Shown: one piece after another, positions 1-37,045 of the stretch | Layout: the number at the start of each line of letters is the position of its first letter | How positions within the stretch are numbered: the first letter of the stretch is position 1 | DNA from: Blautia hansenii | Lineage (GTDB): Bacteria > Bacillota > Clostridia > Lachnospirales > Lachnospiraceae | Direction of reading: 5' to 3' | Length of the DNA: 37,045 nucleotides | Assembly (NCBI RefSeq): GCF_013304445.1 | Contig: NZ_JAAITA010000024.1 | Coordinates: 1 to 37,045, forward strand | Position numbers and translations under genes: made by a program | The notes under the pieces: generated by a model | Told to the model about the DNA's origin: nothing | What the model saw: only the letters and a program-made list of their open reading frames with translations | Database searches by the model: none

Positions 1-475
1 TTGCGGTGTCGAAATCATCAAACTTGCTTTCGTCAAAGTGGTAGCCCTCACTATTCGAGATAAATTCCTCTTTTTCGCATTTCTTCTTTATCTGCTCTAT
101 GGTAAAGAATGGTTTTTCGTTTTTATCATCAATGGCAATATCAAGTCTTGTGAAATGGAAGTTATCCAGTCCGTATCTTCGCTCACAGCGTCGGAACATA
201 TCCCCAAAGGTATAATTCCTATTGTTGAGAATACGGAAAATATCATCACAACCTCTGCCAGTCATAACAAGATAACAGCCTAGCCCCTGTGGGTTATCCT
301 CTGTCTTTCTTGCGTCTCCCGATACATAAATATCTCCAACCTGCCAGCGTGCTTGATAAGTCTTGAATTTTATCGTTGCTGGATAAACATTGAAAATGTC
401 AGTCGGTAAACCTAAAATGTGCATGATTACATCTTCAGCGGTTGCCGTTTCAAATACAATGCTGATGTAATCAAT
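1..475 (-). CDS. Tn916 Orf20/MobT-type replication initiation factor, 5' part (cut by window edge)
   Basis: Reading leftwards, the translation includes LSVKIDYISIVFET, MHILGLPTDIF, GDIYVSGDARKTEDNPQG, MTGRGCDDIFRIL and FHFTRLDIAIDDKNEKPF. This is the N-terminal part of the Rep_trans family (Tn916 Orf20/MobT), a rolling-circle-type initiator or relaxase that nicks oriT. The gene runs off the left edge, so the C-terminal half is not seen. The start is unclear. An AAGGAG lies just upstream, but the ATG two bases after it is in another frame, where it gives only an 11-residue peptide. The conserved frame opens with ATA or ATT, or else at the internal ATG at 424. A non-ATG start or a one-base frameshift are both possible. 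Family assignment is firm; the start is not. Confidence 0.85.
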   Translation of the reverse strand, partial: MDYISIVFETATAEDVIMHILGLPTDIFNVYPATIKFKTYQARWQVGDIYVSGDARKTEDNPQGLGCYLVMTGRGCDDIFRILNNRNYTFGDMFRRCERRYGLDNFHFTRLDIAIDDKNEKPFFTIEQIKKKCEKEEFISNSEGYHFDESKFDDFDTA

Positions 476-602
476 CTTAACGGATAAATTTTTGTGTGTA
501 GTTATAGTGCATTTCTCCTTTCGTATGCCCCGTTTTTTGCGGGGTAAAAATCGTGTTTTTCCTTTATTTATCACAGTTTCTAGGTACTATGACATGTATA
601 CG

Positions 603-730
603 CAGGGCGGTGTTACATATACGCCCTGTACGGAACGCCTACGGCGTTCCTTTTCTTCCTGCACCAGCCCCGTTCTTAACGCTCACGAGCCTTTGGGAGG
701 CTCGTGGCTAAACGGGGCAGGCACAGGAAG
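603..730. other. Nested GC-rich inverted repeats, candidate oriT or single-strand origin
   Basis: Three hairpins lie side by side in otherwise AT-rich DNA. CAGGGCG (603-609) pairs with CGCCCTG (622-628). GGAACGCC (632-639) pairs with GGCGTTCC (643-650). A nested stem pairs 655-661 with 724-730, GCCCCGTT (667-674) with AACGGGGC (711-718), and CACGAGCC (684-691) with GGCTCGTG (699-706). The block lies directly upstream of the MobT/Rep gene, where rolling-circle elements keep nicking or conversion origins. The function is inferred from structure and position; no nic sequence was recognised. Confidence 0.5.
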
Positions 731-970
731 AAACACCGTTTTCGGTCGGATAGTCCATGCCTATTCATGCTATCAAAGCGAAAATAACTCTTTTCTATGC
801 CTACTCAAGCGTGTGATTGACCTCATTGTGCTTAATCACTATATCCTCCATGATAATAACGCCGTTAGAATTACTTGTCAAGAACTTTTTCTTGACTTTT
901 TCGGCTATAATAAGTATGATAGGCTTATAAAGGAACGAAAAAGCCGGGAAAGGAAAAGATATAAGAAGTT

Positions 971-1606
971 ATGGAGCATGACACAAAGAAAATAAATTTT
1001 TTAGGGGAGAACATACAGACCATAAGAAAACACAGGAAAATGAAACAGCAGGAGCTTGCGGACGCCATCGGTATCAATATGCAGAGCCTTTCTAAGATTG
1101 AACGAGGGGTAAACTATCCCACCTTTGACACGCTGGAAAAGATAATGGACGTACTGGAAGTAACACCGAATGAATTGTTGTCGGGAGAATGGAAGTTTGT
1201 CCAACAGGCGGAAAAAGAGGTATGCAAGTTTTTACGGACGGAAGAACGCCTAAATGCAGAACTGAAACACGGACACTATGATAACTTCTTTGACAGTGAA
1301 GAAGAATGGCTAGAGTATGAGTTGGAGCAGTTGCGGAAATACATCACAGACTATATCAAGGGAGAGGACATACAAGCGTCCGACCTTTACCCTATCAAAA
1401 CATTTATCCAGCACTTGAAATTTCAGAAAGTATTAGACCGTTATGATGATTTATACAGCATGGATATGTTCGGGGAAAGCACAGACGGACACAAGTACGG
1501 TACACCTTATCAGGTTGTAAAGAGGATAAATCCCAACTCAAAAGAAGATATGGAGCTGTTGCGGGAAGTCTTAAAGGACAGCCATTTTGACAACGGGGAC
1601 GAGTAG
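971..1606 (+). CDS. XRE-family transcriptional regulator (211 aa)
   Basis: An N-terminal helix-turn-helix of the Cro/CI type is clear at about residues 11-65: GENIQTIRKHRKMKQQELADAIG, then MQSLSKIERG and YPTFDTLEKIMDVLEVTPNELL. The remaining 140 or so residues are acidic and not recognised; they probably serve in oligomerisation or effector sensing. The gene diverges from the MobT/Rep gene and follows the hairpin block, the usual place for a control gene of a conjugative element. A TATAAT lies about 60 bp upstream without a good -35. A large hairpin terminator follows the stop. Target and inducer are unknown. Confidence 0.85.
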   Translation: MEHDTKKINFLGENIQTIRKHRKMKQQELADAIGINMQSLSKIERGVNYPTFDTLEKIMDVLEVTPNELLSGEWKFVQQAEKEVCKFLRTEERLNAELKHGHYDNFFDSEEEWLEYELEQLRKYITDYIKGEDIQASDLYPIKTFIQHLKFQKVLDRYDDLYSMDMFGESTDGHKYGTPYQVVKRINPNSKEDMELLREVLKDSHFDNGDE

Positions 1607-1638
1607 CCTTTTTCCTCTTGCAAAAAGATACAGCAAAC

Positions 1639-1705
1639 AAAAAGCCCAGATCAAGAGTGCAAGCACCACTTCTAAAGAAGTGGCAGGCTCTTGACAGGGC
1701 TTTTT
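1639..1705 (+). terminator. Long three-tier intrinsic terminator after the XRE gene
   Basis: AAAAAGCCC (1639-1647) pairs with GGGCTTTTT (1697-1705). Inside it CAAGAG pairs with CTCTTG and CCACTTC pairs with GAAGTGG around TAAA. A T-rich tract follows. It separates the XRE gene from the bacteriocin cassette. Confidence 0.8.
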
Positions 1706-1852
1706 CTTTTCTGTTTATGGCAGACAAGAGAAAAAAGGATAGCTATATTGTATAGTTTCTCTAATAATTTTAGAGCAATGAATTTATCACAGGTACTTCG
1801 TCTTTTCATTGTAAAAGTACAATCGTGGAAAGCACTAATATTGGCACTTTGA

Positions 1853-1873
1853 TTTTGTGCATTATGCACAAAA
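1853..1873. promoter_or_regulatory. Perfect 10-bp palindrome upstream of the bacteriocin promoter
   Basis: TTTTGTGCAT (1853-1862) and ATGCACAAAA (1864-1873) are perfect inverted arms around one base. The site ends 47 bp before the -35 box of the bacteriocin gene. An activator or repressor site is plausible; the binding protein is unknown. Confidence 0.4.
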
Positions 1874-1920
1874 TATGATAGCAACAAAGAGGTCATATAT
1901 AAAATAGAAACAAAAATAAC

Positions 1921-1949
1921 TTGACATTTAATGAAATATATGTTATGTT
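1921..1949 (+). promoter_or_regulatory. Sigma-A-type promoter of the bacteriocin cassette
   Basis: TTGACA at 1921-1926, a 17-bp spacer and TATGTT at 1944-1949 form a near-consensus promoter. It gives a leader of roughly 60 nt with a perfect AAAGGAGG (2001-2008) 8 bp before the ATG of the peptide gene. Confidence 0.75.
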
Positions 1950-2016
1950 GAGGTTAGTAAAAACAGTACGTGCATAAAACTATCAAAAAGTAAAAAAGAG
2001 AAAGGAGGTTTATCGA

Positions 2017-2331
2017 ATGAGAGCAAAGAAGTTGAGAACGAAAGTAGTTGGTCTTGTAGCAGCAGTTATGGTTGTCGGCGCTCCACTTACAGCGTGGGCT
2101 ATTGATGTAGCGGGTGGAGATTTGTACTACAATGGAGGGCAAACAGACACCATTGTATATTCCGAAATTGGGCGTAAAGCAGGTATTAGTCGCAACTACA
2201 TGGTAAAGGCAACTGTAAAGGTCGGCGGAGATACATATACCAGTGGATTCAAGTCAAACTACGCTTACAAAGATGCAAAGAGAGTTTGGTGGGCGAACGA
2301 AACATCTTATTATGATTATTATCCATATTAA
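2017..2331 (+). CDS. Lactococcin 972-family bacteriocin precursor (104 aa)
   Basis: A basic N-terminus and hydrophobic stretch (about residues 5-27) end in TAWA, a standard signal-peptidase site after residue 28. The mature part would be about 76 residues, rich in Gly, Tyr and Trp and without Cys, ending SYYDYYPY. This agrees with the lactococcin 972 family: Sec-secreted, unmodified peptides, the type member of which interferes with cell-wall synthesis at the septum by binding lipid II. The next two genes are the DUF1430 membrane protein and ABC ATPase that typically accompany this family, which supports the call. The ATG follows AAAGGAGG at 8 bp. Activity and target range cannot be read from sequence. 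Confidence 0.85.
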   Translation: MRAKKLRTKVVGLVAAVMVVGAPLTAWAIDVAGGDLYYNGGQTDTIVYSEIGRKAGISRNYMVKATVKVGGDTYTSGFKSNYAYKDAKRVWWANETSYYDYYPY

Positions 2332-2350
2332 GTAAAATAGTTCAAACACC

Positions 2351-2377
2351 TAGGGCGGGGCTATTTGTCCCGCCCTA
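2351..2377 (+). terminator. Hairpin between bacteriocin gene and its transporter genes
   Basis: TAGGGCGGG (2351-2359) pairs with CCCGCCCTA (2369-2377), followed by TTTTAT. It probably acts as an attenuator, giving more transcript of the peptide than of the membrane protein and ATPase. Confidence 0.7.
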
Positions 2378-2412
2378 TTTTATACATTTCTTCAAAGAAA
2401 GGGGCGTATGTT

Positions 2413-4368
2413 ATGAAAAAATTTTTAAAGATTTTTATTTTCCTTGAAGTCATACTCTTTGCATATATTTTTAATACTTCTATTTACAACATTTATGAAA
2501 AGAATAACATTGCTACTGAGAATTTAAAAGGGTATGTTTTAGAAGAAACATCGCCAGAAATTCTCGACAAATTTTATACAATATTTACAGAAGAATATTC
2601 TCAAAATAAATTAGAACTCATTAACAATACGCTCACTTCCACAGATAAATCTGTTTATGATTTATATTGCTATCCATTAAATGAGTTTACACAAAAACAG
2701 CCTATATCTTCCTCTATTTTGTTTCAATATCATGAATTGCAAAAGGAAGATTTTTTAGATAGTGTTGGTGTATTCTATACAGATTTACCAGCTAACGCAA
2801 TTAAAGAGATAGCTTCTCAACTGTCCGTCGCAATAAATAACTTTGAAAATGACGCTATTCCGTATAGTATGGTATTAGAATTGAATCTTCTGAATTTTGT
2901 AATCTTATTTATTGTACTTCAAATCATATACTGTATTTATACGTCTTATAGTTTGAAAAAAATAGGTATTAAAAAAAGCATGGGCTTTTCTACTATACAT
3001 ATTTTAAAGGAGCAAATTACCAGTGTAATAAAATATTTTGCTGTAATATGTTTAGTATTACTGTTCTTGCTAAATTTATATTACGCATTAACAAACAGAT
3101 ATGATTTTTCTTATTTAGCAACAAGTGTACTGTTCTTTATTGGTGTTTTAGCTATAAATATACTTTGTGTTTTAATTACAAGTATTTTAATTAAGTTTGT
3201 TTCTTTAGAGGCAATGATAAAAAATAAGACTTTAAATAGCGGCACAAATATTGTAGTTCAGGCTATAAAAATAATTTTTTCGGTAATAATCGCTATCACT
3301 ATTATTTCATTGCTGAATCAGGGGAACTCATTTAGACAAAGCCAACAAGCTGTTTTAGATTATAAGTATCTGGACGGATATTATACCGCTAATGGTTTTA
3401 ATTCATCGGAGTATGATTATGCGTTAGCAAACACAGACATATTAGAAAAATATTCTGAACAAACATTAGAGATGTATAATCATAACCATTCACTACTATG
3501 TGATTTTAGGACAGACGGTGGTTTGCAGACATCACGCCCCTATTATGAACAACAGCTTGTTATTGCAAATAGAAATTATCTGAATGAATTTTCAAATATC
3601 CAGCTCAGTGGAAAACCATTGGGAGAAGATATATTTAGTGAACCAACAGTATTAGTTCCACATAAATATAAGAATGATGAAAATTCTATTAGCGAATATA
3701 TTAAGCAAGAATATTTCCGATTGATGAATTACAATCAATTTTATGGAATACCGGGAGAAGAAAAAACTATTGATAAATTTAATGTTGTTTATATAGACGA
3801 TGATTCTACGATAAAAGTCAATACAGAAAATGGTTTTTCGGATATGGCTAATCCTGTTATCATTGTTGATACGGGCAATTTTGCAGGACTTTACTATTTG
3901 GATTCTTTAAATACAAGGTGTTTATTTTTTCAAATGGAGTCAAGAGAAGATTTTTCTTCTTTGTTATCAGAATATGATTTAGAGCAATTAGTTACAGCTG
4001 GAACATTACTTACACCTTATTTAATGCAACTTGAAAATGTGACATTCGTTCTTAAAACACTCACTATGTTTACGATTGTCTTTATAGTGTCTTTACTGTT
4101 TATTTTGTATATTTCAAATTATGTGGACATTTTTGTAAATCGAAAGAGATATGCGGCAAAAGAGATTTTAGGATTCTCTCATTTTAGGACACTGAAAAAT
4201 CGGTATATTTTTTGGGGAATCGAAATAATTATATCAGGCGTATTAACTGCTATAAATTATTATTTTGCTTGCCTTTTTGCGATTATACTTATTGACTACA
4301 TATTCTGCGAATTGCTTTATAGAATTTATATCTCAAACGCTTTATATGAGATTGAAAAGGGGGCATAA
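2413..4368 (+). CDS. DUF1430 bacteriocin-associated integral membrane protein (651 aa)
   Basis: This is a large membrane protein with a first hydrophobic segment near residues 5-25, an outside-facing region, a group of helices around residues 150-300, a second soluble region, and a final group of helices from about residue 545 to the end. The layout matches the FtsX-like permease partner (DUF1430 / bacteriocin-associated integral membrane protein) found beside lactococcin 972-type peptides. The start is the ATG at 2413, 8 bp after AAAGGGG. A longer in-frame TTG start at 2365 falls in the hairpin loop and is unlikely. It probably forms an ABC transporter with the next gene, for immunity or export; which of the two is uncertain. 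Confidence 0.8.
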   Translation: MKKFLKIFIFLEVILFAYIFNTSIYNIYEKNNIATENLKGYVLEETSPEILDKFYTIFTEEYSQNKLELINNTLTSTDKSVYDLYCYPLNEFTQKQPISSSILFQYHELQKEDFLDSVGVFYTDLPANAIKEIASQLSVAINNFENDAIPYSMVLELNLLNFVILFIVLQIIYCIYTSYSLKKIGIKKSMGFSTIHILKEQITSVIKYFAVICLVLLFLLNLYYALTNRYDFSYLATSVLFFIGVLAINILCVLITSILIKFVSLEAMIKNKTLNSGTNIVVQAIKIIFSVIIAITIISLLNQGNSFRQSQQAVLDYKYLDGYYTANGFNSSEYDYALANTDILEKYSEQTLEMYNHNHSLLCDFRTDGGLQTSRPYYEQQLVIANRNYLNEFSNIQLSGKPLGEDIFSEPTVLVPHKYKNDENSISEYIKQEYFRLMNYNQFYGIPGEEKTIDKFNVVYIDDDSTIKVNTENGFSDMANPVIIVDTGNFAGLYYLDSLNTRCLFFQMESREDFSSLLSEYDLEQLVTAGTLLTPYLMQLENVTFVLKTLTMFTIVFIVSLLFILYISNYVDIFVNRKRYAAKEILGFSHFRTLKNRYIFWGIEIIISGVLTAINYYFACLFAIILIDYIFCELLYRIYISNALYEIEKGA

Positions 4369-4370
4369 GT

Positions 4371-5021
4371 ATGTCATTGATTACATTAAAGAACGTCAAA
4401 AAAGAATATGGGAAAAATCAGGTTCTATTTGAAAATTTATCTTTAGAAATAGAAAAAGGCGAATTTGTGGGGCTTGTAGGGAAAAGCGGGGCAGGTAAAA
4501 CGACACTTTTAAATATAATAGGATTGATTACTGATATATCCGAGGGAACAATCACTATTGATAGTCATAAAAATTTGTCCATGAACGGTAAAAATGCTAT
4601 GATTTTGAGAAGATATACAATAGGCTATCTATTTCAAAATTATGGACTAATAGAAGATGAAAGCGTGTTGTGGAATTTAAAATTAGCTCTTGAATATAAA
4701 AAAGTAAAAAAAGAAGAAAAACTGAAACTAATCAATAAGTATTTAAAGCAATTTGAGCTAAGTGACATGCTTAACAAAAAAGTATATCAGTTAAGCGGTG
4801 GAGAGCAACAGCGAATTGCAATTATTAAATTGATTTTGCAAGGAAGTCAGATTATATTAGCTGATGAACCAACTTCTGGACTTGATAAAGAGAACGAATT
4901 GATAGTGATGAAACTTTTGAAAGAATTAAATGAAAAGGGCATTACTATAATCATGGTCACTCACAACATGAATTTGTGCGATTGTTTTTCCAGAGTTATA
5001 AATGTAGAAAACTTTAGATAG
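4371..5021 (+). CDS. ABC transporter ATP-binding protein, lactococcin 972 group (216 aa)
   Basis: Walker A GKSGAGKT is at residues 37-44. The Q-loop is in LFQNYGL, the signature is LSGGEQQR, Walker B with D-loop is [12 protein letters not shown], and the switch His is in VTHNMN. The 216-residue length is that of a stand-alone LolD/MacB-like ATPase. It starts two bases after the stop of the DUF1430 gene, with AAAGGGGG upstream, so the two are translated together. It should energise the DUF1430 permease. A hairpin terminator follows directly. Confidence 0.85.
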   Translation: MSLITLKNVKKEYGKNQVLFENLSLEIEKGEFVGLVGKSGAGKTTLLNIIGLITDISEGTITIDSHKNLSMNGKNAMILRRYTIGYLFQNYGLIEDESVLWNLKLALEYKKVKKEEKLKLINKYLKQFELSDMLNKKVYQLSGGEQQRIAIIKLILQGSQIILADEPTSGLDKENELIVMKLLKELNEKGITIIMVTHNMNLCDCFSRVINVENFR

Positions 5022-5027
5022 TTTGTT

Positions 5028-5069
5028 AAAGGGAGATACGCGGTTTTATTATACGTGCAATCTCCCTTT
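5028..5069 (+). terminator. Terminator of the bacteriocin cassette
   Basis: AAAGGGAGA (5028-5036) pairs with TCTCCCTTT (5061-5069) a few bases after the ATPase stop. Confidence 0.75.
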
Positions 5070-5290
5070 ATATTTCGTCATATCAAGACTCATATTCAAT
5101 TATGGTAAATTCGTGGTAAAACACTTATTTTTTCAAGTGATGAACAGCCCTTAAATGCTGTATTTATGCGGATAATCGGATTTTCTATATCAAGTTTTAT
5201 GAAAATTTTATATCTATTTGGGATTATCCTCATAAAATACTACACTTCCAAGCATTTTGACACAAAAATTATTATTTCGAATCGCAAAAT
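5070..5290. other. Gene-free AT-rich spacer between cassette and ssb control region
   Basis: No coding frame with a ribosome binding site was found. The stretch holds a small hairpin (ACAGC with GCTGT near 5147-5163) and a spaced inverted repeat (GGATAATC 5170-5177 with GATTATCC 5222-5229). Since the Tn916-like part lies on one side and the ssb module on the other, this could contain an element junction, but no direct repeat was recognised. Confidence 0.4.
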
Positions 5291-5340
5291 ACTATATATG
5301 GTATTTTATCATTGACCTTCACTATATCTTGTGTTACTAT
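5291..5340 (+). promoter_or_regulatory. ssb promoter with two ACTATATATAGT-like operator boxes
   Basis: TTGACC (5312-5317), a 17-bp spacer and TACTAT (5335-5340) form the promoter. ACTATATCTTGT (5321-5332) lies inside the spacer, and ACTATATATGGT (5291-5302) lies exactly 30 bp upstream. The ligA promoter shows the same design, so a shared regulator is likely. Confidence 0.65.
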
Positions 5341-5358
5341 GATATTGTATTTAAGTTT

Positions 5359-5473
5359 TGTGTTATCCCTTTATAGGGTGTCTGGATACTATCTCCAGTA
5401 CACATGCAGTTTAAGTTGGAAAATCGTGTCATTATAATGCCGTTTTATACGGTGCTATAATGGCACTTTTTTT
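5359..5473 (+). promoter_or_regulatory. Structured leader RNA with terminator upstream of ssb
   Basis: The RNA can fold as a three-way junction: TGTGT (5359-5363) with ACACA (5400-5404), enclosing CCCT/AGGG and CTGGA/TCCAG hairpins. A linker GCAGTTTAAGTTGG follows (5406-5419). Next comes a long stem (5426-5466, about 17 pairs with a few mismatches) and seven T. A relative of this leader precedes ligA. It is best read as an attenuator or antitermination element; the signal is unknown. Confidence 0.65.
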
Positions 5474-5518
5474 ATTTATCACTATTTTATCGCCCAAAGG
5501 GCAGAAAGGAGAATTTTT

Positions 5519-6163
5519 ATGTCATCTATTATCATTGTAACAGGAAGGGTAACTGCCGATCCGGTTATGCAGCAAGCAAAGAACTCCGGAACTGAATACA
5601 TCAGCCTGGGGCTTGCTACCAACCAGAGAGGTCAAAACGGAAAGGAAGAACCCATCTTCTATCAGTGTTACTGCAACAAGTTTCTTGCAGATCGACTGAT
5701 AAAAGCCGGTGTCAAAAAATCAACGTGTCTCATGGTCTACGGAGATTTAGAACTCCATCCGTATATTCACCAGAAAGGCAATAATGCAGGTCAAGCAGCT
5801 ATCACGCCGCAAATTATGGTAAAGGACTGGCAGTTCTTACCTGCGAATCGTAATGATACCAATGCAGCAACACCTGTACCGGGGAATCCAATGGTCGGAA
5901 ATCCGAATGTTCCACCAGTACCAGCAAACGGTGCTACTTATAATGGAAACCCGGCAATGGGAATGAATCCTTCCGGTACCGTGCCTACTGGCGCAATGCC
6001 AGTCAATAACAATATGATGCCACAGGCCGCACAACAGATGTCTTATGCTCCGGCAGGGGGATCGGCTTATGCACCACAGGGATTTACGGCTGGCAATGTA
6101 TCTGGTGATGGATTTACCAATATTCCGGAAAATACACCACCACAGCAGCTTCCATTCCCGTAA
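5519..6163 (+). CDS. ssb: Single-stranded DNA-binding protein (214 aa)
   Basis: The first 105 or so residues form an SSB-type OB-fold: VTGRVTADPVMQQAKNSG, YISLGLATNQRGQ, YQCYCNKFLADRLIKAG and LMVYGDLELHPY. A long flexible tail rich in Pro, Gly, Asn and Met follows and ends PPQQLPFP. The usual acidic DDDIPF tip is replaced by a neutral LPF tip. It coats single-stranded DNA during conjugation or plasmid replication. ATG follows AAAGGAG closely. Expression is probably controlled by the operator boxes and leader terminator upstream. A terminator follows the gene. It is likely an element-borne SSB rather than the host's chromosomal copy. Confidence 0.88.
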   Translation: MSSIIIVTGRVTADPVMQQAKNSGTEYISLGLATNQRGQNGKEEPIFYQCYCNKFLADRLIKAGVKKSTCLMVYGDLELHPYIHQKGNNAGQAAITPQIMVKDWQFLPANRNDTNAATPVPGNPMVGNPNVPPVPANGATYNGNPAMGMNPSGTVPTGAMPVNNNMMPQAAQQMSYAPAGGSAYAPQGFTAGNVSGDGFTNIPENTPPQQLPFP

Positions 6164-6185
6164 ATTATCAAAGATCCCTAAAATG

Positions 6186-6231
6186 AAGGAATTGCGACTT
6201 TCCAGTATCTACTGGTCTGCTGCAATTCCTT
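6186..6231 (+). terminator. Terminator after ssb
   Basis: AAGGAATTGC (6186-6195) pairs with GCAATTCCTT (6222-6231), with an inner CCAGTA/TACTGG stem and TTTTCT after it. It lies only about 30 bp before the next gene, so read-through is probably needed for the rest of the module. Confidence 0.75.
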
Positions 6232-6262
6232 TTTCTATTGAAACAAACATGGAGGAAATGAA

Positions 6263-7048
6263 GTGAATACACAAAAGAAATTTCTTAAAGTTCTAAGTAT
6301 GCTCACAATAATTTTGTTAATTGCAACTATATTCATACCAGGAAATGGAAATCGTAATGCAGTCGCAAGTATCGGAATCCTTGGCATCCTGCTGCTATTT
6401 CTTTCCACACTTCTTCCCAAAATCCATAAACTGACTCTAAACCTACTCAAGAACCAGGGCAAAACAAGCCCTTGGTCTTCTTTGAAATCATCTGAGCCAG
6501 TTTCCGAAACAGAAGAATTGCTTTGGAGACAAATCAGCTACCAGATTACCGACAAACTACAGGCTGCATTTCCAAATGCAACATGGGAATTCCAGAAGCC
6601 GCCATCCATGAAGCAGCTTCTTTGCGGAAATCCCATACGTCTGAGAACCTTTCATACGGAGGACTACAACTTTGCGGAAGCACGTATGAACCAATACGGA
6701 TATCTGGAACTTCAAATGCTGACCATTGCCAGCCTCAAAAAAACTGTCACAGTTACCGATGAGGACGATGTTCCTTCTGCTGATCCGGAATCCTGGTATT
6801 CCTTAATTGGCAAGAAAAAACTGGAGAACCTTATCGGGCAGCTCCATGCGAAAGGACACCACAAACTCTATATTAATGAAAACGGGCAAATTTACATCCA
6901 AAATGGTAATACAGCGGAAATCAAGGATTGTTTTGATTATTTCCCGCCACGAAACTATTGGGATATTCTCATTTCAATCTTCCAAAAAGATGAATTGACC
7001 GCAAAAGAAAAGGACCAGGCCCTCGAATTATCCTGGGTGAAAGAATAG
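6263..7048 (+). CDS. Unrecognised protein with two N-terminal membrane segments (261 aa)
   Basis: I do not recognise the family. Two hydrophobic helices lie at about residues 9-26 and 35-53. A soluble domain of about 200 residues follows, with several aromatic-rich stretches (WEFQKPPSMKQLLCG, YGYLELQML, CFDYFPPRNYWDILISIF). The GTG start at 6263 follows GGAGG at 7 bp. It sits between ssb and the AAA ATPase gene, whose start is 11 bp after the stop, so it is part of that operon. A membrane-anchored helper of the AAA/VWA pair is possible but only inferred from position. Confidence 0.7.
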   Translation: MNTQKKFLKVLSMLTIILLIATIFIPGNGNRNAVASIGILGILLLFLSTLLPKIHKLTLNLLKNQGKTSPWSSLKSSEPVSETEELLWRQISYQITDKLQAAFPNATWEFQKPPSMKQLLCGNPIRLRTFHTEDYNFAEARMNQYGYLELQMLTIASLKKTVTVTDEDDVPSADPESWYSLIGKKKLENLIGQLHAKGHHKLYINENGQIYIQNGNTAEIKDCFDYFPPRNYWDILISIFQKDELTAKEKDQALELSWVKE

Positions 7049-7059
7049 GAGGAAATCTT

Positions 7060-8877
7060 ATGCCAAATACAAACTTTGTCCCTAACTGGACTTTTGAAAG
7101 AACGCTACCATCTCCATTTGACAGCTATTCCGGGAAAAGTGCAGTGATGAAAGACATCGCTTCCAAATACTGTAATCAGCCTAAAAAACGGGCTACTCTC
7201 CATTCTGCTACTTTGCAGGCAGTTTTTTCTTATATGGATTTGGAAAATCCACCTGCTGGAAAAGCAGAGGAAGAACTCGGAGCCATTGGAAGCCAAGCAA
7301 ACAATTTTACAATCGCAGAATATCCAAGCCGTACCGGGTTGCTGCATGTAGTGGTCTACAACCGTATGACTGGGAAATTTATAGCCGGAAAGTATGAAAA
7401 ACCTTTGGATCTGGACAGTAAACCAGAGCCATATCAGTTTAAAAAAGATGAAGATTCCGGAAGTGCTCTTTATTTTGCTTTAATGCCTACGTTTCTTTCT
7501 GATGACGAATTCAATGAAAAATATCAGGAATTAAAGCAACAACGTGATGACGGTTTTCCTGACCTGCCCAAAGCTGCAGAAACGGCTGCGGTTCTTTGTG
7601 ATAACGTGTACCGCAGGATCCGTTATGGTGATTCCCTTCCTATCGGGAACATCAAAGTTGACACTCCTGCAAATGGCGTGCTCCAAAGACTTACACCACT
7701 GAATATCCAAAAAGGTGTTTATGCACCAACGGAAATTATCCAGGGTACCTTTCAGGTATTAAAAGGTGGACATCACTATACTGCTTCCGCCGTTTCAATT
7801 CCCAAAGAAGATTTTGTCGATAAATACATCCTGTCCAATTCTCGGACATTAACTCCCCAAGAAGAATCAACCGTTCCTATTCTCGAAGATTGGTATGTAA
7901 TCCCAAAAGAAATCCAAAGAATATGTGAACATGCCAAATTAACAACTGACAGCAAGCAGCCTATGCGGAATTTTATGCTCCGTGGGCCTGCTGGAACGGG
8001 AAAGACCGAAGGTGCCAAAGCCATTGCTGCAGGACTTCACCTGCCTTACCGATGCATCACCTGCTCGGCAAATACAGAAATTTTTGACCTTCTTGGACAG
8101 ATTTTACCTGATGTAGATGAAAAACAGCTTTCTTTGGTAGGGGAACTGCCCTCTTTTCAAGACATTACCCTCGATCCGGCTACTGCCTATGAAAAATTAA
8201 CGGGTACTTATGATGAAAAGGTATCAGAAAATACAGTTTATGAAGAATTGATCCATCATATATCTGAGGAAATGAAGCAGAATCAAGCTGCTACCTCCAG
8301 CAGCCAACAGTTCCGCTATGTGGATACACCACTGGTTGAAGCCATCCGAAACGGCTATCTGGTAGAAATACAGGAGCCTACGGTGATTGCCAATCCTGGT
8401 GTACTGGTAGGGCTTAATTCCCTGTTGGACCGTTGTAACAGCGTATTTCTGCCAAACGGGGAAGTCATCCATCGGCATCCGGATACTACCATTGTAGTCA
8501 CAACTAATCATGACTATGCCGGCTGTCGTCCCATGAACCAGTCTGTCATTTCAAGGATGAATATGGTCATAGATATGGATGAACCGGATGAAGAGACCAT
8601 GGTAGAGCGTGTTCTTGCTATTACCGGATGTTCCGATAAAAAATCAGTACGTACCATGACACAGATTGTACGTTCCATCGCACAGTATTGTCAGGATAAC
8701 CTGATAACAGATGGCTGCTGTGGAGTCCGGGAATTAATAGCCTGGGTTCAGTCTTTTATGGTATGTGGCGATATACAGGAAGCTGCTCATTATACCATTT
8801 TATCTTCCGTCACTGCCGATTCTGAAAGCCGTATCGAAATTGAAGGTTCTTGCTTGGATACAGTTCTTGCATCATAA
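7060..8877 (+). CDS. AAA ATPase, MoxR/CobS-like, with long N-terminal extension (605 aa)
   Basis: Walker A GPAGTGKT is at about residues 309-316. A Walker-B-region and sensor motif follow (VVTTNHDYAGCRPMNQSVIS, then SRMN), typical of the dynein/MoxR branch of AAA ATPases that work with VWA-domain partners. The first 300 residues are not recognised; they may bind substrate or partner. A VWA protein with a CobT-like layout is encoded two genes downstream, matching the MoxR/CobS-CobT pairing known in chelatases and remodelling machines. In mobile elements such pairs have no settled role. RBS is AGGAGG, 10 bp upstream of the ATG. There is no sign of cobalamin genes nearby, so metal chelation is unlikely. 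Confidence 0.8.
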   Translation: MPNTNFVPNWTFERTLPSPFDSYSGKSAVMKDIASKYCNQPKKRATLHSATLQAVFSYMDLENPPAGKAEEELGAIGSQANNFTIAEYPSRTGLLHVVVYNRMTGKFIAGKYEKPLDLDSKPEPYQFKKDEDSGSALYFALMPTFLSDDEFNEKYQELKQQRDDGFPDLPKAAETAAVLCDNVYRRIRYGDSLPIGNIKVDTPANGVLQRLTPLNIQKGVYAPTEIIQGTFQVLKGGHHYTASAVSIPKEDFVDKYILSNSRTLTPQEESTVPILEDWYVIPKEIQRICEHAKLTTDSKQPMRNFMLRGPAGTGKTEGAKAIAAGLHLPYRCITCSANTEIFDLLGQILPDVDEKQLSLVGELPSFQDITLDPATAYEKLTGTYDEKVSENTVYEELIHHISEEMKQNQAATSSSQQFRYVDTPLVEAIRNGYLVEIQEPTVIANPGVLVGLNSLLDRCNSVFLPNGEVIHRHPDTTIVVTTNHDYAGCRPMNQSVISRMNMVIDMDEPDEETMVERVLAITGCSDKKSVRTMTQIVRSIAQYCQDNLITDGCCGVRELIAWVQSFMVCGDIQEAAHYTILSSVTADSESRIEIEGSCLDTVLAS

Positions 8878-8884
8878 CACACTA

Positions 8885-9142
8885 TTGAGGAACACCTTTT
8901 ATACCGAAGCCGAACTACGCAAAACTCTGGCAGAAAATCTCGTTTATTTAAGAAAATCCAAGCAGACGAAACTCTCTCAGAAAGCCGTAGCAAGACTTCT
9001 GCATCTACCGGAAAAAACAATTATGAACTATGAAAATGGGCATACGCTTCCATCTGCTTACGCCGTCTTTCGGTTAGCCCAGTATTACGGCTGTACAATG
9101 GAAGATCTCCTAACCCAAAATATGAAAAAGAAAGAAAGGTGA
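8885..9142 (+). CDS. Small XRE-type helix-turn-helix protein (about 85 aa)
   Basis: The frame contains a Cro/CI-type helix-turn-helix: LRKTLAENLVYLRKSKQTK, LSQKAVARLLHLPEKT, IMNYENGHTLPSAYAVFRLA and YYGCTMEDLL. The frame is open from 8765, but that part overlaps the ATPase gene. A TTG at 8885, just after the ATPase stop, gives a protein of the right size. No good ribosome binding site is seen, so translation may be coupled. The gene ends overlapping the possible GTG start of the VWA gene. It probably controls this operon. Confidence 0.65.
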   Translation: MRNTFYTEAELRKTLAENLVYLRKSKQTKLSQKAVARLLHLPEKTIMNYENGHTLPSAYAVFRLAQYYGCTMEDLLTQNMKKKER

Positions 9143-11268
9143 AGAAATTGAATAACACTCAAAAAGCTTTAAAAAGAATGATCCAGGATACGGAGTCAAA
9201 AATCACTGATGAAGAACTCTTTCTTTCATCGGCTTTCCAAAAATACCAAACATCTCTGGCGAAAGCGGCTACTGGCCGTTCTCGCTATGGACTTCAGGTA
9301 CTTATGGAATGGGACAGTTCTGAAAATGCAGACATCGCTTATACAGATAATTATAAAATTCACTGTAACGCTGCAAACCCGATAACCCAAAGCTTTCCTT
9401 CCCGATTTCTACGTTCACAAAGCCTGACTGGTCTAACTGGACATGAAATCGGACATCTGCGTTACTCTGATTTTGCATCACTACAGCTTTATCTGACCAA
9501 TATGGAAAATGGTTCCTTCTATCCAGAAGCACCAGACAATCTGCCTTCTGGATACAAGGCAAATCTGCAGGACATCTTAGATGCCATGGAAGAAAAAGAT
9601 AACGCAACGTGTCTGACGCTATCCCGCTGTGCTGCACAGTTTAATAATATACTGGAGGACATCTACATTGAAGCCCGGATGTGTGAAGAATATCCCGGAA
9701 CTTTTAAGCAGGGAATACAGATCAATAATCTGCGGATGTCTGAATTGATTCCTTCTATACAGGAACAAATTGACTGTGGCTATCAGCCGTTTTCCATTAT
9801 GAGCAATTTAATTTTGTCTTATTGCCGGACTGGTAATATAAATAACCGCACGAATTATTCTGGAGAATACACAGACACCCTTTCAGACTGCATGGATTAT
9901 ATTGACGATGCTTTAATTGCCACACAGGGGAAAGAACGCTTACGTGCTTCCAACTATCTTTTAGTACTTTGCTGGAACTATATTCAGCCTATGGTAGAGT
10001 TAACCAGAGAGTCTTTAAAAAAGCAGGATAGTACCCAAGTTGGCGATGCTCTGGAGGATCTGCTGCGGAAAGAATCAGGTAGCGGATCTCCTCTTCCAAC
10101 TGGTAAAAACGGAGGAATCCCTAAAAACATTCCAGGTCCTACAGTAAAATCAAAAACTCCTATAACCTGTGACTTATCTGGTCTTGATCCAAATTACAGG
10201 CAAGATGCAATCAACCAGGCAGAAAAGGTACTGCAGGAAGAAGGAGGAAGAATTGAACTTGCTAAAACTACAGCAGTATTAGATGGAAATAATCCAGGAA
10301 TCACATACGCATCACAGTATGCCGGTTCCGGTTATGAAAATGCAGCGAATGATCTTGCACGCATCCTAAATGATGTTGCTACGGAAAAAGCCCAAAATGA
10401 TTATGAACAGGAATTAACAGAAGACTTGCAAAAATCGGCGGATGAAATACATTACGGAAATGCCCATGCAGGCATCCATGTAACAATCCACCGCATCAAT
10501 CCAGTTTCCGACTTTTTTATCAAATCTTATCAAACAGTTGCTTCCCCTCTTTTGCGGACCTCCAAAAGGCTGCAAAGTTCCATTCTTCCTTTATTAAAAG
10601 AAGAGGCAGAAGGCGGGAAACAAAAAAACCTGTTATTTGGTAAAAGGCTGGATATGCGGGCTTTACACCGAAAGGACGGCGGTATCTTTACCAGAACCAG
10701 GCTTCCGGATGAAGAACAAAAACTTTCCGTGGGACTTTTGGTTGATGAAAGTGGTTCTATGGGCTGGGGAGATCGTATTACCCATGCCCGGAAAACTGCA
10801 ATCGTGCTGTATGATTTCTGTATGAGCCTGGGAATTCCTATTACCATTTATGGGCATTCTACAGATTCTAAGGGTGTTGCTTTGTATTCCTATGCTGAAT
10901 TTGATTCTCTGGATGCCTCTGACCGTTACCGGCTGATGGATATGTCTGCCCGTAATGGCAACCGGGATGGAGCTGCACTTCGTTATGTTGCGGAACACCT
11001 GGCAAAGCGTCCGGAATCACAAAAACTCCTCATCATAATCTCTGACGGACAGCCCGCAGATTGTGGGTACAGTGGTACGGAAGCAGAAGCAGATCTTCGT
11101 GGTATCAAGAATGAATATCGTAAACGTGGCATTGTGATCTTTGCTGCAGCAATTGGTGATGACAAAGAAAACATCCGCAGAATCTATCAGGATGGTTTTT
11201 TAGATATTACCAAATTAGAAGATTTGCCCAAAAATATGACACAGCTTGTAAAACAATATTTGAAATAG
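9139..11268 (+). CDS. VWA-domain protein with HExxH motif, CobT-like (709 aa)
   Basis: The C-terminal part (about residues 528-709) is a von Willebrand A domain with an intact MIDAS: DESGS at 536-540, the Thr/Ser-containing IYGHSTDS region, and LIIISDGQPAD. Near the N-terminus, GHEIGHLRYSDF (His about 102) is the HExxH-type motif seen in CobT/NorD-like VWA proteins and suggests a metal site. The middle is charged and low in structure. It should pair with the MoxR/CobS-like ATPase two genes upstream. The GTG start at 9139 overlaps the XRE stop. A TTG at 9148, 5 bp after AAAGGTGA, is an equally good start. Protease activity is possible but not shown. Confidence 0.8.
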   Translation: MKKLNNTQKALKRMIQDTESKITDEELFLSSAFQKYQTSLAKAATGRSRYGLQVLMEWDSSENADIAYTDNYKIHCNAANPITQSFPSRFLRSQSLTGLTGHEIGHLRYSDFASLQLYLTNMENGSFYPEAPDNLPSGYKANLQDILDAMEEKDNATCLTLSRCAAQFNNILEDIYIEARMCEEYPGTFKQGIQINNLRMSELIPSIQEQIDCGYQPFSIMSNLILSYCRTGNINNRTNYSGEYTDTLSDCMDYIDDALIATQGKERLRASNYLLVLCWNYIQPMVELTRESLKKQDSTQVGDALEDLLRKESGSGSPLPTGKNGGIPKNIPGPTVKSKTPITCDLSGLDPNYRQDAINQAEKVLQEEGGRIELAKTTAVLDGNNPGITYASQYAGSGYENAANDLARILNDVATEKAQNDYEQELTEDLQKSADEIHYGNAHAGIHVTIHRINPVSDFFIKSYQTVASPLLRTSKRLQSSILPLLKEEAEGGKQKNLLFGKRLDMRALHRKDGGIFTRTRLPDEEQKLSVGLLVDESGSMGWGDRITHARKTAIVLYDFCMSLGIPITIYGHSTDSKGVALYSYAEFDSLDASDRYRLMDMSARNGNRDGAALRYVAEHLAKRPESQKLLIIISDGQPADCGYSGTEAEADLRGIKNEYRKRGIVIFAAAIGDDKENIRRIYQDGFLDITKLEDLPKNMTQLVKQYLK

Positions 11269-11285
11269 AAAGAAGGAAAACATAC

Positions 11286-12023
11286 ATGAGTGAAAATTAT
11301 CAAAACTCAATTACAGATCAGATATGCAAAGTACAGACCAGTAAAAAATTAATTGCACTGTATGACCGTCTCCGCTACACAAGTTATAACAGCTATGCAC
11401 AGCTTCATGCAAAAGGAGAATTTGAAGAAAATGGTCATAAAGTTCACTCCCTTATTGGAATCTCCATACAGGATTACTCTAGTGGTACCGGTGATAAAAA
11501 TATTATCACCCGTTTTCATCTGGCACCCGAACAAATTCAATTTCTGCTGTCCAGAGTTACCGCTGGCTTTCCTGAATTTGAATGGTCGCAAAGCAAAATA
11601 TTTGGTGTGCCGGATGGCAATGGCTATTCTACTGCACAACAGTTTTTTATTTCCCGCCACGTATATAACAACCAGCAGGAAATACTGACCAGCCCATGGA
11701 GAATTCAAATTAATAACGGAAAGGGTATCAAGAAAAAGAATCATAACGGCGGCACTTATATGCAGGCTCAAAGTTTTATCTCTGAAAAAAGTGCTTTTAT
11801 CCAATTGACAGATATGGATTTTTATATGCTGTTAAAACGTGCTGATTCCTATATCGTAAATTGGGAAAACTACGTTGCATCCTTCCTGATTCAAAACGGC
11901 AAACAACAATTTAAAAAACAACAGGACGCACGAATGGCACAAAATATACAGCCACATGAAATGTCTTCCTATATGCAAGAACAACCACAAGAACAATATC
12001 TGAATGGTATGTATGTCGCTTAA
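11286..12023 (+). CDS. Unrecognised protein of the AAA/VWA operon (245 aa)
   Basis: There is no motif I can name. It is soluble, without membrane segments. It has a mixed N-terminal two-thirds containing YDRLRYTSYNSYAQLHAKG and FHLAPEQIQFLLSRV, and a Gln/Met-rich tail (MSSYMQEQPQEQYLNG). The ATG follows AAGGAAAA and begins 17 bp after the VWA gene. A terminator follows the stop, so this is the last gene of the 6.2-12.0 kb operon. It is probably a DNA-processing helper of the element, but that rests only on context. Confidence 0.7.
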   Translation: MSENYQNSITDQICKVQTSKKLIALYDRLRYTSYNSYAQLHAKGEFEENGHKVHSLIGISIQDYSSGTGDKNIITRFHLAPEQIQFLLSRVTAGFPEFEWSQSKIFGVPDGNGYSTAQQFFISRHVYNNQQEILTSPWRIQINNGKGIKKKNHNGGTYMQAQSFISEKSAFIQLTDMDFYMLLKRADSYIVNWENYVASFLIQNGKQQFKKQQDARMAQNIQPHEMSSYMQEQPQEQYLNGMYVA

Positions 12024-12035
12024 AGAATTTCAACA

Positions 12036-12066
12036 AAGAAGCAGCCGAAAAGACTGCTTCTTTTTA
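12036..12066 (+). terminator. Terminator ending the AAA/VWA operon
   Basis: AAGAAGCAG (12036-12044) pairs with CTGCTTCTT (12054-12062), followed by TTTAT. Confidence 0.85.
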
Positions 12067-12085
12067 TAAAGGAAAGGAGATCTCT

Positions 12086-12634
12086 ATGGATTATGCCACA
12101 ACACTAAATATTGACCAACAAGGGCGGATCATTATTCCTGCCAAAGTAAGAAAAGCCCTACAGCTTCATACAGGCGATGTATTGATGCTGGAAGCTGACA
12201 CACGCAACATCTGTCTTCGTAAATGCGACTCCCATATCCCTATGGATATCCGGTTAGACAGTTTTCTGGATATTTTACATAGTAATGTCCCTTGCCGGAT
12301 CCTGTTATGTAATGATTCCAAAATCATTGCTTCCAAGAATTATCATACAGCACTTAATATGCCTGTAACAGAAAGTATTCAAAGGCTTCTGCAACAGGGA
12401 AAGATGAAATTATTCTCTGAAAAGGAACGCATATACCCTACTATGACAGGAAAATATCCCATATCAGTCTTTTTCCCTATTTCTAAAAAAGACGAATTTG
12501 GTGAAACGTTGGGACTTTTACTATGTGCAAAAAACCAACAGCCTTTCAGCGAAATGGATTTAGGCTGTGCCAAAATGACTGCGGCGGCGATTTCCCGCTA
12601 CATCCAACAAAATTATGAAAGGAAGGTGACATAA
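12086..12634 (+). CDS. AbrB/SpoVT-type regulator with C-terminal sensor-like domain (182 aa)
   Basis: Residues 1-50 are an AbrB/MazE swapped-hairpin DNA-binding domain (LNIDQQGRIIIPAKVRKALQ, then GDVLMLEAD). The remaining 130 residues look like a GAF-type domain as in SpoVT (PCRILLCNDSKIIAS, YPISVFFPI, LGLLLCAKNQQPFSEMDLG). Good RBS GGAAAGGAG. It is followed one base later by the methyltransferase-like gene, so they form an operon. AbrB-type proteins bind AT-rich sites, so it is a candidate for the ACTATATATAGT boxes before ssb and ligA; this is a guess. Confidence 0.85.
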   Translation: MDYATTLNIDQQGRIIIPAKVRKALQLHTGDVLMLEADTRNICLRKCDSHIPMDIRLDSFLDILHSNVPCRILLCNDSKIIASKNYHTALNMPVTESIQRLLQQGKMKLFSEKERIYPTMTGKYPISVFFPISKKDEFGETLGLLLCAKNQQPFSEMDLGCAKMTAAAISRYIQQNYERKVT

Positions 12635-12635
12635 A

Positions 12636-13691
12636 ATGAATGACTTAATGCTGCATCGGGCAGCACAATTATTAGAAGCTGAATTTGGTCCCCAATGGCG
12701 TACTGTCGCTGACATGCTTGGAACGGAAGGATTGCGAAAACGTGTAGGAAAGGAACTGACTTCTTTCATGGCATACCCAGAACGTGGAGAAGGCGGTAAC
12801 AGCCAGTGGCGTGGTAACTGCTCCCCCGAAGTGGTTGCAGCACTTCTACGCTATTGCCTGGACGATAAGCGATATTACGGAAAAGATACCAGCACCTTTA
12901 CCCTCTTAGATCCTATGAGTGGCTCCGGAACTTCAAAGGCGGCTGCTGACCGTTATCAGGTACGTTCCTTGCTCTATGATCTAAATCCGGCACCTGCTTA
13001 TGGAAAAGGTAACTGGAATGCTCTAAAAGATGAAGTGGAGGATTCCGCTGATCTCATCTTTTTCCATCCACCTTACCATAATATGATCCAGTATTCCGGA
13101 AATATCTGGGGAAACCCTCACCCGGACGACCTATCCCGCTGTGAAAACTATTCGGATTTTTTAGAAAAACTAAATCACTGTATCCGGAAATTTTTCCTGG
13201 CACTTCGGAAAGGTGGCAGGCTTGCCATACTGGTAGGCGATATGCGGCTCCATGGTAAGTTCTATAGTATGCAGAATGATTTAATGCGGATGGGTGACTT
13301 TGAATCCTTTCTGGTAAAGGGCCAGTTTAATTGTGTTTCCGACAATCGGACGTACAAAAAGCCTTTCATTCCCATCGTGACAGAATATGCTCTGTTGCTG
13401 AAAAAAGCAGATTCTTTCATTATCCCCTTCAGCATCCGGCAAGAAGGTGTGTTTTCTGTACAAAATACAGATATTCTTGCACTAACTTGGCATCATCTAA
13501 TCCGGATGACAATGGAGAGTATTGGAGGAAGAGGGGCTTTAAAAGACCTGTACACTTTATTAAAGGAACACCCAAAAGCGAAAAAGAATCCGCATTATCA
13601 GGAACGTATCCGTGCCACCTTATATGAACACCCAGACGAATATATCCCTGTATCGAAAGGATATTTTCGTTTGAGTTACCCTGTTACATAA
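12636..13691 (+). CDS. DNA methyltransferase-like protein (351 aa)
   Basis: A SAM-binding motif DPMSGSGTS (about residues 92-100) and a catalytic-like HPPY (LIFFHPPYHNM, about 144-147) have the order of N4/N6 amino-methyltransferases. GGRLAILVGDMR and EYALLLKK fit later strands of the fold. The usual catalytic D/N/S before PPY is His here, so activity is open. It starts next to the AbrB-type gene (ATG 12636). No restriction enzyme is seen nearby, so it would be an orphan enzyme, for example one that protects the element during transfer. Confidence 0.75.
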   Translation: MNDLMLHRAAQLLEAEFGPQWRTVADMLGTEGLRKRVGKELTSFMAYPERGEGGNSQWRGNCSPEVVAALLRYCLDDKRYYGKDTSTFTLLDPMSGSGTSKAAADRYQVRSLLYDLNPAPAYGKGNWNALKDEVEDSADLIFFHPPYHNMIQYSGNIWGNPHPDDLSRCENYSDFLEKLNHCIRKFFLALRKGGRLAILVGDMRLHGKFYSMQNDLMRMGDFESFLVKGQFNCVSDNRTYKKPFIPIVTEYALLLKKADSFIIPFSIRQEGVFSVQNTDILALTWHHLIRMTMESIGGRGALKDLYTLLKEHPKAKKNPHYQERIRATLYEHPDEYIPVSKGYFRLSYPVT

Positions 13692-13746
13692 AAACGAGCC
13701 ATGAAAAACAGATTCTCTATGGCGATACAAAAGGAGTGTGAACACT

Positions 13747-13989
13747 ATGACAAATCGAAAGCACCATGTGAAAGATAAACAAATAACAACACTCTCTGGA
13801 TGGTTTCATTCTCCGCTACGTGTTGGGGAACGTGCTATTATTTCTGGGGTCAATGGTTTCTCTATTCTGACATCTCCTATCCTAACGATTTTGGAAGTAT
13901 CTAAGGACAGTGTCATTTTTGAAACAGAAAATACCATTTACCATTTGGTTCATACACCAGAGACCGTATCGGAAGTGATGTGTGCTTGA
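13747..13989 (+). CDS. Small unrecognised protein (80 aa)
   Basis: The product is mostly beta-strand in appearance (RVGERAIISGVNGFSILTS, VIFETENTIYHLVH) and could be a small SH3-like or OB-like domain. AAGGAG at 13731-13736 serves either GTG 13738 (1 bp away) or ATG 13747 (10 bp away); the latter is chosen. The end overlaps the next gene by a few bases. No function can be assigned. Confidence 0.55.
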   Translation: MTNRKHHVKDKQITTLSGWFHSPLRVGERAIISGVNGFSILTSPILTILEVSKDSVIFETENTIYHLVHTPETVSEVMCA

Positions 13990-14546
13990 ATAACATATAT
14001 GAACTAGGAAGCAGCCTTTGTGAATTGCTCTCCACTTTAAAGAAAAACCGGGAATACGTTCCACTTGAAATTTTACGGACACAGTATCGGGTTCCTTATG
14101 AAACCCTAAAAAAGCAAATTGGTGATACAGCGACAGCTTTTGTAAAAGAAATTACATTATCAAAGCTTATGATAAATCCAGATGTATCTCTGGAAGAGCA
14201 GATTTCTGTTATCCAACAGGCAATTACAACATCCGGGATGCTCAAAGAAATGAGCTATACCTTATCAAAACTGTATGATGTGGAACTACTGCACAGGCAG
14301 GCATTAAAATTAAGGACATATATTGAGGATGCTCTATATCCATATATTGCCCTTCAGGATTGCCTTGTAGTTGATATGGAACGTATAGAGGATACGCCAA
14401 TTATCTACAATACAATTACCCAAAAGGTTTATGAGAATGGGCAATGGAGTAAACAGGATTTGGATCTGCATGGGAAACTATTAATCTATGTAAAATCCAG
14501 TCCTCCTATGCCTGCAGCAACAGAACAAATAAACAATGGATTCTAA
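13980..14546 (+). CDS. Unrecognised helical protein (188 aa)
   Basis: The protein is mostly helical, with one stretch (LLHRQALKLRTYIEDALYPYIALQDCLVVDMERI) that suggests a coiled or packed helix. It has no known motif and no membrane segment. It overlaps the stop of the preceding gene, starting at GTG 13980 or TTG 13986 (GGAAGTGA just upstream). A strong bidirectional terminator separates it from the opposing SRAP remnant. Function unknown. Confidence 0.65.
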   Translation: MCLNNIYELGSSLCELLSTLKKNREYVPLEILRTQYRVPYETLKKQIGDTATAFVKEITLSKLMINPDVSLEEQISVIQQAITTSGMLKEMSYTLSKLYDVELLHRQALKLRTYIEDALYPYIALQDCLVVDMERIEDTPIIYNTITQKVYENGQWSKQDLDLHGKLLIYVKSSPPMPAATEQINNGF

Positions 14547-14566
14547 ATTCAAGAATTTTTTATGTC

Positions 14567-14598
14567 AAGAAGGGAAACTTTTATGGGTTTCCCTTCTT
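14567..14598. terminator. Bidirectional terminator between convergent genes
   Basis: AAGAAGGGAAAC (14567-14578) pairs with GTTTCCCTTCTT (14587-14598). It lies between the plus-strand gene ending at 14546 and the minus-strand SRAP remnant ending at 14597. Confidence 0.8.
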
Positions 14599-15182
14599 AT
14601 GAAAATAATTTCAGTTGTTCATATTCTGCTGTCCGATTCAACAGTATGGGCTTCTTAGCAAGAATAAATTCTACCGCTGCATCCTCCATAATCCAATCTT
14701 CCAGTTCTTGTCGTTCCAAAAGCAATGGCATCCGTTCATGCACCGGTGCTACAGAAGCATTTGCCTGCGTAGTCAGAATTACAAAACGATTTTGACCATT
14801 ATAGATTTGATAACACCCTGCCATAAATAATGTGGCATCCTGCTTTGGACTTTGAAAAGTATATTTTTCTTTGTTTTTACACCATTCGTAAAAGTGATGG
14901 GCAGGAATCACACATCTTCGATGCAGCACACTGTCCCGAAAGGTCTTCTTGTCCAGTATAGCCTCTACCCTTGCATTGATAAGCAATCCCTTTCCCTGGA
15001 ACCTCGGAAATCCCCACTGCATCTGCCTTGCAGCCACTTCCCTACACTCCTTTGTAAGTACAATTGCAGATTCAGACGGATGGATGTCCTGCCCATGCTC
15101 TATGATGCAGCCGATATACCGCTTCCCAGGACAAGAAGGCAGAATTTACATCTATATGAAAAATCACTTTTTCCAAACTCAC
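14597..15182 (-). pseudogene. Deletion fusion: Y-family DNA polymerase start joined to beheaded SRAP (HMCES/YedK) gene
   Basis: Reading leftwards from GTG 15182 (AAAGGAGGGG 5 bp upstream), the product begins VSLEKVIFHIDVNSAFLSW and EAVYRL. This is the N-terminus of a DinB/UmuC-type polymerase with its first catalytic Asp. It runs to a stop at 15072. Near 15100 the homology changes to another frame, which reads DIHPSESAIVL, QMQWGFPRF, LLINARVEA, CVIPAHHFYEW and VPVHERMP-type motifs of an SOS-response-associated peptidase. The MCGR start with the catalytic Cys2 of SRAP is missing. The simplest reading is one deletion that removed most of the polymerase gene and the first 30 or so SRAP codons. 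An SRAP piece of about 147 aa could still start at GTG 15037, but it cannot form the Cys2 link to abasic DNA. Confidence 0.75.
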
Positions 15183-15202
15183 GTTCCCCTCCTTTATATC
15201 CC

Positions 15203-15231
15203 ATTATATAGAACATACGTTCTGAAATCAA
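15203..15231 (-). promoter_or_regulatory. SOS promoter with LexA box
   Basis: On the minus strand TTGATT (15231-15226), a 17-bp spacer and TATAAT (15208-15203) form a promoter. The spacer holds GAACGTATGTTC (15222-15211), a match to the Firmicute LexA box GAAC-N4-GTTC. It directs the polymerase/SRAP remnant, and it is where a damage-inducible polymerase gene would be controlled. Confidence 0.8.
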
Positions 15232-15260
15232 GAGATAATATTTTCCATATCCATGCTTTC

Positions 15261-15341
15261 TCTATATATAGTAATTTTCTTCTCAGATTAAACAATATAT
15301 AGTGCTTTTATATTGACACATACTATATATAGTGTTACACT
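15261..15341 (+). promoter_or_regulatory. ligA promoter with three phased operator boxes
   Basis: TTGACA (15313-15318), a 17-bp spacer and TACACT (15336-15341) form the promoter. Boxes TCTATATATAGT (15261-15272), ACAATATATAGT (15292-15303) and ACTATATATAGT (15322-15333) are spaced 31 and 30 bp apart. The last lies between -35 and -10, as in the ssb promoter. Confidence 0.7.
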
Positions 15342-15359
15342 TACTATGTAATTATTATT

Positions 15360-15451
15360 TGTGTCATCCGGAAAGGATATACGCACGCAGTTTAGGTTTG
15401 TAAAAGTGTCAGAAGTATACTACGCTACCAGCAGGGACTTCTGGCTTTTTT
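15360..15451 (+). promoter_or_regulatory. Leader RNA upstream of ligA, relative of the ssb leader, with terminator
   Basis: TGTGT (15360-15364) pairs with ACGCA (15381-15385) around an ATCC/GGAT hairpin. The linker GCAGTTTAGGTTTG (15387-15400) matches the ssb linker. A stem then pairs GTCAGAAGT (15408-15416) with ACTTCTGGC (15437-15445), followed by six T. Order, spacing and linker agree with the ssb leader. Confidence 0.65.
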
Positions 15452-15475
15452 ATTTTGCAGGAAACTGCACACATT

Positions 15476-15509
15476 AGAGAATGAACATCCGTGTCATTCT
15501 CTTTTTTTA
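15476..15509 (+). terminator. Second terminator in the ligA leader
   Basis: AGAGAATGA (15476-15484) pairs with TCATTCTCT (15494-15502) and seven T follow. A small GCAG-GAAA-CTGC hairpin lies just before it. Two intrinsic terminators in a row before an open gene point to attenuation or antitermination. Confidence 0.75.
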
Positions 15510-15553
15510 TGCCTGAACGCAAAGAAAGGAGGAAGAAAAACCGGAACAAATAA

Positions 15554-17608
<2,055 letters not shown>

Positions 17609-17618
17609 GGAGAAATCT

Positions 17619-18035
17619 ATGAGTATCATTACATCCGTTTTTCATATCTATGGATTTCTTATTACAGAAGAGGCTGCTAATCTTATCCTTCGATATACAG
17701 AGGAAGTTTTTCCTGATTTATACAAAGAGTTCTCTGATCCAGAATCACTCTTAGCCTTTCAGGAATATCTTTGTGAGAAACTTGATGGCTGTCGTTATGG
17801 CACTGCTGAGTCTATGACGGTATGGAGGATCAAAGATCAGGAAGAACTGGACTTAAATCCAGGAGAAGAATTTTATATCATTGAACTTAAAAATTCTTCC
17901 CACTTATTTTCACAGGCGTATTCTTCTTATACGGAAGTTATCCAAGAAATTCAAGAAACGTTTGGTGAATTACTTCCTCCCGATTTTCCATTAGATGATT
18001 TTCTTGTGGAAATCATGGGCGAAGTTTGGGGATAG
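17619..18035 (+). CDS. Unrecognised protein downstream of ligA (138 aa)
   Basis: It is a small acidic soluble protein with no motif I can name. It begins MSIITSVFHIYGFLITEEAA and holds a YIIEL strand near the middle. The start is ATG 17619, 5 bp after AAGGAGA. An upstream in-frame extension from 17601 would overlap ligA and ignores this site. It is cotranscribed with ligA (stop at 17608) and closed by a hairpin. It may support ligase or plasmid maintenance, but nothing in the sequence says so. Confidence 0.65.
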   Translation: MSIITSVFHIYGFLITEEAANLILRYTEEVFPDLYKEFSDPESLLAFQEYLCEKLDGCRYGTAESMTVWRIKDQEELDLNPGEEFYIIELKNSSHLFSQAYSSYTEVIQEIQETFGELLPPDFPLDDFLVEIMGEVWG

Positions 18036-18060
18036 TGAAATGGGGTGACGCCCCATTTCA
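18036..18060 (+). terminator. Hairpin after the ligA operon
   Basis: TGAAATGGGG (18036-18045) pairs with CCCCATTTCA (18051-18060). The T-tract is weak (ACATCTTTT). Confidence 0.7.
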
Positions 18061-18099
18061 AACATCTTTTGCAACTTTACATTTATAGTTATTTTACCG

Positions 18100-18128
18100 T
18101 TGGAAAGCACCTTCTTTTTTGATATAAT
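18100..18128 (+). promoter_or_regulatory. Promoter of the DUF3990/DUF3791 genes
   Basis: TTGGAA (18100-18105), a 17-bp spacer and TATAAT (18123-18128), with GGAGGG and ATG 18154 downstream. It gives this pair its own transcript. Confidence 0.75.
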
Positions 18129-18153
18129 GAAAGCAAATGGAGGGATAACGTAT

Positions 18154-18840
18154 ATGAGTATTCAATCAGATATAGAGATGCTATCAATTGAAGCACTGGA
18201 ATATTATGCTAAAAAGCACCAAATATCAGAAGACGATGCCTTTAATATTTTCTACAAACATCAAGTATTTGAAAAAATACTGGTACAACACGAAACGTTG
18301 CACCAATTAGATATTCATGATACTTTTCAATACGTAGAAGATATTATAGAAGAAGATACGCCCACGCTTGTTCTTTTCCATGGCTCCAATATTGCATTTG
18401 ATAAAATCGATTTGAACAAATCACATAACCGTCGTGATTTTGGTCGTGGATTTTATTGCACAGTTCTCGAACAGCAGGCAAATGAATGGGCGAACCGCCT
18501 GTACTTGCGTACTCATACTGGCGGCAAATATGTGTATCGGTATATCTTCCAGCAATCCGAGGAACTAAAAATCAAACATTTTGCCACCTTGGACAAGGAA
18601 TGGTTGGAGTTTGTCAAACTCAACCGTACTGTCGGCGATATCCAGCATCACTATGATGTTGTAATTGGGCCTGTTGCGGATGATAATACCATGGAAACTG
18701 TACAACTTTATTTGTCCGGTATCTTGAGCGTGGATGAAGCGGTTACAAGGCTTCGGTATAATAAGGTTAATAATCAGGTTTCCTTTCACACCCCACTTGC
18801 TCTTGAACATCTGGTATTGGAATCTCGAAAGGATGTGTAA
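18154..18840 (+). CDS. DUF3990 protein, predicted ADP-ribosyltransferase-like (228 aa)
   Basis: The C-terminal 155 residues match DUF3990: LVLFHGSNIAFDKIDL, RRDFGRGFYCT, WANRLYLRT, VYRYIF, WLEFVKLNR and YDVVIGPVADD. The H-G and RGFY motifs recall the NAD-binding core of the ADP-ribosyltransferase fold. The N-terminal 65 residues (IEALEYYAKKHQISEDDAFNIFYKH) resemble the DUF3791 family, of which a separate copy follows. ATG 18154 follows GGAGGG; an upstream TTG is the -35 box, not a start. Together with the next gene it looks like a toxin-antitoxin-type pair. Target is unknown and activity is inferred from the fold family. Confidence 0.75.
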   Translation: MSIQSDIEMLSIEALEYYAKKHQISEDDAFNIFYKHQVFEKILVQHETLHQLDIHDTFQYVEDIIEEDTPTLVLFHGSNIAFDKIDLNKSHNRRDFGRGFYCTVLEQQANEWANRLYLRTHTGGKYVYRYIFQQSEELKIKHFATLDKEWLEFVKLNRTVGDIQHHYDVVIGPVADDNTMETVQLYLSGILSVDEAVTRLRYNKVNNQVSFHTPLALEHLVLESRKDV

Positions 18841-18843
18841 AAC

Positions 18844-19089
18844 ATGGAAGGTAAATATTTTTTTAACGGAAAAGATATTTCAATGAATCTGTATATTCAG
18901 ATCCGGGATGTTATCGATATTATTATGGAAAAGAGTAATCTTTCCTTTCCGGATGCCATGGGCAAATTTTATCATTCAAAAACTTACAAGGCCCTACAAA
19001 ATACAGAAAATACTCTTTGGGCGGAATCTGCCGGCTATATTGCAGACCGCTATTACGAAGAACAAGAAGAAGCACAAATAAACAAATAA
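18844..19089 (+). CDS. DUF3791-family small protein, possible antitoxin partner (81 aa)
   Basis: The sequence IRDVIDIIMEKSNLSFPDAMGKFYHSKTYKALQNTENTLWAES followed by YIADRYYEEQ is typical of DUF3791, a short helical family regularly encoded next to DUF3990. It starts 3 bp after the DUF3990 stop. A terminator follows. The small acidic product and tight coupling suit an antitoxin or adaptor; this is inference from arrangement. Confidence 0.75.
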   Translation: MEGKYFFNGKDISMNLYIQIRDVIDIIMEKSNLSFPDAMGKFYHSKTYKALQNTENTLWAESAGYIADRYYEEQEEAQINK

Positions 19090-19111
19090 CAAACAAAAAA
19101 ATATGTTTAAG

Positions 19112-19144
19112 AAGGAACTGCTTACCATAAGCGGTTCCTTTTTT
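19112..19144 (+). terminator. Terminator after the DUF3791 gene
   Basis: AAGGAAC...GCTTA pairs with AAGC...GTTCCTT around CCAT, followed by TTTT. The NADAR gene starts 22 bp later. Confidence 0.8.
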
Positions 19145-19165
19145 GTATAAGAAAGAAGGGATTAC

Positions 19166-19627
19166 ATGTATATTAATACCTATTCGAATCATTACCAGCA
19201 AACAATTGACCACTTTCATGGAGCATACGCTTTTCTTAGTAACTTCTATCCTTCCCGGATATATTACCGGGGCTACTGGTATGCAAATAATGAGGCTGCT
19301 TTCCAGGCACAAAAGACCATTTCCCCTAAAGAACAGCTTCAATTTACCAAATTAAGGAATCCAAAAGATGCAAAAAAACTGGGAAGAGAAGTGCAGCTCC
19401 GTTCAGACTGGGAAAGTGTAAAGCTTATGTACATGTATGAAATTTGTATGTGCAAATTCATGCAGAATCCTACCCTATGTAAAGCATTACTTGCTACTGG
19501 GAATTGTCACCTTGTTGAAGGAAACAACTGGGGAGATTACTTTTGGGGTTCTGTAAATGGTCATGGCGAAAATCATCTGGGCAAAATTCTTATGGATATA
19601 CGTGCAAAGCTTCAATTTGAATGTTAA
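19166..19627 (+). CDS. NADAR-domain protein, YbiA-like (153 aa)
   Basis: Family motifs are clear: AYAFLSNFYPSRI near the start, ANNEAAFQAQK in the middle, and NNWGDYFWGSVNGHGENHLG followed by KILMDIR at the end. The length is that of a single NADAR domain. NADAR proteins act on ADP-ribose compounds: some split riboflavin intermediates, and others have been reported to remove ADP-ribose from guanine in DNA and to serve as antitoxin to DarT-type toxins. Its position directly after a predicted ADP-ribosyltransferase-like gene suggests such a reversal role. GAAGAAGGG lies before the ATG. Confidence 0.85.
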   Translation: MYINTYSNHYQQTIDHFHGAYAFLSNFYPSRIYYRGYWYANNEAAFQAQKTISPKEQLQFTKLRNPKDAKKLGREVQLRSDWESVKLMYMYEICMCKFMQNPTLCKALLATGNCHLVEGNNWGDYFWGSVNGHGENHLGKILMDIRAKLQFEC

Positions 19628-19713
19628 AACATAATTTATCCAATTTTGCACTGTATGAACTGCAAATATTTTGCTATAATGAAAGATAGATTTTAAAGAA
19701 AGGATTTGTGCTT

Positions 19714-21072
19714 ATGTATCTGAAGCGTTTTGTCTATGACCGTCTTCTGGATTGGAAAAATGAAGGAGGTCATAGTACCCTGGAAGTCGGTGGAGCCCGT
19801 CAGGTTGGAAAAACCTACCTGATACAGAAATTCGCTGACGAAAACTACAAACACAAAATTTATATTAACCTGTTTGAATTAAGCGGCAAACAGTTTATGG
19901 AATGTTATAAACAGGCAACCGACTGGACACCTGGAACAAAACGGCGGGAGCATCCTCTCCACGATGCCTTCCAGTTATATGAACCGGACTTTATTGATTC
20001 TGAAGATACCGTCATCATTATTGACGAAATCCAGGAGTCTTCCGAAATTTATAACCGTATCCGGGAGTTTACACGTCACTTTAAAGCCCATTTCATCATC
20101 ACAGGAAGCTACCTTGGACGGATTTATGATCCAGAATTCCGTTATTCCAGCGGCGATGTCACCAAACTCACCATCTATACGCTTTCTTTTGAGGAGTTTT
20201 TGATGGCCTATGATCAGAATCTGTATGGCGATTACAAAAAAATATCTCTTGTTTCCTCTGAAGCAGAAGTCTATAATCGCTTAAAGGAAACCTATGAGCT
20301 GTACTGCCAGATTGGTGGCTATCCCAAAGTGGTCGAAAACTATCTGGAAAACCGGAACATCGTAAAAGCTCAAGGCGAACTCGTAAAAATCATTGATACC
20401 TTTACCAATGAATCCATTCGCTATTTTACGGATATTTTGTATACCAAAGTGTTTACCCATATTTTCTTTTCCATCTGCCGTATTTTAAATCGTGAAAAGA
20501 AAGGATTTTCAGAAGACAGCATCAGTGAAGAATTGCAAAAACTGGTAACCAAAGACTACTCCAGCAATATTTCAAAGGCTACCTGCAACCGTGCCATTAG
20601 CTGGCTGTACTTTTCTGGAATCATTGGATTCTGTGCAAAAATAACAGAAATGGACATTCTGGATTTTAAGTCTGCAAGCCGCTGCTACTTCATGGATATG
20701 GGGCTGGCAAATTATTATCTGACACGTACCGGTACCGATTCCCGTGTACTTGCAGGCACATTAAATGAAAATTATGTCTATATCAACCTGAAGAAACGCC
20801 AGGATTTTCCACCGGAAATTTCCTTTGAAACCCCAGCTTTTGCTACTTACCGAGGCGGAGAAATTGATTTTTTGGCACAAAGCCTATCTTCTTCCACCCG
20901 ATATTTAATAGAAGTAAAAGCCGGAAAAGGGACTGCTTCCACTGCCCAGAAAGCTCTGGCTCAGGGAAAAGCAGATAAGCTTCTTTATTTAAAAGGGGCA
21001 ACCAAAGGAGGAATAGACGGAAAAACAGAAACACTGCCTATTTATTTATTGGAACAATACAAGTTTAATTAA
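19714..21072 (+). CDS. AAA ATPase with DUF4143 domain (452 aa)
   Basis: Walker A is in GGARQVGKTYL (about residues 27-37), Walker B in TVIIIDEIQES, and a sensor in FIITGSYLG. The C-terminal DUF4143 region carries EIDFLAQ and YLIEVKAGKG, which look like the D and E-x-K of a PD-(D/E)XK nuclease fold. Such proteins are common in gut Firmicutes and archaea; their role is not settled, with defence or DNA repair suspected. ATG 19714 is chosen, 10 bp after AAAGAAAGGA; an in-frame GTG at 19708 is possible. A TATAAT at 19675-19680 without a clear -35 may be its promoter. Confidence 0.85.
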   Translation: MYLKRFVYDRLLDWKNEGGHSTLEVGGARQVGKTYLIQKFADENYKHKIYINLFELSGKQFMECYKQATDWTPGTKRREHPLHDAFQLYEPDFIDSEDTVIIIDEIQESSEIYNRIREFTRHFKAHFIITGSYLGRIYDPEFRYSSGDVTKLTIYTLSFEEFLMAYDQNLYGDYKKISLVSSEAEVYNRLKETYELYCQIGGYPKVVENYLENRNIVKAQGELVKIIDTFTNESIRYFTDILYTKVFTHIFFSICRILNREKKGFSEDSISEELQKLVTKDYSSNISKATCNRAISWLYFSGIIGFCAKITEMDILDFKSASRCYFMDMGLANYYLTRTGTDSRVLAGTLNENYVYINLKKRQDFPPEISFETPAFATYRGGEIDFLAQSLSSSTRYLIEVKAGKGTASTAQKALAQGKADKLLYLKGATKGGIDGKTETLPIYLLEQYKFN

Positions 21073-21083
21073 ATTTATGTTTA

Positions 21084-21118
21084 CGAAGAGACTACTTGCG
21101 AGTGGTCTCTTTTTATTT
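21084..21118 (+). terminator. Terminator after the DUF4143 ATPase
   Basis: AGAGAC and GTCTCT form a stem around the Gly-codon-rich loop TACTTGCGAGTG, followed by TTTTTAT. Confidence 0.75.
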
Positions 21119-21172
21119 AGAAGGATCACGAAAAACACAGCACTGAATTAGTGAAAATTTATGAATTTATGA

Positions 21173-21246
21173 GAATTGGCATAGATGTGATGTTACGGAA
21201 AAGGGGTATGGATTTATTCTATTCCCTCTTTTGTCAATGCCAATTC
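21173..21246 (+). promoter_or_regulatory. Structured leader before the LPD11 gene
   Basis: GAATTGGCAT (21173-21182) pairs exactly with ATGCCAATTC (21237-21246). Inside, AAGGGG and a CCCTCTT stretch can form a second stem. The structure ends about 20 bp before the ATG, next to the ribosome binding site AAAGGAAG, so it could modulate translation. Confidence 0.45.
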
Positions 21247-21268
21247 CCATCAAGAAAGGAAGAATTAC

Positions 21269-22015
21269 ATGAACAATACAACAACTGAATTACAATGGGG
21301 AGATGTCATCTTCAAACCTGGACAACGTGTGCGGACAACCGATGCCAGCGATTATGCAGGATTGGATGGTGTTATTTTGGAAATTCATACCGGCGAAGAT
21401 AAAGAAACCGACAATCTGACTCCTGATATTCACTGTTGCTTTGATTTTCCTGAGTCTGAAGCAGACATTCGGAAACTAGAGGAACGCTTTTCTTCTCTTT
21501 ACAATATGCCAAAAAAACTGGATGATCTTGCTTTGGATGAAGTGATTATGTCCCCGGATGAACTGATTTCTATTCCAGAAGAACCCTCTCGTCTTCTTCA
21601 TTATATTGGTACAGACGAATGGGCTCGCCCGGTATACCAGGATCAATATGGGAAGTTGTGGAAAGATGTAGAACTTGGTGACTTTGAAATTCCTCATCTG
21701 CACTCTGCAGTCGGAAATGAATTTGATGGAGAACCGGATATGCCTATCCGGAAACCATTTAGAATTTTAACAGATAAACCGAAAAATCCTTATGAATTTC
21801 AGTACATGATGCTTAGTCGTTTACAAAGCGACTGTGAGTATTACTTGAATTACGGAAACCGTTGTACTGGACATCTGTACTATCACAATGAAAGCAAACA
21901 AATTGCCGCCATGAAAAAACTCTGGAATGAATTTCCGGATGATGGGAAACCAGAATGGTTGACATGGAAACAAATCCTAGAATACGAAAAAGCAATGTGT
22001 TCAGACACAAAATAA
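21269..22015 (+). CDS. LPD11-domain protein (248 aa)
   Basis: The last 75 or so residues match the LPD11 domain (large polyvalent-protein-associated domain 11): EFQYMMLSRLQSDCEYYLNYG, QIAAMKKLWNEFP and KPEWLTWKQILEYEKAM. These domains occur in large polyvalent proteins of phages and conjugative elements. The N-terminal part (WGDVIFKPGQRVRTTDASDY) looks like a small beta-barrel, and the middle is acidic. ATG 21269 follows AAAGGAAG. It supports the mobile-element origin of the module; exact role unknown. Confidence 0.75.
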   Translation: MNNTTTELQWGDVIFKPGQRVRTTDASDYAGLDGVILEIHTGEDKETDNLTPDIHCCFDFPESEADIRKLEERFSSLYNMPKKLDDLALDEVIMSPDELISIPEEPSRLLHYIGTDEWARPVYQDQYGKLWKDVELGDFEIPHLHSAVGNEFDGEPDMPIRKPFRILTDKPKNPYEFQYMMLSRLQSDCEYYLNYGNRCTGHLYYHNESKQIAAMKKLWNEFPDDGKPEWLTWKQILEYEKAMCSDTK

Positions 22016-22055
22016 TAGAACCGCCATAAAAATATTTTTTTTAAGGAGAATGATT

Positions 22056-22781
22056 ATGAATTCAATAAAAGAACTAAAAGAACAATTAGGATATGAAGAA
22101 ATCGGTCTCGATGATACATTTACATTTCACTGTACCCAATGCGGAAAGTGCTGCATTCACCGGGAGGATATTCTCTTATCCCCGAAAGATCTGTTTAACA
22201 TAGCAAAAAAATTTCAAATTACACCAGCGGAAGCCTTGGAACAATATTGTGAAACTTATATTGGATGTAACTCCCGTTTCCCGATAGTCCGCCTGAGACC
22301 ACAAGGAAGTGTCAAACGCTGCCCTTTATTAAAGGATCAGAAATGTTTGGTTCATGATGTAAAACCGACTGTCTGTGCCATGTTTCCGATTGGTCGGTAT
22401 CTTACCCTTTCTGCGGATGATAGTTTTCCGAAAAATCCAGAAGAACTGTCTGTTGGATATATCTTTAATAATCCTGAGTGCGGAGACGGAATCGAAACAC
22501 ATACCGTCCGGGAATGGTTTCGTAGTTTTAACATTCCACTAAAAGATGACTATTTCTTTACATGGACAAGAACACAGGCAACACTCTGCAAACATCTACA
22601 ATTTCTGGAAGAACACATATCAGAAAAGACCATGATTTCAATATGGAATGCTACTTTGATAACTCTGTATCTGAACTATGATATTACAGAAGATTTTCAA
22701 ACGCAATTTCAGCAAAATTCAGATGCAATCCTATCCTTAATTGAAACACTAGGAACTGTTGACATTCCTAAGAAATCATAA
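22056..22781 (+). CDS. YkgJ-family cysteine-cluster protein (241 aa)
   Basis: An N-terminal CTQCGKCC motif (about residues 26-33) and a second group CPLLKDQKCLVHDVKPTVC define the YkgJ/FliB-like Cys-cluster family (zinc or iron-sulfur binding). The remaining C-terminal half has no known domain. ATG 22056 is chosen, 7 bp after AAGGAG; an ATG 6 bp upstream is too close. It is the last plus-strand gene of the module. A hairpin (GAGCCG with CGGCTC, near 22799-22822) followed by TTTTTC ends it. Confidence 0.8.
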   Translation: MNSIKELKEQLGYEEIGLDDTFTFHCTQCGKCCIHREDILLSPKDLFNIAKKFQITPAEALEQYCETYIGCNSRFPIVRLRPQGSVKRCPLLKDQKCLVHDVKPTVCAMFPIGRYLTLSADDSFPKNPEELSVGYIFNNPECGDGIETHTVREWFRSFNIPLKDDYFFTWTRTQATLCKHLQFLEEHISEKTMISIWNATLITLYLNYDITEDFQTQFQQNSDAILSLIETLGTVDIPKKS

Positions 22782-22831
22782 ACAACTATAAATACTTTGA
22801 GCCGACCAGTTTTGGACGGCTCTTTTTCATA

Positions 22832-23464
22832 TCACTTTACATTCTGGCAGCTCTTTTGTTTCCTGTTCTTATCACACGCAATCCATTCATCCAAAGTAAG
22901 CGGCTGATAATTTGAATACATACAAAAACAGTTAATCATATTACATGGAATATGCTGTGTTTCCCCCTGTGTATTCAGAAATGTTGTTTCAGATGTGATT
23001 CCTTGAAATCTTTCCAGCAATCTCTGATCCTGCGTATCGTGTACATGTCCATACAACATATAGGTTTTTGGGTTTCCTTCTGCATTCAATTTATACTGTC
23101 CGTTATAACACATAATAGGATAATGACAAAGTATCACTTTTCTCTTATTATCGCTAAGTTCCTCATACATTTTAATCCACTCAAAGCGTGAACTGTCGAA
23201 GTTTGGATCCTTGACATAGTGGTCATGGTTTCCCTGTATCAGATATAGACGTCCGTTCAATTTCTGAAGCAACTGGTTTGTTTCTTCAGATTTCCCCCAT
23301 GATAAATCCCCTAAGATAACAACTTCATCCCTATTACGCACTTTACTATTCCACTGTTTCAGCATATAATCATTCATTGCATTTACATTTGCAAATCCAC
23401 GTTTATCCATTTTTGTATTCAAATTTTCATGAAAGAAATGTAAATCTGCAATATAATATCTCAT
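22832..23464 (-). CDS. Calcineurin-like metallophosphoesterase (210 aa)
   Basis: The metal-binding motifs are in order: ADLHF (D-x-H), GDLSWGK, GNHDHY, LCHYP and YGHVHDT. These are the conserved ligands of two-metal phosphoesterases. The start overlaps the end of the AbiEii-like gene region with only one base between them, so it is the third gene of the AbiE operon. It could act on nucleotides or RNA and may be an accessory of that system; no substrate can be told from sequence. Confidence 0.85.
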   Translation of the reverse strand: MRYYIADLHFFHENLNTKMDKRGFANVNAMNDYMLKQWNSKVRNRDEVVILGDLSWGKSEETNQLLQKLNGRLYLIQGNHDHYVKDPNFDSSRFEWIKMYEELSDNKRKVILCHYPIMCYNGQYKLNAEGNPKTYMLYGHVHDTQDQRLLERFQGITSETTFLNTQGETQHIPCNMINCFCMYSNYQPLTLDEWIACDKNRKQKSCQNVK

Positions 23465-23465
23465 T

Positions 23466-24686
23466 TTATATCATTCCCTCAATCTTGTTTAAATTATCAA
23501 TATTTACAACTGCCCAGAACACTCTTTTTAAATCTTTCCCTTTCAAAGTTGATGCCGGGATTACCGAATCTTTACCAAATTCCTGAATAAACTGATTTCT
23601 GAGTTTACGAATTTTTTGTCCTTTTTCTGGTCCCGATAAATGCTCCATACCTAATTTTTTTTCAATCTCTAATGCCTGTTTTACCTTATCCCAACCCATG
23701 CCTGAAATCATCAGTTCATACATCAAGCGAACCAGGGATGCTCCGCAGGCAACCGTTTTGGGATCATACTGCACTTTCCTGTTTAAATATAACGAATGAA
23801 AATCATTAATAAACTTTTTCAATTCTGCATCTTCACCGCTATCGGCTTGTTGATAACGCAAAAGCTGTTTCTCAACATCTTTTACGATATATTTAGGTTC
23901 ATAATCTCTTCCCTCCAGCGTGCTCCCCAGTGTAATCTTCCTTGTATTCCATTCTTGTTCTGCCCGTTTTAAATACTTTTCTTTCACAACAGAGCATTGC
24001 ATCTCGGATATACAGTTTCTGGACAACATCATAATATCATAGAACTGCTTCACCTGTTCATCCAGCCTTTCATTTTGTACGCCAATCGTATTACAACCTA
24101 ATGTGGTGAGCTTATCCGCAAATAAATAATTCAATGGAAGGATCTGATAGTTCCATGAACTGTTTACCGCAAATATGTTTTCTCCCGTTCTTCTTTCATA
24201 TTCCCATTTTTCTGGCTGGAGAATAAATTCTATTTTTAATTCCTGATAGGGAATACTCTCTCTCTCCATATTACGTTCTGCATTGGATAGTACAGAAGGA
24301 ACTTTCGTGTAATATGTATGTAATGGAAGATTTGTTTTCGGATTCTTAGGGCTATGTTTATGAAAGTAAAACAATTCGTCTTCTGTCCCCAAATATTCTT
24401 CGATTTTCCTCAATGTTTTCTTTATTTCCTCTTCTGTTCCAAAAAATAACATATCAATGTCTACACTTGTTCTTTGAGCATCCCTTGGCAGATAAAACTG
24501 CGTGGCTGCACCACCTTTCAATATTATTTTATCTCCTAGTATTTTCTGAATATGCAAGAATAATTCAAGATCCCATAAAAACAGTTCCATTCTCGCCATA
24601 TTTTTAAACCCAAATTCTTCCATTCTCTTCTGAAAGGTTTCTCTCTGAAATGCTTCCTCTTTATGAAATAACTTTTTGTAATCCAA
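23466..24686 (-). CDS. AbiEii-type nucleotidyltransferase toxin (406 aa)
   Basis: The nucleotidyltransferase core is visible as GGAATQFYLP followed by RTSVDIDMLFFG (G-G...D-x-D, about residues 58-80), as in the AbiEii/DUF1814 family. Known members are bacteriostatic toxins that modify tRNA ends. The length is rather longer than the family norm of about 300, with an extra helical C-terminus. The start is TTG (24686-24684) after GAAGGGAAG. It is three bases downstream of the AbiEi stop, typical for this pair. It functions with AbiEi as antitoxin and repressor. Confidence 0.85.
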   Translation of the reverse strand: MDYKKLFHKEEAFQRETFQKRMEEFGFKNMARMELFLWDLELFLHIQKILGDKIILKGGAATQFYLPRDAQRTSVDIDMLFFGTEEEIKKTLRKIEEYLGTEDELFYFHKHSPKNPKTNLPLHTYYTKVPSVLSNAERNMERESIPYQELKIEFILQPEKWEYERRTGENIFAVNSSWNYQILPLNYLFADKLTTLGCNTIGVQNERLDEQVKQFYDIMMLSRNCISEMQCSVVKEKYLKRAEQEWNTRKITLGSTLEGRDYEPKYIVKDVEKQLLRYQQADSGEDAELKKFINDFHSLYLNRKVQYDPKTVACGASLVRLMYELMISGMGWDKVKQALEIEKKLGMEHLSGPEKGQKIRKLRNQFIQEFGKDSVIPASTLKGKDLKRVFWAVVNIDNLNKIEGMI

Positions 24687-24689
24687 ATT

Positions 24690-25460
24690 TTATTCTTCCC
24701 TTCTAAGTATTTTTCCAAACTCTATTGCCGAATCTGTAATAAACCGATTTTCAACGATAAAGCGAATATCATATTGTATATTCCTTCTTGATGCTACTGT
24801 TATCAGCTTCTTTTTATCTATATTTCCCAATCTGCTGAGATTCTGATAAATTCTTACCAATTCTTGCAATGATAGTGGATATCCGTTTCTCGTTATTGCA
24901 AAATAAAGATCTGCAAAAGCCTTCTCTATACTTGCCAGACCTTCACTACTGTACTGAAAATCCTCCGTTGTGTATAAAATCACCTGCATATTATGGCTAC
25001 CTGAAAACATAGCATCTTCATACATTTTTTTCGTGTATTGTGGTTCTATCACCTCAAATTCTTCTGCTAATAAATTGTTATATATTTCCTCTTTTGCTGC
25101 TTTTTCAATAAATGCAATGACAGGATATTGTTCTGGTATGTGTAACATATATTTTGCCAAAATATCCAAACCGGATATATAATAATAAAATCCCAGTTCA
25201 TCCATGTAATTTTTCAATTTTTGGGCTGTTTCACATAAAATAATTCCCTGTCTGCCTTTCAAATCATTGAAGGAAAATACACCGTTTCGCACTCTCTTAA
25301 TGTAACCCGCCTCTACTAATTTAGAAAGATTCCAATATAAAGTAGACTTTTTTAACTCCGGGAAAAGGGGAATTACTTCATCTGTATAAAAGGTAGTTTG
25401 ATTCCCAAGATTTTGTTTGATTATCTCGTATTTTTTTTCTAATGCTGTTTTGCTATTCAT
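24690..25460 (-). CDS. AbiEi-type antitoxin/transcriptional repressor (256 aa)
   Basis: The N-terminal winged helix is clear (TDEVIPLFPELKKSTLYWNL, then SKLVEAGYIKRVRNGVFSF), followed by the AbiEi-like domain with YYISGLDILAKYMLH. Known AbiEi proteins repress their own operon by binding inverted repeats upstream. ATG 25460 follows GTAGGTG; the longer frame from 25499 is less likely. Two inverted repeats with a shared ACGCAAA core lie at 25504-25556 and 25593-25640, just upstream, and are good candidate operators. Confidence 0.8.
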   Translation of the reverse strand: MNSKTALEKKYEIIKQNLGNQTTFYTDEVIPLFPELKKSTLYWNLSKLVEAGYIKRVRNGVFSFNDLKGRQGIILCETAQKLKNYMDELGFYYYISGLDILAKYMLHIPEQYPVIAFIEKAAKEEIYNNLLAEEFEVIEPQYTKKMYEDAMFSGSHNMQVILYTTEDFQYSSEGLASIEKAFADLYFAITRNGYPLSLQELVRIYQNLSRLGNIDKKKLITVASRRNIQYDIRFIVENRFITDSAIEFGKILRREE

Positions 25461-25503
25461 ACTACACCTACTTTCTTTTCGTAGTATATCACATAGCACC
25501 TAT

Positions 25504-25556
25504 AAAAACAATAAAATAAACGCAAAGTTTATATTTGCGTTTATTTTATTGTTTTT
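25504..25556. promoter_or_regulatory. Perfect 23-bp inverted repeat upstream of the AbiE operon
   Basis: The arms 25504-25526 and 25534-25556 are exact reverse complements, separated by GTTTATA. Each contains the ATAAACGCAAA core. Likely the main AbiEi operator; in RNA it could also act as a terminator. Confidence 0.6.
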
Positions 25557-25592
25557 ATTTATAATTCAATCTATTTGCAAATATATTTGTAA

Positions 25593-25640
25593 TTTCAATA
25601 AAAAATACGCAAATACTATATTTGCGTATTTTTATTGAAA
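25593..25640. promoter_or_regulatory. Second inverted repeat with the same ACGCAAA core
   Basis: Arms 25593-25613 and 25621-25640 are reverse complements with one missing T. A smaller palindrome TATTTGCAAATA lies between this and the first repeat (25573-25584). A second AbiEi site is the likely reading. Confidence 0.55.
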
Positions 25641-25704
25641 CTCACTAGAACTGCAACAGCAGCTCATATAGCATCCTATAACGTTTTCCAATCCAGCCTA
25701 TTCT

Positions 25705-26400
25705 TTATAATGGAATGATCCTTGGAACTTGTACTCCTGCTGTAATTCCCATTTCTATCTTTCTCCTATAATCCCGAAAACTATGGATACGAAACCCAGG
25801 CATTCCCCAAGCACAAGAAATTTTGCGAACATAGTACTCGTTTGATTTTGTGAATATTTTCCCTTGCTTCCTGTGCAATAACTTCATAATCCGTAACGAC
25901 TGAGTTGAAATCTTAGGAAACGTTCCATTAACTTTTTTATACAAATCTCCTCTTTTGGTTTCTTCCAAAATAATAGTTTTTCCATGCATACAGGACCATT
26001 CTATACATGGAATATCTGCACTTCTTATCCCTGTTTCCATTGCAATTCTCAAAAATAAGGAAGTTTCAAAATCCTTTTTATATAGGAATTGATCTGCTAT
26101 CATCTTGTAATGATCAACAAAATAAATTTCTCCTATCTTTCTTTGTAGTTCTGCCAAAGATATGCTATTCAGCCATTCCAGTTTTCCTCTGTATTTTTCA
26201 ACAAATATCATCCCCTGCTCAGCTTCAAAAGATTGCCTCAAATCACGGATAGCCTCTGACCAACATTTTCTTTGTCCAGGTAACAATAAACATACCATTT
26301 TCTGTAAAAATTTTTCTTCACTATCCGGATTCCACTGTATTAAACGCTTTAGTTCTTCATAGGCTTGATTTACTTTATATTCCATTGTACTATTTCTCAT
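25705..26400 (-). CDS. Tyrosine-recombinase-like protein, nucleophile not found (231 aa)
   Basis: The catalytic-domain start FLRIAMETGIRSADIPCIEW contains the first Arg. HSFRDYRRK supplies the H-x-x-R box. Between them lies a Lys-rich beta turn (ILEETKRGDLYKKV). After H-x-x-R the frame ends at VQVPRIIPL, with no GH and no Tyr nucleophile. In a neighbouring frame the bases go on as KDHSIIKNRL, which could be the lost part after a frameshift. It may be inactive or a directionality/regulatory relative. The N-terminal 120 residues are helical. It overlaps the next upstream gene by a few bases. Confidence 0.6.
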   Translation of the reverse strand: MRNSTMEYKVNQAYEELKRLIQWNPDSEEKFLQKMVCLLLPGQRKCWSEAIRDLRQSFEAEQGMIFVEKYRGKLEWLNSISLAELQRKIGEIYFVDHYKMIADQFLYKKDFETSLFLRIAMETGIRSADIPCIEWSCMHGKTIILEETKRGDLYKKVNGTFPKISTQSLRIMKLLHRKQGKIFTKSNEYYVRKISCAWGMPGFRIHSFRDYRRKIEMGITAGVQVPRIIPL

Positions 26401-26683
26401 CTTCAGATTCTCCTTCGTATGGCTCTAAAATCTTTGAAGCCCTCTCCACAAACATCCTGTCTGCCCCTGAAATCTCATATTCTTTCCAAAGTGTCTTATG
26501 TATCTGTTCCTCTGTTAAATCTCTACACTTTTCCTGCAGCATACGGACAAATGGATATATCATAGTCGCATGAATATTTTTCCCGGATCGTACCATATCT
26601 CCTTCCATTTGATATGCTTCCTGTAAGCATTCCAGTATAATGCGAACATCCGTAACACTTTCTCTCATTGTGCTTCCCCTCAT
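26390..26683 (-). CDS. Small unrecognised helical protein (97 aa)
   Basis: It is an acidic helical protein (VRIILECLQEAYQMEG, LTEEQIHKTLWKEY) without a known motif. AGGAGG lies 9 bp before ATG 26683; an ATG 15 bp later is possible. The end overlaps the recombinase-like gene by 11 bp, so both are cotranscribed. Confidence 0.6.
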   Translation of the reverse strand: MRGSTMRESVTDVRIILECLQEAYQMEGDMVRSGKNIHATMIYPFVRMLQEKCRDLTEEQIHKTLWKEYEISGADRMFVERASKILEPYEGESEDEK

Positions 26684-26700
26684 CAGGCTTATCCTCCTAT

Positions 26701-26922
26701 TTACATACGTACTCTCAATCCATCTAATCTCGACACGTTCAGTCCAACCAGATACCAGTCATCTCCCATTTCAATTCGGACCGGAACCCAAACATTTTTC
26801 ACCTTTACATCAAAACATTCCCCGCAATGTAGTCCTCCATAAAAAGATTCCAAATCAAAACGTATATCATACCTCCCTGTTTCAGTATCATAAAACAATG
26901 TACCTTCTCTGTGTTCACTCAT
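26701..26922 (-). CDS. DUF5348-family protein (73 aa)
   Basis: The strands GTLFYDTETGRYDIRFDLES, FYGGLHCGECFDV and VPVRIEMGDDWYLVGL are those of DUF5348, a small beta-rich protein common in Firmicute conjugative elements. Role unknown. It lies between the serine recombinase and the small helical protein on one likely transcript, preceded by AAGGAGG. Confidence 0.75.
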   Translation of the reverse strand: MSEHREGTLFYDTETGRYDIRFDLESFYGGLHCGECFDVKVKNVWVPVRIEMGDDWYLVGLNVSRLDGLRVRM

Positions 26923-26970
26923 AATATCTGCCTCCTTAAATTTTTCTTTTACTTAGTAATTACCTCATCT

Positions 26971-27627
26971 CTATACAGATTGAAGAAATTCCGGAAAAAT
27001 TTCATAAAAGTTTTTCCGATACCGATAATAGGTAGAAGAAGTTAACCCCAACTCCCGCTGCAGTTGTGTCGGTGTTACCTTCTTTTGTACCACCCTCATA
27101 AATTCCTGGTTAAACTTTTCCTGTTCTATAGCCCGTGGTCTTCCTACTTCATCCCATTCACCCCGAAGCCTTTTTGCCTCCATACCTTCCTTTTGTCGCT
27201 TCTCCTTTTTCTCCATCTCTGCCTGTGCCATGGATGCATAGAGTTCAATCATCATATTATTGATTGTTTCTATCATCATCTTTGCCAGATTATTTTCCAT
27301 CTGAGACAGGTCAAACAACGTGGTAGGAAGTTCCAATACCATTACCCGAACCCCTTTTTCTTCTAAAAAACGTAGCTGCTTTAAAATCTCCTGCTTGTTC
27401 CTGCCAAGTCTGTCCAGCTCTGTAATAATCAGGGTATCCCCTACCCGTAAAACATCTTCCACAAGAACGGTATAACGTGGTCTGTCAAAATTTTTACCGG
27501 TTATCTTATCTGTAAAAATACTTTCCAGTTTAATTTTCTGATTTTCACAGAACCTCTTTATTTCTATAATACCTCGGTCCAAGTGTTGTTCCTTAGTACT
27601 GATTCTGTGATACCCATAATATGCCAT
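26971..27627 (-). CDS. Serine recombinase, resolvase/invertase family (218 aa)
   Basis: The N-terminal catalytic domain begins YGYHRISTKEQ with the nucleophile Ser10, followed by FTDKITGKNFDRPRY, LIITELDRLGRNKQEIL and a long E-helix (NNMMIELYASMAQAEMEKKEKRQKEG). A C-terminal helix-turn-helix (VTPTQLQRELGLTSSTYYRYRK) binds DNA. The size is that of a small resolvase or invertase, not a large integrase. Three spaced copies of a CCAAAAAGT motif upstream are candidate crossover or accessory sites. It may resolve multimers or mark the end of the mobile region. Confidence 0.9.
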   Translation of the reverse strand: MAYYGYHRISTKEQHLDRGIIEIKRFCENQKIKLESIFTDKITGKNFDRPRYTVLVEDVLRVGDTLIITELDRLGRNKQEILKQLRFLEEKGVRVMVLELPTTLFDLSQMENNLAKMMIETINNMMIELYASMAQAEMEKKEKRQKEGMEAKRLRGEWDEVGRPRAIEQEKFNQEFMRVVQKKVTPTQLQRELGLTSSTYYRYRKNFYEIFPEFLQSV

Positions 27628-27648
27628 ACGTATCCCCCTTTATACATT

Positions 27649-27756
27649 CCCAAAAAGTCTTAAAATATTTTGGCATATCTCAAAACTTTCTTATATACTT
27701 TTTGGAAATAAAAAAATAGCCTATTACATCTCCCATCAAAAAGCATACTTTTTGGG
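27649..27756. repeat. Three spaced AAAAAGT motifs, candidate resolvase site
   Basis: CCCAAAAAGT (27649-27658), ACTTTTTGGA (27697-27706) and ACTTTTTGGG (27747-27756) occur upstream of the serine recombinase at about 50-bp steps, with the first inverted relative to the others. The last also forms a hairpin with CTCCCATCAAAAAG. This spacing resembles a three-part res site. Confidence 0.45.
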
Positions 27757-27849
27757 AGGTGACTTTCACTACTTCTGTACGCAAGATGGCATAAAAAAGC
27801 AACAAAAAAAGACAGAGGTTTTTAAAAATTTCCTCTGTCTTCAGATCAA

Positions 27850-28251
27850 CTATTCTGGAAAGATGTCCATCTTTTTTCCTTCAAACTTATATCCTACACC
27901 TCTCACTGTTTTAATATAGCGGCACTGCTTTAGCTCCGGTTCAATTTTCTTTCTCATACTGGATACCAGACAGTACACAATATTATCAATGCTTTCCGGC
28001 AATTCCTCGTTATAAAGAATCTCAAAAATTTTTTCTTTGGTAAATATCACACCTGGTCTCCCTGACAAAAGCATAAACAATTCATACTCTGCTTTCGTTA
28101 AGACGATCTCCGTCTGTCCTCTATAAATCTTATGATAATCCGGATAAATCCTAAAATCGGAATTTTCTTCATCCTCTCCCCGGATGTTTTTTATATTTTC
28201 CACTACATATTCTTTGTATCCCAATACAGTTGAAATAGTTACTTTCCCCAA
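27850..28251 (-). CDS. OmpR-type winged-helix protein without receiver (133 aa)
   Basis: Residues 38-125 match Trans_reg_C: IVLTKAEYELFMLLSGRPG, VFTKEKIFEILYNE-like, IDNIVYCLVSSMRKKIEP and YIKTVRGVGYKF. There is no receiver domain, only a 37-residue N-terminus. The start is TTG 28251 after AAGGGAAG. A hairpin-like repeat and T-rich DNA follow. It lies downstream of the hydrolase gene in the same direction; its target is unknown. Confidence 0.8.
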   Translation of the reverse strand: MGKVTISTVLGYKEYVVENIKNIRGEDEENSDFRIYPDYHKIYRGQTEIVLTKAEYELFMLLSGRPGVIFTKEKIFEILYNEELPESIDNIVYCLVSSMRKKIEPELKQCRYIKTVRGVGYKFEGKKMDIFPE

Positions 28252-28306
28252 GCTACACTTCCCTTCTGTTTTCTCTTATTTAGAAATCTCATCACACAGA
28301 TTCCTT

Positions 28307-29326
28307 TTAAAAATGATTCTCTATTCTCCATTCATCGATAAGCTGGACAACCTGCGTTAAATTGGTATACCAGATATAATGTCCTCCATTTACAATATAT
28401 AACTGGTGATTACCAGATTCTAAATCCAATTGATTTCTATGAGCAGTCTCCCATGCCGGAACATTTTGTACATTCTCTGAAGAAATCATGGTTAATACAG
28501 GAAGTGCCGATGGGAATTTTTTATTCTTTATAGAGAGTAATGATTGATCCATCCCGTTCACTTCATTTCTAATCGTATCGTTGCTGCTTAAAGAATATGC
28601 CTGAATGTATTCCTCCCTATCACTCTCCGTATAAGTGTACCCGGAAACCTGTGGTAATGCTGCCCCATATTTATCTGGATCTGTTTTCAGTGCCATCTGG
28701 AATTCTTCCAAAGAAGAAAAAGAATTCTTGATTTTCTGAAATTCATCAATTCCCTGCAGCATATATTTCTTTTCCATTTCCATAGCCTCTGCCAGTTCTT
28801 CATCATATACCGTATTATCAACAGCAATGAAACCTTTTACTTTTTCGGGATAATTCTGTACAAAGTTGAGTCCATATACTCCAGAAATCGAATGTACCAG
28901 CAATACACACTGCTTAATTCCCATGGTGTCCAGTGCAGCATTCAATTCACTATTGATATTATCTACAGTTCGATCCGTTGCTGCAACATCACTAAGCCCA
29001 TATCCAAACGGCTCTACAATCACTATGTTAAAACTCTCATCTAAAGATTGTGCCAGAGGTTTGAAGTAGATATGCGGTGATGGAACTCCCAGAGCCGGCA
29101 TCATCACCAATGTGGTTTTTCCTTCATCTGCAAATGTTTCTCCACTTGCATCCAATTTTCCATACAAAGCAAGATGCATATTATTCCCTTTCACCGTGAT
29201 ATATTTACTCGCATATCCAACTTGTGTTGCTCCCATAGCATATACCATATTAGAATTCCCTACCAAAAATGCAAACAGCATCGCAACCGTCACAATTCTT
29301 GAGATTTGCTTTTTGTATCTTCTCAT
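28307..29326 (-). CDS. Secreted alpha/beta hydrolase (339 aa)
   Basis: A signal peptide with KKQISRIV followed by a hydrophobic core ends near VYAMG, so the enzyme is exported. The alpha/beta hydrolase fold is shown by VEPFGYGLSD, the nucleophile elbow VHSISGVYG (Ser), an Asp-bearing AVDNTVYDEE region, and the catalytic His in VNGGHYIWYTN. AGGAGGG is 5 bp before ATG 29326. It begins 19 bp after the metK stop and is likely cotranscribed with it. Substrate cannot be told; esters or peptides are possible. Confidence 0.85.
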   Translation of the reverse strand: MRRYKKQISRIVTVAMLFAFLVGNSNMVYAMGATQVGYASKYITVKGNNMHLALYGKLDASGETFADEGKTTLVMMPALGVPSPHIYFKPLAQSLDESFNIVIVEPFGYGLSDVAATDRTVDNINSELNAALDTMGIKQCVLLVHSISGVYGLNFVQNYPEKVKGFIAVDNTVYDEELAEAMEMEKKYMLQGIDEFQKIKNSFSSLEEFQMALKTDPDKYGAALPQVSGYTYTESDREEYIQAYSLSSNDTIRNEVNGMDQSLLSIKNKKFPSALPVLTMISSENVQNVPAWETAHRNQLDLESGNHQLYIVNGGHYIWYTNLTQVVQLIDEWRIENHF

Positions 29327-29345
29327 ACGCTCCCTCCTAAGTAAA

Positions 29346-30536
29346 TTATTTCAAATATTTTTTCAGTTCTTCTACCTTGTCTAATCTTTCCCATGGAAGG
29401 TTGAGATCATTTCTTCCAAAATGTCCATAGGCTGCCGTCTGTTTATAGATTGGACGGCGGAGATTCAACGTCTGAATGATTCCTGCTGGTCGCAGATCAA
29501 ATTCTTTTCTTATCATATCTACCAGACTCTCATCTGAAATTTTCCCGGTTCCAAAGGTGTCTACCATAATAGAGGTCGGATGAGCCACCCCAATTGCGTA
29601 AGACAACTGAATTTCACATTTTTTTGCTAGACCTGCAGCCACAATATTCTTCGCAACATAACGAGCAGCATAAGATGCAGAACGATCTACTTTCGTACAG
29701 TCTTTTCCAGAAAAAGCTCCGCCGCCATGCCGTGCCATACCACCATAGGTATCTACAATAATCTTGCGTCCTGTTACACCACTATCTCCGTGAGGACCAC
29801 CGATGACAAAACGCCCTGTTGGATTGATGAAAAATTTTGTATTCTCATCTACCAGTTCTGTTGGAATAATCGGTTCCAATACATATTTTTTTATATCTTC
29901 GTGGATCTGCTCCTGTGTCACATCTGGATCATGCTGTGTTGACAGAACCACTGCATCCAACCGGTGCGGAATACCTGCTTCGTCATATTCTACAGTAACC
30001 TGACTCTTACCGTCCGGTCTTAAATAATTCAACAAACCATCTTTACGGACCTGCGTAAGCTGCCGAGTCAATTTGTGTGCCAGTGAAATTGGATATGGCA
30101 TAAATTCATTCGTTTCGTCACATGCGTAACCAAACATCATACCCTGATCCCCAGCACCAATTGCATCAAGCTCTTCTTCTGACATTTTGTGTTCTTTTGC
30201 TTCCAATGCCTTATTCACACCCAAAGCAATATCTGCTGACTGCTCATCAATTGCCGTTAAGACGGCACAGGTATGTGCATCAAATCCATAATCTCCGTTG
30301 TCATAACCAATTTCTTTAATCGTTTCTCTTACCACCTGCTGCATATCTATATACGCATTGGTCGTGATTTCTCCCATCACTAATACCATACCCGTTGTAA
30401 TTGCAGTCTCACAGGCCACTCTGCTCATCGGATCCTTCTCCATAAGAGCATCCAATATGGCGTCTGATATGGCATCACAAATTTTGTCCGGATGTCCTTC
30501 TGTTACCGATTCTGAGGTAAATAATCTTTTCTCCAT
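29346..30536 (-). CDS. metK: S-adenosylmethionine synthetase (396 aa)
   Basis: The full MetK is present: [31 protein letters not shown], the [12 protein letters not shown] nucleotide-site motif, [20 protein letters not shown] and [17 protein letters not shown]. It makes SAM from methionine and ATP. AAAGGAG lies 8 bp before the ATG. No S-box riboswitch was recognised in the 290 bp upstream, although many Firmicute metK genes have one. It may be the host's housekeeping copy or an extra one. Its neighbours (secreted hydrolase, peptide cluster) differ from a normal methionine-cycle context. Confidence 0.95.
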
Positions 30537-30823
30537 AGTAAATTCTCCTTTGTATCAATATTTCATATTTGTCAATAACATAAAATATCTTTACTATGAT
30601 TACTATATTTTTTGTCTACATTGTACTTTTTTCTGTCCGGTTGGTTTTATCTTTAAACCAAATGACTTTGCTATTCTTCTATGAAATAACATATCCATCT
30701 AATTAAATCAAAATATTAGCAAGACTGGTTATTTAATCGCTTACACCTTCATGGCAGTATTGATACTACTATCATTCTCCACATAAAAAAAACAGTGTAA
30801 ATCCACTGCTTTTTCTCCATCAC
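30537..30823. other. Intergenic leader between wHTH gene and metK
   Basis: It holds a terminator for the upstream minus-strand gene (CAGTG/CACTG around GATTTA with a T run, near 30784-30813), and a GGTTT/AAACC hairpin. On the metK side, TTGACA near 30580 (minus strand) is too close to the start for a normal promoter leader. No S-box or other known riboswitch was recognised. Confidence 0.45.
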
Positions 30824-31237
30824 TTAATCTGTAATTTCCACAAATGAGTATCTTTCTTCATTCTTTTGTACTATTGCAGAACCCGTTTGTTCCTTTATTG
30901 TTTTTAATAACTCTTCCACATATATTTGAGCTTCATACACTTCAATGTTCGTAGCGTATGCAATTTCTTTAATCGAAAAACTCAACTCTGAATCACTCAT
31001 CAAAAGTTCTAAAATATCCCATTGCAGATCAGTAATTATAATTTCCGTTCCATCATAAATCATCCTTTTCTTTTTAAATTCAATATCCCATTTTCCGAAA
31101 TGAACTCTTTCTTCTTCTATTGTATTTTGCATATCTAATCGCATGACTACAAAGGACGCTTCCGGCCAATATTTCTTTAACAATTCCTCTGCTTTTTTTC
31201 TTTCCTCACAATTCTTAAAGTATAATAATTCTCCCAT
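30824..31237 (-). CDS. Winged-helix-like regulatory protein (137 aa)
   Basis: The middle and C-terminal part resembles an OmpR-like winged helix (IIITDLQWDILELLMSD, FSIKEIAYATNIEVYEAQIY, VEELLKTIKEQTGSAIV). The N-terminal 50 residues (LYFKNCEERKKAEELLKKYWP) are not recognised. ATG 31237 is chosen, 6 bp after AGGAGG; the upstream ATG overlaps that site. It lies between metK and the XRE gene on the same strand. A hairpin terminator follows. Confidence 0.6.
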   Translation of the reverse strand: MGELLYFKNCEERKKAEELLKKYWPEASFVVMRLDMQNTIEEERVHFGKWDIEFKKKRMIYDGTEIIITDLQWDILELLMSDSELSFSIKEIAYATNIEVYEAQIYVEELLKTIKEQTGSAIVQKNEERYSFVEITD

Positions 31238-31309
31238 TCTCTGCCTCCTCATATCATTTATCGTTATACTTTAAGTATACAGCCGAATTATTGCAGAAAT
31301 CTTATTAAA

Positions 31310-31666
31310 TTATTCCTTTAGCCTTTTTTCTATGATACTATCTTCATTGTATTTGTGTAACTGACCGCCCAATAAACGCTTTCCTATAATAATCCAGGTA
31401 TCTCTATTGTACTGGTCCATATCTCTATACAACTCCATAATTTCTCTTTTATTATCCTGTTCTCTCTGCTGTTCTTCTTCATCTTTTCTCAATATATAAT
31501 CAACTGGGACTTTAAAGAATTTGGATAATGCAAGCAACATATCACCAGAAATATTCTCGTCTACCTTTTCATACTTACTAATTGTCTGCTGACTGACTCC
31601 TATTTCTTCCCCTAACCTTGTCTGAGTCAGGCCTAATTTTTTTCTTAATTCAGATATTCGATTCAC
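31310..31666 (-). CDS. XRE-family regulator (118 aa)
   Basis: A Cro/CI helix-turn-helix fills residues 1-62: ISELRKKLGLTQTRLGEEIG, VSQQTISKYEK, then ISGDMLLALSKFFKVPVDYIL. A charged linker and a helical tail (LYRDMDQYNRDTWIIIGKRLL) follow, likely for dimers. GTG 31666 follows GGGAGGTG at 7 bp. It is divergent from the response-regulator-like gene, over a control region with palindromes and direct repeats. It may govern the neighbouring peptide cluster. Confidence 0.85.
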   Translation of the reverse strand: MNRISELRKKLGLTQTRLGEEIGVSQQTISKYEKVDENISGDMLLALSKFFKVPVDYILRKDEEEQQREQDNKREIMELYRDMDQYNRDTWIIIGKRLLGGQLHKYNEDSIIEKRLKE

Positions 31667-31698
31667 AAGCGTACACCTCCCGATACACTCATTTTACA

Positions 31699-31771
31699 CT
31701 TAAATACACCTGTATTTTACTTCATTTAAGAGTATTACTACTATGTATCGTGGTATATCGTAGTATTACTA
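31699..31771. promoter_or_regulatory. Divergent control region with repeats
   Basis: AAATAC-ACCT-GTATTT (31702-31717) is a palindrome inside a larger CTTAAAT/ATTTAAG pair (31699-31730). AGTATTACTA occurs twice as a direct repeat (31731-31740 and 31762-31771), with TATCGTGGTATATCGTAG between. These are candidate operators for the XRE or response-regulator gene. Confidence 0.5.
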
Positions 31772-31878
31772 TCATCATTTCTATACATCTATACCGAAAA
31801 AAAGTCAATCTATACAAACAATATTACAACTTCTTTTCTTTTAAATATACTAGTGCTTATAGGGGAGGAGAAATGCTT

Positions 31879-32550
31879 ATGAAAAAACTATTATTGATTG
31901 GCAACCCGTCCGTCTTGGGGAAAAATCTGGAGAATATCTTAAAGCAAAATTATCATACCGATTTTATTTCCGCTGTACCAAAGCAAATTAGTAGCATATC
32001 CTTTAACTCTTATAATGCTTTAATCCTGGATTTCACACTGTTACATAAATACAGCCTTACCATAAGTAAAGCTGCAAAAAAATGCTCCCCAAACATCATT
32101 GTTCTGTTTTTATGTCCTACTAATATTCCAGAACAAATAATTTTGGATTTCTACGAAGCCGGTGCTAATGATCATTTATATTCGACTCTCTCATCACCAG
32201 CACTTTTAATGAAAAAATTGGATATCTTATTTACCAACTATCATCTAACCACACAGTACGAAGACAGCCATATAACTTTAAATTTTGACTCCTTAACCGC
32301 AGTGATTGACGGGATTTCTACTTCCTTTACTCCACTGGAATTTAAGCTGCTCAAACTACTCTCTCTAAATCCAAACACTGTTTTAACCAGACAACATCTT
32401 TTATATTCACTATGGGATCGAAATGGGAATCATGTAGAAGAAACCTCTCTGAATAGTATGATCTGCCGTATACGCCAAAGAATTGATACTGAAAATCATC
32501 ATTATATTAAGACAATATATGGGATTGGATATATATGGATTACATATTAA
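31879..32550 (+). CDS. Orphan OmpR-type response regulator with atypical receiver (223 aa)
   Basis: The C-terminal 90 residues are a good OmpR/PhoB winged helix (FTPLEFKLLKLLSLNPNTVL, LTRQHLLYSLWD, SLNSMICRIRQRID, YIKTIYGIGYIW). The N-terminal domain has receiver-like strands (LLLIGNPS, ALILDF, VLFLCPT), but the acidic pair after strand 1 is replaced by GNPS. Asp51 is present. Phosphorylation is therefore doubtful. No histidine kinase is seen. ATG 31879 is chosen, 8 bp after GGGGAGGAG. It points toward the peptide cluster and is a candidate regulator of it. Confidence 0.8.
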   Translation: MKKLLLIGNPSVLGKNLENILKQNYHTDFISAVPKQISSISFNSYNALILDFTLLHKYSLTISKAAKKCSPNIIVLFLCPTNIPEQIILDFYEAGANDHLYSTLSSPALLMKKLDILFTNYHLTTQYEDSHITLNFDSLTAVIDGISTSFTPLEFKLLKLLSLNPNTVLTRQHLLYSLWDRNGNHVEETSLNSMICRIRQRIDTENHHYIKTIYGIGYIWITY

Positions 32551-32602
32551 ATGAGCAGCATAATCCATTACAGATAACGCTGCTCATTCCCTATCGCACC
32601 AT

Positions 32603-32740
32603 CTATTCTGCACAAGTAATTAAACAAGTCGTCATAAAACAATCCGTTATACACGCTTTTCTTGTTACTCCACAGTCTGAAGTGTATATATTGACCTCTT
32701 CTTCCTGTAATTCAACATTCTCTAATTTTACATCGTTCAT
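32603..32740 (-). CDS. Three-Cys core precursor-like peptide A with extra C-terminal Cys (45 aa)
   Basis: An acidic leader-like half ends EEEVNIYT, followed by SDCGVTRKACITDC and a tail FMTTCLITCAE. The first three Cys follow C-X6-C-X3-C, as in five other peptides of this cluster. The usual GGGA is replaced by MTTC, and two further Cys are present. AAGGAGG is 6 bp before ATG 32740. It is last in the row B-A downstream of the transporter. It is probably a secreted, modified or disulfide-bonded peptide; the class is unknown. Confidence 0.75.
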   Translation of the reverse strand: MNDVKLENVELQEEEVNIYTSDCGVTRKACITDCFMTTCLITCAE

Positions 32741-32856
32741 AAAAATCCTCCTTGTTTCATTCCGTACTTTTGATTATGCACATATCTAAACGCTACCACC
32801 AATATTGGTATTTTGTTAATCCTCAATCGTCTCTATAAAAGCTCTCTTACTTTATG

Positions 32857-32997
32857 TTAGTTCATAGGGGTTATAAGAGCACCTCCACCGATACAATCTG
32901 TTACACAATCTTTTCTTGTTGTGCCACAATCATCTGTATATACATTCACTTCTTCTATCTCTATTTCATTATTTTTTACTTTTCTCTCGTTTTCCAT
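32857..32997 (-). CDS. Three-Cys precursor-like peptide B (46 aa)
   Basis: A leader-like half is rich in Glu, Lys and Asn and ends EIEEVNVYT. The core is DDCGTTRKDCVTDC with tail IGGGALITPMN. It has the family pattern C-X6-C-X3-C-X-GGGA. AAAGGAAA precedes ATG 32997. The GGG might also be read as a processing site, because it lies eight to nine residues before the end in several members. Confidence 0.78.
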   Translation of the reverse strand: MENERKVKNNEIEIEEVNVYTDDCGTTRKDCVTDCIGGGALITPMN

Positions 32998-33036
32998 GTC
33001 TTATTTTCCTTTCTGTATAAACTTATTCAATTGTTA

Positions 33037-33180
33037 TTAGTATTCAATATTGAGCCAAGCGCCTCCACCCAAGCAATCATTTAAACAATGAAATTGAATC
33101 TCTCCACAATCATCCGTATAAATGCTTACTTCTGCATTAAAGAGTTCTCTTGGCTCTTGCTCATCTCTTTGCTCCCTCAT
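33037..33180 (-). CDS. Three-Cys precursor-like peptide C (47 aa)
   Basis: The product starts MREQRDEQEPRELFNAEVSI and has the core DDCGEIQFHCLNDC followed by LGGGAWLNIEY. The Cys spacing equals that of the other five. There is no Ser or Thr between or after the Cys, which argues against lanthionine rings. ATG 33180 follows AAGGAGGG; an upstream ATG in the same frame lies before this site. It comes directly after the permease gene. Confidence 0.78.
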   Translation of the reverse strand: MREQRDEQEPRELFNAEVSIYTDDCGEIQFHCLNDCLGGGAWLNIEY

Positions 33181-33291
33181 CCGCCTTCCCTCCTTCCCAT
33201 TAATATTTTTTGATAACATCAGTATACTATTTTAAAATTTCATTTCCATATTTTATGTGCAGATTGCATTTTTTTCTTTCTGTTTGGATAA

Positions 33292-35646
33292 CTATTCCAT
33301 TCTTAGCTGATCAATGATGGATTTTTTCTTCTGTTCTCTTATTTGGTAAATAGATAATATAACCTGTATTAACAGAAGTACCAATACGTATATACCCATA
33401 TAAAAAAACGGAAATGAATATTCTACCACTTTCCCATAACAGCTTATACTCATTTGACGACAAATTAACATTGCAATAGGAGTTCCAATTAGCAAAGTCA
33501 TACAAATGCTTAAGATAGAATAGCACATACCTTCACCGATAATAACTTTATAAAGCTGCTTTTCTGTCAATCCTATAGACCGTAAAACACTATATTCACG
33601 TCTTCTGAATAATTGATTGGACAGTGTCGTGTTGATCAAATTTATCACACCAAAAAGGAAAATTAGGCTGGAAATCATCTGCAAAATGAGATATATTGTA
33701 TTATTTTTCTCATATCTATTCACTCTTTCGCTAAAGCTTTCGATTGCAATATCTTCGTTTTGTGAAATCGTATTACGAAGATTTTCATCAACACTGCTCT
33801 CCTCCCTCGGATCAATGTTTATTACCCATGTAAAATCAAAATTATTTATTCCAGGCAATAATTCTTTAAAAGCGTCTTCCGTCATACACATCATCGCAGC
33901 ATTAAATCCTAACTGCCCACTTCCTTTTGTAGATGCAACTTTAGTTGATTGGAAAATTCCTGATACTGTTACTGGTATTTTTTCTCTTCCTAACGAAATC
34001 TCAAACTGCATTCCTACTTTTACTTCTTCCCCAAAATCTTCATAACCAGACTTTACTAATATTTCACGGGAATTTTCAGGCATTCGCCCTGCAATTAATG
34101 CATCTTCGATTTCTTTCTTATTTTGCTTGGTAATCATATCACACATTCCTCTTCCTCCATATCCCTGATATTCAAAGGTAAAGGTTGCTGATTTTCTTAA
34201 TGTTTGTATCTCTTTGATACCTGGAATGCTACCGATTTCTTCTTTCAGCTTATCATTAAGAGGATTCCCGGAATATAATTGTTCTGTCGGCTCTTTATCT
34301 GAATTTATATATATTTTATAATCAGCATCACCAAAATAATGTTGTGCCATCCTTTCGGGTGATTGTAAAAGTAAAGCTGAAGATACCGTTAGCAGAATGA
34401 TTCCTCCAAGGCTTAATGATATAACAATGCTCCATACTTTTTTGGGTTCTCTCTTAAAATTCATTATTCCCAAAGATATTGGCGTAAGCTTTCTATTTTT
34501 TTCTTGTTTCGATATTTTTATATTACTAATTGCTGTCATCCTCACAGATTCCATCGGAGATGCCTTCATTGCTATTTTAATTGGTTTATTTATAGATATA
34601 CTGACAATAATGCCGCAGATAGCTACGGTTATCATTGCACATACAATATAATTCCCAATATTAATTCCTTTTGCTAGTATTATTGCTGAACAAAGTATTG
34701 CTAATGAAATACCTGTCAGTATTCCTCTAACACCTAAATATCTTCCTTCCTTTTTTACAATCTTTTTTATCTGCTTTTGTGTCGTTCCTATCGTTCTAAG
34801 TTGTCCGTAATTTTGTATTTTATTAATTATGGAAATTTGGAAAATGCTTTTTATAACAGTATAGCTTCCTATCAAAACAAGTCCAATTAATATTCCTAAG
34901 ATACCTAATTGATCTGCAGAAATCACTTGATTAACGTACCTGAAATATGGATTATTAAATGCCACAGGTAAATTATTTTTTTCACCAATTTCTCTGCAAT
35001 ATTTCTTTATATCTTCAACATTCTTTTCCTTCACATGCACATAAACCATATTGGAATCTTCATTGTAGTTTTCATAATTTTCCAGTTTTTCCCAAGATAT
35101 TAAAAATGGAAATGTTTCTCCACTAGTCGTCATATCAAGAATCCCTGAAATCGTATATTCTCCTGATAGTTGATCCGTGTTTAAATTGATCTTATCTCCT
35201 ACCTTTTTATCTTTTCCATACTTTTCCAACCATTTTTTACATACAGCAATCTGTTTTTCTTCCTCTGGAACTTTTCCACTGGATAAACTCATTTGATTTC
35301 TCATCATATAGAGCATTGGCTGATCCATGTAAAAAAAAGTTGCTGTATATTTTTTATCAGACGGTATATCCCCAACAATATAGTATTGTCCTACTCTTTC
35401 AAATCCCGTTTCTTCTCTTAGCTTTAACAGTTTTTCTTCTGAAACATTCATATATACTGCTTCGTATGTATCCTGAATCTGTTTTTTCTTCACTTCCAGC
35501 AGTGAAGTCGCAATAAGTCCTGAAAAACATATCAAAAATGATGCTAGTGCTATAGAAATCATTAACATAACATTTCTTCGCTTTTCAGACTGAAGATTTC
35601 TCTGTACAATATTTTTTATTGCTTTTTTATTCCCTGATTTTCTCAT
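33292..35646 (-). CDS. ABC transporter permease with two FtsX domains (784 aa)
   Basis: A first membrane helix (about residues 25-50) is followed by an outer domain of about 200 residues. Then come three helices with an FtsX-type region (KIQNYGQLRTIGTTQKQIKKIV), a second single helix, another outer domain, and three final helices with a second FtsX motif (RREYSVLRSIGLTEKQLYKVI). This is the duplicated layout of MacB/BceB-related exporters and immunity pumps. There is no peptidase domain. ATG 35646 is preferred, 9 bp after GGAG; it overlaps the ATPase gene. With peptides on both sides it most likely exports them or protects the cell. Confidence 0.85.
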   Translation of the reverse strand: MRKSGNKKAIKNIVQRNLQSEKRRNVMLMISIALASFLICFSGLIATSLLEVKKKQIQDTYEAVYMNVSEEKLLKLREETGFERVGQYYIVGDIPSDKKYTATFFYMDQPMLYMMRNQMSLSSGKVPEEEKQIAVCKKWLEKYGKDKKVGDKINLNTDQLSGEYTISGILDMTTSGETFPFLISWEKLENYENYNEDSNMVYVHVKEKNVEDIKKYCREIGEKNNLPVAFNNPYFRYVNQVISADQLGILGILIGLVLIGSYTVIKSIFQISIINKIQNYGQLRTIGTTQKQIKKIVKKEGRYLGVRGILTGISLAILCSAIILAKGINIGNYIVCAMITVAICGIIVSISINKPIKIAMKASPMESVRMTAISNIKISKQEKNRKLTPISLGIMNFKREPKKVWSIVISLSLGGIILLTVSSALLLQSPERMAQHYFGDADYKIYINSDKEPTEQLYSGNPLNDKLKEEIGSIPGIKEIQTLRKSATFTFEYQGYGGRGMCDMITKQNKKEIEDALIAGRMPENSREILVKSGYEDFGEEVKVGMQFEISLGREKIPVTVSGIFQSTKVASTKGSGQLGFNAAMMCMTEDAFKELLPGINNFDFTWVINIDPREESSVDENLRNTISQNEDIAIESFSERVNRYEKNNTIYLILQMISSLIFLFGVINLINTTLSNQLFRRREYSVLRSIGLTEKQLYKVIIGEGMCYSILSICMTLLIGTPIAMLICRQMSISCYGKVVEYSFPFFYMGIYVLVLLLIQVILSIYQIREQKKKSIIDQLRME

Positions 35647-36325
35647 TTTCACCAACTCCAGTTTTCAAAAATTTTCCATCTTCAATCCTCACTATTCGTT
35701 GTGCTAAATCTGCAATGTGCTCATTATGAGTAATCATCACAACACTTTGCTCAAATTTTCTACTCGTACTTTGAATCAATTCCAGTACATCCCGACTCGT
35801 CTTGCTGTCAAGATTTCCTGTAGGTTCATCCGCAAGTATAATTGCCGGCTTCGTAATCAAGGCTCTTGCAATCGCAACACGCTGCTGCTGTCCGCCAGAT
35901 AACATATTCGGCATACTTTTCAGTTTCTCCTTTAAACCGAGCATATTAATAATTTCGTTCAAAAATATCTGATCAACTTCCTGCCCATCTAATTCAATTG
36001 GCAAAACTATATTCTCATAAACATTTAACATGGGGAGTAAGTTATAGTTTTGAAAAATAAAGCCTATATTCCTTCTTCGAAAGATTGTGAGCTGCTCATC
36101 ATTTAAGTCTGACAATTTTTTTCCTTGGATTTTAATTTCCCCATAGGTAGGTACATCCAATCCTCCCAACATATTCAATAAGGTAGATTTACCACTTCCT
36201 GATGTACCAACAATAGCTACAAATTCTCCCTTTTCAACACTAAAATCTACTCCATCCAATGCCTTTGTTATATTAGGTTCCTTTCCATAATATTTTTTTA
36301 TATTTCTTGCTTCCAATACTTTCAT
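35627..36325 (-). CDS. ABC transporter ATP-binding protein (232 aa)
   Basis: Walker A GTSGSGKS is at residues 40-47. The Q-loop is in [10 protein letters not shown], the signature in [16 protein letters not shown], Walker B with D-loop in [12 protein letters not shown], and the switch His in MITHNEHIA. It belongs to the LolD/MacB/BceA branch. The gene overlaps the permease start, so the two are coupled. It lies directly after peptide D, separated by about 105 bp that hold a hairpin (AAGGCTATTCGA with TCGAATAGCCTT) followed by T-rich DNA. Confidence 0.9.
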
Positions 36326-36380
36326 AATTATTTCTCCTTTTAAATCTTTTTTTAATTCATATCTATCTATATATCAATGA

Positions 36381-36414
36381 AAGGCTACTCGATTTTGTTT
36401 TCTCGAATAGCCTT
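36381..36414 (-). terminator. Hairpin between peptide D and the transporter genes
   Basis: AAGGCTATTCGA (near 36403-36414 on the minus strand) pairs with an equal complementary arm near 36381-36393. It probably acts as an attenuator, giving more peptide than transporter transcript, as in the bacteriocin cassette at 2.3 kb. Confidence 0.65.
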
Positions 36415-36431
36415 CCATATTTTTGTATGTA

Positions 36432-36581
36432 TTACTTAGTTGTATTTAAAAAAGCGCCGCCACCGATACAATCATTTTCACATTTCTTACGAACGATATC
36501 GCAGTCTGGCCATTCATAAATGTCAACTTCTTCTTTTAATAACTCTTCATTTTCAGTTACTTCGATTCTCTTTTCTTCCAT
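36432..36581 (-). CDS. Three-Cys precursor-like peptide D (49 aa)
   Basis: The leader-like part is acidic and ends LLKEEVDIYE; the core is DCDIVRKKCENDC with tail IGGGAFLNTTK. It keeps C-X6-C-X3-C and GGGA, but the Gly after the first Cys is Asp. No Ser or Thr lies in the core. ATG 36581 is 9 bp after AGGAGG. Confidence 0.78.
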   Translation of the reverse strand: MEEKRIEVTENEELLKEEVDIYEWPDCDIVRKKCENDCIGGGAFLNTTK

Positions 36582-36598
36582 GACAACCATCCTCCTAT

Positions 36599-36739
36599 TT
36601 AATAATCCGGATTCAGAAAAGATCCGCCACCAAAGCAGTCATTTTTACAATGATTCTGGATTTCTCCACAGCCTGCTGCATAAACATTGATTTCTTCTTT
36701 TGATAATTCCTGAGCTTCTTTTTCTTTTAATTCGTTCAT
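36599..36739 (-). CDS. Three-Cys precursor-like peptide E (46 aa)
   Basis: The product begins MNELKEKEAQELSKEEINVY and has the core GCGEIQNHCKNDC followed by FGGGSFLNPDY. It resembles C most closely (GEIQ-x-HC-x-NDC). The stop lies next to the ribosome binding site of D, so E and D are on one transcript. Confidence 0.78.
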   Translation of the reverse strand: MNELKEKEAQELSKEEINVYAAGCGEIQNHCKNDCFGGGSFLNPDY

Positions 36740-36762
36740 AGTCTACTGTCTCCTTTCCGAAA

Positions 36763-36906
36763 TTACTCCTCTTCTGTAATTAAAGCTAATACCCCAAAAC
36801 AATCTGTTACGCAATTATACCTTGTCACACCACAGTCATTCGTATAAATACTTACTTCCTCTTTGCTAAGTTCTGAGGATTTTCTTTCTGCATTGAATTC
36901 TTCCAT
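36763..36906 (-). CDS. Three-Cys precursor-like peptide F (47 aa)
   Basis: The product begins MEEFNAERKSSELSKEEVSI and has the core NDCGVTRYNCVTDC with tail FGVLALITEEE. It resembles A and B (GVTR-xx-C-x-TDC) and lacks the GGG. AAGGAGG lies upstream of ATG 36906. It is the first peptide seen in the row F-E-D-transporter-C-B-A. A TATACT near 36993 on the minus strand may be its promoter; more genes may lie beyond the window edge. Confidence 0.78.
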   Translation of the reverse strand: MEEFNAERKSSELSKEEVSIYTNDCGVTRYNCVTDCFGVLALITEEE

Positions 36907-37045
36907 AGAACTCACCTCCTTATGCCTATATTTATACGCTTGCACACACCTTTTATCTATATTTCTTGTTTAAATTGCTCTTTTTTCTTCCTAGTATAAC
37001 GAATATTAAATAATTGCTATATTAAATTGATACTGCTTCCTCTTC

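Follow-up and report, generated by a model that had tools for sequence, protein, structure and literature searches.

Six Peptide Genes around an ATPase/FtsX Pair

The window, by which we mean the whole 37,045-nucleotide stretch of Blautia hansenii DNA that was analysed, is an entire contig. Six paralogous open reading frames of 45–49 codons had been described in it, three before and three after an ATPase/FtsX pair and all on one strand, and all of them were present on the minus strand. The order of transcription is peptide 6, the first transcribed (36763..36906, 47 aa from an inner ATG, profile E 6.7e-24; EEVSIYTNDCGVTRYNCVTDCFGVLALITEEE), peptide 5 (36599..36739, 46 aa; EEINVYAAGCGEIQNHCKNDCFGGGSFLNPDY), peptide 4 (36432..36581, 49 aa from the second ATG; EEVDIYEWPDCDIVRKKCENDCIGGGAFLNTTK), the ABC transporter ATPase (35627..36325), the FtsX-type permease (33292..35655), peptide 3 (33037..33180, 47 aa from an inner ATG; AEVSIYTDDCGEIQFHCLNDCLGGGAWLNIEY), peptide 2 (32857..32997, 46 aa; EEVNVYTDDCGTTRKDCVTDCIGGGALITPMN) and peptide 1 (32603..32740, 45 aa, with two additional Cys in its tail; EEVNIYTSDCGVTRKACITDCFMTTCLITCAE). 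An OmpR-type response regulator (31873..32550, plus strand) is convergent with the peptide genes.

The C-X6-C-X3-C core that had been proposed holds in all six peptides and could be tightened to C-X6-C-X2-D-C, likewise in all six. Other features of the preliminary description stood in part. The leader ending EEV-x-I/V-Y is strictly kept in four peptides, but one has AEV and another EEI; GGGA or GGGS follows the core in four, but is missing in peptides 1 and 6; and peptide 2 has, by eye, a weaker ribosome-binding site than the rest. No signal peptide was seen by inspection in any of the six, and their acidic N-terminal half resembles an enzyme-binding leader.

In the six-frame translation of the window, C-X6-C-X2-D-C occurs six times, each time with E[VI]x[IV]Y ahead of it, while none of 200 simulated windows (first-order Markov) contained the full motif. 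The bare core was found eight times, or about 0.16 times per 37 kb, in 1.89 million bases of real DNA (114 loci of other radical-SAM genes), and never there together with E[VI]x[IV]Y. On these counts, chance open reading frames were rejected as the source of the peptides. Differences among the window peptide genes amount to 0.43/0.35/0.57 per codon position (688 codon pairs), and dN was lower than dS in all seven gene pairs with an estimable dS (15 pairs in total; inestimable in the other eight). From these two measures, the six genes look like coding sequence.

When the own genome was searched with the six-peptide profile, the window peptides were recovered at E 6e-22 to 1.5e-25 and three more paralogues at E 8e-6, 0.0013 and 0.0024; the next two matches (E 0.16 and 0.32) were interrupted by stops. 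In an alignment of 13 peptides, C-X2-D-C is present in all and C-X6-C-X2-D-C in 11. Judged by motif and profile, the six window peptides form one family.

No library model reached its cut-off for the six window peptides. Weak matches to HydE (E 0.0066, peptide 5), Kv2channel (0.19, peptide 2) and Meleagrin (0.12, peptide 6) lay far below curated cut-offs and were discarded. The peptides were also rejected as anti-phage defence (no PADLOC match up to E 1), as phage proteins (best PHROG match E 0.045, in one of the 13) and as relatives of a solved structure (none better than E 3.3). The CefA model NF038108 (Cys-every-fifth) matched neither the window six nor the related peptide of genome G008, and the neighbouring CefA of G008 scores 63 on it against a cut-off of 30. 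The peptide family is named in no family library searched and is rare among the genomes searched.

The Operon Is Probably Interrupted by an Insertion Sequence

The last 55 bases of the window (36991..37045, no strand assigned) are common to four other contig ends and are the end of an insertion sequence at which the assembly breaks off, close upstream of the peptide genes. By exact matching, each of the two ends of this element is present on five contig ends. No maturase gene lies within the window itself. One had been expected to its right, where the contig ends; the likeliest continuation of the operon, contig C20 of the same genome, does hold three radical-SAM genes (rSAM1–3), together with an MsbA-type exporter and a QhpE-like subtilase.

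Very probably, C20 is the missing half of the window operon, split off by one insertion sequence, since the insertion sequence ends, the alignment of the flanks to G008, and the gene direction and backbone shared with G008 point that way. The unbroken intergenic sequence of G008 aligned to the C20 and C16 flanks with a score of 41.5, against 19.5 and 23.0 for the alternative joins, all raw scores without a significance estimate. In this strain, the element would separate rSAM3 from peptide 6, and the two halves may no longer be co-transcribed. The peptide system looks as if it is carried on an integrative or mobile element.

A join of the window to contig C23 by one copy of the insertion sequence was rejected, as both carry the same end of it. 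The pairing that links C20 to the window would also put the peptides of C23 beside a chromosome-like contig (C32), an observation that counts against that link.

Relatives of the Peptides Lie beside Radical-SAM Genes

Whole-genome searches with the profile, in which at most 17 candidates were scored per genome and misses are possible, found seven peptides outside the window: two on C23, one on C20, and two each in genomes G008 and G418. In all seven cases, a radical-SAM gene is the next non-peptide gene on one side. An eighth peptide, from Anaerocolumna, was found via its enzyme and is hence non-independent. The HMM search suggested earlier recovered further relatives, all beside radical-SAM genes, which is the opposite of the refuting case, namely homologues always apart from transporters and maturases. 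The guess of a ribosomal peptide system is supported, with a radical-SAM gene adjoining every relative found. Taken as a short encoded precursor, with leader and core, beside a modifying enzyme, the RiPP arrangement applies directly to the seven outside relatives and to the window six only through the probable junction with C20.

Unbroken clusters were found in three other genomes (G008, G418 and Anaerocolumna). Each holds peptides, two PapB/CteB-like radical-SAM/SPASM enzymes (rSAM1 and rSAM2), the more distant rSAM3, an ABC exporter, a subtilase and a zinc phospholipase C-like protein. With C20 included, a radical-SAM enzyme, a subtilase and an ABC exporter are encoded together in four of four clusters. 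These clusters bear on the idea that the window genes encode bacteriocins, plain or with disulfide bonds, which leave the cell through the adjacent ATPase/FtsX pair, and that the radical-SAM clusters elsewhere serve other peptides. The transporter alone adjoins the peptides in the window, and the nearest radical-SAM enzymes are on other contigs, as this idea would have it. However, an unbroken cluster in G008 has a peptide (E 5.4e-16 against the profile of the six) 114 bases past rSAM3, the same C-X6-C-X2-D-C core is found in peptides adjoining the enzymes of G418 and Anaerocolumna, and the window peptides combine a leader-like acidic half with the lack of a signal peptide. We therefore consider plain bacteriocins quite improbable. 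Of the two fates named earlier, modification or disulfide bonding, covalent cross-links made by radical chemistry would be likelier than plain disulfides.

The full gene set is not always together. On contig C23, cut off at its end, two peptides are accompanied by just two radical-SAM genes, and a second locus shared by C20 and G008 has one peptide with one radical-SAM gene; at neither was an rSAM3, a protease or an exporter observed immediately next to the peptides. In a search of genome contigs with rSAM2, one of the best 80 matches was a true cluster (Anaerocolumna); the enzymes at the other 79 loci were more distant. In open frames of at most 200 aa from these 79 loci, the best match to the peptide profile had E 0.88, and six loci contained the bare core without E[VI]x[IV]Y. 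A search of viral contigs with rSAM1 gave at least 35 distant enzymes (21–31% identity), and the bare core was present in two of the 35 loci listed.

The second-locus peptide lies among LytTR and GHKL-kinase (agr-like) regulators, and its core hardly differs between C20 and G008, in contrast to a diverged leader, as for a receptor-constrained signal. Both observations would fit peptides whose main job is signalling, that is, pheromones read by histidine kinases, with killing secondary or absent. On the other hand, the window six differ much in their cores and form an array with a self-protection-like transporter, for which effectors fit better, and no kinase is adjacent in the window. Signalling as the main function is therefore unlikely in our judgement.

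The ATPase/FtsX Pair Is Probably Protective

The best NCBIfam match of the window ATPase is LolD, at 227 bits (cut-off 308), and a family scan showed two FtsX stretches in the 787 aa permease. The regulator has a clear DNA-binding domain and a degenerate receiver domain (Pfam Response_reg E 0.12). The pair and an OmpR-type regulator occur in two of the three unbroken clusters; reading L176:6000-12301 and L021:1-16000 of G008 revealed no such pair. Identities to the G418 and Anaerocolumna cluster counterparts are 72% and 66% for the ATPase, 27% and 26% for the permease, and 35% and 31% for the regulator. Beside the ATPase/FtsX pair, no kinase was seen in the window or in L032:5000-16000, while in the Anaerocolumna cluster a kinase, an OmpR regulator, the ATPase and the FtsX permease are adjacent.

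The Anaerocolumna combination is that of BceRS-BceAB-type modules, which are detoxification modules. The present system differs from them in a permease of about 790 aa with two FtsX stretches and, in the window, in the lack of an adjacent kinase and the degenerate receiver. Taking the roles of the permease and the kinases from what is known of their families, the window permease probably serves self-protection or sensing. The likelier exporter is the MsbA-type ABC protein on C20, and the FtsX pair is better read as self-protection.

Putative Maturases and Protease Resemble Known Families below Their Cut-Offs

For all five rSAM1/rSAM2-type enzymes scanned, the best NCBIfam match was rSAM_PapB (183, 199, 206, 207 and 216 bits), and none reached the cut-off of 340 bits of that model (NF047865). 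The C20 pair, outside the scanned set, is 92% (rSAM1) and 97% (rSAM2) identical to its G008 counterparts. The same five enzymes scored 114–136 bits on the SCIFF maturase model TIGR03974 (cut-off 425), 118–147 on the QhpD model TIGR03906 (cut-off 453) and 64–92 on the RumMC model (cut-off 720). The closest solved relative of rSAM2 is CteB (5wgg, E 6e-58); rSAM1 and rSAM2 open straight with the radical-SAM motif and have no leader-binding domain ahead of it. Among the 25 best matches per enzyme, no radical-SAM enzyme of the system reached the cut-off of a maturase model, so the cross-link chemistry is a guess.

A true ranthipeptide cluster, with PapB-like enzymes making thioethers from Cys to the beta-carbon of Asp, would account for the PapB matches and for the invariant Asp that precedes the third Cys throughout the 13 aligned peptides. 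Passages of PMC9413430 also describe PapB as accepting Cys-Asp spacings from adjacent up to six residues. The bit scores well under 340, C-X2-D in place of the conserved C-X3-D, and a third, unlike enzyme in all three unbroken clusters and on C20 make this reading somewhat unlikely.

Sactipeptides, with thioethers from Cys to alpha-carbons, are suggested by the best NCBIfam match of G008 rSAM3, the sactipeptide maturase StsB. This match is 65.8 bits against a cut-off of 625, however, rSAM1 and rSAM2 come closest to PapB and CteB types, and the links in PapB and SCIFF products go to non-alpha carbons according to parts of PMC9413430 and PMC8172795; a passage of PMC7876137 calls CteB sactionine-forming. 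Sactipeptides are thus very unlikely here.

The D/H/S triad is kept in all four subtilases, and by inspection those of the three unbroken clusters lack a signal peptide. The C20 subtilase has a Pfam S8 match. The scan with the QhpE model NF049966 covered one of the four, that of G008, and gave 98 bits (cut-off 165) as the sole NCBIfam match (E 1e-10).

Proposed Pathway

We assign a probability of about 0.78 to the reading that the window genes are precursors of a multi-peptide RiPP system with radical-SAM maturation, leader removal by a subtilase, export, ATPase/FtsX protection and an antibacterial product. The acidic half ending in E-[VI]-x-[IV]-Y would be the leader, bound by the radical-SAM enzymes while they form thioether or similar cross-links in C-X6-C-X2-D-C, with the invariant Asp as the likeliest acceptor. 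The retention of three enzymes makes two or more different modifications likely. Cytoplasmic removal of the leader by the subtilase would follow, and then export of the product by the MsbA-type protein, in the order for which passages of PMC7876137 give QhpD-QhpE-QhpF as a precedent. The mature peptides, of about 25 residues and several variants at once, would act on competing bacteria, while the ATPase/FtsX pair and the regulator would sense or expel the product and so protect the producer. Export, modification and an antibacterial or signalling role are what we infer from sequence; the six genes most likely encode precursors from which modified and secreted peptides are made.

A further proposal, which we put forward tentatively and do not expect to hold in full, is a RiPP class of its own, in which three unlike radical-SAM enzymes would jointly build a polycyclic C-X6-C-X2-D-C core with an undescribed cross-link pattern, and a route like QhpD-E-F would have been redeployed from enzyme-subunit maturation to a mobile antibacterial array. 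Completed by the phospholipase C-like protein and by an agr-like circuit whose pheromone is itself modified by a radical-SAM enzyme, the array would be both weapon and switch.

Comparison with Known Systems

The system resembles ranthipeptide/PapB and QHNDH maturation, yet misses their cut-offs. Ranthipeptides of the PapB type (freyrasin) and SCIFF/CteB are alike in small Cys-rich precursors, an N-terminal leader and SPASM radical-SAM enzymes. Scores stay under their cut-offs of 340 and 425 bits, and the present system has three different enzymes, a subtilase, a phospholipase C-like protein and arrays of variant precursors. PapB-family precursors carry C-X3-D/E motifs according to parts of PMC9413430; here C-X6-C-X2-D-C is found instead of repeated C-X3-D, and C-X2-D-C in 13 of 13 peptides.

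QHNDH maturation (qhpD-qhpE-qhpF) likewise combines a SPASM radical-SAM enzyme with a subtilisin-like leader protease and an ABC exporter, and shares Asp as a possible acceptor in the substrate. No dehydrogenase subunits were noticed among the open reading frames read, the substrate here is a peptide of 41–52 residues, scores lie below the QhpD (453) and QhpE (165) cut-offs, and the setting is an apparent mobile element. The co-encoded trio shows only a likeness of working to QHNDH.

Ruminococcin C and other gut multi-peptide sactipeptides, which have several precursor variants, are alike in two or more radical-SAM enzymes. The abstract of PMC8188230 gives two for RumC. The RumMC scores of 64–92 against 720 bits set the present enzymes apart, and the systems have no precursor family in common in NCBIfam. 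In the literature searched, at the level of abstracts and selected passages, no description of this cluster was found, and on that search it counts as undescribed.

The set is compact, comprising precursors, three maturases, a protease, an exporter and likely immunity, so that its chemistry is directly testable by co-expression. Gut Clostridia yield narrow antibacterials among their radical-SAM RiPPs. From the resemblance to QhpD-QhpE-QhpF, a single maturation route would seem to serve enzyme subunits and small exported peptides alike.

Six precursor-like peptides around an ATPase/FtsX permease pair

The preliminary description had placed six small genes on one strand around an ATPase/FtsX permease pair, three on each side, and the open reading frames of the window bear this out, with all six on the minus strand. 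The proposed C-X6-C-X3-C core was confirmed as well and could be sharpened by alignment to C-X6-C-X2-D-C, since the six peptides have in common M1, E10, E15, Y19, three cysteines and an aspartate preceding the last cysteine. Translated in all six frames, the window contains the sharpened motif six times, each time preceded by E[VI]x[IV]Y, and it was found in 0 of 200 simulated windows. A set of 114 loci, which surround other radical-SAM genes and total 1.89 million bases, contained the bare string eight times and the full motif including E[VI]x[IV]Y not once. Differences by codon position and, where measurable, dN/dS are consistent with constrained coding genes. The six peptides stayed below the cut-off of every Pfam and NCBIfam model, with just three weak matches at E-values up to 10 (best E 0.0066). 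For 13 aligned peptides, including relatives, PADLOC gave no match, PHROG nothing better than E 0.045 and the PDB nothing better than E 3.3.

Relatives in the same and in other genomes

The window is an entire contig (C16), and the assembly has nothing to its right. An HMM search with the six peptides, which had been proposed as a check, detected three more in the same genome: two on contig C23, immediately after two radical-SAM genes, and one on contig C20, flanked by a single radical-SAM gene and by the gene of a LytTR regulator, close to a GHKL kinase. The best-matching NCBIfam model for the three adjoining enzymes was that of the ranthipeptide maturase PapB, with 207, 216 and 183 bits, all under the model's cut-off of 340 bits.

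Elsewhere peptide profiles matched in 2 of 145 relatives, 2 of 397 family genomes, 2 of 20 genus genomes and 1 of 392 order genomes; these sets overlap, each count includes the own genome, and at most 17 candidates per genome were scored in the family and order searches. With so few matches across the sets, the system is rare among the genomes searched. The other genomes were G008 of the same genus and G418 of another genus, with two peptides each, and an enzyme search of genome_contigs added Anaerocolumna sp. AGMB13025 (among the best 80 matches listed).

All three carry an unbroken cluster encoding the radical-SAM enzymes rSAM1, rSAM2 and rSAM3, an ABC exporter, a subtilase and a zinc phospholipase C-like protein. 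The latter is kept in 4/4 clusters, counting that of C20 (L123:6412-7260 for C20, L021:2624-3475 for G008, L032:5572-6471 for G418 and L034:14133-14990 for Anaerocolumna), with 55-99% mutual identity by blastp, and was assigned to Pfam Zn_dep_PLPC in C20 and Anaerocolumna. The ATPase/FtsX pair and the OmpR regulator are also present in the G418 and Anaerocolumna clusters, where they share with the window 72% and 66% identity (ATPase), 27% and 26% (permease) and 35% and 31% (regulator), respectively; the stretches of G008 that were read showed no ATPase/FtsX pair. Directly after the peptide in G008 lies a cluster of the Cys-every-fifth RiPP CefA/CefB (L021:10164-13798; CefB 660 bits, cut-off 600; CefA 63, cut-off 30).

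The probable missing half of the operon

On contig C20 the order is rSAM1, exporter, subtilase, rSAM2 and rSAM3; the proteins are 88-97% identical to those of G008, and the contig terminates directly past rSAM3, inside one end of an insertion sequence. This element, whose ends start with CTAGTATA, is probably present in five copies. Ten contig ends of the assembly are due to it, and by eye it interrupts three genes. The end seen on C20 is present at five contig ends (C12, C20, C32, C35 and C74), and the opposite end at five others (C9, C16, C23, C34 and C73). By inspection, three pairs of ends match via interrupted genes, leaving C20 and C32 to pair with C16 and C23. When the unbroken sequence of G008 from rSAM3 to the peptide was aligned, C20+C16 gave a raw score of 41.5, compared with 19.5 for C32+C16 and 23.0 for C20+C23. 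Order and direction agree with G008 both for the genes and for a 98%-identical backbone (window 15102-20930). Against the C20-C16 join, however, the same pairing sets the peptides of C23 beside contig C32, which by eye has sugar-transporter-like and heat-shock-like ORFs. Because the pairing of contig ends, the alignment scores and gene order and direction agree, the C20-C16 join is preferred, and the operon, with its junction inferred, very probably reads rSAM1, exporter, subtilase, rSAM2, rSAM3, peptides 6-5-4, ATPase, FtsX permease and peptides 3-2-1, facing the convergent response-regulator gene. The insertion sequence would then, in this strain, very probably lie between rSAM3 and peptide 6.

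Proposed maturation and classification

The closest solved relative of rSAM2 is the SCIFF maturase CteB (5wgg, E 6e-58), to which rSAM3 shows a weaker match (E 6e-16). For the G008 subtilase, QhpE was the sole NCBIfam match at E 1e-10, with 98 bits against a cut-off of 165, and the C20 subtilase is a Pfam S8 protein. The subtilases of all four clusters retain D, H and S, with no signal peptide in front of them by inspection. In QHNDH maturation, according to PMC7876137, QhpD forms Cys-Asp/Glu thioethers, QhpE then takes off the leader while still in the cytoplasm, and export falls to QhpF, an ABC protein. PapB is described in PMC9413430 as forming Cys-Asp thioethers in C-X3-D motifs and tolerating other spacings.

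From the observed genes and homologies we infer every later step of maturation. The simplest reading would be the order of the QHNDH pathway: leader binding, cross-linking, leader removal and export. Cross-links would form on the three cysteines, with the invariant aspartate as the likely acceptor, and the presence of three enzymes suggests that the links are of more than one kind. Not every locus shows all three enzymes together: C23 has two before the contig end, and the second locus of C20 and G008 has one.

Since the radical-SAM enzymes stay under the maturase-model cut-offs (among the best 25 matches of each) and no model covers the peptides, we file the system as a putative variant of radical-SAM RiPPs rather than under ranthipeptides, sactipeptides or QHNDH.

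Accompanying genes and a putative carrier element

Together with its regulator, the FtsX pair looks like a means of self-protection; Anaerocolumna has a two-component pair alongside it. The OmpR-type regulator of the window (31873-32550, plus strand) has a degenerate receiver domain (Pfam E 0.12), compared with 1.3e-27 and 1.8e-28 in the G418 and Anaerocolumna clusters, and is possibly phosphorylation-independent. A complete S-adenosylmethionine synthetase is encoded at 29346-30536 (minus strand), one of three in the genome (the others on C5, 84% identical, and C12, 52%). Near a radical-SAM peptide system an additional source of SAM is suggestive; MetK was absent from 11 other stretches tested by tblastn. 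At 2365-5021 (plus strand) lies a second ABC pair, an ATPase (Pfam ABC_tran) and a membrane protein of about 650 amino acids without a Pfam family.

According to Pfam, the window encodes a rolling-circle replication initiator, a single-strand binding protein and a resolvase; contig C23 carries a TrbL-like conjugation protein, and 15.6 kb of the window (5304-20930) are 98% identical to a G008 stretch adjoining the related cluster. Given the initiator, the single-strand binding protein, the TrbL-like protein and this shared stretch, the carrier looks like an integrative or conjugative element.

A candidate pheromone

One type of peptide in C20 and G008 is placed among LytTR and GHKL-kinase genes, with its own radical-SAM gene adjoining (L014:10020-10175 and L176:10912-11067; core GCSERTQRCLTDCPWPFPG). 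Between the two genomes its core is nearly identical and its leader has diverged, and the GHKL kinases of the two loci are 67% identical overall. This peptide is a candidate that may serve as the modified pheromone of the system.
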